Below are positions 1 through 64,000 of a stretch of 64,000 bases of DNA, piece after piece (the first letter of the stretch is position 1; each line of letters begins with the position of its first letter). Position numbers and translations under genes: made by a program. The notes under the pieces are model-generated. The model did not search any database. It had not been told where the DNA came from and saw nothing but the letters and a program-made list of their open reading frames with translations. Origin of the DNA: Burkholderiaceae bacterium. GTDB taxonomy: Bacteria; Pseudomonadota; Gammaproteobacteria; Burkholderiales; Burkholderiaceae_B. The stretch is taken from positions 1 through 64,000 of the forward strand of contig JAGOAJ010000014.1 of assembly GCA_017983955.1 (NCBI GenBank). Direction: 5' to 3'.

Positions 1-208
1 GCGCCGCGTGTTTGTCGCCACTCTGTGCGCGACACCTTTGCCTGCTCACTAGTTCTGCTACTACCGATCGGTTGCCGAGCCTAGCGTTGCGTGGCAGTTC
101 GGCAGCTTGTATCCGCCACACTTTCTTCTAGGTTTGCCGATACTCTTGGGCGTTTTGCCCCCTGGCCGGTGACCACACCTTAGTAAGCACAGCACAAATA
201 GGCCCATC
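1..208. other. Region upstream of leuA, no gene seen
   Basis: The 208 bases before leuA contain no convincing coding sequence. I looked for a leucine-rich leader peptide followed by an attenuator hairpin, as in enterobacterial leuA leaders, and found none. The leuA promoter presumably lies here, but I cannot place it with confidence. Confidence 0.4.
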
Positions 209-1900
209 ATGCTCTCTACTCCACACGACAAATACCGTCCATTTGTTCCGTTCGACCGCGACTACGCTGAACGCACCTGGCCCAGCAAACGCATCACCGA
301 ACCCCCTATCTGGATGTCCACCGATCTGCGTGACGGGAATCAATCTTTGATTGAACCCATGAGCGTAGAACGCAAAATGCGTTTCTTCCAGCAATTGCTG
401 AAAATCGGTTTCAAAGAAATCGAAGTCGGTTTCCCCTCTGCGTCGCAAACCGACTTCGATTTTGTACGCACGCTGATAGACGGCAAGCACATTCCTGACG
501 ATGTCACCATTATTGTGCTGACACAGTCACGTGAAGACTTGATCAAACGCACGGTCGAAGCCGCAGCTGGCGCCAAACAAGCCATCGTGCATTTGTACAA
601 CGCCTGCGCCCCCGTATTTCGCAAAATTGTCTTTAACATGGACAAGGATCAGATCAAGCAAATTGCCTTGGATGGCACCCGCTTGGTCAAGCAATACATC
701 AGCCAGCATCCAGAAACCACCTGGCGTTATCAGTATTCACCAGAAGTCTTCAGCACCACCGAACCAGAGTTCGCCCTGGACGTCTGCAATGCAGTGACTG
801 CCGTCTGGCAGCCCACGCCCGAATCAAAAATCATTTTCAATCTGCCCGCCACGGTTGAAGCCACCACGCCCAATATGTACGCCGACCAGATCGAATGGAT
901 GCACAACTCGCTGAATCAGCGCGATTGCATCATCTTGAGCGTGCACCCGCACAATGACAGGGGCACAGCTGTTGCCGCCGCCGAACTGGCAGTGATGGCA
1001 GGCGCTGATCGCATCGAAGGCTGCTTGTTCGGGAATGGCGAGCGCACCGGCAACGTAGACTTGGTCACCTTGGCGCTTAATCTGTACACCCAAGGCATAC
1101 ATCCCGGCCTGGATTTCTCTGATATCGACGAAGTGCGTCGTTGTGTCGAGTACTGCAATCAACTGCCTGTACACCCGCGCCACCCCTATGCGGGCGACCT
1201 GGTCTTTACCGCGTTTTCCGGCTCGCACCAGGACGCGATCAAAAAGGGCTTTGCGCGTCAGCAACCCAATACCTTGTGGGAAGTCCCTTATTTGCCTATA
1301 GATCCTGCCGACCTGGGCCGCAGCTACGACGCGGTAATCCGCGTCAACAGCCAATCAGGCAAGGGTGGCGTTTCTTACTTGCTGGAGCAAGAACACGGCC
1401 TGGTCTTACCACGACGCCTGCAAATTGAATTTAGCCGCGCCATACAGCGGGTTACTGACGAAACCGGCGCCGAAGTGGATGCTGCCAAGGTATACGATAT
1501 TTTCAACACCGAATACCTGCAACAGACTCAACCGTGGAAACTGGTGCGTCACCGCATCAGTGGCACGCCCGAAGCAGCCGCTGGCCAACAGTTCACCATA
1601 GACGTCGAGGTCGAAGAAAATGGTGAACGTCGTCAACTGACCGGTCAGGGCGATGGTGCCATTGCGGCTTTTGTGGATGCCCTGGGCCTGTCCATACGCA
1701 TCATGGACTACCACGAGCACGCCATAGGCACGGGCACCGACACCCGCGCAGCTAGTTACGTGGAATTGCGGGTGGGTGATTCACCCACAGGCTTTGGCGT
1801 GGGTATACATGGTGACATTGTTACCGCGTCATTTATCGCCATCCTTAGCGCCGTTAACCGTCATACGGTCAACTCGCCAGCGATAGCCATGGTGGCCTAA
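209..1900 (+). CDS. leuA: 2-isopropylmalate synthase (long form)
   Basis: First committed step of leucine biosynthesis: condenses 2-oxoisovalerate with acetyl-CoA to 2-isopropylmalate in the cytoplasm. The 563-residue protein has the catalytic (beta/alpha)8 barrel first, with the signature [10 protein letters not shown] near residues 37-46 (Arg41, metal ligand Asp42) and the metal-binding HPHND motif at 246-250. The last 130 or so residues form the LeuA allosteric dimer domain, where leucine inhibits enzymes of this family. The length and the N-terminal extension fit the long LeuA class rather than the 520-residue E. coli type. The ATG has only a weak purine stretch upstream. The gene is monocistronic, followed 26 bases later by a strong hairpin. 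Isoleucine ATA codons are frequent for a GC-rich gene (8 of 40 by my count). Confidence 0.95.
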
Positions 1901-1926
1901 GCCACACGGTAGTCGTAATCTGTATT

Positions 1927-1955
1927 AACAAGGGCGCCTGTATGGCGCCCTTGTT
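1927..1955. terminator. Hairpin terminator between leuA and a convergent gene
   Basis: A perfect 12-base stem (AACAAGGGCGCC / GGCGCCCTTGTT) with a 5-base loop, followed by a short T-rich stretch on the plus strand. It sits 26 bases after the leuA stop and 5 bases from the end of the facing gene, so it probably serves both directions. Confidence 0.85.
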
Positions 1956-1959
1956 GTAT

Positions 1960-2277
1960 TTAAAACCCCACCGATAAGCTGGGCAGATCTACTGTCACCC
2001 TAGGCTTTTCCAGCGCCAAAGCGGACTGTATGGCGAATTCTTGGGCCTGGGCAGCATCTTTGGACAGCGTCGCATAGCCTAATGCACGTGCCACTCCCAG
2101 AATTTTATCCAATAACAAAACCTTGCCGCTGGCCCGCAACGGCTCACAATCTAATTCTGTCCAACTGGCATCAAACCAATCTCGCGCATCGACAGATGCC
2201 TGACCACCAGGCTCGACTTCAACCGTTAACTCTATGGACTGCCTTGAATTAAAAACAATGGTGACATCACTGCGCAT
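1960..2277 (-). CDS. Small conserved-looking protein of unknown function
   Basis: I do not recognise this 105-residue protein. I chose the internal ATG at 2277 over the upstream one at 2328 because GGAG stands at normal spacing before it and the upstream 17 residues look like translated leader. It starts MRSDVTIVFNSRQ, is acidic and moderately hydrophobic, and has no signal peptide, membrane segment or cysteine pair motif. It seems to fold as a beta-rich N-terminal half followed by a helical segment. It lies between leuA and the DUF1840 gene and shares a bidirectional terminator with leuA. Coding potential rests on an open frame with a good ribosome binding site and no competing frame. Confidence 0.6.
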   Translation of the reverse strand: MRSDVTIVFNSRQSIELTVEVEPGGQASVDARDWFDASWTELDCEPLRASGKVLLLDKILGVARALGYATLSKDAAQAQEFAIQSALALEKPRVTVDLPSLSVGF

Positions 2278-2424
2278 AGGGACTCCAACAAACACAGAAA
2301 AACTAAAGAGTAGGCAAACCTGCCCCACTTGAATGTCGGGCAGGCGACATTACCCGCTTACGGACCCAGACTAATAAGCTGAGCCGTAAAAATCAGGCTG
2401 CTGGCAACGCAGAACCATATCCCC

Positions 2425-2769
2425 CTACCAGACAGGCGCTGGTTCCCAGGTGACGTCATCACCGTGTTCCCTAGCCAGCCGCAACATGGCCAGCAAGGGA
2501 AAGGCACGCTGTTTAAAGCCTACCTTACGGGAAATGGGGTGAGTATTGTTTTCGCTGTGCTTATCTTCGTCTTCATAGTCGCTATGGGTATCGACCGCAA
2601 TGGCCCGTTCGATACCGGCGATAGCCGCATCCAACTGCTCGCGGGTGATGACCCCGCGTTCTGGCAAGGCTTCTGTATAAGGTCGGCCAGCCGCCTGCAA
2701 TATGGGCAAGGCATGTTTGGAAAACATCAGAACTTCAGCAGAAAGCTTGGAATGGAATACAACTAGCAT
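2425..2769 (-). CDS. DUF1840 family protein
   Basis: A 114-residue protein matching the DUF1840 pattern as I remember it: MLVVFHSK start, the ADVLMF-like segment (here AEVLMFSKHA), an acidic low-complexity middle (EDEDKHSENN) and a C-terminal FPLLAMLRLA helix ending in a V-x-W motif. DUF1840 is a small cytoplasmic family, common in Burkholderiales, with no assigned function. GAGG stands before the ATG at normal distance. It runs opposite to the Rhs gene, with which it shares a divergent intergenic region of about 100 bases. Confidence 0.8.
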   Translation of the reverse strand: MLVVFHSKLSAEVLMFSKHALPILQAAGRPYTEALPERGVITREQLDAAIAGIERAIAVDTHSDYEDEDKHSENNTHPISRKVGFKQRAFPLLAMLRLAREHGDDVTWEPAPVW

Positions 2770-2866
2770 ATGCGGTTTTCCTCAATGGATACATCCCTAC
2801 ACTACTCTATCTTTATGCTACTGCCAAGCGGCAAGATAACAGGGTCTGCTCACACTAGGAAATCCC

Positions 2867-5800
2867 ATGCGACCCTTCTTTCATCTGCTTGGTGCTATGT
2901 GCCTATTTGCCGCTGCCAACCTATCACAGGCACAGGCCAACTGCGAGCCGTCACAACTGGGCGAACCCTGTTCTGGGGGCGGTCTGGCGGTGCTTGGCCC
3001 AACAGAGCCCGCCGTCAATTTAGGGGTCGGAAACCCTATACACCTGATCACCGGCAACAAATACCAAAAGGAAACTGACCTGCCGGCCAATGCATCAGCA
3101 TTTGGCCTAGAAGTGATACGCCATTACAACTCCCTGGACCCTAAGGTCTCGGTACTAGGGCGTGGCTGGAGGCTAGCTTATGACACCCGTTTGTTCAAGG
3201 CCGGCGGACGCTGGCAAGTGCTGCAAGCCGATGGCAGCCGCATACAATTCCAAGCTGATGGCCAGGCTACCCGCCCAGGCTATGGACGTTTAGACAACAA
3301 GCATCGACACTATCTGTGGCGCTGGCCTAACGGGCAGGTACTGGAGTTCGATCCTTACGGTTATCTAGCCGGCATTGTGTCCACTAAAAACGAACGCTTG
3401 CGCATACTGCGCACATCACAACCGGGCGTACCCCGTCACGCCATTACCAGCGTCATCAATCATCAGGGTGTGCGGCTGGACTTCACCTACCGGCCCCTAG
3501 GTGCCGCCACTGTTCTGGACAGCATACAAACACCTCTGGGACGCTATCGCTATGACTACGATGTAGACGTACGTCTATTGAGCCTGACCCGCCCTGATGG
3601 CATGCAAAAACGCTATCTGTATGAGGCAGACCATCAAGCAGGTAATGCCCACGCACTTACCGGGATAGAGTTGCTATCCGCTGACGGCCTAACCAGGCAT
3701 CGCCTTAACACCTGGTCCTATGACGCCAGCGGTCGTGCCATATCGTCAATACAGGGGCCACCAGACAGCAAGGTCGGCAAAATTAGCCTGGAGTACGTCA
3801 CAACGCCGCACGCTGAACAACGCGGACTGACGAAAGTAATCAACGCCAACCAGCAGACAACTCTATTCACCACCCAAGTGCGCAACGACCGCTATCTGAT
3901 CAGCCAGGTGAGCGGTGCGCCTTGCTCTGGCTGTGCCGCGCCAGACACCTTGGCAAGCTATGACAACCAAGGCCAGCTACAGGAGCTACATGGCGTCAAG
4001 CTACGTCGCGATCCTAAGGGCAAACTGCGCGGCATCAGTGTGACCGGTCAGGGGTGGCCAGATCTGAATATGGAGTATCTGCCTAGCGGACAGCGTAGCG
4101 CCTGGACCTCTACCCTAACTGGGGCCGAGCACATGAGCTATGACACCCAAGGGCGGCCCAACCAGCGCCGTTTTGCCAATGGCGATACCACCACCTACCA
4201 CTATGATGCTCAAGGCCGTCCATCCGTGATAGACGATGCCAACGCCGCCGGCGTATTACAGACCACGCTGGGTTGGCACGGCCGCCTGTTGACCCAGATA
4301 CGCCATCCATACGAATCAGAAACTCGGCACTATGATGCGCAGCAGCGCACGATACGACGCCAGATAGAGCGACCTGGCCACGGGTCCTCGACACCGCTAC
4401 GCTATGCGGAATCGTTTGAATATGATGCCCAGCACCGTCTAAGCTTGCACCATCTACCCGAAGGCGGCGCCCTGTCATATACCTGGGACGACGCAGGGCC
4501 GCTGGCCGCCATACGCTGGCATGACGTCCATGGCGATATCCACACCGTGATAGACACAGTGTCCGGTCAAGCTGGCTATCGCTATGACAATGGTCTGCAT
4601 CTACGCACTGTCTTGAATCAGCAACAACAAGCCAGCCGCCTGCTGCTGACTCAGGACCAGACGCTGATCTGGTCCCAGAAACAGCATTACGATAAGCAGG
4701 GCCGCTTGCAACAAGAAGAGCACCTGTTTGCTGACGCCCAGCCAGACCTGTGGCGCTATGCCTATAACCCTGGCGGGCAGATGACAGGTGCAACACAGCT
4801 AAGGGCCAACACACCGCCAAGCAACGCAAACAAAAACGCAGGCACACACTGGTATGCCTGGCACGCAGATGGTTCATCCGCAGCCATCAAACACCAAAAT
4901 GCCACCGTCATCCCATCCATACAACGCGACGCGTCGGGTCTGCCGCTGACCATGGACGGCAAACAACTGGACTATGGTCCGAACCGACGATTGACCGAAG
5001 TGCGGCAACAGGGCCTAAGCTTAGTGCGCTACAGGCATAACGCCTTTGGCTACCAAATACACAAACGTGGCCAGCATGTGGACACGCACTATCTGTACCT
5101 TGACAACAAACTAGTGGCCCAGGCCGAAAACGGCAGCACTATTACCCGACGCTATATTTATGCCCATCATATATTGGTGGGTTTTATCGACTACCAGACC
5201 GTAGCTAGTCAACCAACTGACACGGCCCATGTGACCGCCCTGCTCTATGCCGTGCACAGCGATCTGACGGGCGCACCCCGCCTGGTTACTGACGTTAATG
5301 GAAAAATCCGCTGGCGGGCCCATTACCTGCCCACAGGACTCGCCGTTGACATCAGCGGCGACCTGACTCTGGACCTGCGCTTGCCCGGCCAGGTCTACGA
5401 CGCACTGACCGGCTGGCACGACAACTTACTGCGTACCTATTTGCCGCATAGTGGGCAGTATTTAGAACCTGATCCCTTGGGACCGGTCCCAGGCCAACAA
5501 GCGCTAGGTTATGCGGCCCAGCAACCACGGCGTCATATTGACCCGATGGGCCTGTTGTTATTTGCCTTTGATGGCACCCGCAACGACCCGGCAACCCTAA
5601 GCAATATCTGGAAAATGAGCCAGTACTATCAAGATGGCGCCGTCTATTATCACTCTGGGCCAGGCAACCCCATGTATATAGACTGGGACGCGATTACCGC
5701 AGACCAGGCCTCGAAAATCATAGACACGCAGTGGCAGTCACTGCTCAATGAGCTGGACGGCAACCCCCTGAACGATAGTATTCCTATTGACATTATTGGC

Positions 5801-6547
5801 TACTCTCGTGGGGCGGCACTAGCCAGGCACTTTGGTAATCTAATCAACCAACATGTCAATGACGGGCTCTTTACATACAACGACACCCAGCGTGGCTTGA
5901 TCACCGCTTGTGTAGACATGCGCTTCATGGGCCTTTTCGATACCGTCGCCCAGATGGGGCTGGCAGGCACTCAGAATCATCAGTATGACCTAAGCATTGC
6001 CGCTGCCTGGGGTTGGGTAGCCCACGCGGTAGCACTGAACGAAAGACGGGTGCTATATCCCCTGACGGTGGCCGCAGACACAGGCGGGGGCAACATTATA
6101 GAAGCCCCATTTATTGGCGCCCATGCCGACATAGGCGGCGGTATGGCCTTAAGCGAGGCCAGGCCCAGCGATCAACGTGGCGACCTGGCTGATGTCGCGC
6201 TAAACTGGATGCTATGGCAGGCACGAGCCGCATCGTTACGCTTTGGGGATGTCGCCCTTAACGATCGCATCATCACCAACCCCACACTGCATGATGAGCG
6301 CGCACCCCTGTTGCGTTCGGTTCAGGATGGCGACCGTAGTGTAGACTCCTCGGCAGGCGTCTTGCTGCATCATTATCAAGACGACCATGCGACATTAGGC
6401 CGCGATACGCGCGCCAGCGCCGAAGCCGCCATTATTCGGAATGACAATTGGCGGCGACAACCCGGCACCGAAGTCGGCATGGTCGACATGAGCGGTTATG
6501 CGCGCTGGCTACACGATGAACTGGGCTGGCAAGCGCTGCCTGTCTGA
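2867..6547 (+). CDS. Exported Rhs/YD-repeat protein with a DUF2235 lipase-like C-terminus
   Basis: A 1226-residue polymorphic-toxin-like protein. Residues 1-24 form a Sec signal peptide (hydrophobic core, then SQAQA). Next comes a DUF6531-type entry segment ([19 protein letters not shown]) and a long YD/Rhs repeat region with recurrent YDxxGR and LxxYxYD units to about residue 870. The Rhs core ends with YLEPDPLG and HIDPMG. From about residue 895 the sequence changes to a DUF2235 (Tle1-like) alpha/beta hydrolase: FAFDGTRND, the nucleophile elbow GYSRG with Ser980, and GAHADIGGG with His1086 and Asp1088. These fit a Ser-Asp-His phospholipase. Such Rhs shells normally enclose a toxin released by cleavage at the core boundary. 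No VgrG, PAAR, adaptor or immunity gene lies beside it; argS starts 38 bases after its stop. AGGA precedes the ATG. Confidence 0.85.
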
Positions 6548-6585
6548 TATCATTTACTCTTTGTCTTTCTTTACTGAATTTTCCT

Positions 6586-8271
6586 ATGCTTGCAGGGCAA
6601 CAACAACAGCTCATTTCACTCCTACAGTCGGCCGTGCGCACGGTAGCGCCCCAGGCCGATGTCACCATCGCCCTAGAGCGCCCCAAAGTGGCGGCTCATG
6701 GCGACGTGGCATGCAATATCGCCATGCAGTTGGCCAAACCGGCACGACGCAATCCACGCGAACTTGCCCAGGATATCGTTGACGCCCTTCTGGCCCAGGC
6801 TGATACGCAAAGCCTGATCGCCTCGGCCGAAATCGCCGGGCCAGGCTTTATCAATTTCCGCCTGACGGCCCAGGCGCGCCAGGCCGTACTGGATCTGATC
6901 GCCCAACAGGGCACACAGTTCGGCCGCCAAGCCGATCGCAATGAAAAAGTCATGGTCGAATTCGTGTCGGCCAACCCCACCGGCCCACTGCACGTTGGTC
7001 ATGCCCGCCAGGCAGCGCTGGGCGACTCCCTATGCCGCCTGTTCAGTTCACAAGGCTATGCCGTCACCCGCGAGTTCTACTACAACGACGCCGGCAATCA
7101 AATCGACAACCTGGCCATCAGTGTGCAGGCCAGAGCCCAAGGCATAGCTCCCGATGACGACAGCTTTCCTGCCGATGGCTACAAGGGCGATTACATCCTG
7201 GATATTGCCCGCGACTTTATGGCCGGGGCCACAGTGCAAGGCGCCGACGGCCAACAAACCACGGCCAGCACCAATATAGACAGCCTGGACGATATCCGAC
7301 TGTTTGCCGTTGCCTACCTACGCCGCGAACAGGATCTGGACCTGCAGGCATTTGGTCTGAAGTTCGACAACTACTATCTGGAAAGCTCGCTATACACCAG
7401 CGGCCGGGTTGAAAAAACCGTACAGGCCTTGACCGCGTCCGGCCACACCTACGAAAGCGAAGGCGCCCTGTGGCTGCGCACCACGGAACTGGGTACAGGC
7501 GACGACAAAGACCGCGTCATGCGCAAATCCGAAGGCGGTTACACCTATTTCGTACCGGATGTGGCCTACCACGTCACCAAATGGGAACGGGGCTTTCACC
7601 ACGCCATCAATATCCAGGGCAGCGATCACCACGGCACTATTGCCCGCGTGCGCGCCGGTCTGCAGGCACTGAACCTGGGGATACCCGCCACCTTCCCGTC
7701 CTACATCTTGCATAAAATGGTTAAGGTAATGCGCGACGGCACTGAGGTGAAAATCTCCAAGCGTGCAGGCAGCTATGTCACCATGCGCGACCTAATAGAC
7801 TGGGTGGGGCAAGACGCGGTGCGCTACTTCCTAAGCCAGCGCCGTGCCGATTCGGAATTTGTCTTCGACATCGACCTGGCTCTGTCCAAAAGCGAAGAAA
7901 ACCCTGTGTACTACATACAGTATGCCCACGCGCGCATTAGCTCGATACTGCAACAGTCCACCGACTTGATGGACCAGGCCCGACAGGCGCCCACTCACAA
8001 ATTGCTGGCGCCTACCGAATTTGCCCTGATGCAGCGCCTGGCCGAGTACCCTAACACCCTGACCCTGGCCGCCACGGAGCTGGCTCCCCACCACCTGGCG
8101 TTCTGGCTACGCGACTGTGCCGCCGACTTCCACGCCTGGTATAACGCCGAGCGCGTGCTGGTGGATGACACAGAACTGAAGCTGGCCAGACTGCGCCTGG
8201 CCCATGCCACGCGCCAAATCATCGCCAACGGCCTTGAATTACTGGGGGTCTCTGCCCCCGAACGGATGTAA
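6586..8271 (+). CDS. argS: Arginyl-tRNA synthetase
   Basis: Class I aminoacyl-tRNA synthetase charging tRNA-Arg with arginine in the cytoplasm. The 561-residue length is usual for bacterial ArgS. Visible parts: the N-terminal additional domain (residues 1-110); the catalytic core with the HIGH-type motif HVGH at 136-139 inside [15 protein letters not shown]; the KMSKS-like loop as KISKR at 389-393, followed by [10 protein letters not shown]; and a helical anticodon-binding domain ending in the family C-terminus ERM. Only a weak Shine-Dalgarno is visible, but the start gives the correct N-terminus. The stop is 7 bases from the next gene, so the two are probably co-transcribed. Confidence 0.97.
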
Positions 8272-8278
8272 GCTTTTT

Positions 8279-8956
8279 ATGGCACGTACTCGACGCAAAT
8301 CGTCAAAGTCCAAATCAGGCGGCAGCACGCTATTCGGCATACTGGTAGGCCTGATTCTAGGGCTGGCTGCGGCCGTTGCGGTGGCGCTGTTTGTCACCCA
8401 GGTTCCTATGCCTTTCATGGACAAAGCCAGCCGCGATCCGGCCAAGGTGCTACTGCCCGACGTGCGTGACGCCCCTGACCCAAATATCGGTCTATACGGC
8501 ACGCCCGCGCCTGGCACCACAGCCCCCACCGGCCCAGTGCCTTTTGGCGGCGGCCCGAACGACGGCACGCTCAAGCCGCTATCCGACGATATCGGCAACT
8601 TGATCGCCAGTCTGAATACGCCCAAGCCCCCTGCTGCACCGACTAAGCCTGCTGCCCCAGTAGCAGCGCCAACGGCCACTATGCCCGTGCCTGGCACAGA
8701 AGCACCTAAGCCAACAGCAGTAGACCAAGCCAGTTGGTACTTGCAGGCAGGTGCTTTTCGGTCCGAGAATGATGCCGAAGCCACTAAAGCCCGTATTTTG
8801 CTAATGGGCCTACCCGTCCAAGTACAAAATGCCCAGGTCAACGGATCGTCGTTATTTCGCGTACGTGTCGGCCCATTCAAAGGGGCCGATGACATGAATC
8901 GCTCTAGGGTGCTGCTTAGCGATGAAAAAATTGAATCTTCCGTAGTCCGCCAATAA
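8279..8956 (+). CDS. SPOR-domain cell-division/peptidoglycan-binding membrane protein
   Basis: A 225-residue single-pass inner-membrane protein. It has a basic N-terminus (ARTRRKSSKSK), one transmembrane helix at about residues 19-40, a long proline/alanine/threonine-rich periplasmic linker and a C-terminal SPOR domain (about 150-225) starting SWYLQAGAFRSENDAEATKARL-like and containing FRVRVGPFKG. SPOR domains bind denuded septal glycan, so a division-site location is likely. The frame is open further upstream inside argS, but the ATG at 8279, 7 bases after the argS stop, gives the standard family N-terminus. FtsN is the best-known relative; in Burkholderiales this argS-linked gene sits directly before dsbA, as here. 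Confidence 0.85.
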   Translation: MARTRRKSSKSKSGGSTLFGILVGLILGLAAAVAVALFVTQVPMPFMDKASRDPAKVLLPDVRDAPDPNIGLYGTPAPGTTAPTGPVPFGGGPNDGTLKPLSDDIGNLIASLNTPKPPAAPTKPAAPVAAPTATMPVPGTEAPKPTAVDQASWYLQAGAFRSENDAEATKARILLMGLPVQVQNAQVNGSSLFRVRVGPFKGADDMNRSRVLLSDEKIESSVVRQ

Positions 8957-9025
8957 ATGCCTGATGGCTGAACTTACGGTGCCTTATCCAGTCTTATTGA
9001 TTTTAATCTGCCAGGAAATTCTGTT

Positions 9026-9658
9026 ATGTCCCTGAAAAACTTCTTTGTACGCAGCCTTGCCATTTGTGCCCTAAGTGCGACCGCGCTACTTGCCCCTGTC
9101 GCTCAGGCGCAAACAGCTGCCCAGCCTTACATCACTCTGGAAAAGGTTCAGCCCTCGGACACCGCCGGCAAAATAGAAGTGCTAGAGTTTTTCGCCTACA
9201 CCTGCTCGCATTGCAATACCATGGAGCCCATGGTGGAAAGCTGGGCTAAAACCCTGCCGGAAAATGTAGTGTTGCAGCGCGTACCCGTGGCATTTAACGC
9301 CAGCATGGCTGATCTGCAAAAGCTGTATTACTCGCTGGAAAGCATGGGCCGTCTTGACCTGCACCCTGCCGTGTTTGCCGCCATCCACGACAAACGCGAA
9401 AAAATCTACACCGCACCAGCCATTTTTGACTGGATAGCCCAGCAAGGCGTTGATCGCAAGGCGTTTGAAGATGTCTTCAACTCCTTTGGCATACAGTCCA
9501 AAGTCACACGCGCCAACACCCTGGCTCAGGCCTATCAAATTGAAGGCACGCCCAGCATCGCTGTGGGTGGGAAATACGTCACATCACCCAGCATGACCAA
9601 CAGCTACGAAGGCACCATCACCCAGGCCCAGAAGCTAGTGGACATGTTGACCAAGTAA
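9026..9658 (+). CDS. dsbA: Periplasmic thiol:disulfide interchange protein DsbA
   Basis: Introduces disulfides into exported proteins and is re-oxidised by DsbB. The 210-residue precursor has a clear signal peptide (about residues 1-28, ending VAQAQT), then a thioredoxin fold with the redox motif C60-S-H-C63 in FFAYTCSHCNTMEP. The helical insert follows, then the cis-proline loop EGTPSIAVGGKYV. The Ser-His dipeptide is a common variant in betaproteobacterial DsbA; the E. coli enzyme has Pro-His. AGGA stands upstream of the ATG. The gene converges on metC, with only 4 bases between the two stops. Confidence 0.95.
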   Translation: MSLKNFFVRSLAICALSATALLAPVAQAQTAAQPYITLEKVQPSDTAGKIEVLEFFAYTCSHCNTMEPMVESWAKTLPENVVLQRVPVAFNASMADLQKLYYSLESMGRLDLHPAVFAAIHDKREKIYTAPAIFDWIAQQGVDRKAFEDVFNSFGIQSKVTRANTLAQAYQIEGTPSIAVGGKYVTSPSMTNSYEGTITQAQKLVDMLTK

Positions 9659-9662
9659 ACGC

Positions 9663-10859
9663 TTAAACGCGGCAGGCCTCCAAGGCCTGTGTGATATCGG
9701 CGATCAAGTCGGCGGGCGACTCCAGACCTATGTGCAAACGCACGACGGCGTGGTCGCCACCCTGCCAGTAGCCATGGGGTTGCAATGCGGCGTGGTCCAC
9801 CAACTGAACCAGGCTTTCAAAGCCACCCCACGAAAAACCTATGCTAAATAGCTGCAAGGCGTCCACAAAGCGCCGTGCGGCGGCGGGGTTTAGCGCCAAT
9901 TCAACCGCCAGCATCCCATTCGAACCCGTGCAATCGCGCTGCCACAAGGCGTAACCCTCGTCATCTGGCCAGGCGGGGTGATAAATACGCGCAACTTCGC
10001 TGCGTGTCGCTAGAAACTGACAGACCTGCAAAGCATTTTCAGCGCTTTGTTTCATGCGTATAGGCAAGGTCCTGACCCCGCGCAAGGCCAGCCAGGCGTC
10101 ATCAGCACTGATGGAATACCCCATGGCGTAATGCGTTTGATGCATGCGCGCTATCAGGTCAGCATCATTAACCATGACAGCGCCCAGCATCAGATCGGAA
10201 TGACCGGCCACGTATTTCGTGCCTGCCACGACAGAAATATCGGCGCCCAAATCTAGCGGTCGGTAGATATAACCGGAACCCCAGGTATTGTCGGTAGCCA
10301 ACAATAAATTATGCTGCTTGGCGAAAGCCGCCAACGCCGGAATATCCAGCATTTCAAACAATAACGAGCCGGGCGACTCCACATACAGCACCCGGGTATT
10401 TTCTTGGACATGGCGAGCCATGTCCTGGACCTGGGCGCGGCAATACGTTACTTGTATATCCAACCGCCTTAACAAGGACTTGTCCAGAGTGCGTACCGGC
10501 CCGTAAGCGCAATCGGCCACCAGTACATGATCGCCGGTATTCAGGGTAGCCAATAGCGCCAATGTAATCGCTGCCATCCCCGAAGACGCCAGGAAAGCTC
10601 GTTGCGCGCCCTCAAGATCGCAAAAAACCTGCTCTAGCGCCTGATGGGTGTCCATGCCGCCACGGCCATAAACGACCGCACGCTCGCCTTTGGCCCTGGT
10701 CGCCAAGGCCTGGTCCAAGGCATCCAGATCCCGAAAACGCACCGTGCTGGTACGCATGGAGGGCAAAGCGACTGGCGCGGCGCCAGTGTCTGGATCAAAA
10801 TTGGCCAAGCCAGTATGTTGTAGACGAGTATCCAGATTGTTAGCGGTAGAGTCGGGCAT
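9663..10859 (-). CDS. metC: Cystathionine beta-lyase
   Basis: PLP enzyme of the Cys/Met-metabolism family that cleaves cystathionine to homocysteine, pyruvate and ammonia. At 398 residues it matches MetC length. Features seen: VVYGRGGMDTHQALEQ in the N-terminal active-site region, ASSGMAAI for the phosphate-binding turn, TDNTWGSGYIYRPLDLGADI with the cofactor-contacting Asp, and VAGTKYVAGHSD with the Schiff-base Lys205. GTKYVAGHSD and WGGFESL near the C-terminus favour beta-lyase over cystathionine gamma-synthase. AGGA precedes the ATG. No obvious operon partner. Confidence 0.9.
   Translation of the reverse strand: MPDSTANNLDTRLQHTGLANFDPDTGAAPVALPSMRTSTVRFRDLDALDQALATRAKGERAVVYGRGGMDTHQALEQVFCDLEGAQRAFLASSGMAAITLALLATLNTGDHVLVADCAYGPVRTLDKSLLRRLDIQVTYCRAQVQDMARHVQENTRVLYVESPGSLLFEMLDIPALAAFAKQHNLLLATDNTWGSGYIYRPLDLGADISVVAGTKYVAGHSDLMLGAVMVNDADLIARMHQTHYAMGYSISADDAWLALRGVRTLPIRMKQSAENALQVCQFLATRSEVARIYHPAWPDDEGYALWQRDCTGSNGMLAVELALNPAAARRFVDALQLFSIGFSWGGFESLVQLVDHAALQPHGYWQGGDHAVVRLHIGLESPADLIADITQALEACRV
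9673..9689. terminator. Possible terminator hairpin at the dsbA/metC convergence
   Basis: CAGGCCT-CCA-AGGCCTG, a perfect 7-base stem with a 3-base loop, lies just past the dsbA stop and inside the last codons of metC. There is no T tract, so its role is uncertain. Confidence 0.3.
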
Positions 10860-10932
10860 AAGCGGTTCCTGGCAAAGGTGAACGGACCTAACGATTGTAT
10901 TGCACGACGCACAGGTGTATTGTCACGCCATT

Positions 10933-11568
10933 ATGCTGACCTATCAGATTGCGCTAACATTTTTCGGTATCGCCATTGTGCTGGCGCTTACGCCCGGCCC
11001 CGACAACTTATTTGTGCTGATGCAATCCGCCCTAGGCGGACGCAATGCGGGATTGTGGGTGGTTTTGGGACTATGCACTGGGCTGGTAGGCCATACTGCC
11101 GCCGTGGCTGCCGGCCTGGCCGCCGTATTCGCGGCCTCGGCCACGGCGTTCACGGTGCTGAAGCTGGCTGGCGCTGTCTACCTGCTGTATTTAGCCTGGG
11201 GTGCCTGGTGCAGCCACGGTCACAGCCAAACTGGCTCCCAACCGGGTAATGCCGCCCTGACCAAAGCCAGCACGCTTTATCGTCGCGGCATCATCATGAA
11301 TTTAACCAACCCCAAGGTATCGCTATTTTTCCTGGCGTTTCTGCCGCAGTTCACCTCGCCCTTACGAGGTTCGGTGGCGCTACAAACCTTAAGCCTGGGT
11401 GCCTTGTTCATGCTAGCCACGCTATTAGTGTTCGGCAGTATTGCGTTGTTTTCTGGTGCGGTGGGTATCTATCTACAAAAGACGCCTAAGGCTCAACTAA
11501 CCATGAATCGTATTGCGGCGCTGGTCTTTGTGGGATTGGCTATCAAACTGGCGTTGGTTAATCGCTAG
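10933..11568 (+). CDS. LysE/RhtB-family amino-acid exporter
   Basis: A 211-residue inner-membrane protein of the LysE superfamily, which exports amino acids or related small molecules. The family signature ALTPGPDNLFVL is near residues 18-29. About six hydrophobic segments are visible, with the usual RRGIIMNLTNPKVSLFFLAFLPQF stretch after the central loop. I chose the ATG at 10933 over 10900 because it gives the standard short N-terminus (MLTYQIALTFFGIA). Substrate is not predictable. It is divergent from metC, so a role in exporting a sulfur amino acid or homoserine is conceivable but unproven. Confidence 0.85.
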   Translation: MLTYQIALTFFGIAIVLALTPGPDNLFVLMQSALGGRNAGLWVVLGLCTGLVGHTAAVAAGLAAVFAASATAFTVLKLAGAVYLLYLAWGAWCSHGHSQTGSQPGNAALTKASTLYRRGIIMNLTNPKVSLFFLAFLPQFTSPLRGSVALQTLSLGALFMLATLLVFGSIALFSGAVGIYLQKTPKAQLTMNRIAALVFVGLAIKLALVNR

Positions 11569-11594
11569 TGCTGCGTAGTTTTGTTTCTTTTGTA

Positions 11595-11835
11595 GCACCG
11601 GCCGTCAACCGTCGGGCTTCACTCTGCCCCCCGCTTCGCAAAGGGGCTGCCGTGAACCCAACGTTTGCCTGCCTGATGGGCTGCAGGAAGACCTCACAAG
11701 CGATGCCACATCGTTAACTCAACGGCTGCAGGTTACCTATGCTGAATGCACTATTAGCCCGCAGTGGTGGGACCTTACGGCAGCCGCTTTGCGAAGCGGG
11801 CGGCAGAGTAAGGTGCCCATCACGAAAGGGCGGTG
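11595..11835 (-). repeat. Dispersed palindromic repeat element, copy 1
   Basis: This 320-base gap between two convergent genes holds an element of about 240 bases. Read on the minus strand, it aligns with the copy at 24798-25053. It has two palindromic modules. The first in element orientation has arms CCTTAC/GTAAGG around a GC-rich inner stem (CCGCTT/AAGCGG here). The second carries GCAGCCC..., CGGCAGC, CTTTGCG and GCAGAGTGA blocks and ends GGTTGACGGCC. A less conserved spacer of about 80 bases joins them. No coding frame is supported. The position downstream of two 3' ends resembles BIME/REP-type elements. Confidence 0.7.
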
Positions 11836-11887
11836 CGACTTAATGTACCAACAACGCAACACCCAAAGCCAAACCCACCTACAAGAC

Positions 11888-12964
11888 CTAAGACGCTACA
11901 CGCTGAAAGCGAATAATCCCATCATCACCCACACTACGCTTAAGCTTCCCATCGAAATACAAAGCATGTAAATGCGCCAACGCCTCGCCCATGGCAAAGG
12001 TCAATTGATGCACGTCCAACTCACGCTTGAAGATCACCGGCAGCATATCCATAGTGCTTGAAGGCTGATCACAGGCCTCCAACACCTCGGCCAGACACTC
12101 AGCGTGATGCGTCAACTGTTGCGATATCCGTTCGTGCATGCCCTGAAACGGGCGGCCGTGCGACGGCAGCACCAGGGTGTTTACTGGCAGGCTGTCGTAA
12201 TCGCGCAGCGAATTCAAGTACAAGGGCAAGGGGTTAGACTCGGGCTCGTAATTAAACACACTGATGTTGGTGGAAATGCGCGGCAACAACATATCGCCGG
12301 AAATCAGTACCTGCAAAGTATCGCAGTACAGCGACGCGTGTTCAGGCGCATGGCCATAGCCCACGATAATCCGCCACTCGCGTCCACCTATCAGCAAACG
12401 CTGGCCGTCCATCAGGCGAACAAACGTCTTGGGGACATCGGGCACCAAATTTGGGTAGTAGTTACCACGCTGGCGGATGGTTTCCTGAGCGCCGGGATCA
12501 CACAGGCCATGACGGGTGAAATGCTCGACTGCAGACTGTCCCGTGGGGCCACCTGCGCTTTGCACATCAGAGACCGATTGCGACCACAAACGCGCCGTCA
12601 TATAGTCAGTCATCGTGATCCACATAGGCGCATTCCAGCGCTCGCACAGCCAGTACGCCAGACCGATATGGTCAGGATGCATATGGGTCACCACCACACG
12701 CAATATCGGCAAACCATCCAGGGCGTTCTCGAAAACCTCTTCCCAAAGCGCCTTGACCTGATCGCGCGATACACCGCAATCGATCACAGTCCAACCTTCA
12801 CGGCCGTCAATCTGATCGCGCAACAGCCACAGGTTGATATGGTCCAGCGCAAACGGCAAAGGCATGCGTATCCAACGCACACCATCGGCAATCTCTATGG
12901 CTTGACCTGGCTCAGGCAGTTGATCGCCCTTGGGATAGCTTAGTTTTTTTTCGTTGGGTCTCAT
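11888..12964 (-). CDS. MBL-fold metallo-hydrolase, putative LiuR-regulon member
   Basis: A 358-residue metallo-beta-lactamase-fold hydrolase. The zinc motif THMHPDHIG gives His94, His96, Asp98 and His99. Later ligands appear in GHAPEHASLYC and near SGDMLLPRIS, and PSHGRPF carries a further His. The C-terminal 70 residues are a helical extension resembling the winged-helix tail of LACTB2-like proteins. The substrate is unknown; thioesters and glutathione thioesters are common for such folds. I chose the start at 12964 because AGGAGA precedes it; the frame runs on to 13048 through the regulatory region. It is divergent from the MerR gene and shares its palindromic operator, which suggests a side role in leucine/acyl-CoA breakdown. 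Confidence 0.85.
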   Translation of the reverse strand: MRPNEKKLSYPKGDQLPEPGQAIEIADGVRWIRMPLPFALDHINLWLLRDQIDGREGWTVIDCGVSRDQVKALWEEVFENALDGLPILRVVVTHMHPDHIGLAYWLCERWNAPMWITMTDYMTARLWSQSVSDVQSAGGPTGQSAVEHFTRHGLCDPGAQETIRQRGNYYPNLVPDVPKTFVRLMDGQRLLIGGREWRIIVGYGHAPEHASLYCDTLQVLISGDMLLPRISTNISVFNYEPESNPLPLYLNSLRDYDSLPVNTLVLPSHGRPFQGMHERISQQLTHHAECLAEVLEACDQPSSTMDMLPVIFKRELDVHQLTFAMGEALAHLHALYFDGKLKRSVGDDGIIRFQRVAS

Positions 12965-13025
12965 GGTGTCTCCTGGAAATGGCGATCTTACGATATGCCT
13001 GTCCTGCGTAATTATGGCATCATAA

Positions 13026-13041
13026 TTTACGTTAACGTAAA
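13026..13041. promoter_or_regulatory. LiuR-type operator 1 in the divergent MBL/liuR promoter
   Basis: TTTACGTTAACGTAAA is a perfect 16-base palindrome 10 bases upstream of the MerR-family start codon and 61 bases upstream of the MBL gene. The same pattern recurs at 13460-13475. Both fit the ACGT-N2-ACGT core that I recall for LiuR-type MerR regulators in proteobacteria. Autoregulation and control of the divergent gene are inferred. Confidence 0.8.
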
Positions 13042-13051
13042 CTGCCACGCC

Positions 13052-13453
13052 ATGACAACTAAAACCACCTGGACGATCTCAGAGCTTGCTCATGAGTTTT
13101 CCATCACGCCGCGCACCATACGCTTTTATGAAGACCAGGGCATAGTCAGCCCTGGCCGCGAAGGTCGTAATCGTGTTTATCTAACGCGTGACCGTACGCG
13201 GCTTAAGCTGGCACTGCGCGGCAAGCGGCTGGGCTTGCAGTTATCTGAAATCCTGAGCCTGATTGATATGTATGACGGCCCTGGCGACACCATCCCGCAA
13301 CTACGCCACTACATGAGTGTGCTGGCGCAGCACCGCGACATGCTGGAACAACAACGTCGCGATCTGGATCTGACGCTGAATGAAATCGCCCAGCAACAAG
13401 GCGATTGCGAGGTCTTGTTGAAACAACGACTAGAAGCGGGAAAACCCCTATAG
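13052..13453 (+). CDS. liuR: MerR-family regulator of branched-chain acyl-CoA catabolism (LiuR-like)
   Basis: A 133-residue one-component transcription factor. The N-terminal winged helix-turn-helix is clear: TWTISELAHEFSITPRTIRFYED at about residues 5-27, followed by GRNRVYLTRDRTRLKLALRGKRLG. A dimerising coiled-coil helix follows (HRDMLEQQRRDLDLTLNEI). The C-terminus has one Cys (GDCEVLL) and no metal-binding loop, so a small-molecule, probably acyl-CoA-linked, signal is likely. The ATG at 13052 is preferred to 12995 because the longer form would translate through the operator. It lies between two matching palindromes and directly upstream of the isovaleryl-CoA dehydrogenase operon, which identifies it as LiuR-like by context. 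Confidence 0.85.
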   Translation: MTTKTTWTISELAHEFSITPRTIRFYEDQGIVSPGREGRNRVYLTRDRTRLKLALRGKRLGLQLSEILSLIDMYDGPGDTIPQLRHYMSVLAQHRDMLEQQRRDLDLTLNEIAQQQGDCEVLLKQRLEAGKPL

Positions 13454-13482
13454 TTGACGTTTACGTAAACGTAATATAAAGT
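13454..13482 (+). promoter_or_regulatory. liu operon promoter with operator 2 in its spacer
   Basis: TTGACG (13454-13459) and TAAAGT (13477-13482) are separated by 17 bases. The spacer is occupied by TTTACGTAAACGTAAT (13460-13475), which matches operator 1 at 14 of 16 positions. A normal 17-base spacer filled by the operator suggests simple repression, unlike the 19-20-base spacers of MerR activators. An alternative -10 (TATAAA at 13475) would give a 15-base spacer. Confidence 0.7.
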
Positions 13483-13556
13483 CATATTACCCAGCAACTT
13501 CCGTCTTTGGCACATAATGGAACCATAGGCGCACCACCGCACTCATGGAGACTGCA

Positions 13557-14735
13557 ATGAATCTTCCCGGCCTGAACTTTGACCTGGGCTCTGACCTGGA
13601 CATGCTACGCGACGCCGTTCGTACTTTCGCGCAGGCTGAAATCGCCCCACGCGCTGGCTCCATTGACCACAGCGACCAGTTCCCTATGGATCTATGGCGC
13701 AAGTTTGGCGATATGGGCTTGCTGGGCATGACCGTTGCCGAAGAATATGGCGGCACCAATATGGGCTATCTAGCCCATATGATCGTGATGGAAGAAATCT
13801 CCCGTGCCAGCGCCTCAGTGGGCCTGTCCTATGGCGCCCACTCCAATCTGTGCGTCAACCAGATACACCGCAACGGCACCACGGCTCAAAAAGAAAAATA
13901 CCTGCCCAAGCTGCTGTCAGGCGAACACGTGGGCGCACTGGCCATGAGCGAAGCTGGCGCAGGCTCGGATGTGGTCAGCATGCAGCTAAAGGCCCAGAAA
14001 AAAGGCGATCACTACGTACTGAACGGCAATAAAATGTGGATCACCAACGGCCCAGATGCCGACACACTGGTGGTTTACGCCAAAACCGACCCGGCTGCCA
14101 AAGCCCGTGGCATCACCGCCTTCATCATCGAAAAAGGCTACAAAGGCTTTTCCGTTGCCCAGAAGCTGGACAAGCTGGGCATGCGTGGCAGCCATACCGG
14201 CGAACTGGTTTTCCAGGACTGCGAAGTGCCTGCCGAAAACATCCTGGGTGAACTCAACGGCGGCGTCAAGGTGCTCATGAGCGGCCTGGATTACGAACGT
14301 GCCGTCCTGGCTGGCGGCCCGCTGGGGATTATGCAAGCCGTGATGGACATGGTGGTTCCTTACATCCATGACCGCAAGCAGTTTGGCCAGGCCATAGGTG
14401 AATTCCAACTGATCCAAGGCAAGGTGGCCGATTTATACACCACCCTGCAAGCCAGTCGCGCCTTTTGTTACGCCGTTGGTAAGAACCTGGACAAGCTCGG
14501 TACCGGCCACGCCCGCGAAGTCCGTAAGGATTGCGCCGCTGTCATCCTGTACTGTGCCGAAAAAGCCACCTGGATGGCTGGCGAAGGCGTACAAATCCTG
14601 GGCGGCAATGGCTACATCAACGAATACCCTGCCGGCCGTCTGTGGCGTGATGCCAAGCTGTACGAAATCGGCGCTGGCACCAGTGAAATCCGGCGCATGC
14701 TGATAGGTCGGGAACTGTTTAACGAAACCGCCTAA
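13557..14735 (+). CDS. liuA: Isovaleryl-CoA dehydrogenase
   Basis: FAD enzyme oxidising isovaleryl-CoA to 3-methylcrotonyl-CoA in leucine degradation and passing electrons to ETF. The protein has 392 residues from the ATG at 13557, chosen over 13545 because GGAG lies 6 bases before it and nothing precedes the earlier ATG. Acyl-CoA dehydrogenase signatures: [27 protein letters not shown], and [13 protein letters not shown] with [15 protein letters not shown]. The catalytic base is the isovaleryl-type Glu247 in [13 protein letters not shown]. Placing the base on this helix distinguishes isovaleryl-CoA dehydrogenase from short- and medium-chain enzymes. First gene of the liuA-aceK-atoB-liuB-liuD run. 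Confidence 0.93.
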
Positions 14736-14783
14736 GCCAGACTGCGTCATGTTCCTGATTTCCTGCTCTTCACAAGGCAAGCC

Positions 14784-16667
14784 GTGATCTACAGTGGTGA
14801 TCATCAACGCATAGAACCGGTGGCCCGCGCAGGGTTGTCGCCACAGGCCGTGGCTACAACCCTGCTGGATGGCTTTAATCGCCACTATTCGTTGTTCCGC
14901 TATGGCGCACAGCGCGCCAAATCCTTGTTCGAGTCGGGCGACTGGCGTGGCATACAACAGCTATCGCGTGAGCGCATTGAATACTATGACACCCGGGTCA
15001 ACGAATGCACCATCACACTGAACACGGCGCTTAAAGGAAGCGACGCCAGCCGCGCTGGCGCTTCCGCCCAGCAAAGCCTGACGCCCGGACAGTTAGCATT
15101 CTGGCAAGACGTCAAAACCGAATTCGTGCGCCTGCTATCCAAGCACAAACAACCGGAATGCGCCGAAACTTTCTTTAACTCGGTGTCGTGCCGTATAGTG
15201 CACCGCGACTATTTCAACAACGATTTCCTATTCGTGCGCCCAGCCGTGGCGACCGAATACATAGACAGCAAAGTGCCTTCGTATCGGGTTTACTACCCAA
15301 CCACCGAAGGCCTGGAAAAATCCCTGATCAAAATGATGGCGGATTTTGGCCTGGCTGCTCCGTTTGCTGACCTACCCGCCGATACCCGCCTGCTGGTGCG
15401 ACGCGCCATACGTCAACTACGGCTGACTTTACCCAAAGGTACAGGACAGCGCATAGCGCCGGATTGCCAAATACATGTACTGAATTCCCTATTTTTCCGC
15501 AACAAGGGCGCGTATGCCGTGGGGCGCCTGGTCAATCAAGGCAGCATATATCCCTTTGCCATTGCCTTGCTACATACGCCATCTGGCCAAATCACCCTGG
15601 ATGCGCTGCTATACACAGGCGACGACCTAAGCACCCTGTTTAGCTTCACGCGGGCGTATTTTCTGGTCGATATGGAAACGCCATCTGCCTATGTGGATTT
15701 CTTAAATACCTTGCTGCCGCGTAAGCCCAAGGCCGAGCTCTACACCACCATAGGTCTGCAAAAACAGGGGAAAACGCTGTTCTATCGCGACTTCCTGCAC
15801 CATTTATCGCACTCGCATGACGACTTCGATATCGCGCCGGGCATCAAGGGCATGGTCATGACGGTATTTACCCAGGCGTCCTACCCCTACGTCTTCAAGC
15901 TGATACGCGATCGTATTGCCAAAGACGGCATGGACCACGCCACCGTGCGGCGCAAATACCAACTGGTCAAAAAGCATGACCGAGTGGGCCGCATGGCCGA
16001 TACCTGGGAATACTCCCAGGTTGCCCTGCCACGCGCGCGTTTTTCTGCCAGTTTGCTGGAAGAGCTACGCAGTCAGGTCCCCGGCTTAATCGAAGAAACC
16101 GACGACGCCATCATTTTGCGCCATGTCTATATAGAACGCCGCATGACACCGCTGAATATCTATCTGATGCGCGCCTCTGACGCCGTACTGGATGCCGCCA
16201 TCAAACAATATGGCGATGCCATCAGCGAACTTGCCGCCGCCAATGTTTTCCCTGGCGATATGCTATTTAAAAACTTTGGCGTCACCCGGCTTGGGCGCGT
16301 TGTATTCTATGACTACGACGAAATTCAACACATGACGGAAATGAACTTCCGCCACATACCGCCTGCACCCAACGAGGAGGCAGAAATGGCTAGCCAGCCA
16401 TGGTATCCGGTCGGAGCCAACGACGTCTTTCCCGAAGAATTCCGTTATTTTTTACTTGGTGACAAACGCGTACGCGCTGCTTTCTTAAAGCATCATCCCA
16501 ACTTGCTGGAAGCCGACTGGTGGCAAAGCTGTCGTGATCGTGCGGCTCAGGGACGTATCGAAGATATCTTCCCCTACGATAACGATAGACGCTTCTTCAC
16601 GACGTTACCCACCTACGCTGAAACCAATACCTCTTTATCGCATTTATCTGGAGCTAACCATGTCTGA
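14784..16667 (+). CDS. aceK: Isocitrate dehydrogenase kinase/phosphatase
   Basis: Bifunctional AceK phosphorylates or dephosphorylates isocitrate dehydrogenase, switching carbon between the TCA cycle and the glyoxylate bypass. The 627-residue protein has the regulatory domain first (GFNRHYSLFRYGAQRAK near the start), then the kinase/phosphatase domain with RVYYPTTEGLEKS, the nucleotide-binding region around APGIKGMVMTVFTQASYPYVFK and the catalytic segment FPGDMLFKNFGVTRLGRVVFYDYDE. It starts with GTG, with CAAGG about 6 bases upstream; I see no better ATG. It lies 48 bases after liuA and overlaps the thiolase gene by 8 bases, so translation is probably coupled. In enterobacteria aceK sits with aceBA; here it is embedded in a leucine-degradation operon. 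Confidence 0.95.
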   Translation: MIYSGDHQRIEPVARAGLSPQAVATTLLDGFNRHYSLFRYGAQRAKSLFESGDWRGIQQLSRERIEYYDTRVNECTITLNTALKGSDASRAGASAQQSLTPGQLAFWQDVKTEFVRLLSKHKQPECAETFFNSVSCRIVHRDYFNNDFLFVRPAVATEYIDSKVPSYRVYYPTTEGLEKSLIKMMADFGLAAPFADLPADTRLLVRRAIRQLRLTLPKGTGQRIAPDCQIHVLNSLFFRNKGAYAVGRLVNQGSIYPFAIALLHTPSGQITLDALLYTGDDLSTLFSFTRAYFLVDMETPSAYVDFLNTLLPRKPKAELYTTIGLQKQGKTLFYRDFLHHLSHSHDDFDIAPGIKGMVMTVFTQASYPYVFKLIRDRIAKDGMDHATVRRKYQLVKKHDRVGRMADTWEYSQVALPRARFSASLLEELRSQVPGLIEETDDAIILRHVYIERRMTPLNIYLMRASDAVLDAAIKQYGDAISELAAANVFPGDMLFKNFGVTRLGRVVFYDYDEIQHMTEMNFRHIPPAPNEEAEMASQPWYPVGANDVFPEEFRYFLLGDKRVRAAFLKHHPNLLEADWWQSCRDRAAQGRIEDIFPYDNDRRFFTTLPTYAETNTSLSHLSGANHV

Positions 16668-17841
16668 TCCCGTTGTTATAGTTTCTGTTGCCCGCACCCC
16701 CATGGGAAGCATGATGGGCAGCCTGTCCGGACTATCTGGACACGAACTGGGCGCTATCGCCATTAAAGCCGCCGTTGAACGCGCCGGCATTTCCCCTGAT
16801 GCTGTTGACGAAGTCATCATGGGCAACGTGTTGCAAGCCGGCCAAGGCCAGGCCCCCGCACGCCAGGCAGCCATAGGCGCAGGCTTACCCAAAAGCGTAC
16901 CCTGCACCACCATACATAAAGTCTGCGGTTCAGGCATGAAAGCGGCTATGTTCGCCCATGACCTGATCCTGGCTGGCAGCGCTGATGTTGTCGTGGCCGG
17001 TGGTCAAGAAAGCATGAGCAACGCCCCCTACCTGTTGCTACGCGGTCGCCAAGGCTATCGCTACGGTCATTCCACCGTTTATGACCACATGGCACTGGAC
17101 GGCCTGGAAGACGCCTACCAGCGCGGTACCGCCATGGGCGTATTTGCAGAAGACTGCGCCGACAAATACAACTTCACCCGTGAACAGCAGGACGCGTTCT
17201 CGCTGGAGTCCCTACAGCGCGCCCGAACTGCCACCGCCGACGGCAGCTTCAAGTGGGAAATTACACCCGTCACCATTGCTGGTCGCAAAGGCGATACCGT
17301 CGTTGACACCGACGAAGGCCCCACCAAGGCCATGCCGGAAAAAGTTCCTACCCTGAAACCCGCCTTCAAGAAAGACGGCACCGTTACTGCGGCCAACTCT
17401 TCCTCGATTTCAGATGGCGCCGCCGCCATGGTGATCATGCGTGAATCGACGGCTAAAAAGCTGGGTGCTACGCCCCTGGCACGCATCGTCGCTCACACTC
17501 AGCATGCCCAAGAACCCAACTGGTTCACCACAGCGCCAGTCGGCGCCATGCAGAAGCTGTTCGCCAAAACCGGCTGGACAGCAGAAGACGTGGACCTGTA
17601 CGAAATCAACGAAGCCTTTGCCGTTGTCACCATGGCTGCCATGGAAGATCTGAAACTGCCACACAACAAGGTCAACATCCACGGCGGCGCAACCGCCCTG
17701 GGCCACCCCATAGGTGCCTCCGGCGCTCGCCTGATCGCCACTCTGGTTGGCGGTCTGCGCAAAACCGGTGGCAAACGCGGTGTAGCTTCCCTGTGCATAG
17801 GCGGCGGTGAAGCCGTCGCTATCGCCATCGAAATGGTTTAA
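16660..17841 (+). CDS. Acetyl-CoA C-acetyltransferase (thiolase)
   Basis: Thiolase interconverting two acetyl-CoA with acetoacetyl-CoA; in this operon it would split acetoacetyl-CoA derived from leucine. It has 393 residues. The nucleophile is Cys89 in [11 protein letters not shown]. The second active-site region is [19 protein letters not shown] and the C-terminal base is in [11 protein letters not shown]. The frame is open upstream inside aceK, but the ATG at 16660 has GGAG 7 bases before it and gives the family N-terminus ([14 protein letters not shown]). It overlaps aceK by 8 bases. Biosynthetic (phaA-like) and degradative (atoB-like) thiolases look alike; context favours degradation. Confidence 0.92.
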
Positions 17842-17900
17842 CGCCCTTGCGGGGTGCAGCGCCTGGCGTCGCCCCCCGCTTTGCTATTTTAGGAATCGCA

Positions 17901-19505
17901 ATGCCCGTCATCGAATCGCGGATTAATCCGAGGTCGCAAACGTTTATAGACAACGCGCGCGCCATGCAAGAGCAGGTAGACGACCTGCAGGAAAAATTAA
18001 TGCAAACCGCTTTGGGCGGCAGCAAATCATCACGCGAGCGACACGTGGCACGCGGCAAACTACTGCCCCGCGACCGGGTAGAACGTTTGTTGGACCCAGG
18101 CAGCCCTTTTCTAGAGCTATCCCCCCTGGCCGCACATAATATGTATGACAACGATGCACCCGGCGCCGGCGTGATTACCGGCATAGGCCGCGTAGCCGGC
18201 ACAGAATGTGTCATTGTCTGCAATGACGCCACCGTCAAAGGCGGCACTTACTACCCGTTGACGGTCAAAAAACACCTGCGCGCCCAGGAAATTGCCCAGC
18301 AAAACCGTTTGCCCTGTGTTTATCTGGTCGACTCGGGCGGCGCCAACCTGCCTCAGCAGGACGAAGTCTTCCCTGACCGCGACCACTTTGGCCGCATTTT
18401 CTACAACCAGGCCAATATGTCCGCCCAGGGCATAGGCCAAATCGCCGTGGTCATGGGGTCATGCACTGCAGGCGGCGCCTATGTGCCCGCCATGAGCGAC
18501 GAATCCATTATTGTTAAAAACCAGGGCACCATCTTTCTGGGTGGCCCACCACTGGTCAAGGCAGCAACTGGCGAAGAGGTCAGTGCCGAAGACCTGGGTG
18601 GCGGCGACGTCCACACCCGTCTGTCTGGCGTGGCCGACCACCTGGCCAATAACGACATGCATGCCCTGTACCTGGCCCGCAATGCCGTCGCTAGGCTGAA
18701 CCTGCAAAAGCCACCCGTACAACGCGCCGAGTACGCCGAACCTTTGTACGATCCTGAGGAACTTAACGGCATCATCCCCAGCGATACCCGCAAGCCCTAC
18801 GATGTGCGTGAAGTCATTGCCCGCATTGTGGATGGATCCGAATTTGATGAATTCAAAGCCCGCTTTGGCACTACGCTAATTACCGGTTTTGCGCATATTC
18901 ACGGTATGCCAGTCGGCATAATCGCCAACAACGGCATACTGTTTTCTGAAGCGGCCCAAAAAGGCACTCACTTTATCGAACTGTGCTGTCAGCGCAAAAT
19001 TCCCCTGGTTTTTCTACAAAACATCACCGGCTTCATGGTGGGACGCAAGTACGAAAACGAAGGCATAGCCCGCCATGGTGCAAAAATGGTCACCGCTGTG
19101 TCCACCGCCGCCGTACCCAAATTCACCATACTGATAGGCGGCTCGTTTGGTGCGGGCAACTACGGTATGTGTGGCCGCGCCTACAGCCCACGCCTGATGT
19201 TCCTGTGGCCCAACGCACGTATTTCCGTCATGGGCGGCGAACAGGCTGCCAGCGTATTGGCAACCGTACGCCGCGACGGCATAGAGAAAAAAGGCGGCGC
19301 CTGGAGCGCTGACGAAGAAGAGGCCTTCAAAGCCCCCATACGCGACCAATATGAACACGAAGGCCACCCCTATTACGCCACAGCCCGGCTGTGGGATGAC
19401 GGCATCATCAAGCCCTCGGACACCCGACGGGTGCTTGCCCTAGGCCTGTCAGCCGCCCTTAACGCGCCCATCGAAGACACGCGTTTCGGCCTGTTTAGAA
19501 TGTAA
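17901..19505 (+). CDS. liuB: Methylcrotonyl-CoA carboxylase, carboxyltransferase (beta) subunit
   Basis: Transfers CO2 from carboxybiotin on the alpha subunit to 3-methylcrotonyl-CoA, giving 3-methylglutaconyl-CoA. The 534-residue protein has the two crotonase-like carboxyltransferase halves, with [11 protein letters not shown] and [19 protein letters not shown] in the first and [25 protein letters not shown] and [16 protein letters not shown] in the second. These last two are typical of MCC rather than propionyl-CoA carboxylase. The ATG at 17901 has AGGA 6 bases upstream; the frame opens earlier (17847) but without support. It follows the thiolase by 59 bases and precedes the biotin subunit by 13. 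Confidence 0.93.
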
Positions 19506-19518
19506 TCAAGGAGTCCAT

Positions 19519-21537
19519 GTGTTCACCACCCTACTGATTGCCAATCGGGGCGAAATCGCCTGCCGTATTGCCGCTAGCGCGCGCCGCATGGGCGTACGCA
19601 CCGTGGCCGTATATTCCGATGCCGATGCCAACGCCCGCCATGTCGCCGCCTGCGATACCGCCGTGCATATCGGCGGCTCCGAACCCCAGGCCAGCTATTT
19701 GCGCGGCCAAGCCATACTTCAAGCCGCCCTGGAAACAGGCGCCCAGGCCATACACCCAGGCTACGGCTTCCTGGCCGAAAACGAAGCCTTCGCCAATGAC
19801 TGCGCTAAAGCTGGCATCATCTTTGTTGGGCCGCCCGGCAGCGCCATTGCCGCCATGGGCAGCAAATCGGCCGCCAAAACCCTGATGGACAAAGCGGGCG
19901 TACCTCTGGTGCCTGGGTATCATGGCGACAACCAAGACGCCGCCTTTCTGCAGGCGCAAGCCGATAACATGGGCTACCCAGTGCTTATCAAAGCCAGCGC
20001 CGGCGGTGGCGGTAAAGGCATGCGCATCGTCCAGACCAGCGCCGCATTTGCCGAAGCCCTGGCATCGTGCCAGCGCGAAGCCGCCAGCAGTTTTGGCGAC
20101 GACAAGGTCCTGCTAGAGCGCTATCTACAAAAGCCACGCCACATTGAAATCCAAGTGTTTGCCGACACTCAAGGCAACTGCGTTTACCTGTTTGAACGCG
20201 ATTGCTCGGTACAGCGCCGGCACCAGAAGGTCATCGAAGAAGCACCGGCCCCCGGTATGACCCCAGAGCGCCGCCAGGCCATGGGTGAAGCCGCTGTGGC
20301 CGCCGCCCGCGCCGTCAATTACGTCGGTGCAGGCACCGTAGAATTCATCGTCGAACCTGATGGTCGTTTCTACTTCATGGAAATGAACACCCGTTTGCAG
20401 GTCGAACACCCGGTCACAGAAATGATTACCGGACATGACCTGGTCGAATGGCAGTTACGCGTCGCCGCAGGCCAAGCCCTGCCCGTAACCCAAGAAGAGC
20501 TGTCATTTAGCGGCCACGCCATCGAAGCCCGCGTCTACGCCGAAAACCCCGATAAAGGTTTCCTGCCATCCATAGGCACGCTAAGCACGCTGAACTTCCC
20601 CGACCACGTTGCCTTCCAGAACGGGGACGTCCGCATTGACGGCGGCGTCCAGCAGGGCGACACTATTTCACCCTATTACGACCCCATGATCGCCAAGCTG
20701 ATCGTGCGTGGCCGTGATCGCGACGAGGCCCGCGCCCGCATGGCGCAAGCTTTGGGCGAAATTCAAGGGGTGGGTGTACACACCAACATCGCCTTCCTGC
20801 GCCGCCTGATGCTGGATCCAGCCTTTGCCGCTGCAGACCTGGACACTGGCCTGATCGAACGTCAGTACGATAGCCTGTTCCCCGCACCCAGCCCCATCGC
20901 GCCAGCAACCCTGGCCCTAGCTGTAACTGCCTTGCTGGCCCAACAAGGCCAAACAAACTCCAAGCCAGCGGCTAACGCAATGCCCAGCGACCCTTGGGCA
21001 CAAACCGATGGCTGGCGCATAACCGGCCAGTTCCAACAGCCCTTCAGCTTGGTCGCTGACGACGTGCAATACGATCTGCTAGTACAGCGCAACGGCAAGC
21101 AATGGTCATTTACCCACGACGGCGAGCCCGTCAGCCTGCAATGGCAAGCTGACGCCCAAGCCACAGATCAGTACAGCCTGCGCGTGCAGCTGGACGGCCA
21201 CTATGCACAGGCCACCGTCATTCTGCAACAGGACAACATACATATATTCACCAATGGCGGTGTGCAGGTCCTGCAGATCTTCGACCCTGTTGTCCATTCC
21301 CAAGACGAAGGCGGCGCACATCAAGGCGGACTGACCGCGCCTATGCCGGGGAAAATCATTGCGATTGCCGTCGCAGCAGGCGACAAAGTCAAAAGCGGTG
21401 ATGCCCTGCTGGTTATGGAAGCCATGAAAATGGAGCACACCATACATGCGCCTACTGACGGCACCGTAGAGGAAGTATTCTTTAACATCGGCGACCAAGT
21501 CACCGACGGTGTAGAACTGATTTCCCTGGTGGATTAA
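19519..21537 (+). CDS. liuD: Methylcrotonyl-CoA carboxylase, biotin-containing (alpha) subunit
   Basis: ATP-dependent biotin carboxylase fused to biotin carrier, forming the MCC holoenzyme with the upstream subunit. It has 672 residues. The biotin carboxylase (about 1-445) shows LLIANRGEIACRI, the glycine-rich ATP loop ASAGGGGKGMRIV, and FIVEPDGRFYFMEMNTRLQVEHPVTE. A BT-type linker domain follows. The C-terminal biotinyl domain has VMEAMKMEH with the biotinylated Lys637. It begins with GTG at 19519, overlapping an out-of-frame ATG by one base; AAGGAG lies 5 bases before it. It is the last gene of the operon. The methylglutaconyl-CoA hydratase and HMG-CoA lyase that normally complete the pathway are not in the window. 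Confidence 0.93.
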   Translation: MFTTLLIANRGEIACRIAASARRMGVRTVAVYSDADANARHVAACDTAVHIGGSEPQASYLRGQAILQAALETGAQAIHPGYGFLAENEAFANDCAKAGIIFVGPPGSAIAAMGSKSAAKTLMDKAGVPLVPGYHGDNQDAAFLQAQADNMGYPVLIKASAGGGGKGMRIVQTSAAFAEALASCQREAASSFGDDKVLLERYLQKPRHIEIQVFADTQGNCVYLFERDCSVQRRHQKVIEEAPAPGMTPERRQAMGEAAVAAARAVNYVGAGTVEFIVEPDGRFYFMEMNTRLQVEHPVTEMITGHDLVEWQLRVAAGQALPVTQEELSFSGHAIEARVYAENPDKGFLPSIGTLSTLNFPDHVAFQNGDVRIDGGVQQGDTISPYYDPMIAKLIVRGRDRDEARARMAQALGEIQGVGVHTNIAFLRRLMLDPAFAAADLDTGLIERQYDSLFPAPSPIAPATLALAVTALLAQQGQTNSKPAANAMPSDPWAQTDGWRITGQFQQPFSLVADDVQYDLLVQRNGKQWSFTHDGEPVSLQWQADAQATDQYSLRVQLDGHYAQATVILQQDNIHIFTNGGVQVLQIFDPVVHSQDEGGAHQGGLTAPMPGKIIAIAVAAGDKVKSGDALLVMEAMKMEHTIHAPTDGTVEEVFFNIGDQVTDGVELISLVD

Positions 21538-21553
21538 GGCTAAGAACAGGCTA

Positions 21554-21575
21554 GTGGGCTAGCGGCTTAGCCCAC
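21554..21575. terminator. Convergent terminator hairpin after liuD
   Basis: GTGGGCTA-GCGGCT-TAGCCCAC, a perfect 8-base stem with a 6-base loop, 16 bases after the liuD stop. It overlaps the stop codon of the facing gene. There is no T tract, so rho-independent activity may be modest. Confidence 0.5.
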
Positions 21576-22731
21576 GCGCGCTAATCGGCCAGATGGCTTC
21601 CACCGTCTGGCCGCGCAGTGCAATCACCTGATCATGCAAATTAAATGTCGGGTCGCAATGGCTAGGTATTAAACGTACCCGTGCGCCATGCGCAGGCCGA
21701 TCACGCTTGGTATCGGCGCGCAAAATACAATGTTCGTCATGCACTGCCACACAACGCACACCGGGCAGATCCACAGGCACAGGTGCGCCGCTTTCAGCAC
21801 TGGTGGATTTCAAACCAAAATCAACAATAGCGCGCTGCGATGTCGGCGTGCTCATGACCGTGCCCAATAGAAACAGACTGTGCCGGAAACATAAGGCCTC
21901 GCCCCAATCTATGCTGGCGTAATCACTGTCCATAAACGCATAGGAACCCGCTTGGATTTCCGTATAGACCTGACTGGCCACATCAAACACTGCAGTACCA
22001 GTGCCCCCGCCGGTGACTATTTCGCACACTATGCCAGCATCCTGAAACGCCTGTAAATACCCACGTATGCGCTGCACAGCCTTGTCACTGGACTTTTGGC
22101 GCTGCTCGTGGCCGCGCTTGTGCTGTATCCCGCCGTGATAGGCCTGCACACCCATAAAATAAATATTTGGCAATTCTTCAATTAACCTGGCCAGCACAAT
22201 GGCGGCTTCTGGAGTCTGCACCCCGCAGCGCTTCTGCCCCACATCCAGCTCAACCAGTACCCCTAGCGTCACCTTGTGCTCGGCCATAGCGGCCGACAAG
22301 GCCTCGACCGCCTTGATATTATCCACGCACACGCTTATCCTGGCTTGCCCAGCCAACCGGGCCAACAAAACCAGCTTGGAACTACCCACGACCTCGTTGC
22401 TGATGTGAATATCGCGTATCCCGGCGCTAACAAACGGCACAGCTTCCGACACCTTCTGGCAGCAAATACCAGTGGCTCCCAGCGCGATCTGCCTCAAGGC
22501 AATATCCGGACATCGATGCGCCTTGGCATGGGGACGCAGCGCCACGCCGTGGCGCTCGGCCAACACCTGCATAGTGCGCAGATTGTCTTCAAATGCATCC
22601 AGATCCAATATCAGGCTGGGCGTATCCACAGCATCCAGGTTGTCCCCGACACATGCCGCTGGCGGTATCGTTATCGTATCTACCATAGGTAAACCTGCTT
22701 GCAACAAAGCCGCTTGCCTGATCTTTTGCAT
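21559..22731 (-). CDS. DSD1-family PLP enzyme (D-threonine aldolase/D-serine dehydratase-like)
   Basis: A 390-residue fold-type III PLP enzyme. The N-terminal alanine-racemase-like barrel begins DTPSLILDLDAFEDNL, and the cofactor lysine is Lys70 in RPHAKAHRCPDIA. The C-terminal beta domain carries a His-x-Asp metal site in IPSHCDPTFNLHD. Members either cleave D-3-hydroxy-amino acids to glycine and an aldehyde, or dehydrate D-serine or 3-hydroxyaspartate, so the exact reaction is open. I chose the ATG at 22731 because GGAG stands 5 bases before it; upstream in-frame ATGs have no such site. It converges on liuD. Confidence 0.8.
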   Translation of the reverse strand: MQKIRQAALLQAGLPMVDTITIPPAACVGDNLDAVDTPSLILDLDAFEDNLRTMQVLAERHGVALRPHAKAHRCPDIALRQIALGATGICCQKVSEAVPFVSAGIRDIHISNEVVGSSKLVLLARLAGQARISVCVDNIKAVEALSAAMAEHKVTLGVLVELDVGQKRCGVQTPEAAIVLARLIEELPNIYFMGVQAYHGGIQHKRGHEQRQKSSDKAVQRIRGYLQAFQDAGIVCEIVTGGGTGTAVFDVASQVYTEIQAGSYAFMDSDYASIDWGEALCFRHSLFLLGTVMSTPTSQRAIVDFGLKSTSAESGAPVPVDLPGVRCVAVHDEHCILRADTKRDRPAHGARVRLIPSHCDPTFNLHDQVIALRGQTVEAIWPISARGLSR

Positions 22732-22934
22732 AAAGACTCCAGTCGCCGCGTACGGCGGTATACGAACACAATGACACTGCGCCATCATGGCCAAACAGCG
22801 TCCCCGTTTCTTTTAGACCTGCGCTAGCGTACCCCAAGTTGCCCTGGCCGGTAAATCAGCGTAAAGTGATAAGCAACTTTTCCGGTTAACCTTCCGTTCC
22901 TCTTGATTTCTTAAAATGGCAACCGGCAGACTCT

Positions 22935-23396
22935 ATGTTTGATATTCTGGTTTACTTATTCGAAACCTACTACACGCCCCAAGCCTGCCCAGAAGCCGAT
23001 GTACTGGCGCATAAATTGGCGGCCATAGGTTTTGAACACGAAGACATTGACGAAGCCTTAGGCTGGCTACACGGCCTAGCCCAAACCACCGAGCAATGTA
23101 TCCCCCTGGCACAGTTCCCCCAGGGACGTAGTCTGCGTATCTTCACCGACAGCGAATACCTGAACCTGGGCACCGAAGCCATAGGCTTCATCACCTTCCT
23201 GGAAAACTCGGGTGTGCTACCGCCCGTGCTACGTGAAATCCTGATCGAACGCGCCCAAGCCATCGATGAATTTCCGGTATCGCTAGAGCGGGTAAAAATC
23301 ATCGCCCTAATGGTGTTATGGAGCCAAGAAGCCGAAGTAGACCACCTGGTCTTCGAAGAGCTTATGGCTGATGACAGCAAGCAGCGTTCGCACTAA
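22935..23396 (+). CDS. smg: Smg family protein (DUF494)
   Basis: A 153-residue cytoplasmic protein of the Smg/DUF494 family, recognised from its start (MFDILVYLFETYY), the acidic helical middle (FEHEDIDEALGWLHGL) and the C-terminal segment REILIERAQAIDEFPVSLERVKIIALMVLWSQ. In many proteobacteria smg lies with dprA and a topoisomerase gene. Here topB follows 4.3 kb downstream, with two minus-strand genes and repeat elements in between. Molecular function is not established. Confidence 0.9.
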   Translation: MFDILVYLFETYYTPQACPEADVLAHKLAAIGFEHEDIDEALGWLHGLAQTTEQCIPLAQFPQGRSLRIFTDSEYLNLGTEAIGFITFLENSGVLPPVLREILIERAQAIDEFPVSLERVKIIALMVLWSQEAEVDHLVFEELMADDSKQRSH

Positions 23397-23441
23397 GAAT
23401 CTTTCTTGAAGCAGTATTCTTCGTCCTGTAAGCACCATCGC

Positions 23442-24503
23442 TCAGTGCGTAAAAACTTCGGCCAGGCTGTCGGCATCCAAAACATTTAGCGACCAGGTTT
23501 CCAATTGCGCGGGCGTGGCCGACTGTAAACGCTGCTGGAACGTTTTAGGTAAGGGACCGAACTTGCGCACCAACTGACGTTCCAGCAAGGTGGCTTCGCC
23601 TTTTCGAACGCCTTGTTCTATTCCTTTAGCTTCACCTTGACGCAACCCTCGCATCAGTCCTTTTTGCAGGCCTTCCTCCAGCCCCAGGGCACGGCCACGC
23701 TTAAGCCACGAGCGTTCTATGCTGGTGACATAGCTCACTTTGTATTCTTGCTCCAGGTCTATCATGGCGTCCTCAAAGGCGGGTTGTAGGTCGGCGGATA
23801 TATTGATTATCCAGTTGATCAGGCGAAACAGCTGATACACGTCCTCGGGGCGGTAGTGGTAGCGATACAGCAGGCGCATCAGCTGTGTTTTGGAGGCCAC
23901 TCGAACCGGGTCGTTCTTGCGGGTTTGCTGGGCCTGCAACTGGGCCATCACCACCACGGCAAAGGGGTTGGTCGCGGCCAACTGCTCCAGCTCCTCCCAA
24001 CGCGCTCGCCATGTGGCTAAGTTTACGATAGGAAAGGCAAAGTTTAAATAGGCGGCGCCTGAAGCCGCATTGCCTTCGCTATAGGTCAGTTGGGTCGCCT
24101 GGCTGGTCCCGGCGGTCAGTACCCCCAGGCTGGTGATCTGCACAGTATGACCGTTAACACTGGCCGGGTAGTGGCTACGAATGCGGCAGTAGTAGCTAAA
24201 CATGCGTTCGCTAAACACCTGCAGGTTTTTCACTGTCACCCGCCCGCTTTGCACTTCAATGTGGATCAGCAGCCAAATGGGCTGTTGTCCGTGGGTGTAG
24301 ACCTGCACCAGCATGTCGGCGTAGCGCCGACCGGTGGCCGAGGCGTGGTTGATCGCTTGCAGTTCCTTATCCAGGAAGGCCGGCGGTACGCTCCAGTCGA
24401 TTTGCCCATGCAGCCACGGGGCCAGGAGCGCCACAAAGGCTGGGAAGTACTGGCGTATGGCCACCTTCCAGGGGCTGTCGTAGTCGGTGACGGAGTCGGG
24501 CAT
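23442..24503 (-). CDS. Rpn/PD-(D/E)XK nuclease family protein with DUF4351-like tail
   Basis: A 353-residue protein of the recombination-promoting nuclease (Rpn, formerly transposase_31) group. The N-terminal nuclease core holds YADMLVQV with an acidic residue and IHIEVQSGR, a typical E-x-Q catalytic strand. The middle is helical. A stretch of G-rich units (GLEEGLQKGLMRGLRQGEAKGIEQG) leads to a DUF4351-type C-terminus (LERQLVRKFGPLPKTFQQRL and LETWSLNVLDADSLAEVF). I placed the start at MPDSVTDYDSPWK (24503). The frame continues to 24659, but the extra residues read through repeat DNA. These genes are often mobile within genomes, although no terminal repeats bound this one. Confidence 0.8.
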   Translation of the reverse strand: MPDSVTDYDSPWKVAIRQYFPAFVALLAPWLHGQIDWSVPPAFLDKELQAINHASATGRRYADMLVQVYTHGQQPIWLLIHIEVQSGRVTVKNLQVFSERMFSYYCRIRSHYPASVNGHTVQITSLGVLTAGTSQATQLTYSEGNAASGAAYLNFAFPIVNLATWRARWEELEQLAATNPFAVVVMAQLQAQQTRKNDPVRVASKTQLMRLLYRYHYRPEDVYQLFRLINWIINISADLQPAFEDAMIDLEQEYKVSYVTSIERSWLKRGRALGLEEGLQKGLMRGLRQGEAKGIEQGVRKGEATLLERQLVRKFGPLPKTFQQRLQSATPAQLETWSLNVLDADSLAEVFTH

Positions 24504-24626
24504 GACATAGGGGTCCTTACAGCGATCATTGAAGCGACGACTGTAGGAAATCGCACGGCACCTGCCTATACGGACAAGTCGCGGTGGGCCTAAATGTCCC
24601 GGCCGTGTCATTAGTGACGTCTTGCA

Positions 24627-24717
24627 GCAGCCCCTAAGGCGGGCAAGCGTCGTGCTCACGGCAGCGCCCTTTGCGCAAGCGGGGCGCAGAGTGAGTACGG
24701 CGATTGACGGCCGATGG
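24627..24717 (+). repeat. Half copy of the dispersed repeat (module A only)
   Basis: About 91 bases that match 24962-25053 with only a handful of differences, starting GCAGCCCCTAAGGCGGGCAA and ending GACGGCCGATG. It contains GCGCCC/GGGCGC arms around TTTGCGCAAGCG. It lies directly upstream of the Rpn gene. The rest of the 574-base gap (24504-24626 and 24718-24797) shows no gene or clear signal. Confidence 0.75.
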
Positions 24718-24797
24718 CGCTTAAGAGAGCTTAGGGTTTAGATGTGGCATTGTTGATACATTAAATACCGTCATCCTCACGTGTGATGGTGCGGGTC

Positions 24798-25053
24798 TTA
24801 TAGGTACCTTCGCCCTTACGTGGCAGGCTCCTTACTCGGTGCCCCCGCTTGCGCGAAAGGCACTCCCGTAAGGACCTACCACTACGGGCTAGGCGCGAGC
24901 TCAGAACAGCTTGCTAACACCCGTTGGATTCATGATGCAGCGTCGCTAGTGAAGCCTTCCTGCAGCCCCTAAGGCGGGCAAACGTCGTGCTCGCGGCAGC
25001 GCCCTTTGCGCAAGCGGGGGCGCAGAGTGAGCACGGCGGTTGACGGCCGATGC
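24798..25053 (+). repeat. Dispersed palindromic repeat element, copy 2
   Basis: This copy of the two-module element lies in the same strand sense as the half copy at 24627 and opposite to the copy at 11595-11835. Module B (about 24798-24890) has CCTTAC/GTAAGG outer arms and GTGCC/GGCAC inner arms. A variable spacer carries a conserved core (GATGCAGCGTCGCTAGTGA here, GATGTGGCATCGCTTGTGA in the other copy). Module A (24962-25053) follows. It ends 25 bases before the stop of the downstream minus-strand gene. Confidence 0.75.
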
Positions 25054-25077
25054 TACGGAAGAAACGAAATCATGCAG

Positions 25078-27690
25078 CTATTTACCCACAGTTGCAGCCA
25101 CGGCCGACAAAGACAACCGATCCTGATCCAACATGTCTTTCAATAACCCGACTCCCTGACTAGACACCTTGAATTCACCGTACTTCGCCTGCTCAAAATG
25201 CTGTGCCTGGCCCTCGGGGAAGAACCAGGCATTAGTGGCCATTTTCACCTGCCAGCCACGAATCCGGAACTCCATAAGCACCCGATTAGCGGGGACGACA
25301 TCCACAACGGACCAAGCCTGCTGCCCCCGAGATTCAGGACTGGCCTGAGTATCCTTGGCAAATACTGGCCCATCCAAGCTAGCCTGCACGCCAAACAAAC
25401 GATGCACGCCCTGAGCATCGGGAACCAGCACTAAGTAACCCAGACCGTGATGATCGATATCTGCCCGTAGAGCATCAGGCAATCCCGATAAATTACGCTG
25501 CAGTCCACTGGCCACATCAAAGCGCAAGGCCATGTAATCGCCCTGCATCAAGGAGCGCGGGTCCACGGGCGCAAGCTCTAGCACTACAGTAGATCCGCTG
25601 CTAAGTATCTGTTCTCGTTGATAAATGCCGTTATTAACTACCACCAGCATCAGCAGCAGACCTGCCAACACGCCAGCTATGCGCCAGACACGCGGGCTGT
25701 GTACGCCCTTATCATTTTGCTCGTTTCCTGTACCAGCTTCGGCGTCAGCGTCAACACTCTGCCGTCTGGCATGGACCAAGCGCTGCAACAGCCACCATGA
25801 CGCCAGCAGCCACAAACCGGTAGCCCCCAGTAGCCAGGACTTGTGCAACAAGCTGACTTCCAATTGGTAATAATAAGCGCCCAGATAACCCAGCATAGAC
25901 AGCACGCCGAACACCATGACGGCACGGCGCTTGTAGGCGAAACCCAAAATCAACCAAAGCAGCCCCAAGGACACCCCGGGCGCGCCCATCCAGGCCAGGC
26001 AGGCGACCGCCAAGACCAGCGGCGCGCCGATGCGCACAGCAGCCGGTAAGCCGCGCACGGACCACAGCAGTGTGCTCAAGGCAGCCAACGGCAAAAGCGC
26101 GCAAGCCAGCGCTAGCAACATTAGCGAGAAATGATCCGACCAATAGCCCGCCAACGCAAACCATCCCACAGATGGCAATGACAAGGTAACCAACTGAGCC
26201 ACTACCAGCAGCGCCCACGCCAAAGGTGCCCAACGGGCATGCTGATCTGTTTTGGCGCTGGCCGCCAGGGCCAACACGGCGAATATCGTTAGCCACCATA
26301 CCCGCAAATACGCGGGAACATAAAACCCAAGTTCGCGACCGCTGTCCGTTAGACCGTCCAACCAGACATGGTCCCAGACGTCTGTGGGCCAGGTAATCGC
26401 CAGAGCCACCACCAGACAAAACACCACGCTTAGCCAGCGCAAAGCAAACCCACTACACAGCATGTATACCAGTGCTGCCAACAACAATAAGCCTAGTCCG
26501 CGTCCGTATGGCCACACCATATCCAGGCTGAAAACACCCACTCCCACCAGAAACAAACCTGCGCAGACCAGGGTTGCACCAGCTTCGTAGATGACTCCGG
26601 TAGAACGACGACGCAAGGCCAGCAGCCCAATTGCCACCACGGCCAAGCCCACTGGCCATAGCTGAGTGGAGCGCAAGTCCAGAATCATGAACAAAAAGGC
26701 CAGCATTAGTATGGCGGTCAGCATCATCGCCGACAAGCGGAACAGACTGATAAACCAAGGTTCGCCCCGCTCAACCGCTTCTGTTGGCGCCGAACTGGAG
26801 TCCGACTGGGCCAGCTGCCGACGTAAATACCTTAGCATCCACGCCGCCAAAGCGACCAGCACCGCTATTACTAGCAGCAAGCCCATTTCACTATTGATAC
26901 GGCTAATCAGCTGTACGGCTACTATGCCTAAAATTCCCAGGCCCGCCCAGGCCACCATCGCCAAATCGCGTCGCCGTTGAGTATAAAACCACACAGCCAC
27001 CGCCATCAGCGCCAAACCACCCAGGGCAGAGACCAGATCATCTGTAAGACTGGCCCAGGCCATCCAGGCGACAATCACCGCACCCAGCACACGTGGCCCT
27101 ATACGCCAGCCATCATCTAGACGGCGCAAAGCACTTTCCCAGGTAGCCAGCATCAGCAGATTCAACAGCACCATGAAGACAGCCATAGACGACTGAGTCG
27201 ATGCTATCCACCCCAAGATACTGGTATCCATCGCATCAAAGTACAATACCGCTGCTATATTAAATAGCAGGGCCACCAGCAAGCCCAGAACTACCGTATG
27301 TAAACTGACCAGCCAGGGCAGCAGTAGTAATGCCCACAGCAGGAACAGTTGCCAGGGGTCAGCGCCGGTCTGATATATTTGTCCGACCAAGGCCAGCAGC
27401 CCTCCCAGACATACGCTAGCTAATCCAGCCGTGTAGGCTGATGCTGAAAAATTCGGGCGTGGGCTTGGCCTGAAGTACAACAGCCATGCGGTCATCAGCG
27501 CCAGCAGTACCAGTAGAATCTGTGTACCGGCTAACTTTTGCACCGTGCTGGCATATGCCCAGTTTGCCGCGATCCAGCTTATAACCGAGCTAGCAAGCAG
27601 CAAACTGCCTACTGATAGTGCTGTTTTCTGCAGGAATTCTGCCCAGCGTGAGGCCTGCGTAGGACTGGAGTTTTGACCTTGGACTTGCAC
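25078..27690 (-). CDS. Large inner-membrane protein with DUF2157/DUF4401-like and GDYXXLXY domains
   Basis: An 870-residue polytopic membrane protein. The start (RWAEFLQKTALSVGSLLLASSVISWIAANW) matches DUF2157, and the middle resembles DUF4401, with some twenty hydrophobic helices in total. After a polar linker (about residues 655-675) a single helix precedes an extracytoplasmic GDYXXLXY domain of about 180 residues, which contains the name motif as MQGDYMALRFDV and ends in a conserved YGEFKVSSQGVGLL. These domains often occur as two neighbouring genes; here they form one protein. Function is unknown. The gene is divergent from topB and downstream of nothing on its strand. Confidence 0.8.
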   Translation of the reverse strand: MQVQGQNSSPTQASRWAEFLQKTALSVGSLLLASSVISWIAANWAYASTVQKLAGTQILLVLLALMTAWLLYFRPSPRPNFSASAYTAGLASVCLGGLLALVGQIYQTGADPWQLFLLWALLLLPWLVSLHTVVLGLLVALLFNIAAVLYFDAMDTSILGWIASTQSSMAVFMVLLNLLMLATWESALRRLDDGWRIGPRVLGAVIVAWMAWASLTDDLVSALGGLALMAVAVWFYTQRRRDLAMVAWAGLGILGIVAVQLISRINSEMGLLLVIAVLVALAAWMLRYLRRQLAQSDSSSAPTEAVERGEPWFISLFRLSAMMLTAILMLAFLFMILDLRSTQLWPVGLAVVAIGLLALRRRSTGVIYEAGATLVCAGLFLVGVGVFSLDMVWPYGRGLGLLLLAALVYMLCSGFALRWLSVVFCLVVALAITWPTDVWDHVWLDGLTDSGRELGFYVPAYLRVWWLTIFAVLALAASAKTDQHARWAPLAWALLVVAQLVTLSLPSVGWFALAGYWSDHFSLMLLALACALLPLAALSTLLWSVRGLPAAVRIGAPLVLAVACLAWMGAPGVSLGLLWLILGFAYKRRAVMVFGVLSMLGYLGAYYYQLEVSLLHKSWLLGATGLWLLASWWLLQRLVHARRQSVDADAEAGTGNEQNDKGVHSPRVWRIAGVLAGLLLMLVVVNNGIYQREQILSSGSTVVLELAPVDPRSLMQGDYMALRFDVASGLQRNLSGLPDALRADIDHHGLGYLVLVPDAQGVHRLFGVQASLDGPVFAKDTQASPESRGQQAWSVVDVVPANRVLMEFRIRGWQVKMATNAWFFPEGQAQHFEQAKYGEFKVSSQGVGLLKDMLDQDRLSLSAVAATVGK

Positions 27691-27752
27691 AGAGCGATTC
27701 TCCCCTCGTATGATCCGCGCTACTGCTGCCGAAATGCAGTTACTGGAAATTC

Positions 27753-30452
27753 ATGACTAAAACGCTAATTATCGCCGAGAAACCCTCGGTAGCCCTTGAT
27801 ATCTCACGCGCCCTGGGTGGTTTCACCCGGGAAGGCGACTACTTCGAAAGCGAGCAATTCGTTCTGGCGTCCAGCATAGGCCACTTGTTAAGCCTAGTTG
27901 CGCCTAACGATCCAGTACGCGGGAAATGGAGCTTTGCGCATTTACCCGTGATACCGCCGCAATTCGAGCTGGGCCCCACCGACAAAAAATCTACCGAACG
28001 CCTGAAGCTGTTAATCAAGCTTCTAAAGCGCAAAGACGTCGATGCCATCATCAACGCCTGTGACGCGGGACGCGAGGGCGAACTAATTTTCCGTTATATC
28101 GTGCAGTACTCTGGCGTCAAGAAGCCCATACAGCGGTTATGGCTGCGCTCCATGACGCAAACCGCTATTCGCGAAGCCTTCGCCAACCTGCGCGATGATG
28201 AAACCATGAAGCCCCTGGAAGCCGCCGCCCGCTCGCGGGCTGAAGCCGACTGGCTGGTAGGCATTAACGGCACTCGCGCCATGACAGCCTTCAACAGCAA
28301 AGACGGCGGTTTCTTTAAAACCCCAGTGGGCCGGGTGCAAACGCCTACCCTGACCATTGTTGCGGAACGCGAAGAACGCATACGGAAATTCATCTCGCGT
28401 GACTACTGGGAGGTCCATGCCACCTTTGTTGCGGCCGCAGGGCTGTACACAGGCCGCTGGTTCGATCCTAAGTTCACCAAGGTAGAATCCGACCCTGAAC
28501 AGCGCGACTCCCGCCTGTGGTCGCAAACGGCCGCTCAGACCATAGTCATGGCATGCCGGGACCACGACGGCCAGGTCACCGAGGAATCCAAGCCCTCGAC
28601 CCAGATGTCGCCCGCGCTGTTTGACCTGACGTCTTTGCAACGTGAGGCCAACTCGCGCTTTGGGTTTTCCGCCAAAACGACACTATCGCTGGCCCAAACT
28701 CTGTACGAACGGCACAAGGCCTTGACCTACCCACGTACCGACTCGCGCTTCCTGCCTGAAGACTATGTGTCCACGGTGCAGCAAACCATGCAGGCACTGT
28801 CCGAGGAAGGTTCCTCTGCCGCCGCCAGCGTACGGCCATTTGCCGAAACGGTCTGCAAGCAGAACTGGGTCAAGCCCAACCGTCGTATTTTTGACGACAA
28901 AAAGGTTTCTGATCACTTCGCCATTATTCCCACGCAACAAATTCCGCGTGATCTTAGCGAAGCCGAAGGCAAAATCTACGAACTGATCGCTCGACGTTTT
29001 CTGGCTGTGTTCTTTCCCGCCGCAGAATTTCGTCTTACCACCCGCATCACCCAGGTATCCGGCCATCGTTTCAAAACTGAAGGCAAGGTATTGGTTAACC
29101 CGGGCTGGCTGGCCATCTACGGTCGCGCCGCCCAAGGCGACGACACCACGCTGGTAGCCGTTGCCGATAACGAGCAGGTCAAAACGGAAGATATCGAAGC
29201 CAAAGGCTTGGTGACCAAACCGCCAGCACGCTTTACTGAAGCCACGCTGTTGTCGGCCATGGAAGGCGCCGGCAAGCTGATAGACGACGAAGCCTTGCGC
29301 GACGCCATGTCAGAACGCGGTTTGGGTACGCCAGCTACCCGCGCAGCGATTATCGAAGGTTTGCTCAATGAAGGCTATTTACGCCGCGAAGGCCGTGAAC
29401 TGATACCTAGCGCCAAGGCGCGCCAGTTGATGACTCTGCTATCGGGTCTGGGCGTTAATGAACTAACGTCGCCCGAACTGACCGGCGAGTGGGAACACAA
29501 GCTCAAGCAAATCGAAGCGCGCCAGTTGGATCGCGACGTCTTCATGCAGAAAATTCAGCAAATGACCCAAGTCATCGTTAAGCGCGCCAAGGAATACGAA
29601 CGCGACACCGTACCTGGCGACTACGCCACGCTAAGCACGCCCTGCCCCAAATGCGGCAGCGTGGTCAAGGAAAACTATCGTCGCTACGCCTGCACATCAT
29701 GTGATTTTTCCATAGGCAAGCACCCAGGCGGGCGCACGTTCGAGATCCCCGAGGTCGAGGAACTGCTTACCGAGCGTCAATTAGGGCCTCTGCCTGGCTT
29801 TATCAGCAAAATGGGCCGTCCCTTTGCCGCTTTGCTGCGTATCACGGACGAATTCAAGCTGGAATTCGACTTTGGCCAAAAGGATGACGAAGACACCGAG
29901 CCTGTAGATTTTTCAGCTCAAACGTCCTTGGGGCCTTGTCCAAAATGCAGTGCCAACGTCTATGACCACGGCATGAATTATGTGTGCGAGAAATCCACTG
30001 GCCCAGAAAAGACCTGCGACTTCCGTACTGGAAAAATGATACTGCAGCAGGAAATTTCGCCAGAACAGGTACAGAAGCTACTTACCGATGGCAAGACCGA
30101 CTTGCTGACGGGCTTTGTATCCAGCCGCACCAATCGAAAATTCAAGGCCTTTCTGGTCAAACAAGCTGGCGGCAAGATAGGCTTTGAGTTCGAAGCACGT
30201 CCTGAAAAGCCGGGTGCTAAAAAGACGGCGGCTAAGAAGACAGCGGCTAAAACCGCCACGAAAACAGCTGCCAAAAAAGCAGCTAGCAAGACCGCAACAA
30301 AAACGGCAGCGGCCAAGAAAACTGCGACCAAAGCGGCGGCCACCAAGACAGTGACTAAGGCAGCCACAAAGACGGCGACCAAGAGGGCTACAAAAACCGT
30401 CGCTAAGAAGGCGGCTGTGAAGCTGGATGACGTGGACAGCCCCGCCTTCTAG
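27753..30452 (+). CDS. topB: DNA topoisomerase III with Lys/Ala-rich C-terminal tail
   Basis: Type IA topoisomerase that decatenates DNA by single-strand passage. The 899-residue protein has the Toprim domain first (LIIAEKPSVALDI, then NACDAGREGELIFR with the acidic metal residues). The catalytic Tyr326 lies in ALTYPRTDSRFLP. Two C-terminal zinc-ribbon-like repeats follow: CPKCGSVVKE...CTSCDF and CPKCSANVYD...CEKS, the second with an irregular last pair. From about residue 810 the chain turns into a histone-like tail of KKTA/KTATK units, which probably adds non-specific DNA binding. Length exceeds E. coli TopB (653) because of these additions. The ATG follows a 60-base divergent promoter region. 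Confidence 0.95.
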   Translation: MTKTLIIAEKPSVALDISRALGGFTREGDYFESEQFVLASSIGHLLSLVAPNDPVRGKWSFAHLPVIPPQFELGPTDKKSTERLKLLIKLLKRKDVDAIINACDAGREGELIFRYIVQYSGVKKPIQRLWLRSMTQTAIREAFANLRDDETMKPLEAAARSRAEADWLVGINGTRAMTAFNSKDGGFFKTPVGRVQTPTLTIVAEREERIRKFISRDYWEVHATFVAAAGLYTGRWFDPKFTKVESDPEQRDSRLWSQTAAQTIVMACRDHDGQVTEESKPSTQMSPALFDLTSLQREANSRFGFSAKTTLSLAQTLYERHKALTYPRTDSRFLPEDYVSTVQQTMQALSEEGSSAAASVRPFAETVCKQNWVKPNRRIFDDKKVSDHFAIIPTQQIPRDLSEAEGKIYELIARRFLAVFFPAAEFRLTTRITQVSGHRFKTEGKVLVNPGWLAIYGRAAQGDDTTLVAVADNEQVKTEDIEAKGLVTKPPARFTEATLLSAMEGAGKLIDDEALRDAMSERGLGTPATRAAIIEGLLNEGYLRREGRELIPSAKARQLMTLLSGLGVNELTSPELTGEWEHKLKQIEARQLDRDVFMQKIQQMTQVIVKRAKEYERDTVPGDYATLSTPCPKCGSVVKENYRRYACTSCDFSIGKHPGGRTFEIPEVEELLTERQLGPLPGFISKMGRPFAALLRITDEFKLEFDFGQKDDEDTEPVDFSAQTSLGPCPKCSANVYDHGMNYVCEKSTGPEKTCDFRTGKMILQQEISPEQVQKLLTDGKTDLLTGFVSSRTNRKFKAFLVKQAGGKIGFEFEARPEKPGAKKTAAKKTAAKTATKTAAKKAASKTATKTAAAKKTATKAAATKTVTKAATKTATKRATKTVAKKAAVKLDDVDSPAF

Positions 30453-30494
30453 AGTCTTTGCATAAGAGACTGGACCGTACGTACCCATGGCTGC

Positions 30495-30523
30495 CCGACC
30501 TGCGCTGCAACAGCGCAGGTCGG
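30495..30523. terminator. Strong hairpin between topB and the GST-like gene
   Basis: CCGACCTGCGCTG-CAA-CAGCGCAGGTCGG, a perfect 13-base stem with a 3-base loop, 42 bases after the topB stop. No clear T tract follows on either strand. It lies between convergent transcription units and probably insulates them. The rest of the 207-base gap shows nothing else. Confidence 0.65.
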
Positions 30524-30659
30524 AAGGTCCACCTCACCCTCTTTCAGTACCACCACGATCCGGCTTGCTGTAAGTATGCTTTTCTGAAAGAAAGGCCTCG
30601 AGATCTCCTGCCAATGCCTACGACTTTGCGGGAAGCTTACGATAAGGTGCAATGTCTCG

Positions 30660-31385
30660 TCACAATAGCGGAACCGGGACCGTCGAAACCCCTTGTTCAG
30701 CTGCAGCAGCCTCTTCAACACTCAGCGCCTGAAGGAAGGAAGGGTAATTGCGCATACCCTCCCAATACCGACGCACATTTTCAGGCAACTTGTTCAACAT
30801 ACCGACGTATTGCGCCAATAGCAATGCATAGCTTATTGATATGTCAGCGACAGTGAGGCGCCCGGCACATAAGAAGTCCCGTTCAGCAAACATAAAATCG
30901 AGTTTTCGCAAGCGTCCCAAAAAAAAACTCGTATAGTCTTCAACAACTTGGGGGAGTTTTCGTTCGTTTGGCTCAAATTGCCCATAACGTAAAATTAAAG
31001 CGTGTGGGAAAGTCAGCGTCGACTCGCCAAAGTGAAGTAGATCAAGAAACAGTCCATAGTCGTACTCGTCAGCCTCCACGTTCAGTCCTCTTGGTGAATG
31101 CTGCGCAGCTAGGAGCTGACAGATGGCTACAGATTCTGTCATGGTGTGTGTGCCATTGACATACGCAGGCACCGTGCCGAGCGGGTTTATTGATAAAAAA
31201 TCGCTGGAACACACCCGTGGTGGAAAGGCTAGCATCTTCAGTTCATAGTCCAGCTGGAGCTCTTCGAGAACCCAAAGAGGACGAAATGATCGTGCACCAA
31301 CACAATGGTAGAGCGTAGCGACCGAGCTTGTTGCGGACAATTCGTCTGAGCTATGGTGATATGTGTTGTTTGTAGCTGTTTGCAT
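30660..31385 (-). CDS. Glutathione S-transferase family protein
   Basis: A 241-residue GST-fold protein, last gene of the Rieske operon. The N-terminal thioredoxin-like domain starts at about residue 23 (TLYHCVGARSFRPLWVLEELQLDYEL) and has the cis-proline turn NPLGTVPAYVNG and the gamma-glutamyl-binding MTESVAICQLL. The all-helical C-domain has the capping motif GRLTVADISISYAL. A Ser or Cys in the CVGARS turn could activate glutathione. GST genes also occur in aromatic operons (bphK in biphenyl clusters), where they may dehalogenate or isomerise intermediates; that is only an analogy. AGAGG precedes the ATG, and the TRAP dctM stop is 14 bases upstream. Confidence 0.85.
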   Translation of the reverse strand: MQTATNNTYHHSSDELSATSSVATLYHCVGARSFRPLWVLEELQLDYELKMLAFPPRVCSSDFLSINPLGTVPAYVNGTHTMTESVAICQLLAAQHSPRGLNVEADEYDYGLFLDLLHFGESTLTFPHALILRYGQFEPNERKLPQVVEDYTSFFLGRLRKLDFMFAERDFLCAGRLTVADISISYALLLAQYVGMLNKLPENVRRYWEGMRNYPSFLQALSVEEAAAAEQGVSTVPVPLL

Positions 31386-31399
31386 AGCGCGGCCTCTAT

Positions 31400-32692
31400 C
31401 TATTTAACGTAGCTCGGGAGCCATAAAGCCAGGGAAGGGAAAGCGATCACAAACCCGCCGAGCACGACAAGCGCGAAGTTTAATGGCCACACTCTTTTAA
31501 ATATTGAGAGTATAGGGATATGGGGTAAAACGCTTCTTACCACAAAGATGTTCATTCCCACTGGGGGTGAGATCATACCGATCTGAATGGCAATGATGAC
31601 CAATATCCCGAACCATACTGGATCGAAGCCTAGATCAATGATCAATGGGAAGAACAGTGGTATGGTGAGGAGCATCATTGATATCTCCTCCATGACCGTG
31701 CCCAGAATTACGTAGATCAAGCATATGGCGATAACCACGATAATTGGGTGAAGCTCGAACATCATGACAAAATCGCGAAGATCACCCGGCATTGAGGTGT
31801 AGTTCACAAAGTTGGCAAACACCAAAGCCCCAATAACTATCAGAAAAAGCACTGCAGTAGTCCTAGCTGTTTCCGCAAGAAGATCAAACAAAATGGGCCA
31901 CGTTAGCGCACGTCGATAGAGCGCAAATACCAATGCTCCAGCGGCACCAATTCCTGCTCCCTCGGTGGTAGTAAACAGGCCTCCGTAAATACCGCCCATA
32001 ACAAGTGTAAATAAAGCTATCACTGGCCATATTGTGGGCAAAGACTGCAGTCGCTCGCGCCAAGAATGCTTTTTTCCACAAGGTGCGAGTGCGGGCGATA
32101 ACCGGGTCGTAACAGAAATGGTCGCGCAAAAGAGCAAGGCCGCCAATATTCCCGGCACGATTCCGGCGATGAACACCTTGGCGATACTTGTTTCTGTCAT
32201 GATCCCATAGAGCACCATAAATGTAGATGGAGGGATCAGAATGCCTAAAGTACCGCCCGCTGCCAGAGTACTTGCAGCAAACCCATCGTCATAATCGAAC
32301 TTTCTCATGGAAGGATAAGCAACTTTTGCAAAGGTTGCTGCGGTAGCGACGGATGAGCCGCACACAGCACCGAAGCCAGCGCAAGACATTACACTCGCCA
32401 TGGCTAAACCACCGCGCTTATGTCCCACGAATCTATAAGCAGCCTCAAACAACTCAGCAGAAACGCCCGCCCTAACGATGAGATTTCCCATCAGAATAAA
32501 GAGAGGAACAACAGACAGCGTATAGGACAGACCTGTTTCATAGACCGCCTGCCCTAGCATCGCAGAGGCTGCATTAAAGTTTACCTTCATGCCAAAGCCG
32601 ATGAAGCCGACGATGATCATGGAAAACGCTATAGGTATTCTGAGGAAGGACAAGATAAGGAATGAGGCGAAGCCGATACCAGTCTCAGTCAC
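31400..32692 (-). CDS. TRAP transporter large membrane subunit DctM (system 1)
   Basis: A 430-residue DctM-type permease of a tripartite ATP-independent periplasmic transporter, the subunit that couples substrate entry to the sodium gradient. About 12 hydrophobic segments are visible. Family stretches include PLFILMGNLIVRAGVSAELF, SCAGFGAVCGSSVATAATFAKVAYPSM, GGTLGILIPPSTFMVLYGI and the C-terminal PPVGMNIFVV. Its ATG overlaps the dctQ stop by 4 bases (ATGA), typical of translational coupling. Likely substrate: the organic acid fed into the oxygenase pathway encoded upstream. Confidence 0.92.
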   Translation of the reverse strand: MTETGIGFASFLILSFLRIPIAFSMIIVGFIGFGMKVNFNAASAMLGQAVYETGLSYTLSVVPLFILMGNLIVRAGVSAELFEAAYRFVGHKRGGLAMASVMSCAGFGAVCGSSVATAATFAKVAYPSMRKFDYDDGFAASTLAAGGTLGILIPPSTFMVLYGIMTETSIAKVFIAGIVPGILAALLFCATISVTTRLSPALAPCGKKHSWRERLQSLPTIWPVIALFTLVMGGIYGGLFTTTEGAGIGAAGALVFALYRRALTWPILFDLLAETARTTAVLFLIVIGALVFANFVNYTSMPGDLRDFVMMFELHPIIVVIAICLIYVILGTVMEEISMMLLTIPLFFPLIIDLGFDPVWFGILVIIAIQIGMISPPVGMNIFVVRSVLPHIPILSIFKRVWPLNFALVVLGGFVIAFPSLALWLPSYVK

Positions 32693-33207
32693 GGTTGGCC
32701 TCCATTGTCCAAGGTATCAGCTTCGATCCCACGCACTTTTGGAGCAACGAGAAATGCACCACACGTCAGAACCATAGTGATCATCATTAATATCGCCAGC
32801 CAACCGAGCTTGATTCCAAGTTGCCCTGTCTGCTCGCCTGAAAGCAACATCCCCTGCGCACGGTCCCATAACTGCCAGGCGATGAAGGCCGAGAAAAGTG
32901 CACACACAAGATTGGAAACGATACCTTGTATGTTGAGCATTCGCTGCGAGATGCAAGCGTCGAACAGATCAACAGTAATATGCTCGGCACGAGAAGTGGC
33001 CATGGGCAATCCAAAAAAAATTACCGCGGCAAGTAGTAACTCAGTGAGCTCCAGAGCGCCAAAGACTGGGGCGTTAAAAAAATATCGCCCAAATACATCC
33101 GCACAGGTGAGGGCAGTCATGCCGAGTAGGCTAAGCGCCGCGCCATAGTTGAGTACACGAAACGCGCACCGAGCTATCTGTGTACCTGCCACAGTAATCG
33201 TAGTCAT
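32689..33207 (-). CDS. TRAP transporter small membrane subunit DctQ (system 1)
   Basis: A 172-residue DctQ-like protein with four predicted membrane helices and the usual core around DVFGRYFFNAPVFGALELTELLLAAVIFFGLPMATSRAEHITVDL, where an Arg and Glu near the second helix are conserved. It pairs with DctM to bind the docked solute receptor. It lies 18 bases after dctP and overlaps dctM by 4. Confidence 0.88.
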   Translation of the reverse strand: MTTITVAGTQIARCAFRVLNYGAALSLLGMTALTCADVFGRYFFNAPVFGALELTELLLAAVIFFGLPMATSRAEHITVDLFDACISQRMLNIQGIVSNLVCALFSAFIAWQLWDRAQGMLLSGEQTGQLGIKLGWLAILMMITMVLTCGAFLVAPKVRGIEADTLDNGGQP

Positions 33208-33225
33208 AGTGAATATCGCTCGCTG

Positions 33226-34260
33226 TTATTTAGACGGGTTCGTAGATGAGGCAACTTGCGCTGCCGTTTCTAAGCGGAACGCCTGCAGGACCTTTGCCCC
33301 GTCCACCCCCCTGCTCTCCACCTGTTGGATCCACTTTTCTTCAAGTCCCGACGTTTTTTCACGAATTTGAGCGATAAGCCCGGGAGAGGCCATTAAGATG
33401 TTGATTCCCGCATCTCGCATGACTGTATCGGCTCTAATATCAGCTTTGTCGTAGGTATGTCCAGCCCGCCTAGCCAGCGCCTCCCCAAGCAAAGGCTCAA
33501 TTGCGGCTCTATCAGCCGCTGAAATCGAATCCCATTTGGACTCATTCATAATAATAGTGAACGCCACGTTATACAGTCCGCCTGGCATATACAGCGCATT
33601 CTTTACAAGCGGATAAAGATTGAACGAGACTGGCGAGTCTTTGTTGAACACAAAGCCGTCAATAATGCCTCCTGACATGAGTTCATACACATCCGGAGCT
33701 GGCTTTAACATTGGCGTAGCGCCCAACAGCTTGATCACGTCGTTCACTATGCCACCACCGGTGCGTAACTTAAGCCCAGAGAAATCCGCCATTGTTTTGA
33801 CCTCTCTGGTCCCCGTATATAGCTGACCCGGCCCGTGAGTAAATACGGCAAGAACCTTGACGCCTTTGTGCTCGTTGGCATCAGCTAAGTATTGATCGTA
33901 TATATGCTGATAGGCAACCGAGTTGACCTCGGCTGTTTGGCCGGACAGTGGAAACTCTGCTACGGTAGACAACAAGAATCGACCAGCTGTATAGCCATCG
34001 ACAATGAACGCAAGATCTGCAATGCCATCGCGAACAGCGTCAAACGTTTGAGCAGCTGCAGAAACTGATTTTGGAAGAATATTACATTTAACGCGTTTTT
34101 CGGTGACCCGCGCAAAGTCATCGCATAGCGGTTTTATAACCCCGGTGACAAGGGGATGGTTGACTGGAACCCAATTGGTCACGTTCACCGTCTGAGCGTA
34201 CCCAACTGATGTGAGAATACATGCAACTGTGCCTATAAATATAGAATATGCAATTTTCAT
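33226..34260 (-). CDS. TRAP transporter solute-binding protein DctP (system 1)
   Basis: Periplasmic receptor of 344 residues. I placed the start at MKIAYSIF (34260), which has AGGAG 7 bases upstream; the ATG 15 bases earlier lacks one. A signal peptide (about 1-20, ending GYAQT) precedes a DctP fold. The conserved ligand-clamping Arg is in FSGLKLRTGGGIVND and the hinge region is near MSGGIIDGFVFNKDSPVSFNLYPLVK. In this family that Arg pairs with a substrate carboxylate, so the ligand is probably an organic acid. It lies directly downstream of the ferredoxin gene, inside the oxygenase operon. Confidence 0.9.
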   Translation of the reverse strand: MKIAYSIFIGTVACILTSVGYAQTVNVTNWVPVNHPLVTGVIKPLCDDFARVTEKRVKCNILPKSVSAAAQTFDAVRDGIADLAFIVDGYTAGRFLLSTVAEFPLSGQTAEVNSVAYQHIYDQYLADANEHKGVKVLAVFTHGPGQLYTGTREVKTMADFSGLKLRTGGGIVNDVIKLLGATPMLKPAPDVYELMSGGIIDGFVFNKDSPVSFNLYPLVKNALYMPGGLYNVAFTIIMNESKWDSISAADRAAIEPLLGEALARRAGHTYDKADIRADTVMRDAGINILMASPGLIAQIREKTSGLEEKWIQQVESRGVDGAKVLQAFRLETAAQVASSTNPSK

Positions 34261-34302
34261 TATTTGTCTCCTCAATATGCCAGAATCGGCATGATAAGAA
34301 AT

Positions 34303-34626
34303 TCAGGGATTTTTGATCACTTTTTGTTCCATATAAACTTGCCCATCAACAATCTTCAGGGGAATTATTTTTAAAGGAAGTTCACCATTTTCCTTTACTT
34401 CTCCTGTCCTGATATCCCATTGCCACAGATGCTTCAAGCAAGTGAGATTAAAGCCATCACACAACCCATTGACTAGTGGTTCATCCATATGGGGACAGAG
34501 TGCTGGTACTGCATGAACTTCACCCTCATGTCGTAGAAACAAAACGTTGTTTCCATTGATTCTCAGCTCGGTCAGGCATGAGTCCTCAAGGTCATCTACG
34601 GCACACGCTTTTATCCAGTTCTCCAC
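34303..34626 (-). CDS. Rieske-type [2Fe-2S] ferredoxin of the oxygenase system
   Basis: A 107-residue soluble electron carrier that would shuttle electrons from the reductase to the oxygenase alpha subunit. The cluster ligands are in CPHMDEPL (Cys-x-His) and CLKHLWQWD (Cys-x2-His), the standard Rieske ferredoxin arrangement. The rest is the expected small beta fold (GEVHAVPALCPH; IIPLKIVDGQVYME). It lies 17 bases after the reductase gene, consistent with translation from one message. Confidence 0.92.
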   Translation of the reverse strand: MENWIKACAVDDLEDSCLTELRINGNNVLFLRHEGEVHAVPALCPHMDEPLVNGLCDGFNLTCLKHLWQWDIRTGEVKENGELPLKIIPLKIVDGQVYMEQKVIKNP

Positions 34627-34643
34627 TGCAATTCCTCCATCAA

Positions 34644-35687
34644 TTACGAAAAACGGTCAAACCGGATGTTTGTCGGTTTACATCGGCGCGACTTAAGCAA
34701 CCCCCGCACCGTGAGATCGACCATAGGCGGTGGCCCCGCCACGAATACAGTAGGGTCAGCAGACCACGTATTGAGCGAAGCAAGAACTGTCTCGTGAACT
34801 AGGCCGCTACGGAACTCAACACCAGGAAGAGATGGGAGCAAAGTTGCCGACTCTGAAAACGTGATGACTGAAGAGATTCGATTAGGCGCGTAGCTATGAA
34901 TTTGTCTCAACCTGCTAATCACTGGATCACAATCTGCCGTTCGAAGACCAATATAAATTTTCAGCAAACGAGAGCTAAGCGATGCGGAGTTGATAAATCC
35001 ATTTGCGAGGGCCATCGCCACCCCAAGACCAGAACCACCCACAACAACTGACACATCGTCTGCGTCATGTGGGTAAAGACATGCTGTGCCCATGGGGCCG
35101 AAAAGTCTAAGTTCGTCTCCGCAAGATTTCAAATCACATAATATTTTTGACAGACCGCTGGCCAGACCAACCCTAACGACGAACTTTAGGAGAAGCCCCC
35201 CTTCCTCCACCGCTGAGACCGAGTAAGCTCGAAATCCCGAAATACCTTCAGCGCCCACCAGCATGAACTGTCCAGGAGCTGGCGAATAAGGAGTCGTACA
35301 GCGGACTGAGATCTCGTACAAGCCGTGACTTAGCCGTGCGACGTCGATCAATTCAGCAGATGAGTACTCTGGAACAGAGGTGTGCCTTTCAGATAGTGTG
35401 GGGGGCGGAGTGAATGACACTACACAATCGCTTCTGGCACTACATTGGCAAAGTAGTACGCGGTTCTGATTGCCGTGTGTCGCCTTCACTCCAGGCGCTT
35501 GCGGCCATAGGTTATCTACCGAACCATACTCTACAGTCGCCAAACAACTGCCACAGGTCCCAGTAGCACATTCGTACGGAAGGTCGACTCCCGATCTGAG
35601 GCCGGCCATCAGCAGACGCTCACCAGACTTCAGTGCTACACGTGTTGAAGCACCCGTACTTGAATTGAACAGTACCTCCACATCCAT
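34644..35687 (-). CDS. Oxygenase reductase: plant-type [2Fe-2S] plus FAD/NAD domains
   Basis: A 347-residue NAD(P)H:ferredoxin reductase. The N-terminal chloroplast-type cluster domain has C-x4-C-x2-C in YECATGTCGSCLATV, with the fourth ligand in LLCQCSA. The FAD domain has the flavin motif RAYSVS. The NAD domain has VVVGGSGLGVAMA and a C-terminal FVAGPPPMVD. This order, ferredoxin-FAD-NAD, is the BenC/XylZ/MsmD layout. Together with the separate Rieske ferredoxin it makes a three-component oxygenase system. It lies 9 bases after the aldolase gene. Confidence 0.92.
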   Translation of the reverse strand: MDVEVLFNSSTGASTRVALKSGERLLMAGLRSGVDLPYECATGTCGSCLATVEYGSVDNLWPQAPGVKATHGNQNRVLLCQCSARSDCVVSFTPPPTLSERHTSVPEYSSAELIDVARLSHGLYEISVRCTTPYSPAPGQFMLVGAEGISGFRAYSVSAVEEGGLLLKFVVRVGLASGLSKILCDLKSCGDELRLFGPMGTACLYPHDADDVSVVVGGSGLGVAMALANGFINSASLSSRLLKIYIGLRTADCDPVISRLRQIHSYAPNRISSVITFSESATLLPSLPGVEFRSGLVHETVLASLNTWSADPTVFVAGPPPMVDLTVRGLLKSRRCKPTNIRFDRFS

Positions 35688-35696
35688 TCCCCTGTT

Positions 35697-36725
35697 TTAA
35701 ACCGTAACTTCGGGAACGGATCGACTTTCGGAAACCAACTTTTGCGCTTCATCAATCACAGCATCCTCCTGCGCATGAACTACTCTTCGGGCGCCAAGCC
35801 TGAGGATCAATTCACGTGGATCGCAACCATACTCACTCGCTGCTTTCTTAACTGGAAGAACATAGCCACCGTAAACATTCGCAAATCCCATCAGGATAGA
35901 GTCGTTATCGAGGCTAGGCATAGGGTGGGGCTGTACCATACTCTGGAATACGTCAGCCGCGTCGAGCGTCTCAAACAGGGTCGGGTTGATGTCATAACCT
36001 GCCTTCTTTAGCGCAGCAACGGCAACTTCAGTTTGCGCATTGCCTGCCCCACCTCCAAAGCCCTTTAAACTGCCGTCAATAAACGTCGCGCCTTCACCTA
36101 GAGCTGCCAGGATATTGCCAATCGCAAGTCCCAGGTTGTTATGAGGATGGAAGCCGATTGGTATCTTGACCGCCTTACGTACAGCCCGGATACGCTCCGC
36201 CACTTCGGAAGGCACCAGATGACCCTGAGATTCGGCCAGATTGATATACTGTGCACCGTACGATTCCATCTTCGCTGCCTCGCTAGCCAAGCGTTCCGCG
36301 CTTGCCATGCCAACTGAAACTAGGTAGCCGACGGGTAACAGCCCTAGATCAGCAGCGCGTTGTAGGTGCTGCTCGGTAATGTCAGCTTCGGTGCAGTGGG
36401 TTCCAATGCGAGCCATAGAAACACCAAGCTCAGCAGACATCTCCAAGTCCTGAAAACTCCCCATGCCGGGAATCAGAATAATAGAGATCTTTGCATTCTT
36501 CACAGCGCCTACGGCAGCTTTGATCAGCTCCATGTCCGATGTGGCAGAACGACCTACATGGATACAGCTTCCGCCAAGGCCATCGCCGTGGCCTACCTCG
36601 ATGTAATCCACACCGGCACGATCCAGCGCCGCAGCGGTCTTTGCAACAATCTCTGGAGTGAATTGATGACCGTATGTGTGGTTTCCATCACGTAACGTTA
36701 CATCAACGATAGTTACTTTAGACAT
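35697..36725 (-). CDS. 4-hydroxy-2-oxovalerate aldolase
   Basis: Class II pyruvate aldolase that splits 4-hydroxy-2-oxoacids, typically 4-hydroxy-2-oxovalerate to pyruvate plus acetaldehyde. It is 342 residues, the usual DmpG/BphI/MhpE length. The N-terminal signature TLRDGNHTYGHQFT carries Arg12, metal ligand Asp13 and the catalytic His20; family members usually have TLRDGxHAxRHQ. The metal pair is His193/His195 in GFHPHNNLGL. FGGGAGNAQTE and the helical C-terminal domain (HAQEDAVIDEAQKLV) form the interface with acetaldehyde dehydrogenase. It follows the dehydrogenase by 14 bases, and the two enzymes normally form a channelling complex. Confidence 0.94.
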   Translation of the reverse strand: MSKVTIVDVTLRDGNHTYGHQFTPEIVAKTAAALDRAGVDYIEVGHGDGLGGSCIHVGRSATSDMELIKAAVGAVKNAKISIILIPGMGSFQDLEMSAELGVSMARIGTHCTEADITEQHLQRAADLGLLPVGYLVSVGMASAERLASEAAKMESYGAQYINLAESQGHLVPSEVAERIRAVRKAVKIPIGFHPHNNLGLAIGNILAALGEGATFIDGSLKGFGGGAGNAQTEVAVAALKKAGYDINPTLFETLDAADVFQSMVQPHPMPSLDNDSILMGFANVYGGYVLPVKKAASEYGCDPRELILRLGARRVVHAQEDAVIDEAQKLVSESRSVPEVTV

Positions 36726-36739
36726 AGAATTCCCCTTAC

Positions 36740-37621
36740 TTAGTGAACATGCAGAGCGGCATATCGTTCTGCTACGGCGATTGCAGCGGCGTTGATGATA
36801 TCGAGATTGCCCGCATAAATAGGAAGGTAATCTCCTGCTCCCTCGACTTCAACGCTAACCATAAAATGGTCCCCTCTACGAAATGGCTCAACGACAAGCC
36901 TGTAACCTGGGACATACTGCTGAACTCGGGCGACCATTTCATTAATTGACTTGTGCAGTTCTTTCTCGTCGGTATCTTCGTCCATGACAGCGTAGATCGT
37001 ATTGCGCATGATCAGGGGAGGGTCTGCTGGGTTCAGCACCACCATGGCCTTGCCGCGCGTAGCCCCCCCAATCTCTTGAATAGCACGGGCAGTTGTATGG
37101 GTAAATTCTTCAATGTTGTCTCGAGCGCCTTTACCAGCGCCCTTGCTCGCGATCGTGGCAACGATCTCGGCATAATGCACTTTACCAACCCGGCTGAATC
37201 CGTACACCAACGGGATCGTGGCCTGAGCGGCGCACGATATCAGGTTCACGTTTGACATTGAACCCATGTCGGCAAGATTCACACACGGCACGACGCTAGG
37301 GCCAACCTTCGCGGGTGTCAAGTCTATTGCTCTTATTCCTGCCGCTTCAAATCGAGGAGCGTTTGCTAGATGTGCTTTTGCAGAAGTTGCTTCAAAAACA
37401 AGATCTATGTCTCGACATTCAAGAACTGCCTCCACGCCATCCGCAGATGTTGTTATACCCAATTCCCTGGCTCTTGCGAGCCCATCGGATGCTGGGTCAA
37501 TACCTGCAACGAGCTTCAAATTAAAGTTCTCGTTGCGCAGTGCCTTATAGGCAAGATCGGTCCCTATGTTTCCGGATCCCAATATCGCTACATTCAGTTT
37601 TCGTTTTACCTGCTCCAACAT
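36740..37621 (-). CDS. Acetaldehyde dehydrogenase (acylating)
   Basis: Converts acetaldehyde, CoA and NAD to acetyl-CoA, partner of the aldolase. The 293-residue protein has the Rossmann start LNVAILGSGNIGTDL, the ATSAKAH loop, and the nucleophile Cys130 in NLISCAAQATIPLV. In the DmpF/BphJ/MhpF enzymes I know, this reads CGGQAT, so the Gly-Gly next to the cysteine is Ala-Ala here. The dimer/aldolase-contact region VVLNPADPPLIMRNTIYAVM and the C-terminal AGNLDIINAAAI are standard. AGGAGA precedes the ATG. Confidence 0.93.
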   Translation of the reverse strand: MLEQVKRKLNVAILGSGNIGTDLAYKALRNENFNLKLVAGIDPASDGLARARELGITTSADGVEAVLECRDIDLVFEATSAKAHLANAPRFEAAGIRAIDLTPAKVGPSVVPCVNLADMGSMSNVNLISCAAQATIPLVYGFSRVGKVHYAEIVATIASKGAGKGARDNIEEFTHTTARAIQEIGGATRGKAMVVLNPADPPLIMRNTIYAVMDEDTDEKELHKSINEMVARVQQYVPGYRLVVEPFRRGDHFMVSVEVEGAGDYLPIYAGNLDIINAAAIAVAERYAALHVH

Positions 37622-37673
37622 TTGCTTGTCTCCTTTGTGGAAAAATCCAGCTAAAAATTTCTAGGGCACTCGT

Positions 37674-38138
37674 TCATAGAGGGACGTGCACGCCTGGCCC
37701 CAGGTCTTGCGTGTGCAACACAAGTTCACGATCTTGCAGTTTCGGGGAAGTGGGTTGTGCTAGATCAATGGTGTCTATGTATGTACCAATGGCAAGAATG
37801 GAAGATGTCCCGTTCGGATTAGTCTGAAAAACGGCGACTTTGCTACGAGTCCGGATTTTATTGGGCTCTATTTCCGTCACATTGGTTACCGTGGCATGGC
37901 GACTCAGCTTGGCGTCCACTCGAACGTGCTCGGGAATCATCTTGATCAACATCTCGAAGCCTTTGCGATCATGCTGAAGCCACACCATATCTTTGCCTAG
38001 ATCCGGACTAAATGTCCTGACGACATACTCGAAATCGGACGAGCATTGCTCGAGAAACTCACCGAATCGCTCTTCGTCCAGTAGCTCACATGTCTGGCCT
38101 ATGAAATCGGTCGCCGTGGCTCTTGCCGTACTGTTCAT
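37674..38138 (-). CDS. Ring-hydroxylating oxygenase beta (small) subunit
   Basis: A 154-residue protein of the SnoaL/NTF2-like beta-subunit family of Rieske oxygenases. These subunits are structural and complete an alpha3beta3 oxygenase. Recognisable parts are the N-terminal helix (ATDFIGQTCELLDEERFGEFLEQ), the sheet with FEYVVRTFSP and the segment HATVTNVTEIEPNKIRTRSKVAVFQT. I place the start at 38138 because AGGAG is 6 bases before it and would overlap the ATG at 38144. It begins 9 bases after alpha. Similarity beyond the fold is loose. Confidence 0.85.
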   Translation of the reverse strand: MNSTARATATDFIGQTCELLDEERFGEFLEQCSSDFEYVVRTFSPDLGKDMVWLQHDRKGFEMLIKMIPEHVRVDAKLSRHATVTNVTEIEPNKIRTRSKVAVFQTNPNGTSSILAIGTYIDTIDLAQPTSPKLQDRELVLHTQDLGPGVHVPL

Positions 38139-38147
38139 TCTCATCTC

Positions 38148-39377
38148 CTAAGACTGAGCAAAGGCAGGCTCCATGCCTGCTTCGACCTTTGCGCGTACAT
38201 CGAATGGATCACTGGCCTGTCGATTCATTTTCTTTCCCCAGACCCTGTAGTACGCACGCATGATCTCGTCGTCTTGCGCTAGCAAATTCTCATGTCGGGC
38301 AATCAAACCGTACCTAGAGGCACCATGTACGCTGGACCTTTGCACGGCCTCCACAAAAATCAGATCTTCGGGAAGGTTTCTACCCAACGGTCCCCATATT
38401 TGATTGTGGTGCTTACGGCGTTCCTTACGATCATCAGGCGACTCGCCCTTGATACCCAACCCACGTTGTTCAACTATCGTCAGCCCCGGCGCAATAGGCG
38501 TGCTCGTGTCGATTCTGACGTTCGTAGCTCGAACAATTATGGTGGTATTGGGAAATAGATCTGCGAAGCGGAACTCTCCCGGCGTTAACCCCGGTAACTC
38601 TAGAGCATCACGTGCGGAAAAACCTTTGTAATTTTGATACTTAACCTGGAAGGGACGCATGGTTCCATGCCCCTCAGGGTGGATTTGCCACGTACGCTCG
38701 TGGTACCCGTCTACAGCGATACTCGTTGCCCTGTTAACTACATGCCCCCACTCGTGGTAAAGCTCCATGTTGGTTTCATGCCATTGCTTCCAGTTCGCTT
38801 TGACGATCGCCCGATGTAAATGAAATACCTCAAGTGGCTGGGTTCCCATACACTCCTCAAGGTGCTCCATCGCGTTACCAATGTGATCAAGAAAATCATC
38901 GGCGGCGTCGTTGAGACTAACAAAATAAAGGCCCAGCTTCTCCGCAATACGGACCTTACGCAAGCCGCAGGAATCTTGGTTAAAGCCTACTTTGGTATAC
39001 CCCTCCGGTCGAGTGATGTGCGTGCAACTTCCTTTATCGTCGAACGACCATAGGTGAAAGAAGCAAGTAAGGTGACGCGCATTGCCGCGTCGTGCTCGTA
39101 CCAATGGGGCGCCCCGATGGGGGCAGGCGTTCACGAACGCACGAACCTGTCCGTCAGCTCCGCGCAAGAGCACAACGGAGACGCCAGCGACATCAGTTAC
39201 TCGATAATCTCCTGGATCTGGCATCTCACTTTCATGACACGCGAATTTCCATGCCTTTGCAAAGATATTCTTTCGTTCTTCATCAAGAATCTGCTGACTT
39301 GTATATATCGCACTGTCAACATAGTGATCTGAGGGCACGGGCGGCGGTGACGCCCACTCAGTACCATTCTTAGCCAT
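38148..39377 (-). CDS. Rieske non-heme iron oxygenase alpha subunit
   Basis: Catalytic subunit of 409 residues. The Rieske domain has Cys85-x-His87 in NACPHRGAPL and Cys105-x2-His108 in TCFFHLW, with 17 residues between the pairs (normal). The catalytic domain has the expected mononuclear-iron helix in NWKQWHETNMELYHEWGHV. This gives bridging residue Glu205, His208 and His212, with Asp338 in LPEDLIFVEAVQ as the probable third ligand. Two features are odd. The bridging residue is Glu, not the usual Asp, as I recall for carnitine oxygenase CntA. The two histidines are separated by three residues, not four. The substrate cannot be assigned. It is the first structural gene after the IclR regulator, with AGGAG before the ATG. 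Confidence 0.92.
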   Translation of the reverse strand: MAKNGTEWASPPPVPSDHYVDSAIYTSQQILDEERKNIFAKAWKFACHESEMPDPGDYRVTDVAGVSVVLLRGADGQVRAFVNACPHRGAPLVRARRGNARHLTCFFHLWSFDDKGSCTHITRPEGYTKVGFNQDSCGLRKVRIAEKLGLYFVSLNDAADDFLDHIGNAMEHLEECMGTQPLEVFHLHRAIVKANWKQWHETNMELYHEWGHVVNRATSIAVDGYHERTWQIHPEGHGTMRPFQVKYQNYKGFSARDALELPGLTPGEFRFADLFPNTTIIVRATNVRIDTSTPIAPGLTIVEQRGLGIKGESPDDRKERRKHHNQIWGPLGRNLPEDLIFVEAVQRSSVHGASRYGLIARHENLLAQDDEIMRAYYRVWGKKMNRQASDPFDVRAKVEAGMEPAFAQS

Positions 39378-39397
39378 ATCTAGTCTCCTTAGTGTTC

Positions 39398-40276
39398 TTA
39401 CCGGTCAGACTCATCTCTGAAGCCGACTTGTTGGACATTGGTTGTAGAATTGAACATAAAAAATAATGAACGCAGGTCGGGACCGCTGTGCGAAAGCAAG
39501 GAAGCAGACGTGCGCATAGCAAAACCGATTTCCTTTTCTCTGTCTGACGTAATAGCATCCGAGCGTGCCGTGATAGCCAGGCACCCAAGTATTTTTTGCG
39601 AATACATCAACGGCGCTGCCATAGAGGTAATTCCGAGGTAGGGTTCATCTCGGCCCACTGAGTACCCTTGTTGCCGAACCTCTGACAAAGCCTCAGCAAA
39701 CTGTGCAGGACTAATCGCCGTTTTCGGAGTAACAGCCTCGTAAGGCCCGTTTCCTAGCAGAGCGGCCCGTTCCTTATCGGTCTTCCACGCAACCAATATC
39801 TTCCCCGTAGCCGAAGCGTGAAGCGGGCTATCGAGCCACGTATCGTAATAGGGCACCAGTTGATGTGCACCGCGTGCGACGTCCACCGTCATTCGTTTAT
39901 CGCCTACAAAAATGATCAGCGTTGTGGTTTGGCCTGACGTATCGCGTAATGACTCGAGAATCGGTCGGGCCGTTCGCCGAAGTTCGCTGATGGGGTGCAG
40001 GAGACGCAAAGTAGACAATGCCCGAGGACCGGCCATGTAACGCTTCGTGTTCTCCTCTCTTGCCGCGTAGCCTAAATCAATAAGCGTCTGTAAGAGTCTA
40101 TGCGTGCTTGAGGTATCAAAGCCGGAAATTGCCGCCAAATCGGTCAGGCTCACCGGTGCCAGTGACTCAAGCAACAACTCAACAAGACACAAGCCTTTTT
40201 GTAATGAACCTACCGCGCCTTTAAGTTCCGGTCTCTTCTCAGACGCTATGTCTTTCTTAGGATCTGCCTTGGCCAT
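39398..40276 (-). CDS. IclR-family transcriptional regulator
   Basis: A 292-residue regulator heading the operon. The N-terminal winged helix-turn-helix (VGSLQKGLCLVELLLESLAPVSLTDLAAISGFDTSSTHRLLQTLIDLGYA) is followed by the IclR effector domain with SPLHASATGKILVAW and GYSVGRDEPYLGITSMAAPL. IclR proteins control many aromatic and small-acid catabolic operons, as activators or repressors with a metabolite ligand. It lies 20 bases upstream of the alpha gene in the same direction. A perfect inverted repeat 18 bases upstream of its start is a likely autoregulatory site. It is the only regulator in the cluster. Confidence 0.92.
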   Translation of the reverse strand: MAKADPKKDIASEKRPELKGAVGSLQKGLCLVELLLESLAPVSLTDLAAISGFDTSSTHRLLQTLIDLGYAAREENTKRYMAGPRALSTLRLLHPISELRRTARPILESLRDTSGQTTTLIIFVGDKRMTVDVARGAHQLVPYYDTWLDSPLHASATGKILVAWKTDKERAALLGNGPYEAVTPKTAISPAQFAEALSEVRQQGYSVGRDEPYLGITSMAAPLMYSQKILGCLAITARSDAITSDREKEIGFAMRTSASLLSHSGPDLRSLFFMFNSTTNVQQVGFRDESDR

Positions 40277-40294
40277 CTAATTTCCTTTTTTACT

Positions 40295-40315
40295 GGTTAA
40301 GTTTTCGTTAACCAA
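40295..40315 (-). promoter_or_regulatory. Candidate IclR operator
   Basis: TGGTTAA-N7-TTAACCA, a perfect 7-base inverted repeat with a 7-base centre, 18 bases upstream of the IclR start codon. Its position in the promoter of the regulator-first operon makes it the best candidate for the IclR binding site. The symmetry is directly visible; the function is inferred. Confidence 0.6.
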
Positions 40316-40899
40316 CAAGATAATTGCAATAATAGGGAATTTCATTTCAACTAACAATAATATTTCTTGATTTATAGGGAAAACCATAATGCTAGAGCCA
40401 ATAGTTTCGCCATAGACCTTAGGCCTCGTCGCTCATATTGCGTTACGAGCTCACTCTTTAGGAACCTTCTATGGACTCACCATGATTTCAGAAACAGCAA
40501 CTCGGCTCGCGCGCACACTGCCTCCGTCGAGCGACCGGGTTACCGAAGAAACCCCTAGCAGTAAGCTCAACAACAAACGTTTGAATACGCGTTTCACGCG
40601 GTTAGTAAGTGATCAGTGAAAGGTTGTAAGTTAACTCCTTTCATTTGCTTGCCAAGACTAGACCAACATGAAAGCAGCCTATCGCTTCCTACCCAATGGA
40701 AGGAAGCGATAAGCACGGGCTACTCTCAAAGAGAGTCGTTGTTGGCTGGGGAATCTACACGAGTCAACAGAGCTGTTGACACCAGTCACAGTGTGGATAT
40801 GTTGGCAACCAGGGGGCATGTGCCAAATTATCGTAAGCCACTAAAACGAAACACTGTCATAAGGCCCTAAAGTCCGGCACGAGTTAATCAAACTGCGCG
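40316..40899. other. Gene-poor gap between the Rieske operon and TRAP system 2
   Basis: About 580 bases with no confident gene. The first 100 bases are AT-rich and should hold the operon promoter. A 45-codon frame at 40482-40619 (starting MISETATRLARTLPPSSDR) could be a fragment of a lost gene; an AGGA lies 20 bases upstream. Two perfect hairpins at 40681-40736 are listed separately. The region marks the right edge of the lower-GC segment and may be a scar of insertion, but no att site, tRNA end or transposase remnant was recognised. Confidence 0.5.
40681..40736. repeat. Two adjacent perfect hairpins in the gap
   Basis: Hairpin 1 (40681-40710) is ATCGCTTCCT-N10-AGGAAGCGAT. Hairpin 2 (40722-40736) is ACTCTC-AAA-GAGAGT. 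They are 11 bases apart, lack a T tract, and lie 160 bases beyond the end of TRAP dctM. They could terminate that transcript, form a small RNA, or be remnants of a mobile element. Confidence 0.55.
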
Positions 40900-42177
40900 C
40901 TAGCCATACACCAAGACCTTGAAGAACAGGCTAATTTGGGGCATATAAGTAATCAGCATCAGGCAGGTCACCACCACAGCGACAAAAGGCAGCAAGGGCC
41001 TGATCAATCGTTCTAGCGGTATATTCGCCACCGTGCAGGCAGCAAACAGATTGACCCCGAACGGCGGTGTCACCATACCCAAGGCCAGGTTGACCACCAT
41101 GATGACCCCAAAGTGCGCTGGATCAACCCCGAACTGCATAGCCACGGGCAGCAGCAACGGAGCCAGCACGACAATGGACGCCGAGGTTTCGATAAACATG
41201 CCTATCAAGAACAGAGCAAGGTTTACCCCCAATAGGAAGGTGTACTTGTCACTGAAAATATGACCTAACCATTCGCCCAACGCGGCCGGTATACCGGCGC
41301 GATTCAACAAAAACCCGAATACGCCAGCATTGGCGATAATAAACATAATGACGGCTGTGGAAATCACCGACCTATGTAAGGTTTTAGAAAGGTTAGCAAA
41401 GGTTAGGCGACGATAGATAAAAATCCCCACCACCAAGGCATACACCACGGCAACGGCTGACGCCTCTGTTGGCGTAAATATGCCGCCGTAAATACCGCCC
41501 AGAATAATTCCCGGCATTAACAGCGCCAACCAGGCGCGCTTAAACGCTGGCCAAAGGCCCAGCCTGCCAACGCCGTCGTTCTTGCCATACCCATGGCGAC
41601 GGGCATAAAACCACACATACAAGCCCAGTGCGAACCCTATAAGCAGGCCAGGCCCTATACCGGCAATAAATAATTCACCCACAGACGTATCGGTTGCCAC
41701 GGCAAACAAAATCATGGGTATGGACGGCGGAATAATCACGCCCAGCTCTGCGGCCGTGGCCTGCAGCGACGCCGCAAAAGGCTTGGGGTAACCGTGCTTG
41801 ACCATGGCGGGTATCAAGATGGCCCCCACGGCAAACGTAGTTGCCACGCTGGACCCAGCCACAGCGGCAAATATCATGCAGGTCAACACGCAACTGATGG
41901 CCAAGCCGCCCTGCAGGCCACCCACCACGCTTTTGGCGAAGTCCACCATGCGTTCAGAAATGCCGCCCGCCTCCATCAGGTTGCCGGCCAATATAAAAAA
42001 CGGCACAGCTACCAAGGGGTATTTATCCAGTGACGCATAAATTTGCTGCGCCACCACCAACCATGTCATATTCCCATCCCAGGCTACGCCCAGCATGCTG
42101 GCCAGGCCTATGGCCACAGCCACTGGCACCGACAGGCCAAAGAACAACAACATGGATACAACCATCAACTGAGGCAT
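40900..42177 (-). CDS. TRAP transporter large membrane subunit DctM (system 2)
   Basis: A 425-residue DctM permease with about 12 membrane segments. Family landmarks are YPLVAVPFFILAGNLMEAGGISERMVDFA, AVAGSSVATTFAVGAILIPAMVKHGYP, GVIIPPSIPMILFAVATDTSVGELF, GIFTPTEASAVAVVYAL and TPPFGVNLFAACTV near the end. It is the last gene of a dctP-dctQ-dctM operon, 28 bases after dctQ. The solute is not predictable from DctM. Confidence 0.92.
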   Translation of the reverse strand: MPQLMVVSMLLFFGLSVPVAVAIGLASMLGVAWDGNMTWLVVAQQIYASLDKYPLVAVPFFILAGNLMEAGGISERMVDFAKSVVGGLQGGLAISCVLTCMIFAAVAGSSVATTFAVGAILIPAMVKHGYPKPFAASLQATAAELGVIIPPSIPMILFAVATDTSVGELFIAGIGPGLLIGFALGLYVWFYARRHGYGKNDGVGRLGLWPAFKRAWLALLMPGIILGGIYGGIFTPTEASAVAVVYALVVGIFIYRRLTFANLSKTLHRSVISTAVIMFIIANAGVFGFLLNRAGIPAALGEWLGHIFSDKYTFLLGVNLALFLIGMFIETSASIVVLAPLLLPVAMQFGVDPAHFGVIMVVNLALGMVTPPFGVNLFAACTVANIPLERLIRPLLPFVAVVVTCLMLITYMPQISLFFKVLVYG

Positions 42178-42205
42178 GCTTACACCTGATCGCGGATATT
42201 TTTAA

Positions 42206-42700
42206 TTAAATGACGGTGTCATCAACGATGGCCTGCCGAGGACCTTGGGCCCAATGCGCCACTACGCCAATAATGGCCAGCGTCATGCCTATAGGAATGG
42301 CAACGTATATCCAGGAAATGGACATGTCCAGACTGGGCATGGTCTGAAACCGCACCCGCCATGTCATTTGGCCGCCTACCCAGGCCATAAAGCCCAGAAA
42401 ACAGACGGTAATGAATAAAATGACATGTTCCAGCTTGCGCTTATTACGTGGTGCAAGAATGCTGTGCAGCATTTCCACGCTAAGCATGGCCCCTTGGCGA
42501 AACGCCATGGACACACCCAGCATCACAGTCCAAATTAGCGCAGCACGTGTCCAGGCTTCGCTCCAGTCGGCAGGAGTCTCCAACACAAAGCGTGCCAGCA
42601 CCTGATAAAAGCCTGCAGCTACCGCTGACAACAACAAAAGCTGGGTAATGATAGACACCAGTCTAAACAGACGGCGGTCCAGAGTATGAAGTAATGACAC
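42206..42700 (-). CDS. TRAP transporter small membrane subunit DctQ (system 2)
   Basis: A 164-residue, four-helix DctQ protein containing QVLARFVLETPADWSEAWTRAALIWTVMLGVSMAFRQGAMLSVEML, the usual second and third helices with the conserved Arg and Glu. Translation starts with GTG at 42700, with AGGA 7 bases upstream; no better ATG is near. A large hairpin lies between it and dctP. Confidence 0.87.
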   Translation of the reverse strand: MSLLHTLDRRLFRLVSIITQLLLLSAVAAGFYQVLARFVLETPADWSEAWTRAALIWTVMLGVSMAFRQGAMLSVEMLHSILAPRNKRKLEHVILFITVCFLGFMAWVGGQMTWRVRFQTMPSLDMSISWIYVAIPIGMTLAIIGVVAHWAQGPRQAIVDDTVI

Positions 42701-42755
42701 GGAAATTTCCTGTGTTCTGTACTAGGCGCAATATAGGCCAGGAAAAACAACAACA

Positions 42756-42805
42756 CGGCGGGTTATGTATCTGTATCTATTACTAGTCCCAGATACATAC
42801 CGCCG
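42756..42805 (-). promoter_or_regulatory. Intercistronic stem-loop between dctP and dctQ
   Basis: Arms CGGCGG and TATGTATCTG pair with CAGATACATA and CCGCCG, giving 16 base pairs with a 2-base bulge and a 16-base loop. It lies 15 bases after the dctP stop in the message. Similar structures after solute-receptor genes protect the upstream mRNA or partly terminate, so that receptor exceeds permease. That role is inferred here. Confidence 0.6.
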
Positions 42806-42819
42806 CGAAACAGTATGAA

Positions 42820-43791
42820 TTACTTGGTGTTCTGGATGGACTCAACCAATTCCTGACCAAACTGTTTGTAGTACTGCGGGTACACCGGCTGTACAGCCTT
42901 CACAAACGCAGCATGATCCACCGTATTGACCTGCATGCCTTGTTTTTTAACTTCTTCTATGCCGCTTGTTTCGATGTCATCAACGTAGGTACGCATGGCC
43001 AAGGCAGACTGGTGGCCTGCATCGGCAAACTTAGCCTTGTCAGCATCAGATAAGCCGTTGTAAACATTGGGGGACATCAGCACCAAGGCGGGGCCGTAAA
43101 CGTGGGCGGTCAACGACAAGTATTTTTGCAACTGCGGCAGCTTGGCCGACACGATTACGGACATGGGATTTTCCTGGCCGTCTATAGTGCCTTGCTGCAA
43201 GGCCGTGGCGACCTCAGGCCAGGCCATAGGGGTAGCCAAGATACCCAACTCGCGGAAGGCTGCAATGTGTATAGGGTTTTCCGTGGTGCGGATTTTTAGA
43301 CCCTTGGCATCTGCAGGTGTAGTTACTGGACGCACGTTATTGGTCAGTTGGCGAAAGCCCTGCTCACCCCAGGCCAAGGCCACCAGGCCGCGCTTGGGAA
43401 ATTCGGTCAGCATTTTTTTACCAATATCGCCATCCAGCACTTTACGTGCATGGTCAAGGTCGCGGAATAGGAAGGGGATATCAAATACGCCCGTGGCTGG
43501 TACAAAGTTCAACGTTGCACCCGTTGACACGATGGCCAAGTCTATCGTACCCAGCTGCAGGCCTTCGATAACCTCGCGTTCACCGCCTAGTGCACTATTG
43601 GGAAACTGTTGTACTTTAAAGTCTGAACCGTTCAGAGCTTTCGCAAAAGCGTCGGCGCCTGCACCATAGTGCGAACTGGTCGATAGTGCGTACGCCATCT
43701 TCAGAGTGGTTTCCGCGGTCACAGGGGTAGCAGCAAAAAGGCCTGCAGCGGACACCGCCAGCAGCACATTAGATAACCAGGATTTACGCAT
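42820..43791 (-). CDS. TRAP transporter solute-binding protein DctP (system 2)
   Basis: A 323-residue periplasmic receptor with a signal peptide (about residues 1-26, ending TPVTAET). The DctP family motif LKIRTTENPIHIAAFRELGILATPMAWPEVATALQQGTIDGQENP carries the carboxylate-binding Arg and the conserved QxGxxDGQE turn. This version, with ENPIHIAAFRELG and GQENP, is typical of C4-dicarboxylate/sialic-acid-like receptors, but the ligand is undetermined. First gene of the operon. Confidence 0.92.
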   Translation of the reverse strand: MRKSWLSNVLLAVSAAGLFAATPVTAETTLKMAYALSTSSHYGAGADAFAKALNGSDFKVQQFPNSALGGEREVIEGLQLGTIDLAIVSTGATLNFVPATGVFDIPFLFRDLDHARKVLDGDIGKKMLTEFPKRGLVALAWGEQGFRQLTNNVRPVTTPADAKGLKIRTTENPIHIAAFRELGILATPMAWPEVATALQQGTIDGQENPMSVIVSAKLPQLQKYLSLTAHVYGPALVLMSPNVYNGLSDADKAKFADAGHQSALAMRTYVDDIETSGIEEVKKQGMQVNTVDHAAFVKAVQPVYPQYYKQFGQELVESIQNTK

Positions 43792-43910
43792 GTTTGAGTT
43801 CCATCACAGTGTTTGATAAGCCCGACGGGCTGTTATTTGATAGGGCGGCAGGCCGCCCTCCCAGTGTTTTTAACAGAAACACCAGAGACAGACTACTGGG
43901 GTTTCTCCGC

Positions 43911-45692
43911 CTAATCCTCGACGTACCAGGTGTCTTCCGACAACATGACCTGTTGATGCCCATAGCCTGCAGGCATCATGGGAAAACAGTTTTCCTGGGC
44001 TAACACGACTACATCCAAAAAGAACGGCCCGTCATACGCCATGCAAGCAGCCAACGCCGCAGGCAAGTCTGCGGGGTCTTCAACACGGGCGGCGCCCCAG
44101 CCAAAGGCTTTGGCCAACGCTACGAAATCAGGCAGCGACGCGTTATAACTGTGGCTATAACGCCCTTCGTGTATCAGTTCCTGCCACTGGCGCACCATGC
44201 CCATATGGCCGTTATTGCATAACACGACCTTGACCGGCGTCTGGTGCTGGGTCGCGGTAGCCAGTTCCTGGATGTTCATCAACACCGAGGCGTCGCCACT
44301 GACGCACACTACCAGCTTGTCGGGGTGGGCCACTTGGGCACCTATAGCTGCAGGCAGTCCATAGCCCATGGTGCCAGCGCCACCTGATGTCAGCCAGCGA
44401 TTGGGACGGTTGAATTTCAGGTATTGCGCAGCCCACATCTGGTGCTGGCCCACGTCGGTAGACACGATGGCATCAGTACCCGTCAGCTCCTGCTCTAGGG
44501 CCTGCATCAGACGCTGCGGCAAGATGTGCTGGGCCGAATCCGGCACCTTCAAGCAATCCTGGGCCCGCCACACGCCTATGCGTTGCCACCAGTCATCCAG
44601 TCGACCCGCGGCCAGATCGAACTGATCCAGTTCCTTGCGTAAGGCGCGCAGCAGTGGGTAGCAATCACCCACCATGGCCACATCCGCGCGCACTACCTTG
44701 TTGATAGAGGCAGGATCGATGTCCAAGTGAATTTTGCTGGCATGAGGACAAAAATCTGACAAACGCCCCGTAATACGGTCATCAAAGCGCGCGCCCACGC
44801 AAATAATCAGATCGGCATGGTGCATGGACAGGTTGGCTTCCAGCGTGCCGTGCATGCCCAGCATGCCCACAAACAAGGGGTCTTCGGCAGGAAAGCTGCC
44901 CAAACCCATCAAGGTCAGCGTGCACGGTCCGCCCACATGCTGAACCAGACTGGCAAAGGCATGACAGGCGTCCAGCCCTGAATTGATCAAACCACCGCCA
45001 CCATAAAATACGGGGCGACGCGCATTGGCAATCAGGGAGGCAGCCCGTTTAACGGCTGCTTCGGCCGACGGACCCGTAGCGTCCAGGTTGACATCGATGT
45101 CGATAGTGTCGGTCGACGGGCTTGCCGCCGGAACTGGGTGAATTTGTATGTCTTTGGGGAAATCCAGCAAAACAGGCCCAGGACGCCCAGATGTCGTCAA
45201 CTGAAAAGCCTTGGCGGTTAGCGCGACCACGTCTTCGCTACGCTTGATTTGGGCATTCCATTTAGTGACCGGGCGTGAAATACCCACCGCATCACATTCC
45301 TGGAAGGCATCCGTGCCTATGGCGCTGGTGGCCACCTGACCGCTGATACACAACACCGGTATAGAGTCGCACAAAGCATCCAACAGGCCCGAAGCGGTAT
45401 TGGCCATGCCTGGCCCTGACGTCACCAGTACTACACCTGGCTTGCCGGTAGAGCGAGCATAGCCTTCGGCGGCATGCATTGCCCCCTGTTCATGCCTGAC
45501 CAGCACGTGGCGTATGCGCGGCTCGGAATACAGCGCGTCGTACAAAGGCAGGACAGCGCCACCAGGGTAGCCAAAGATGGTATCCACGCCATGGGCAATC
45601 AGGGTGTCCAGCATGGCTTGCGCGCCGGTGCGGGCGGGCGATGGTTCAACCGTGTTCGCGACATCGGCTTTTATTTCGTAAGATGTAGACAT
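43911..45692 (-). CDS. Acetolactate synthase large subunit, stand-alone
   Basis: ThDP- and FAD-dependent synthase making acetolactate (or acetohydroxybutyrate) for branched-chain amino-acid synthesis. The 593-residue protein shows the catalytic Glu68 in [16 protein letters not shown] and [14 protein letters not shown] at the start. FAD-region sequence includes [34 protein letters not shown]. The ThDP motif is [17 protein letters not shown]...CNN, with Ala where many have GDGS. The C-terminus [11 protein letters not shown] is diagnostic of ALS. No ilvN/ilvH small subunit is adjacent, so it may work with one encoded elsewhere or be insensitive to feedback. It is divergent from the SET gene. Confidence 0.9.
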
Positions 45693-45761
45693 CTTGGTAG
45701 TTTATTCCTATTTAGTGCGCCACAATCCTGTGCCACACACGTCTAGCGGACCTGTTTATCC

Positions 45762-46280
45762 ATGAGTTCAAAACCACTCCCCTGGCACGTCGTGCAGCAA
45801 TCCACCCTACATGGTACCGGTGTTTTCGCCGCACGCAACATTCCCGCCGGCACCCGAATTTTTCAATACGCTGGCAGACGCATCACGGTAGAGCAAGCCG
45901 ATGCACTGCCACCCAGCAATCCCGACGAACCCTTTCATACCTTTTTCTTTTCCCTAAGCTCTGGGAAAATCATTGATGGCGGGCAGCGCGGCAACGACTC
46001 ACGCTGGATCAACCATGCCTGCCAGCCCAATTGCGAGGGACAGGAAAACGCCGACGGCACCCGCGTTTATATTGTCGCTTTAGAAGACATCAGCGCCGGT
46101 GACGAATTGCTGTACGACTACTGCCTGCAAATCGACGAACCCCTAACCCAAGAGCTACGCGACCAATACCGCTGCCTGTGCGGCAGCAGCAATTGCCGAG
46201 GCACCTTGCTGGAAGTGTCCAAAGAAAAACCAGCGACGGGCGGGAAACCCCGGACAGCCAAAAAACCGATAGCGGGGTAG
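45762..46280 (+). CDS. SET-domain lysine methyltransferase-like protein
   Basis: A 172-residue bacterial SET protein. SET motifs in order: HGTGVFAARNIPAGTRIFQYAG near residues 17-38, RWINHACQPNCEG (Asn84-His85, AdoMet pocket) and GDELLYDYC (catalytic Tyr118/Tyr120). A post-SET cysteine cluster follows, RCLCGSSNCRGT (Cys138, Cys140, Cys145), which with Cys87 would bind zinc. The tail is lysine-rich. It is complete and compact, so it is probably active on a protein lysine, but the target is unknown. Small SET proteins occur sporadically in proteobacteria. It lies upstream of TRAP system 3, 47 bases before dctQ, perhaps by chance. Confidence 0.9.
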   Translation: MSSKPLPWHVVQQSTLHGTGVFAARNIPAGTRIFQYAGRRITVEQADALPPSNPDEPFHTFFFSLSSGKIIDGGQRGNDSRWINHACQPNCEGQENADGTRVYIVALEDISAGDELLYDYCLQIDEPLTQELRDQYRCLCGSSNCRGTLLEVSKEKPATGGKPRTAKKPIAG

Positions 46281-46327
46281 GATACGGGCTTCATTGCAAC
46301 ACTAACATACATAAGCACGCGTTTTTC

Positions 46328-46867
46328 ATGTCCACACACGGCAGCCCTACTGCAAACTCCCCTGAGCCCATAGAACCCATACTGCCGGACCTTCAGGATC
46401 CGCCCGTCAAGATACCCCTCAAGATAGAAGACTGGTGCTCTGTTCTGATCCTGGCCTTGCTGGCCGTCATCACCATGAGCAACGTGCTGGTCAGATACCT
46501 GACCAGCAGCTCGTTTGCCTGGACCGAAGAAATTTCCATTTTTCTGCTGATTGTTCTGACCATGACGGCGGGGTCGTCGGCTTTCGTGCGCCACCAACAT
46601 ATCCGCATTGAACTGTATGCCGATGGCGGCACGCCACAGCGCCAACACCGGCTGGCAGTCACTGCCAATACCATCGTATTGCTGTTCTTTCTGCTGCTGA
46701 CTTTTCTATCGGCACGCATGCTTTACGACGACTATATGTGGCAAGACACGTCGCCCGCCATAGGGGTACCCAACTGGTGGTACACCATGTGGATGCCCAT
46801 CTTATCTGCCCTAATTTCCCTGCGCATTGCCGGTATTTTGCAGCGCCTAAAAAGGGTAGGTAAATGA
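46328..46867 (+). CDS. TRAP transporter small membrane subunit DctQ (system 3)
   Basis: A 179-residue DctQ protein. An unusually long polar, proline-rich N-terminal leader of about 35 residues (SPTANSPEPIEPILPDLQDP) precedes four membrane helices. The core VLVRYLTSSSFAWTEEISIFLLIVLTMTAGSSAFVRHQHIRIEL carries the conserved Arg and Glu pair. I chose the ATG at 46328; the frame opens earlier inside the SET gene. Its stop overlaps dctM by 4 bases (ATGA). Confidence 0.87.
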   Translation: MSTHGSPTANSPEPIEPILPDLQDPPVKIPLKIEDWCSVLILALLAVITMSNVLVRYLTSSSFAWTEEISIFLLIVLTMTAGSSAFVRHQHIRIELYADGGTPQRQHRLAVTANTIVLLFFLLLTFLSARMLYDDYMWQDTSPAIGVPNWWYTMWMPILSALISLRIAGILQRLKRVGK

Positions 46868-48162
46868 TCGCCGCTCTATTATTCATCAGCTTTGCTGTCC
46901 TTATGTTGATAGGCGTGCCGGTGGCTGTCGCCCTGGGGGCCGCAGGTACGCTGGCCATCGTTTTGTCCAATCTGGATACGCAATGGTTTGGCTTGTTGGC
47001 CGTACCCCAAAGCTTCTACGCTGGGCTGGCCAAATACCCATTGCTGGCCATACCCATGTTTGTTCTGGTGGGCTCTATTTTTGACCGATCCGGCGTCGCC
47101 AGCCGTCTGGTCAGTTTTGCCATTTCCATCGTTGGGCGCGGCTCTGGAATGCTGCCCTTGGTCGCCATCACCGTTGCCATGTTTCTGGGCGGCATTTCCG
47201 GCTCGGGCCCAGCCTGCGCTGCTGCGGTCGGCGCCGTCATGATCAACTCCATGAGCCGGGCGGGCTACCCTGGGTCCTTTTCCGCCAGCATCATCGCCGC
47301 TGGCGCCGCCACCGACATCCTGATCCCGCCATCCATCGCCTTCATCGTGTATTCCGTGTTGGTGCCTCAGGCCACGGTGCCAGCGCTGTTTGCGGCGGGC
47401 ATGGTGCCCGGCTTACTGGCCGGTATTGCGCTAATCATCCCTGCCGTTTGGCTATCACGCCGTCATGGCATGGGTGCGTTGGAAAGTGCTTTGCCCCGCC
47501 CGCCGTTCTGGGCCAGCCTGAAAGAGGCCGCTTGGGGCCTGATCGCGCCCGTCCTGATACTGGGCGGTATGCGCATGGGCTATTTCACCCCTACCGAAGC
47601 GGCCGTAGTAGCTGTGTTTTATGGCCTGTTTGTGGGTATGGTCATACATCGCACCATTAAATTTGCTGACCTATTTGTCATCTTGCGCGAAGCGGCCGAA
47701 CTGTCTGCCGTCATTATGATTATCGTCAGCTTGGCCGGTATTTTTGCCTGGGCCCTATCCACCCTTAGCATTATCGACCCCATTACCCATGCCATAGTGA
47801 ACTCTGGCCTGGGTGAGTACGGCGTGCTGGCCTTGCTGATAGCCCTGCTGGTCATTGCAGGCATGTTCCTGGACGGCATCTCTATTTTCCTGATTTTCGT
47901 ACCGCTGGTGATACCCATCGCCCAGGCGTACCAGTGGGATCTGGTCTGGTTCGGCGTTATCTTGACCCTGATGGTGGCCGTCGGTCAATTCACGCCGCCA
48001 CTTGCCGTGAATCTGATGGTGTCCTGCCGTATCGCCAAAGTGCCCATGGAAAGCACGGTTCGATGGGTGTTATGGCTGGTCGCCGCCATGTTTATCGTGC
48101 TGCTATTGGTTGTTGTCTTTCCGCAATTGGCTCTCTGGTTGCCGCATTACCTTGGCTACTAA
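46864..48162 (+). CDS. TRAP transporter large membrane subunit DctM (system 3)
   Basis: A 432-residue permease with about 12 membrane segments and the motifs KYPLLAIPMFVLVGSIFDRSGVASRLVSFA, GGISGSGPACAAAVGAVMINSMSRAGYP, DILIPPSIAFIVYSVLVPQATVPALF, GYFTPTEAAVVAVFYG and QFTPPLAVNLMVSCRIAKVPME. Gene order here is dctQ-dctM-dctP, unlike systems 1 and 2, which have dctP first. This suggests a separate evolutionary lineage for system 3. Confidence 0.92.
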   Translation: MIAALLFISFAVLMLIGVPVAVALGAAGTLAIVLSNLDTQWFGLLAVPQSFYAGLAKYPLLAIPMFVLVGSIFDRSGVASRLVSFAISIVGRGSGMLPLVAITVAMFLGGISGSGPACAAAVGAVMINSMSRAGYPGSFSASIIAAGAATDILIPPSIAFIVYSVLVPQATVPALFAAGMVPGLLAGIALIIPAVWLSRRHGMGALESALPRPPFWASLKEAAWGLIAPVLILGGMRMGYFTPTEAAVVAVFYGLFVGMVIHRTIKFADLFVILREAAELSAVIMIIVSLAGIFAWALSTLSIIDPITHAIVNSGLGEYGVLALLIALLVIAGMFLDGISIFLIFVPLVIPIAQAYQWDLVWFGVILTLMVAVGQFTPPLAVNLMVSCRIAKVPMESTVRWVLWLVAAMFIVLLLVVVFPQLALWLPHYLGY

Positions 48163-48213
48163 AGCCAGTGCTCTTGCCTGTTATGTTGTTTACCCTATGA
48201 ATAAGGACTGTCC

Positions 48214-49245
48214 ATGAAATTACGCACCTTACTGGCCGCCATAGGCTGCACCGTTGCCGCGCTGGCCACCAGCCCTGCCGTACACGCCGCCGACTATAAA
48301 TCGGAATACAAGCTATCCATCGTTGTCGGTACGGCTTTCCCTTGGGGACAGGGCGCCGAGATCTGGTCCAACCTGGTGCGCGAGCGCACCGACGGCCGCA
48401 TCAACATAAAACTGTATCCCGGCACCTCGCTGGTACAGGGCGACCAAACCCGCGAATTTACTGCCATACGTCAGGGCATGATAGACATGGCCGTAGGCTC
48501 CACCATCAACTGGTCGCCCCAGGTCAAGCAACTGAACCTGTTTTCCCTGCCCTTCCTGATGCCTGACTACGCTGCTATCGACGCCCTGATCCATGGCGAA
48601 GTTGGTAAATCTCTGTTCAAAGACATCGAGAAAGCAGGCGTAGTACCCCTGGCCTGGGGTGAGAACGGCTATCGCCAGCTAAGTAACTCCAAACACGAAA
48701 TTACCAAACCAGAAGATCTTAAAGGTCTGAAGCTACGCGTTGTGGGTTCGCCGTTGTACATAGACACCTACACCGCCTTGGGTGCCAACCCCACGCAAAT
48801 GAGCTGGGCTGACGCACAGCCTGCGCTGGCCAGTGGGGCAGTCGACGGTCAGGAAAACCCCTTGTCCATCTACGCCGGCTCCAAGCTGTATTCGGTCGGA
48901 CAAAAATACCTGACTCTGTGGAACTACGTGGCTGACCCCTTGATTTTCGTGGTCAACAAACAAGTCTGGGAGTCCTGGACAGAAGCAGACAGGAAAATTG
49001 TGCAAGAGGCCGCCCAGGAAGCGGCCAAGCAGGAAATCGTCATCGCCCGCACTGGCGTCACCCCTGAAGATCCTGCCATGCTCAAGGAAATCGAAGCTCA
49101 GGGCGTAACAGTAACTTCGTTAACACCCGAGCAGCACGACGCTTTCGCTAAAGCGACTCAGCCGGTATTCGATAAATGGAAAAAAACCATAGGCGAAGAC
49201 CTGGTTAACCAGGCCCTGAAAGACATAGAAAACCGCAAGAAATAA
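48214..49245 (+). CDS. TRAP transporter solute-binding protein DctP (system 3)
   Basis: A 343-residue periplasmic receptor with a clean signal peptide (about 1-26, ending VHAADYKSEYK). The ligand Arg lies in LKGLKLRVVGSPLYIDTYTALGANPTQMSWADAQPALASGAVDGQENPLSIY, the classic DctP/SiaP signature. The ligand is probably an organic anion; identity is unknown. AGGA precedes the ATG. The gene ends 2 bases from the stop of the convergent AMP nucleosidase gene, with no terminator between them. Confidence 0.92.
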   Translation: MKLRTLLAAIGCTVAALATSPAVHAADYKSEYKLSIVVGTAFPWGQGAEIWSNLVRERTDGRINIKLYPGTSLVQGDQTREFTAIRQGMIDMAVGSTINWSPQVKQLNLFSLPFLMPDYAAIDALIHGEVGKSLFKDIEKAGVVPLAWGENGYRQLSNSKHEITKPEDLKGLKLRVVGSPLYIDTYTALGANPTQMSWADAQPALASGAVDGQENPLSIYAGSKLYSVGQKYLTLWNYVADPLIFVVNKQVWESWTEADRKIVQEAAQEAAKQEIVIARTGVTPEDPAMLKEIEAQGVTVTSLTPEQHDAFAKATQPVFDKWKKTIGEDLVNQALKDIENRKK

Positions 49246-49247
49246 TC

Positions 49248-50747
49248 TTATTTAAATGCGGTCTCTATAAAGCTGCGCAGCTTGCGCGAATGCAGTCGCT
49301 CACGCGGCATTTCGCGCAAGCTTTCCAAGGCATGTATGCCTATCTGTAAATGCTGACCCACCTGGGTACGATAAAAGTCACTGGCCATACCGGGCAGCTT
49401 CAGCTCTCCGTGCAAGGGTTTGTCTGACACGCACAACAACGTTCCATAGGGCACGCGAAAGCGAAAACCGTTGGCGGCGATAGTGGCTGACTCCATATCC
49501 AAGGCAATCGCGCGCGACTGTGACAAGCGCTGCACGGGTTCGTGGTGATCACGCAGCTCCCAGTTGCGGTTGTCTATGCTGGCGACCGTGCCAGTACGCA
49601 TAATTTTCTTCAGATCCCAACCACTTAAACCGGACACTTCAGCCACGGCGTCCTCTAGGGCGATCTGAACTTCGGCCAAGGGTGGCACAGGTACCCATAG
49701 GGGCAGATCATCATCAAGCACATGGTCCTGACGTACATAGCCATGCGCCAGCACGTAATCGCCCAGGCGCTGGGTGGTACGCAAACCCGCACAATGCCCC
49801 AGCATCAGCCAGGCTGATGGCCGCAATACCGCCACATGGTCGGTAATGGTTTTGGCGTTGGATGGACCTACCCCAATATTGATTAAGGTAATGCCCATGT
49901 GCTGATCGCGCACCAAATGGTAAGACGGCATCTGCGGGCCACGCGCTATAGGTTCGCCTTGCGGCACAGCATCAGGACCGGCATACGTAATAATATTGCC
50001 CGGCTCCACCAGCGCGGTATAGCCACCTTCGCCACGTGCCAGCGTGTCTTTCGCCCACTGGCAGAATTCATCGACGTAAAACTGATAGTTGGTAAACAGT
50101 ACGAAGTTCTGAAAATGCTTAGGTGCAGTGGCCGTGTAGTGTTGCAGGCGATGCAGCGAATAATCCACACGCGGCGCAGTAAATGGCGCCAGCGGCTGGG
50201 CTTCGCCAGGCAGACCTTGCCAAGTACCGTTCACAATGGCGTCGTCAGTGACCGCCAGATCCGGCACGTCGAAATAATCCCTTAGGGTTTTGCCAACGGC
50301 GTCGGAATACACACCTTCCACATAGTCGCCATCGGCAAACGAAAAATGCAGCGGTATCGGCATATCGGACTCACCGATTTCCACCGGCACACCGTGGTTT
50401 TTTATCAGCAAGCCTATCTGTTCCAGCAAGTAATCGAAATACAGCGCTGGCTGGGTAACCGTAGTGACGTAGGTGCCAGGCTCGACCACATGGCCATACG
50501 ACAAACGACTATCCACCTCTTGATAGGTATCAACGCGTATACGTATCGCCGGATAGCAGGCCCGCACGCGCTGCATAGGCACCAGCGTCCCGCTGGCATA
50601 GCGACTAAAGGCTTCTCGTATAAACGCGGTATTTCTGGCATAAATATCCACCAGACGCTGGGTAGCGGCACGCGCATCCATATAGCCAGTAAAGGCCATC
50701 ATGGGCGGCAAAAGCACCGGGCTGTCAGAATTCAAAGAATCAAGCAT
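49248..50747 (-). CDS. amn: AMP nucleosidase
   Basis: Hydrolyses AMP to adenine and ribose 5-phosphate, adjusting the adenylate pool. The protein has 499 residues from the ATG at 50747; a GTG at 50759 would add four. The N-terminal Amn-specific domain (about 1-180, with RYASGTLVPMQRVRACYPAIRI) precedes the phosphorylase-like domain. That domain has INIGVGPSNAKTITDHVAVLRP, the catalytic-region MLGHCAGLR and the nucleoside-binding ALDMESATIAANGFRFRVPYGTLLCVSDKPLHGE. Length and order match E. coli Amn (484). It is divergent from the AEC transporter. Confidence 0.94.
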   Translation of the reverse strand: MLDSLNSDSPVLLPPMMAFTGYMDARAATQRLVDIYARNTAFIREAFSRYASGTLVPMQRVRACYPAIRIRVDTYQEVDSRLSYGHVVEPGTYVTTVTQPALYFDYLLEQIGLLIKNHGVPVEIGESDMPIPLHFSFADGDYVEGVYSDAVGKTLRDYFDVPDLAVTDDAIVNGTWQGLPGEAQPLAPFTAPRVDYSLHRLQHYTATAPKHFQNFVLFTNYQFYVDEFCQWAKDTLARGEGGYTALVEPGNIITYAGPDAVPQGEPIARGPQMPSYHLVRDQHMGITLINIGVGPSNAKTITDHVAVLRPSAWLMLGHCAGLRTTQRLGDYVLAHGYVRQDHVLDDDLPLWVPVPPLAEVQIALEDAVAEVSGLSGWDLKKIMRTGTVASIDNRNWELRDHHEPVQRLSQSRAIALDMESATIAANGFRFRVPYGTLLCVSDKPLHGELKLPGMASDFYRTQVGQHLQIGIHALESLREMPRERLHSRKLRSFIETAFK

Positions 50748-50786
50748 ACTTACCACCACAAAAGCAGACTGAAGAAAGGATACACC

Positions 50787-51719
50787 TTGGCCGTTATCTT
50801 AAACACGGTATTCCCACTGTTCGCCCTGATACTAATAGGTTTCCTGGCAGCACGCCTAAATTTACTGGGCGCCGACGCCGTCACTGCCCTGAATAAATTT
50901 GTGGTCTGGATGGCACTGCCCGCCCTGATGTTTCAGGCCATGGCGCAAATTTCCTGGGAAGACATCAATCAACCTGGCTACGTAGCGGCCACCAGCCTGT
51001 CCATGGCCCTGATCTTTGGCCTGGCTTACCTGCTGGACCGCAAACGGCGACTGGCCGACATTAGCCTGGAAGGGCTTGCTGCCTCGTATTCTAATACGGG
51101 CTATATGGGCATACCACTGGCCCTGATGGTTTTTGGCGACAGCATATTACCCGCTGTCGTGATTGCCATGCTGCTGACCGCTTGCGGGCTGTTTGCCTTT
51201 TCCATCGCCCTGATAGAAATCGATCTACAGGGCTCGGGCAGTCTGTGGCGTACCGCCGCCAAAGTTGGCAAATCGCTGGCCATTAACCCTTTGGTGGCCG
51301 CACCAGCAGCGGGCCTGATCGTCGCCGCCTTCCAACTACCCTTGCCATCAGGCGTGTATCGTTTCACCACTTTGCTGGGCGCGGCGGCCAGCCCCTGTGC
51401 CCTGGTGACCATAGGACTATTCCTGGCCCATGGCCAAGCCACCCGCCAGCATCTTGCCGTAGGGCGCATCGTCTTCTTGAAATTAATCCTGCACCCCTTG
51501 CTAACCTTCGTACTGGTGCGCTGGGTATTTGACATGCCACCTATGTGGGCCAACGCCGCCATTTTGCTTAGCGCCCTGCCCGTAGGCACTGGCCCTTTTA
51601 TGCTGGCAGCACTCTATGGCCGCGAACCCGCCGTAACATCACGAGCCATATTGATGTCTACCGTGCTATCCGTGGTTACGGTTTCTGTCTTATTGGGCTG
51701 GATAAATAGCGCAGGCTGA
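50787..51719 (+). CDS. AEC-family transporter
   Basis: A 310-residue auxin-efflux-carrier family membrane protein with ten predicted helices in two inverted repeats. Helix-break stretches are ALNKFVVWMALPALMFQAMA and YSNTGYMGIPLALMVFG in the first half, and ALPVGTGPFMLAALYG in the second. Family members carry malate, malonate or other small acids; the substrate here is unknown. The start is a TTG at 50787 with AAAGGA 6 bases upstream, giving the family N-terminus (AVILNTVFPLFALILIG). The frame is open 440 bases further upstream, but that part is antisense to amn. Confidence 0.83.
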   Translation: MAVILNTVFPLFALILIGFLAARLNLLGADAVTALNKFVVWMALPALMFQAMAQISWEDINQPGYVAATSLSMALIFGLAYLLDRKRRLADISLEGLAASYSNTGYMGIPLALMVFGDSILPAVVIAMLLTACGLFAFSIALIEIDLQGSGSLWRTAAKVGKSLAINPLVAAPAAGLIVAAFQLPLPSGVYRFTTLLGAAASPCALVTIGLFLAHGQATRQHLAVGRIVFLKLILHPLLTFVLVRWVFDMPPMWANAAILLSALPVGTGPFMLAALYGREPAVTSRAILMSTVLSVVTVSVLLGWINSAG

Positions 51720-51720
51720 T

Positions 51721-52011
51721 TCAGGCCAAGGCATCCATAAACAAGGCCAGGTCTATGTCACGCTGGGTCACACCCTGGGCTTCGTGGGTAGTCATGGTCA
51801 CCTCCACACGGTTGTAGACATTGCTCCATTCTGGATGATGGTTGTTTTTTTCCGCCTGCATGGCGACCCGCGCCATGAAGCCAAAGGCCTGATTGAAATT
51901 CCTGAACTTGAAGACCTTATGAATGGCATCACGGCCATCAACAACATCCCAGCCCTGCAACTGTTGCACGGCCTGTTCAGGAGCAATACGCGTAGGAGGA
52001 ATCTTAGCCAT
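51721..52011 (-). CDS. phhB: Pterin-4a-carbinolamine dehydratase
   Basis: A 96-residue enzyme recycling the tetrahydrobiopterin-type cofactor of phenylalanine hydroxylase. The active-site signature [16 protein letters not shown] is intact with both histidines, and the [11 protein letters not shown] segment precedes it as usual. No phenylalanine hydroxylase gene is in the window. It converges on the AEC gene, with 1 base between the stops. Confidence 0.94.
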
Positions 52012-52094
52012 TCCATAGCATATACTACTTATCGGTAACAGCTTGTTCTGGAAAGCAATAAACGATAAACCACAGCCTTGCGGGAAAACCTGAC

Positions 52095-52616
52095 TTGAAC
52101 CCTAGCACCACGCCATCACTCGCCTTGCTGTCGCAGGCAGACTGCGACAGTTTTACCGCCCAACTGGGCGATATTTTTGAGCACTCGCCTTGGGTCGCCA
52201 CCGCTGCCTGGGCACAACGCCCCTTCAGCACCGTAGATGCCCTGCACCAGGCCATGGTCGCTGCGGTACTAGCCGCCAGCCATGACCAGCAGTTGGCCCT
52301 GATCCAAGCTCACCCCGAACTGGCAGGCAAAGAAGCCGCCAGCGGCACCCTGACCAATGCATCCACCGCCGAACAACGTGGCGCCGGGCTGGACCAATGC
52401 AGCAACGACGAACTTGCCCGACTGCGCGCACTGAATGCCGCCTATCGCACACACTTTGGTTTCCCCTTTGTGATTGCCGTCAAAGGCTTAAGTCGCTATC
52501 AGATCATGGACGCCATTAACGCCAGGCTAGAAAACGACGCCGCGACAGAATTTCAGACCAGTCTGCTGGAAATCGGCAAAATCGGGCGTTTCCGCCTGGA
52601 CGCCCTACTTGGCTAA
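52095..52616 (+). CDS. uraD: 2-oxo-4-hydroxy-4-carboxy-5-ureidoimidazoline (OHCU) decarboxylase
   Basis: Converts OHCU, a product of urate oxidation, to S-allantoin. The 173-residue all-helical protein has the catalytic His73 in [10 protein letters not shown], the substrate loop [13 protein letters not shown] and [14 protein letters not shown]. The start is a TTG at 52095; there is no closer ATG that keeps the N-terminal helix. It lies 18 bases before allA, forming a ureide pair. Urate oxidase and allantoinase are not in the window. Confidence 0.93.
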
Positions 52617-52634
52617 ACCACAGCAAGGACACAG

Positions 52635-53132
52635 ATGACACCCATTACGCTTACCCCGCTGCCCCTGACCTCCGAGGCGTTCGCCCCTTACGGCCAAGTC
52701 ATAGAGGCATCCGACGCGGCTAATCACTTTTCCATTAACGAAGGCAACACAGAGCGCTACCACGACCTGGCCCGCATAGAGCCCGGCCCGGAGGGTCACG
52801 CCATAGTGTCTATTTTCCGTGGCCTGCCCCGCACCCTGCCTTTTGAAGTCACCATGATGGAGCGCCATCCTTTGGGTAGCCAGGCCTTTATCCCCATGTC
52901 CGGGCGGCCGTATCTGGTGGTCGTCGCCCCAGCTGGCGACCCACCCACTGTGGAAACATTGAAAGTGTTTTACTGTCGTGGCGACCAGGGCGTCAATTAC
53001 GACACTGGCGTCTGGCACCACCCCTTGCTGGCTTTGGATGCTGTGTCCGATTTCATCATCATCGATCGCAGTGGCCCCAACCCAAACTGCGACATCATAG
53101 AACTGGCGCGTCGCGGGGTGATTGCGAACTAA
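52635..53132 (+). CDS. allA: Ureidoglycolate lyase
   Basis: Splits S-ureidoglycolate to glyoxylate and urea, the last step of allantoin use. It is 165 residues, usual for AllA, with a cupin-like beta barrel. Family stretches include [40 protein letters not shown] and [12 protein letters not shown], with the active-site His and Glu. AAGGA precedes the ATG. Its glyoxylate product is the substrate of glcB, 2 kb downstream. Confidence 0.94.
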
Positions 53133-53139
53133 GCTACTT

Positions 53140-53156
53140 AAACCCTTTTAGGGTTT
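53140..53156. terminator. Small hairpin between allA and the LysR gene
   Basis: AAACCCT-TTT-AGGGTTT, a perfect 7-base stem, 8 bases after the allA stop and 4 bases from the end of the convergent LysR gene. A-rich and T-rich arms could act as a bidirectional terminator; it is short. Confidence 0.45.
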
Positions 53157-53159
53157 GAT

Positions 53160-54068
53160 CTAGTTACCTTCCCAGTAACCTGGCTGGGCATAGATATTCT
53201 TTATGTGGTCAATAAAATAACGGACCTTGGCAGGTAAGTAACGCTGCTGGGGATATACCGCCTGGATGTCATAGCTGGGTGCGGCAAATTCGTCCAGCAC
53301 GGTAATCAGTTCACCACGCTTTAGTTCGGCCTGAATTTCCCAGGTTGAACGCCAGCCCACGCCCAGACCCTGCTTGACCCAACTATGCAGCAATTCACCA
53401 TCGTTGCAGTCCAAATTTCCATCCACACGTACAGCCATCAGCTTGCCATCACGCACGAACACCCAGCCCCGTGGCTGACCACCCTGTAAATTAAACGCCA
53501 GGCAGTTATGCCTCACCAGGTCTTCGGGCACACGCGGCATCCCATGCAACGCAAAGTACGCTGGCGTCCCGCACACCACACGCCGATTCGGAAACAACCT
53601 GACAGCTACATAATCAGGGTCAGTGACTTCCCCCACCCTTATTGCCATGTCATAACCATCGTGGACCAAATCCACTATGCTGTCCGTCAAGTTAAATGAC
53701 AGTTTAAGATCAGGATACAAGGCCTGAAAGGCCGTGGCATGAGGCGCCACATGCCGCCGTCCAAACGCCGCTGGCGCCGACACTACCAAATGCCCGCCCA
53801 CCACATTACGGCCTGCGCTGACACTGGCCTCGGCCGCATCGAAGTCCTGTAGCAAACGTATGGACTGTTCCAGGAACTGTTCACCCAGTTCGGTCAGCAT
53901 CAAACCACGGGTAGACCTATGCACCAGTTGCACGCCCAGGCGACGCTCTAACGCGTTAAGTCGCCGCCCCATCACGACGGGAGTCACCCCTTCGCTAACC
54001 GCCGCCGCTGCAAAACTGCCCTTTTCTGCCGCCAGCACAAAGCTGCGTATTTCCGTATAGCGTCCCAC
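53160..54068 (-). CDS. LysR-family transcriptional regulator
   Basis: A 302-residue LysR regulator. The N-terminal helix-turn-helix is YTEIRSFVLAAEKGSFAAAAVSEGVTPVVMGRRLNALERRLGVQLVHRSTRG; the effector domain follows (VSAPAAFGRRHVAPH onward). I prefer the GTG at 54068, which has GGAGG 5 bases upstream and gives the standard LysR N-terminus (VGRYTEIRSF). The ATG at 54098 would add ten residues and start within a palindrome. It is divergent from hyi-glcB, so those are its likely targets, as is usual for LysR genes. The ligand may be glyoxylate or a related acid. Confidence 0.88.
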   Translation of the reverse strand: MGRYTEIRSFVLAAEKGSFAAAAVSEGVTPVVMGRRLNALERRLGVQLVHRSTRGLMLTELGEQFLEQSIRLLQDFDAAEASVSAGRNVVGGHLVVSAPAAFGRRHVAPHATAFQALYPDLKLSFNLTDSIVDLVHDGYDMAIRVGEVTDPDYVAVRLFPNRRVVCGTPAYFALHGMPRVPEDLVRHNCLAFNLQGGQPRGWVFVRDGKLMAVRVDGNLDCNDGELLHSWVKQGLGVGWRSTWEIQAELKRGELITVLDEFAAPSYDIQAVYPQQRYLPAKVRYFIDHIKNIYAQPGYWEGN

Positions 54069-54093
54069 CAGCACCTCCAGTATCTTGTGTGTC

Positions 54094-54114
54094 AGCATAT
54101 ACTAAAAGTATGCT
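54094..54114. promoter_or_regulatory. Candidate LysR binding site
   Basis: An inverted repeat ATACT-AAA-AGTAT (54099-54111) lies within a longer imperfect palindrome (AGCATAT...ATGCT). It includes a T-N11-A pattern typical of LysR sites. It lies 26-46 bases upstream of the preferred LysR start and about 110 bases upstream of hyi, consistent with autoregulation and divergent control. Confidence 0.5.
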
Positions 54115-54225
54115 CGGTAGGGATGACACTAGCTATTCAAGTGTTACGGTTTTCCGTCTACTCTGTAGTCAGGCCAGGGGGTCTGGCATTTTCTAACCCT
54201 GCAAAAACCTTGCTACATCGTATCT

Positions 54226-55008
54226 ATGCCTAAATTTTCTGCCAATCTGTCCATGCTGTTTCATGAGGTCGACTTCATGGACAGGTTTAGTGCAGCCGCC
54301 GCCAGCGGTTTCCAGGCAGTGGAATGCCAATTCCCATATGGTCATGACGCCGCCCTGCTGGCTGAACAACTGCATAGCCACAAGCTAACTATGGTGCTGC
54401 ATAACCTGCCTCCGGGTGACTGGGACGCTGGCGAACGCGGCATAGCCTGTCACCCTGATCGCCGCGCAGAATTCCGTGCTGGCGTACAGCTAGCCATAGA
54501 CTATGCCACGGCACTAGGATGCAAACAACTTAACTGCTTGGCCGGCATTACCCCCAAGGGAGTAACCCAGGAAACCGCCAACGCCACCTTGCTGGACAAC
54601 CTGCGCTACGCCGCCCATGCCCTGCAACAAGTCGATATCCGCTTATTGATAGAACCCATCAATAACTACGATATCCCTGGCTTTCACCTAAACACCACAC
54701 AGCAGGCCATGGAACTGATACGCGCCAGCGACTGCACGAATTTATTCCTGCAATATGACGTCTATCACGCCCAGCGAACCGAGGGTGAGCTGGCCACCAC
54801 CATCGCCGTCTGCCTGCCCCATATTGCGCACATCCAAGTAGCCGACAACCCGGGTCGCCACGAACCCGGCAGCGGGGAAATCAACTACCCCTGGCTATTT
54901 CGTCATATAGACCGCCTGGGCTACGACGGCTGGATAGGGTGTGAATACCGCCCAGCTACGACCACTCAAGCAGGGCTGGCCTGGCTACATGCCGCCAGGG
55001 CCGCCTGA
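54226..55008 (+). CDS. hyi: Hydroxypyruvate isomerase
   Basis: Interconverts hydroxypyruvate and tartronate semialdehyde in glyoxylate/glycerate metabolism. The 260-residue TIM-barrel protein matches Hyi throughout: MPKFSANLSMLFHEVDFMDRF start, VLHNLPPGDWDAGERGIACHPDR, LNCLAGITP, LIEPINNYDIPGFHLNT (metal-binding Glu), LQYDVYHAQRTEGE and QVADNPGRHEPGSGEINY. It precedes glcB by 39 bases in the same direction. Confidence 0.93.
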   Translation: MPKFSANLSMLFHEVDFMDRFSAAAASGFQAVECQFPYGHDAALLAEQLHSHKLTMVLHNLPPGDWDAGERGIACHPDRRAEFRAGVQLAIDYATALGCKQLNCLAGITPKGVTQETANATLLDNLRYAAHALQQVDIRLLIEPINNYDIPGFHLNTTQQAMELIRASDCTNLFLQYDVYHAQRTEGELATTIAVCLPHIAHIQVADNPGRHEPGSGEINYPWLFRHIDRLGYDGWIGCEYRPATTTQAGLAWLHAARAA

Positions 55009-55047
55009 ATATCCATACTCATTTTCAAATACTTTAAGGAAAGCCAC

Positions 55048-57213
55048 ATGACAGAACGTACTTCATGCCAGCGACTCCAGGTCGCCACCGTGCTGCAACA
55101 GTTTATTGAACAAGAAGCCCTACCCGGCACTGGCATAACATCTGATGTCTTCTGGTCGGGATTCGACGCCCTGGTCCACGACCTAAGCCCCAAGAATCGC
55201 CAGCTACTGACCGAACGTACCCGTCTGCAATCGGAAATCAACGCTTGGTATCAGGCCAACCCCGGCCCCATACAAGATCAGGCCGCCTACCAGGCCTTCC
55301 TGCACAAAATAGGCTATCTGCAAGACGCGCCAGCCAAGGTGGCCGTCAACACCACGAATATAGACACCGAAATCACCAGCCAGGCGGGTCCGCAGTTGGT
55401 CGTGCCTATCACCAACGCACGCTACGCCCTGAATGCCGCCAACGCTCGCTGGGGCAGCCTGTACGACGCCCTGTATGGCACCGATGCCATTGCCGAAGAC
55501 GATGGCGCACAGCGCGCAGGCGGCTACAACCCCGTGCGTGGCGCTAAAGTCATCGTCTACGCCCGCCAGTTCCTGAACGACAGCCTGCCACTGGCCCAAG
55601 GCTCCCATACCGAGGCCCAGGCCTACACCGTCGTCGGCGGCGCATTACAAATCACGCTTAAAAACGGTCAGACCACCGGTTTGGCCAACCCCGCGCTATT
55701 TCTAGGCTGGCGCGGCGACGCCGCTGCACCCGAAGCGCTAGTCATACGCCACAACGGTCTTCACTTTGAAATCCAGATCGACAAAAACCACCCTATTGGT
55801 AAGCAAGACGACGCTGGCGTCAAAGACATACTGATGGAGTCCGCCCTGACCACCATCATGGATCTGGAAGACTCCATCGCCGCCGTCGATGCCGACGACA
55901 AAGTCCAGGCCTACCGCAACTGGCTGGGCCTGATGCAAGGCAACCTGACCGAAGAAGTCAGTAAAGGCGACAAGACCTTTACTCGCGCGCTGAACCCAGA
56001 TCGCAGCTATGTGGACGCCAGTGGCCAAACCCACACCCTGCCTGGCCGTTCACTAATGTTCATACGTAACGTTGGCCACCTGATGACCAACCCAGCCATC
56101 CTGGACGAACACGGCCAAGAAGTCCCCGAAGGCATCATGGACGCCGTCATCACCGCCCTGATCGCCAAACACGATCTACAACGTTCGGGTAACTCGCGCA
56201 CCGGCTCCATGTACATCGTCAAGCCCAAAATGCACGGTCCCGTCGAAGTCGCCTTCGCCAGTGAACTGTTTGCCCGCACCGAAGCCCTGCTAGGCATGGC
56301 GCCCAACACCCTGAAAATGGGCATCATGGACGAAGAGCGTCGCACCAGCGTCAACCTGAAAGCATGTATTGCCGCCGCCCACGAGCGCGTCGCCTTCATC
56401 AACACTGGCTTCCTGGACCGCACCGGCGACGAAATGCACACCTCCATGCAAGCCGGCCCCATGGTACGCAAGGGCGACATGAAACGTAGCGCCTGGATAG
56501 ACGCCTACGAACGCAACAACGTCCAAACCGGCCTGGAATGCGGCCTGCGTGGTCGCGCCCAAATCGGTAAAGGCATGTGGGCCATGCCCGACCTGATGGC
56601 CGATATGCTGGTACAAAAAATTGGTCACCTGAAAGCCGGCGGCAACACAGCCTGGGTCCCATCGCCCACCGCTGCCACCTTGCATGCCCTGCACTACCAT
56701 CAAGTCGATGTACAGGAAATCCAGCGCGGCATGGAAGGCCAGCACCAAGACCTGCTGGGCAGCGTCCTGACCATCCCCGTCGCCACCGACACCAACTGGT
56801 CAGCCCAGGAAATCCAGGAAGAACTGGACAACAACGCCCAAGGCATACTGGGTTACGTCGTGCGCTGGATAGACCAGGGCGTAGGCTGTTCTAAGGTGCC
56901 AGACATCCACAACGTAGGCCTGATGGAAGACCGCGCCACCCTGCGCATTTCCAGCCAGCACATGGCCAACTGGCTGCTGCACAAGATAGTCACCAAGGAA
57001 CAGGTCACAGAAACCATGCAGCGTATGGCCGCCGTAGTAGATGGCCAAAACGCAGGCGACCCGCTGTACCGCCCCATGGCAGGCAACTTCGACACATCGG
57101 CTGCCTACAAAGCCGCGTGCGATCTGGTCTTCAAAGGCCTGGAACAGCCCAACGGCTACACCGAGCCGCTGCTGCACCAATGGCGTTTGGCACTAAAGGC
57201 TGACAGCAAGTAA
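55048..57213 (+). CDS. glcB: Malate synthase G
   Basis: Condenses glyoxylate with acetyl-CoA to malate. It has 721 residues, the length of the monomeric G isoform (A isoforms are about 530). Landmarks: N-terminal clasp; [51 protein letters not shown] with catalytic acidic residues; [18 protein letters not shown] with the glyoxylate-binding Arg; [22 protein letters not shown]; and [25 protein letters not shown] in the C-domain. AAGGA precedes the ATG. It follows hyi by 39 bases and ends in a strong terminator. With AceK in the same window it ties the glyoxylate route to acetyl-CoA supply. Confidence 0.96.
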
Positions 57214-57246
57214 TACTGCGTTAGCGGTATTGGTTGAGATGGTTGT

Positions 57247-57283
57247 AAATATCCGCCACTGGTGTTGCTAGTGGCGGATATTT
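57247..57283 (+). terminator. Rho-independent terminator after glcB
   Basis: AAATATCCGCCACT and AGTGGCGGATATTT form a perfect 14-base stem with a 9-base loop, followed by T residues. It begins 34 bases after the glcB stop. Confidence 0.92.
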
Positions 57284-57335
57284 TTATGGGTGACGGTGTT
57301 TATGTTTCTTATGGACTAACCATCGATACATAAGC

Positions 57336-57386
57336 TTGGAGTTTGCACACATCACGACTACAATTGTGGTAAACCATACTTAAGTA
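57336..57386 (+). promoter_or_regulatory. Promoter and palindromes of the toxin-antitoxin operon
   Basis: TTGGAG (57336-57341) and TACAAT (57359-57364), with 17 bases between, make a good sigma-70 promoter. Just downstream are TGGT-AA-ACCA (57367-57376) and the perfect palindrome TACTTAAGTA (57377-57386), followed by GGAGG before the antitoxin ATG. The palindromes are likely sites for autoregulation by the antitoxin or the complex. Confidence 0.65.
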
Positions 57387-57400
57387 AATCGGAGGTTGAA

Positions 57401-57634
57401 ATGAGCACCGTTTCCGTACGTATCGATGAAAAATTGGTCGCCTCTGCACGATCTGCTGCCAAAGCAGAGTTCCGCACTGTACAAGGGCAGGTCGAGTTCT
57501 GGGCCAAGGTAGGGCGCGCCGCACTTGATAACCCGGATCTGCCTGCTTCCTTTATTGCTGAAAGCCTGATCAGCATGGGCGAACCCAGGGAAGAAAGCAC
57601 CCCATTCGTGCCGCGATCAGGCGCTAAAGCATGA
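57401..57634 (+). CDS. ParD-like type II antitoxin
   Basis: A 77-residue protein resembling the ParD_like antitoxin family: MSTVSVRIDEKLVASARSAAKAEFRTVQGQVEFWAKVGRAAL. This reads as a beta strand plus helices of a ribbon-helix-helix DNA-binding unit. A disordered tail (PREESTPFVPRSGAKA) follows that would wrap the toxin. GGAGG precedes the ATG at 7-base spacing. Its stop overlaps the toxin start by 4 bases (ATGA), the usual coupling in such pairs. Confidence 0.83.
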   Translation: MSTVSVRIDEKLVASARSAAKAEFRTVQGQVEFWAKVGRAALDNPDLPASFIAESLISMGEPREESTPFVPRSGAKA

Positions 57635-57909
57635 GCTGGGAAGTTTTGCAGACTCGACGCTTTGCACGAGCCTACAAGAAACTTTTCGATAATCTCATCC
57701 CTGATGTCGACGCCGCAATCAGTACCGTCGCTAAAAACTCAGAAATTGGCGATAAGAAAAAGGGCGACCTTGCAGAACTATGGGTTTACCAGTTTCGTAT
57801 CCATGGCCAACTTTACTTGCTAGGCTATACCCGGGATGGCCAAGTACGACTAATCTACCTAGAAGCCGTTGGCCCTCATGAAAATTTCTACCGCGACCTT
57901 AAGCGTTGA
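57631..57909 (+). CDS. RelE/ParE-family toxin
   Basis: A 92-residue toxin with the RelE/ParE fold: FARAYKKLFDNLIPDVDAAISTVAKN (helices 1-2), GDKKKGDLAELWVYQFRIHGQLYLLGY (strands, with basic and aromatic residues of the active face), then LIYLEAVGPHENFYRDLKR. The C-terminal H-x-x-F-Y-x-x-L ending is typical of the branch paired with ParD_like antitoxins. Whether it cleaves mRNA or inhibits gyrase cannot be told from sequence. The pair sits alone between glcB and the adhesin gene, each side closed by a strong terminator. Confidence 0.85.
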   Translation: MSWEVLQTRRFARAYKKLFDNLIPDVDAAISTVAKNSEIGDKKKGDLAELWVYQFRIHGQLYLLGYTRDGQVRLIYLEAVGPHENFYRDLKR

Positions 57910-57937
57910 CTGGCCTAAGTAAAAACACATAAAAATA

Positions 57938-57977
57938 ATGCCGCAACACCCAGGCCTAAGCTTGGGTGTTGCGGCAT
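57938..57977 (-). terminator. Terminator of the adhesin gene, possibly bidirectional
   Basis: ATGCCGCAACACCCA and TGGGTGTTGCGGCAT form a perfect 15-base stem with a 10-base loop. On the minus strand it is followed by TTATTTTTATG, a good T tract, 16 bases after the adhesin stop. It also lies 28 bases after the toxin gene and could stop that transcript. Confidence 0.9.
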
Positions 57978-57993
57978 ATCGATGCACTAGGGT

Positions 57994-60900
57994 TTATTGA
58001 GTATCAGTCGCTAACTTCCCTTGCTGTATCAGATCGTTGATCAACTGATTTTGCTGACTGTGGTCCATGTCTGCAAGCGCTGACGCGGAAGCGCCATTGC
58101 TATCGCCAGCAGATGCAGTTGCTACACCGCTGTCATCTAACAGGCTGTCTATGGACTGGGAGTCGGCGTCGTCAATTAGCAGGCCATCAACATGAAAGTC
58201 TTTAGTGATATGGACTTCTACTTCCTGACCTGTGCTAGTTTTCCCTGTGTAAACATCATACTCATCGCTAGACTTGTCAGTATCGAACTTCCAATCGTCA
58301 TCCTTAAACGAGACCTTATCACCCTCATCAGCCTTGATCGCAAGGATGTTGCGGTGGTCAGTCATGCTAAAGACATCATCAGCGCCTAGTTCAGATATCG
58401 TGTGGTTATACCCAGGCTCCGTCAGATCAAAGGTTTCAATATTACTGATTTTGCCTGCTGTATCGTCATCAGAAAAATCCAGATCCTCACCAAAGCGCAA
58501 CCAGACTGTGTCATCACCTTTGCCACCATCTAGTAGGCCACCGTCGTACAACAACGTATCGTCGCCGCTGGTAGCGGGCTGATCGAAAATGCTAAGGTCA
58601 AACTCGCCTGTTTTGCTGTCAGACGGTTGTCCGCCACCAGTTTCAACCGTTTCCACTGTGACGATAACTTTGCCATTTTCAGTATCAACGCCAGCTGCCT
58701 GTATAAAGCCCAATTTGTCGGCGTCGGACTGGCTTAAACCGGACAAGGTGTAAACGTCGTTCCCCGCGTCGTAATGAAAGTTGCTGCCCTTCATATCAAA
58801 CAATTGGCCGTCCACATAGAACGCTGCGTGTTCGCCCAGACCTTTAAGCGTCACCGTAATGGTTTCAACCGACTCATCAGTCTCACCGGCCTTTTGATCA
58901 TCCTTCATGACAATATTCAGATTCAACTGAATAATGTCACCTTCCTTGCCAAAGGCAGGGGCAGGGTTGAAGGACAGTATGCCGTCGGCCATAGGATTGA
59001 CTACCAAATCGAATTTATTTGATGTCCCCCAGGTTTCCTTGCCCTTTTCACCAGACAGTACAGAAAGCTCAATGTCGCTTAATGTGCCGCTCCAGTTCTG
59101 CGGCGGCAGCACGAAAATTTCAGGCAGTTTTCCATCAGCAGTTAATGGAATCATCCAGGAGTTACTGCCCTCGCCACCAGCGTTACCTGCCAACACTAAA
59201 GTACCTGAAGCGTCTTTAACATAAACCAGGAAACCGTTAGGCAGGTTTTTCAACATGGCAGCCAAGGCTTGCTCGGAACCATCGCCGTCAATCAGGCCTG
59301 CATCCTTAATACCTAGCTGTATGGCACCTACTATGCCACCATCTTGGTTTTCATTGCCAATGACAACGTTGGCCACCCAGTCACCGCTCTCATTTTCGTG
59401 ACCGATACTAAGGTCATACCCATTGTTGACGGCCTCAAGAGCGCCGGTACCCGATCCCTTGCCAGTCTCCCAAGAGTTAGGATCTGGACGAATATCGCCG
59501 GCTTCCTGATTTTGTACCCAAGCATCGATAGCTAACAAACCGTCTTTGAACTCCTGGCCGTCAGCTGGTGTGTACACTAAGTCGACGCCATGCGGTGCTG
59601 TTGAACCCACTGGAAGATCGATAACATAATATTCACCAGGCGCAAGGCCCAACGCATTATCCGCCTCAACCGTCTGCAGCGTCAGCGTATTGCCGTCAGC
59701 GTCTTTCAAGATTCCGCCGTTTAGCCCATTGCTTTCATCCAGCTTAATGTACAGCTGATCACCCAAGGTAGTAGGCCCATCGTGTGGACTGGTGATGTTA
59801 AGCGTAATCGCTACATCCCGACCTTCCTGGGCTGCGTCTTTGGTGGGCTTGCCAGTGTCATCCGCTGCCGAGAAAACCACTTCGATCACTGCAGGATCAG
59901 TCACTGGGATTATTGGGATGTCAGCGCCTTCGACCTTGCCTTGGCCACTAATACCGCTAGGCAATGTGGCGGTAAGGGTTGCGTCAAATACAAAATCCCC
60001 ATGGTTGTCGTTGAAGTTAAGCGGCGGGGTAACGACAATATCATCCAGCAGGTCATTCAACGCATCCTGACCACCTTTGCCGCTGATGATCCATACCTCC
60101 TTACCGTCGATGACAGTCGGCGTGAGGTCGACTCCTTTGTAGCTAACTTGCGCATCCTTGGGCAACGTCAGTACCACTGTGAAATTAGCGTCTGCTTGAT
60201 CGACTGTTCCCGTGAAGGCATCGCTAAGTTTAAAACCTGTATCTTCAGTCCCGGTAAAGTCGGGATTCTGCTCAAAATCCACAGTGACATCCGCGGGTGT
60301 AGATCCACCAGTGCCAAATTCGGTCGATAGATTCCAGTTGCCCTTATCGGTTTTGATTTCCGTTTGACTGGTGTCGCTGTTCTTGTCTTGCGTCACTACG
60401 GTAATGCTAATAGGAAGGTCTTTAAGACTGCCATTTAACTGGTCACCAGCAGTAAACTGCACTTGCCCATGAATGGGGCCAGTGAATTTGGCATGCTCAC
60501 TTTCAGAAATTGAAATTATCCATTTCCCATCGCCCAAATAGGTTGCTTGGCCAATAGTTACGCCGTCAACCGTCAAGCCATCAACCAGCATACCGTTGGG
60601 CACGCCCTCGATAATCACTTGGGTGAACTGCTCACTGCCGTCATAATCCGGCTGGTTATCTGCGTTTCCATCGGGCAGCTTCTCCAAAGTGATATTGACA
60701 CTAACTTTTCCACCTTGAGTCAGGACAAAGCCATCCGTGGCATTACCCGTTACGCCATCTCCTGTAACGCTACCTAAGGTTAGCTCCACCTCGTCAGTGA
60801 CCGGCGTGACAGTCAAGGTATGGCTGCCGTCCTTTTCCTGCATGACAGGTGTTTGGCTACCGTCATTGGACTTGTCAGTAATTTCGTACTTCAGCTCAAA

Positions 60901-63900
60901 GGACGGATTTTCTTGATTCGGCAAGTTGCTGGCAAAGTTATCCCCGACCTTGGCATAGACGTTATCAATCTGCTGACCACTCAGTTCATAGTAATCAACA
61001 TCATTACCATCGCCATCTTGCTTAGTAACCTTCACTAACTCCCCAGTAGCAAGCGCTTCAGCAAACGTCTTATTACCCAAGAATAAGGTGAAGTCCTTGT
61101 CATCCACATCGGACGCCTTAATCCAAACAGTAGTCAGCTCTTCGTTGGTATCGCCGTGGTTATTCCCGATACTAAAGTCCAGCTTGCTACGCTGATCCTC
61201 GACCACGGTAGAACCTGTAGTCATATCGGACTCTGGCGATGGCGTAATATTTACATCCCACTCCTGCGGCTTTCCAGTCAATGAATCGCCATCGTTTTCC
61301 GTAGTGATGGCAGTCAACTGACCTGGCAGCTTGCCGCTGTAATGCTCAGGCACTTTGATTTTGACTTCTTTCAACTGATCTGCGGTGAACGTCCACTCGC
61401 GCTTGTCGCCTTCGCCGCCCATAAAGGTTGCACCTTCAACGGTGAAGCCATCAGGCAAGCCGCTGATCCTGTAGGTCAACGTTTCAGAACCATCGTTATC
61501 GTGCATTTTGGTATTAGCCGTATCCACGATATCAGACAGCTTAATGGTATTACCGCCACCATCCAGTGCTGCCTCGGTAAATGTCACCTTGTCATTAAAT
61601 ACGACATCGACCTCGTCAGCCACGCCATCCACGCGTACCGTTATCTTCTGTGATTCTGTAAATCCACTTTTATCTGTGACGCCACCTATCGTATCCACAG
61701 ATTCAGCTTTTACAGTCAAGTCGAAGTCTTGATTGCTATTGTGTGGCGGCTTAACGGTTAATGGCGCATTACTATCGAAATTGTCGATACGAGCAACACC
61801 ATCAATAACCTCTACAACGTGACCGTTATAGATCAATATCGCGCCAGTCGGTATCCCGCTAATTTCGATGTTAAAGCTTTCCGAAGAATCGGCGCTGCTG
61901 GGACGAATAATCAGCGGGATATCGGTATCTTCCTTGCCATGCGCTCCGCCTATGCCCAAAGTAACGTGATCGGCAATGGGGGCAATAAAAATGCCTTCAA
62001 GCGTGGCATTGCCAGATATGGCTTCTGATGTTGCTCCTGTATCAGGATCAGTATCGACAGTTTTTGCTTGAACTCCGATCTCGAATTTACCTGACACATT
62101 CGGTGGTCCCTGGAATTTAACGGTATGCAAATACTCCATTGGGATTTCAACAGGATCCGTGCCGTTATAGGTCAGGGTAATGGTCTTGCCGTTGCCGTCG
62201 ACATAACTAAACTTGGAACCCGCAGCAGTTTCATTTTTAAACCCATCCACGAGAACCGGTGTAAGTAAGGCAAACGTGTTCTCAGTGCCGCCGTCTGCCG
62301 ACTCGGGATTAAGTGAGCCCTCTTCTGGCTTACCGTCCTGATTAAACCAGCCATCTTTCAAGTTAAAGTCTTTGCCTGCACCCTGACCGCTTACATTCAA
62401 GGCAAACCACAGGTCTTCTTGACCGCCGACGCCAGTGGAATAATCGTGGCCTTTGGTCATGGTCAGATCATCAACCCCATCGCCGTCGGAATCGACACCG
62501 ACTTTTTCTGCCTGCGGTGTAACTGTTACTTTAAGCGGCACATCGGTCTTGATGTTCGTATCAGTGATCGACTCGCCATTAACAACCTTTGTATCCTCGG
62601 TGGTAACGTCAACCTTAAATGTCACGTCCTTACTGCTGTGTGCTGGGGGTGTAACAGTCCAGTTGGCGTAGTCGCCGAGGTTGACACCGCCGACACTCGG
62701 CGGCAGCGTATATGTAGTGCCGCCGACCTCATCTGGCGCAATTACGTTCCCGGCACCATCCTTAACTATCCAGTCGACAGGCACACCCTTAATCGCAAAG
62801 TGGTTGATTTTCTCGCTGCCATCCGTATCTGTCAGTGCGACGTTTGCCAGGAACCTGATAGCAGAGTCTTCCTTGCCAGTAACACCACCCACGGAGATAT
62901 CGCCGGCGATGGGATTCACGTACAAGTTAAGCGTGACATCGCTTTCTGTAACCAGAGTAGTATGTTCAGGGTTATCGCCATCCCTATCCTGGGCGTTCAG
63001 CGTAACTTTGATACCGTTCAAATCACCACTGAAATCCTTGGTACCGCCTATCTTGATGTCGCCAAAGCCTTTTTCATTTGCGCTTAAGCCACCCTGTTGA
63101 ATATCTATGCTGGCGCCAGCCTTAAGGACCTGGCCATTAACCAGGATATCTTGACCAGTCTCGTTCTTAATGGTGACCCAGCGTCTCTCACTACCATCCA
63201 GATCCTCGAACTGTGCGTTCAACACATCCTTCAGGTTAAGAACGTTATCCTCGTCAATAACAAAGGTGCCTGTCTTACCTAACGTTGAGTCTGTTTCGCT
63301 GGCCGCTATCGTCAAGGTCACATCATCAGTCACAGCAAGTACCTGAACATCGACTATGGCTGTGGATGTCGCTCCTGGGATATTGGGTAGCGGGTTGCCA
63401 CTATCATCCACTTCGTAGCTGGTGACGCTGACGGTGACTTTAATATTTACATGGCTGTCTTTAGGGGGATTGACTCTAAGCGCCTCATATTCAGCCTGAG
63501 TCATACGCAGGATGGATGGGTCAGCAGAGTCAACAGCCTGCGTGGTGTGGGATATATGGCCACCCTCTTCTATGATCAGGATCTTAATGTCGCTGCCGCC
63601 GTTAGCGACCACGTTGCCATTCGCATCCAATAGCTGCGCACCGCTAGGAATCCCCTTTAGGGTAATCACACCTAAACGCTCTGGGTTATCGCATGGGAGA
63701 TCACCATTATGGTCAGTACCATCAGTAACCACCGGTGCAGCCAGCCCTAACAGAATACTGACATCTTCATCGGTTCCGGTCGTGTTGCCATCCAGCTTGG
63801 GCTTATCAGCCACAGGCGTAATTTCAAAATTCAATGTGGCACTATCTTTCAGGCCTGCTTCGCCATTGATACTAGGCTCTTGGATGGTGTAGGTAATTTC

Positions 63901-64000
63901 AGGTACTTTTCCCGAATAGTTTTCTTTAGGCGTAAAGACATAGTTGCCGTCTTTATCCATAGAAAAGGTACCTATACCGCCAATATCAACTTCTGTGCCA
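57994..64000 (-). CDS. Giant type I-secreted repetitive adhesin (C-terminal part; open at the window edge)
   Basis: About 2,000 C-terminal residues of an extracellular adhesin. The frame remains open through base 64000, so the N-terminus is outside the window. Most of the sequence is a run of cadherin/Ig-like beta domains of roughly 100 residues. Each carries variants of ...TPVADxPxL..., an E-D-x-x motif, D-x-DGSE and ...IxGIPxGA..., rich in Asp, Gly and Thr and poor in Cys. Near the end comes a short RTX-like stretch (LLDGGKGDDTVWL), then SNIETFDLTEPGYNHTISELGADDVFSMTDHRNILAIKADEGDKVSF, which matches the tail of LapA/BapA-type T1SS substrates. A Ser/Ala-rich terminus follows (about 50 residues). 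Calcium-dependent folding and surface display are expected. The secretion genes are not in the window. GC content looks lower than in core genes. Confidence 0.88.
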   Translation of the reverse strand, partial: GTEVDIGGIGTFSMDKDGNYVFTPKENYSGKVPEITYTIQEPSINGEAGLKDSATLNFEITPVADKPKLDGNTTGTDEDVSILLGLAAPVVTDGTDHNGDLPCDNPERLGVITLKGIPSGAQLLDANGNVVANGGSDIKILIIEEGGHISHTTQAVDSADPSILRMTQAEYEALRVNPPKDSHVNIKVTVSVTSYEVDDSGNPLPNIPGATSTAIVDVQVLAVTDDVTLTIAASETDSTLGKTGTFVIDEDNVLNLKDVLNAQFEDLDGSERRWVTIKNETGQDILVNGQVLKAGASIDIQQGGLSANEKGFGDIKIGGTKDFSGDLNGIKVTLNAQDRDGDNPEHTTLVTESDVTLNLYVNPIAGDISVGGVTGKEDSAIRFLANVALTDTDGSEKINHFAIKGVPVDWIVKDGAGNVIAPDEVGGTTYTLPPSVGGVNLGDYANWTVTPPAHSSKDVTFKVDVTTEDTKVVNGESITDTNIKTDVPLKVTVTPQAEKVGVDSDGDGVDDLTMTKGHDYSTGVGGQEDLWFALNVSGQGAGKDFNLKDGWFNQDGKPEEGSLNPESADGGTENTFALLTPVLVDGFKNETAAGSKFSYVDGNGKTITLTYNGTDPVEIPMEYLHTVKFQGPPNVSGKFEIGVQAKTVDTDPDTGATSEAISGNATLEGIFIAPIADHVTLGIGGAHGKEDTDIPLIIRPSSADSSESFNIEISGIPTGAILIYNGHVVEVIDGVARIDNFDSNAPLTVKPPHNSNQDFDLTVKAESVDTIGGVTDKSGFTESQKITVRVDGVADEVDVVFNDKVTFTEAALDGGGNTIKLSDIVDTANTKMHDNDGSETLTYRISGLPDGFTVEGATFMGGEGDKREWTFTADQLKEVKIKVPEHYSGKLPGQLTAITTENDGDSLTGKPQEWDVNITPSPESDMTTGSTVVEDQRSKLDFSIGNNHGDTNEELTTVWIKASDVDDKDFTLFLGNKTFAEALATGELVKVTKQDGDGNDVDYYELSGQQIDNVYAKVGDNFASNLPNQENPSFELKYEITDKSNDGSQTPVMQEKDGSHTLTVTPVTDEVELTLGSVTGDGVTGNATDGFVLTQGGKVSVNITLEKLPDGNADNQPDYDGSEQFTQVIIEGVPNGMLVDGLTVDGVTIGQATYLGDGKWIISISESEHAKFTGPIHGQVQFTAGDQLNGSLKDLPISITVVTQDKNSDTSQTEIKTDKGNWNLSTEFGTGGSTPADVTVDFEQNPDFTGTEDTGFKLSDAFTGTVDQADANFTVVLTLPKDAQVSYKGVDLTPTVIDGKEVWIISGKGGQDALNDLLDDIVVTPPLNFNDNHGDFVFDATLTATLPSGISGQGKVEGADIPIIPVTDPAVIEVVFSAADDTGKPTKDAAQEGRDVAITLNITSPHDGPTTLGDQLYIKLDESNGLNGGILKDADGNTLTLQTVEADNALGLAPGEYYVIDLPVGSTAPHGVDLVYTPADGQEFKDGLLAIDAWVQNQEAGDIRPDPNSWETGKGSGTGALEAVNNGYDLSIGHENESGDWVANVVIGNENQDGGIVGAIQLGIKDAGLIDGDGSEQALAAMLKNLPNGFLVYVKDASGTLVLAGNAGGEGSNSWMIPLTADGKLPEIFVLPPQNWSGTLSDIELSVLSGEKGKETWGTSNKFDLVVNPMADGILSFNPAPAFGKEGDIIQLNLNIVMKDDQKAGETDESVETITVTLKGLGEHAAFYVDGQLFDMKGSNFHYDAGNDVYTLSGLSQSDADKLGFIQAAGVDTENGKVIVTVETVETGGGQPSDSKTGEFDLSIFDQPATSGDDTLLYDGGLLDGGKGDDTVWLRFGEDLDFSDDDTAGKISNIETFDLTEPGYNHTISELGADDVFSMTDHRNILAIKADEGDKVSFKDDDWKFDTDKSSDEYDVYTGKTSTGQEVEVHITKDFHVDGLLIDDADSQSIDSLLDDSGVATASAGDSNGASASALADMDHSQQNQLINDLIQQGKLATDTQ

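Follow-up and report, generated by a model that had tools for sequence, protein, structure and literature searches.

A Rieske oxygenase operon with its own aldolase and acylating dehydrogenase, and its possible role in the cleavage of small aliphatic sulfonates

The eleven-gene operon described here lies in a 64,000-nucleotide stretch of DNA from a Burkholderiaceae bacterium (the window), and on balance it seems to serve for importing a small aliphatic sulfonate and cleaving it with release of sulfite, after which the product is processed by an aldolase and an acylating dehydrogenase of its own. It belongs to a short-spacer clade of MsmA relatives that is found in beta-, gamma- and alphaproteobacteria and is linked to this dedicated enzyme pair, which narrows the range of products and makes the question accessible to a small substrate panel. 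If the proposal is true, the sulfur cycle gains a carbon-recovering route on its sulfonate side, and the 'meta pathway' annotation of such pairs is wrong. A described operon of this kind was not found among the open-licence papers listed in our searches (titles and beginnings of abstracts), and the searches yielded no biochemical work on any member of the clade.

Operon structure and conservation

The genes (Table 1) lie on the minus strand between 30660 and 40276, with neighbours overlapping by 4 bases at one extreme and standing 52 bases apart at the other, and without internal stops. The content, order, strand and tight spacing given for all eleven in an earlier, sequence-only reading were thus confirmed, as was the absence of ring-cleavage enzymes: none of the searched ring-cleavage and hydratase families occurs within 9 kb of the oxygenase alpha gene. 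An IclR cluster is present at 12 of 15 relatives' loci (L026 included, the window excluded), and since the same layout is found in other genera, the arrangement is not a matter of chance. The six plasmid records matched by the beta subunit are also the top six records for alpha. The GST-like gene has no counterpart at the other loci among best BLAST hits, and is therefore probably an accessory gene outside the conserved unit.

Table 1. Genes of the operon, in gene order (AcDH, acylating acetaldehyde dehydrogenase; ALD, 4-hydroxy-2-oxovalerate (HOV) aldolase)
Feature	Position	Strand	Evidence
IclR-family regulator, first gene of the unit	39398..40276	-	PF01614/PF09339
Rieske oxygenase alpha, MsmA-related, CXH-Xn-CXXH spacer of 17 residues	38148..39377	-	PF00355, PF00848, spacer, tree of 95 alphas
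Rieske oxygenase beta	37674..38144	-	PF00866, 27.6 bits vs cut-off 27
AcDH, acylating aldehyde dehydrogenase (DmpF/MhpF family), operon-specific clade	36740..37621	-	TIGR03215, tree 100/99, Cys130
ALD, class II pyruvate aldolase (DmpG/MhpE family), operon-specific clade	35697..36725	-	TIGR03217, tree 100/100, fixed differences, 1nvm_A 1.6e-76
2Fe-2S reductase (BenC/AntC/MmoC-like)	34644..35687	-	NF040810 below cut-off; PF00111; plant-type CX4CX2C
Rieske ferredoxin	34303..34626	-	PF00355; CXH-X16-CXXH
TRAP transporter DctP, solute-binding	33226..34275	-	PF03480
TRAP transporter DctQ	32689..33207	-	PF04290
TRAP transporter DctM	31400..32692	-	TIGR00786 over cut-off
GST-like protein	30660..31385	-	PF02798

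Kinship of the oxygenase

The closest full-length relatives of the alpha subunit are MsmA-like (methanesulfonate monooxygenase type), and it aligns over its full length, at 36-42%, with relatives that carry a 26-residue spacer. It is nevertheless divergent, the top NCBIfam match reaching 129.9 bits (cut-off 671.9) over residues 23-209 only and the top PDB match spanning residues 17-235, while its matches to models of ring dioxygenases cover it only in part and stay well under the cut-offs, none reaching equivalog level for three-component ring-hydroxylating dioxygenases of the benzoate, anthranilate or biphenyl types. In a tree of 95 alphas, which is unrooted and holds no experimentally proven MsmA, the window clade comprises 16 rows (support 100/99), all with a spacer of 17, and falls outside a 55-row clade (100/100) that contains every 26-spacer row; in this tree, alpha is not placed within the MsmA clade. 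The complete component set of methanesulfonate monooxygenase (MSAMO), i.e. alpha, beta, Rieske ferredoxin and 2Fe-2S reductase, is present, whereas its signature CXH-X26-CXXH is replaced by the 17-residue spacer. Proven methanesulfonate users are marked by the 26-residue spacer, and functional proof is lacking for the 'MsmA' proteins with a short spacer from Methyloversatilis, Ralstonia and Thiobacillus (PMC4433239). An attempt to anchor the alpha subunit to a solved MsmA was dropped, as a relative's ferredoxin matched 8jng (record title: 'methanesulfonate monooxygenase ferredoxin subunit') only weakly, at 38.5 bits. The oxygenase is thus related to enzymes of the methanesulfonate monooxygenase kind, so that the operon can no longer be said to have no obvious described counterpart.

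This kinship also speaks for a route like that of methanesulfonate, in which the product would be formaldehyde, to be condensed with pyruvate by the altered aldolase and/or converted to formyl-CoA by the dehydrogenase; the changes in the aldolase (see below) could fit a smaller aldehyde. Such a route is nonetheless very unlikely, given that the alphas stand outside the methylotroph-type 26-spacer clade and that methylotrophy genes are lacking among the annotated neighbours of L010 and L012, the two loci covered in this respect.

Distribution of meta-cleavage genes

An aldolase/dehydrogenase pair of this type would normally suggest a meta-cleavage operon (bph, dmp, mhp or xyl), where an extradiol dioxygenase, a C-C hydrolase or HMSD, and a hydratase stand beside the pair, but this company is missing here. 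Extradiol dioxygenase, hydratase and C-C hydrolase genes occur near none of the 15 window-clade loci, as compared to a hydratase-family gene at 9 and an extradiol gene at 8 of 11 control pairs (other aldolase/dehydrogenase pairs), which supports the view of a catabolic unit that is self-contained and involves no ring cleavage. At 2/15 clade loci there are aldehyde dehydrogenases with a weak match to HMSD; the XylG-like matches of L021 and L038 (211-325, versus 759 for the gene of L044) were taken as general aldehyde dehydrogenases.

It had been suggested, as one of two alternatives, that the middle of the pathway lies elsewhere; the oxygenase would then act on an aromatic acid, and the extradiol dioxygenase, hydrolase and hydratase would be encoded at a distance. 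In fact, the rest of the window genome does carry MhpD-like hydratase, XylG-like dehydrogenase and XylI-like genes, on a contig (C26) separate from the operon; an MhpD-family match (E 1e-15) exists in 5 of 9 pair-bearing draft genomes searched, and a XylE-type gene lies near three distant relatives (L041, L042 and L044). However, none of the nine PF00903 matches in the window genome has the size of a two-domain extradiol enzyme and a single LigB-family frame measures ~270 aa. Moreover, a second, canonical DmpFG pair on contig C1 could serve the C26 genes, and the MhpD-like hydratase is absent at the same threshold from the other four pair-bearing genomes. Together with the contrast to the control pairs, this makes a split pathway highly improbable, and the operon is probably not part of one.

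Divergence of the aldolase/dehydrogenase pair

Both enzymes exceed the cut-offs of their families (AcDH, TIGR03215, 412.7 bits against 282.25; ALD, TIGR03217, 374.7 against 286), and the aldolase has the metal-binding HxH, the R-D-x-x-H motif and the communication domain of DmpG/MhpE HOV aldolases. Still, the 12 operon-linked aldolases form a single clade (100/100) on a long branch (1.45), as the dehydrogenases form an operon-specific clade (100/99) in which the catalytic Cys130 is retained and CGGQ is changed to CAAQ. As many as 48 near-fixed differences set the 12 aldolases apart from 11 other DmpGs, with the catalytic core intact: S137, G139, N162, E165 and G225 stand in all 12 in place of M, H, Y, D and A in the others, and N283, G286, G287 and Y288 in place of G, S (10/11), S or T, and F. 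R59 is found in 11/12; its placement as a pocket residue was dropped, the AlphaFold aldolase model having a mean pLDDT of 73.6 and values <50 in segments 219-229 and 268-288. R12, D13, H16, H193, H195 and Y285, which we take to be the catalytic residues of the family, are invariant among the 10 operon aldolases aligned.

The pair is one clade common to two oxygenase clades, namely the 17-spacer clade and a clade with the 26-residue spacer to which P. graminis and Roseovarius belong. It is present at 11 of the 15 window-clade loci; against the role proposed below, it is absent at L022, L023, L030 and L031, and an operon-type aldolase is found in none of these four genomes, three of which lack any DmpG-like match at 1e-30, the fourth having a canonical one (40%).

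MSAMO accepts C1-C3 sulfonates and a DmpF-type dehydrogenase relies on the aldolase with which it is paired, and the oxygenase might therefore yield a short aldehyde directly, i.e. acetaldehyde (or propanal) and sulfite from ethanesulfonate (or propanesulfonate), with the dehydrogenase forming the acyl-CoA and the aldolase being an obligate partner only. This would use canonical AcDH activity, remove the need for a hydratase and agree with the pair being common to both oxygenase clades. It is rather unlikely, however, because the aldolase has retained its catalytic residues and is set apart from other DmpGs by consistent changes in 12/12 cases, neither of which would be required of a mere partner.

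Sulfite-related genes and the proposed pathway

That the substrate carries a sulfonate group is suggested by the neighbours of the related loci. YeiH genes, which confer sulfite resistance in Salmonella (PMC12880088), lie near 4 of the 15 window-clade loci, in four different lineages (in line behind ALD at L024, as the last gene of the row at L029), whereas ~0.08 copies would be expected in 259 kb if the window genome's own frequency, one copy in 3.32 Mb, applied (Poisson P ~1e-6). Among wider relatives, TauE- or SorA-type genes occur near 7/8 and 20/42, versus 0/11 controls; in a 26-spacer alpha clade (n=8), TauE is near 6/8 and a SorA-type molybdopterin oxidoreductase near 4/8. The P. graminis locus carries a TSUP transporter, and at L030, where two alphas of the window clade occur, a gene for an SsuD-like monooxygenase is found in the vicinity (TIGR03565, 271 bits, below the cut-off of 518). 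Elsewhere, cuyZ of Ruegeria is named as a sulfite exporter (PMC4334477). Against a sulfonate, no gene for the handling of sulfite lies within 9 kb of alpha at the window's own locus, YeiH is absent at the other 11 clade loci, and TauE and SorA are absent at all 15. An upstream 593-aa frame considered as Xsc (sulfoacetaldehyde acetyltransferase) is acetolactate-synthase-like instead. In the alpha tree, neither the basal18 group (n=9) nor the XylE clade (n=4) has sulfite genes nearby, so sulfonate use need not extend to the whole alpha family.

TRAP importers suit organic acids, and a non-sulfonated aliphatic acid could be hydroxylated to a 4-hydroxy-2-oxo acid directly (e.g. at C4 of a 2-oxo acid), which would reach the aldolase substrate in one step; the sulfite genes, lacking at 11/15 clade loci, would then be incidental. 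Given YeiH in four lineages, TSUP at P. graminis, the SsuD-like gene at L030 and the MsmA kinship, this is unlikely. The suggestion of a non-aromatic acid as substrate thus fits the evidence, but a sulfonic acid is more likely than a carboxylic one.

What the sequences show directly is the gene content, the families of the enzymes, the single clade of the pair, the lack of neighbouring meta-pathway genes and the company of YeiH, TauE and SorA-type genes among relatives. From this we infer the sulfonate substrate, the release of sulfite, and the direction and substrate of the aldolase as follows. The TRAP system would import the sulfonate, and the reductase and Rieske ferredoxin would pass electrons from NADH to the alpha-beta Rieske monooxygenase, by which the sulfonate-bearing carbon would be hydroxylated. 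As with MSAMO, the hydroxylated product would then fall apart into sulfite and a carbonyl compound, and the latter would be taken up by the operon's own aldolase/dehydrogenase complex. There, the aldolase would most likely split a 4-hydroxy-2-oxo acid into pyruvate and a short aldehyde, which the dehydrogenase would convert to acyl-CoA. A bolder version, offered tentatively, is that the 4-hydroxy-2-oxo acid arises in the Rieske desulfonation itself. A neofunctionalised DmpG-type aldolase (R59 in 11/12 members) and its channelling dehydrogenase would then complete the conversion of an aliphatic sulfonate to pyruvate, acyl-CoA and sulfite, with neither ring cleavage nor a hydratase; this would be a pathway not described so far, its module having been joined to two different MsmA-related oxygenase clades.

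Comparison with known systems

The flavin alkanesulfonate monooxygenases SsuD/MsuD would bring about the same overall conversion of a sulfonate into a carbonyl compound and sulfite, but they are unrelated to the present enzyme with its Rieske non-haem iron. From the DmpFG/MhpEF/XylKQ/BphIJ complexes (PDB 1nvm), with which it shares both subunits, the DmpG communication domain and the catalytic residues, the pair differs as a separate, long-branched clade without a hydratase-family gene nearby. Like MsmABCD of Methylosulfonomonas and relatives (Henriques & De Marco, PMC4433239), the operon combines alpha, beta, Rieske ferredoxin and plant-type reductase, and sulfite-handling genes likewise occur near its relatives; unlike it, the spacer counts 17 instead of 26 residues, the order is A-B-[AcDH-ALD]-Red-Fd instead of A-B-Fd-Red, a TRAP system takes the place of the msmEFGH ABC importer, and the AcDH-ALD pair is added. 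The short-spacer 'MsmA' of the same paper are likened, by same or like-named taxa, to L086, L088 and L094, which share the short spacer and the A-B-Red-Fd order, but belong to the 55-row clade outside the window clade and are without the aldolase/dehydrogenase pair.

Gene organisation
The gene list and order proposed in the sequence-only reading were borne out by the annotation. The G+C content of the operon is 50.3%, versus 54.4% for the window as a whole.

Genes of the operon, its surroundings and two further loci
Feature	Position	Strand	Length (aa)	Bases to next gene
Whole operon	40276-30660	minus
IclR (first gene)		minus		20
Rieske alpha		minus	409	3
Beta		minus	156	52
Acylating acetaldehyde dehydrogenase (AcDH)		minus	293	14
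4-Hydroxy-2-oxovalerate aldolase (ALD)		minus	342	9
BenC-like reductase		minus	347	17
Rieske ferredoxin		minus	107	27
DctP		minus		18
DctQ		minus		-4
DctM		minus		14
GST-like protein		minus
Acetolactate-synthase-like TPP enzyme (TIGR00118, 714 bits), then second TRAP transporter, directly upstream of the operon	40900-45692	minus
Third TRAP transporter	46178-49245	plus
Canonical AcDH/ALD pair, L138 (G000:C1:21000-40000)	8245-18408
Three MsmA-related alpha genes, L096	6272, 8962, 10827

Affinity of the oxygenase
The alpha subunit matches ring-hydroxylase models partially and far below their cut-offs, and the alignment with its closest solved relative is restricted to residues 17-235. Its top full-length plasmid relative (Hydrogenophaga PBL-H3, 65%) belongs to an operon in which the AcDH/ALD pair and oxygenase are ordered as in the window and TRAP genes precede a PDR/VanB-type reductase. 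The next plasmid relatives (~40%) are from Methylobacterium nodulans, Paraburkholderia graminis PHS1 and pAKD33. The M. nodulans alpha, with a 26-residue CXH-Xn-CXXH spacer, is followed by beta, ferredoxin, reductase, a TauE-type sulfite exporter, a molybdopterin oxidoreductase and cytochrome c.

The family is rare: among 369 genomes of the class, four (the own one included) match alpha at 1e-50, and among 399 of the order, three match ALD at 1e-115. When the genome collection was scanned using nine aligned alphas, 373 stretches fitted a pattern, and 80 loci were kept of 248 relatives. In an IQ-TREE phylogeny with 95 alpha rows (92 distinct sequences; no outgroup and no experimentally proven MsmA among the rows; repeats or near-copies L001, L005-L009, L018 and L026, and rows with <320 aligned residues, left out), the window alpha falls within a clade of 16 rows (support 100/99), comprising Hydrogenophaga, Ramlibacter, Polaromonas, Limnohabitans, Lacisediminimonas, Allopusillimonas, Bordetella trematum, Roseovarius, and MAGs of Ectothiorhodospiraceae, Rhodospirillales and one betaproteobacterium. 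Two clades have the 26-residue spacer, one of eight rows with methylotroph taxa among them (99/87), the other of P. graminis and the first of two oxygenases from three Roseovarius loci (100/100). The latter loci (L024, L025, L027) carry tandem oxygenases, with 26- and 17-residue spacers, and one pair common to both; an alphaproteobacterial MAG (L096) has three MsmA-related alpha genes within ~6 kb. An alpha-beta-TSUP block is near-identical in IncP plasmid pAKD33 (L013), a gammaproteobacterial MAG (L092) and Ramlibacter albus (L077), which suggests recent horizontal spread.

Conserved neighbourhoods
The sequence-only reading had the pair standing without ring-cleavage genes. This finding is real and applies throughout the clade, as far as its loci were examined: in an HMM census spanning +/-9 kb of alpha where the contig permits (models built from reference sequences of this analysis; E <=1e-12; L026 dropped as a near-copy of L019), XylE-type and MhpB extradiol dioxygenases, MhpD-type hydratases and C-C hydrolases are found in none of the 15 window-clade loci, 11 of which carry the pair and two an HMSD-like aldehyde dehydrogenase. 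MhpD-family genes occur at 0 of the 11 pair-bearing clade loci versus 9 of 11 control loci with other DmpFG-type pairs, whose flanks are mostly shorter (Fisher P = 0.0002). Eight controls have an extradiol dioxygenase (XylE type 6, MhpB 2) and none has TauE, SorA or YeiH; at the control pair on contig C1 of the own genome, the census found neither hydratase nor extradiol gene nearby.

In the same span, TauE and SorA are found at none of the 15 clade loci, and the sulfite-resistance protein YeiH at four. Some of the positives, namely the YeiH loci and several of the control hydratases, doubled as HMM references, so that positive counts partly restate annotation and BLAST. YeiH lies in line after ALD in L024, behind the operon and after an NMT1-type ABC importer in L029, and upstream with a LysR gene in L010 and L028. 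Four in 259 kb compares with a background of one per 3.32 Mb, a rate from the own genome only (Poisson P ~1e-6). At L030 there is a gene resembling alkanesulfonate monooxygenase (271 bits against a cut-off of 518). SorA here stands for the molybdopterin-oxidoreductase family, whose members frequently share only ~30% identity with the reference. On this count, the eight loci of the 26-residue clade with methylotrophs have TauE in 6, SorA in 4, either in 7 and YeiH in 1, and the residual 42 loci (not a strict clade) TauE in 8, SorA in 13, either in 20 and XylE in 1. The single P. graminis locus combines the pair with TauE-type and HMSD-like genes; TauE occurs at 3 of 9 loci of the pAKD group. 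The XylE clade (4 loci) has XylE in 2 and sulfite genes in none, and the census found no sulfite gene in the basal group (9 loci). Against a link with sulfite stands the window operon itself, near which no sulfite gene was found, while one YeiH gene, nine TauE matches (8 over cut-off) and seven sulfite-oxidase-family genes lie unlinked elsewhere in its genome.

In Noviherbaspirillum (L041) and Hydrogenophaga aromaticivorans (L044), catechol-2,3-dioxygenase-like and HMSD-like genes lie downstream of an MsmA-related alpha, which is perhaps an aryl-sulfonate dioxygenase.

The aldolase/dehydrogenase pair
The 12 operon-linked aldolases (11 from the window clade, window included, and P. graminis) are 65-74% identical to the window ALD, versus <=47% for 11 others (eight chosen from the 45 best of 307 plasmid records, E. 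coli MhpE, pWW0 and the own second copy; a 49% Rhodococcus opacus match, H40, was left out). They stand on one side of a branch in both the ALD (100/100) and AcDH (100/99) trees. Since the P. graminis pair falls inside this clade and its alpha (39% identical) in a 26-residue clade, a single pair has come to be combined with two clades of oxygenase, both of which are present in the three Roseovarius loci.

At 48 ALD positions, a residue common to at least 11 of the 12 is present in at most one of the 11 others; R59, for example, occurs in 11 of 12, with phenylalanine there in 10 of 11 others. R-D-x-x-H, H-x-H and Tyr285 are kept, and the ends of several barrel strands are altered (strand assignments and residue roles are presumed from family knowledge). 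The AlphaFold model is too weak in this part for assigning the changed residues to the pocket. AcDH keeps its cysteine and shows 14 differences of the same near-fixed type. The pair looks neofunctionalised.

Is the rest of a meta pathway encoded elsewhere?
Alternatively, though less probably, the pair could serve an ordinary meta pathway whose ring-cleavage and hydratase genes are encoded elsewhere; the own genome (3.32 Mb, 94.5% complete) was searched for them. Contig C26 has MhpD-like (52%), XylG-like (60%) and XylI-like (37%) genes, and there is one LigB-family frame; none of nine PF00903 frames is of two-domain extradiol size, the one of 374 aa being probably HPPD. Contig C1 bears another AcDH/ALD pair, of canonical type (identity with the window's 48% and 42%), so that this genome may have an independent lower route served by a pair of its own. 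The C1 pair has TRAP genes, an IclR gene and an aldA-like gene for neighbours, and no MhpD-family gene was found in the 19 kb around it.

With the C26 hydratase as query, a match at 1e-15 was found in 8 of 13 clade genomes (drafts, L025 a MAG) and not in L021, L024, L025, L027 and L030. Five of nine pair-bearing genomes (L019, L020, L028, L029, L038) have a match (best E 1e-23 to 1e-72). ALD matched at 1e-30 in six of nine genomes (no DmpG-like match in L023, L030 and L031); in the five pair-bearing genomes among them the operon copy is the sole DmpG-like protein at this threshold, and that of L022 carries a canonical copy with hydratase-family genes next to it. With no hydratase match at 1e-15 in four of nine pair-bearing drafts (L021, L024, L025, L027) and the operon ALD the sole copy in those five, a hydratase-fed aldolase substrate is unlikely for the clade as a family, though it may apply in individual genomes.

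Proposed route and relation to methanesulfonate monooxygenase
For the preferred reading, use of an aliphatic sulfonate, the components are present and each chemical step is inferred. Electrons would pass from NADH via the reductase and Rieske ferredoxin to the Rieske centre of alpha and its mononuclear iron; the carbon that carries the sulfonate group would be hydroxylated and sulfite lost, leaving a carbonyl, after which aldol cleavage would yield pyruvate and an aldehyde, the latter being converted to an acyl-CoA. Some TRAP transporters are known to take up small sulfonates. The importers vary between loci (two TRAP kinds, NMT1-type ABC), which fits an anionic substrate and does not give its identity.

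PMC4433239 describes a 26-residue CXH-Xn-CXXH spacer as diagnostic of MsmA, which is the large subunit in methanesulfonate monooxygenase (MSAMO), and notes that the function of its listed short-spacer 'MsmA' proteins is unproven; PMC7143210 uses the spacer likewise. The window alpha, in contrast, has the ordinary 17 residues and is therefore by this test not an MSAMO. From its sequence, the operon is best described as a putative new form of MsmA-type sulfonate monooxygenase operon, one that includes a candidate neofunctionalised aldolase/dehydrogenase pair.
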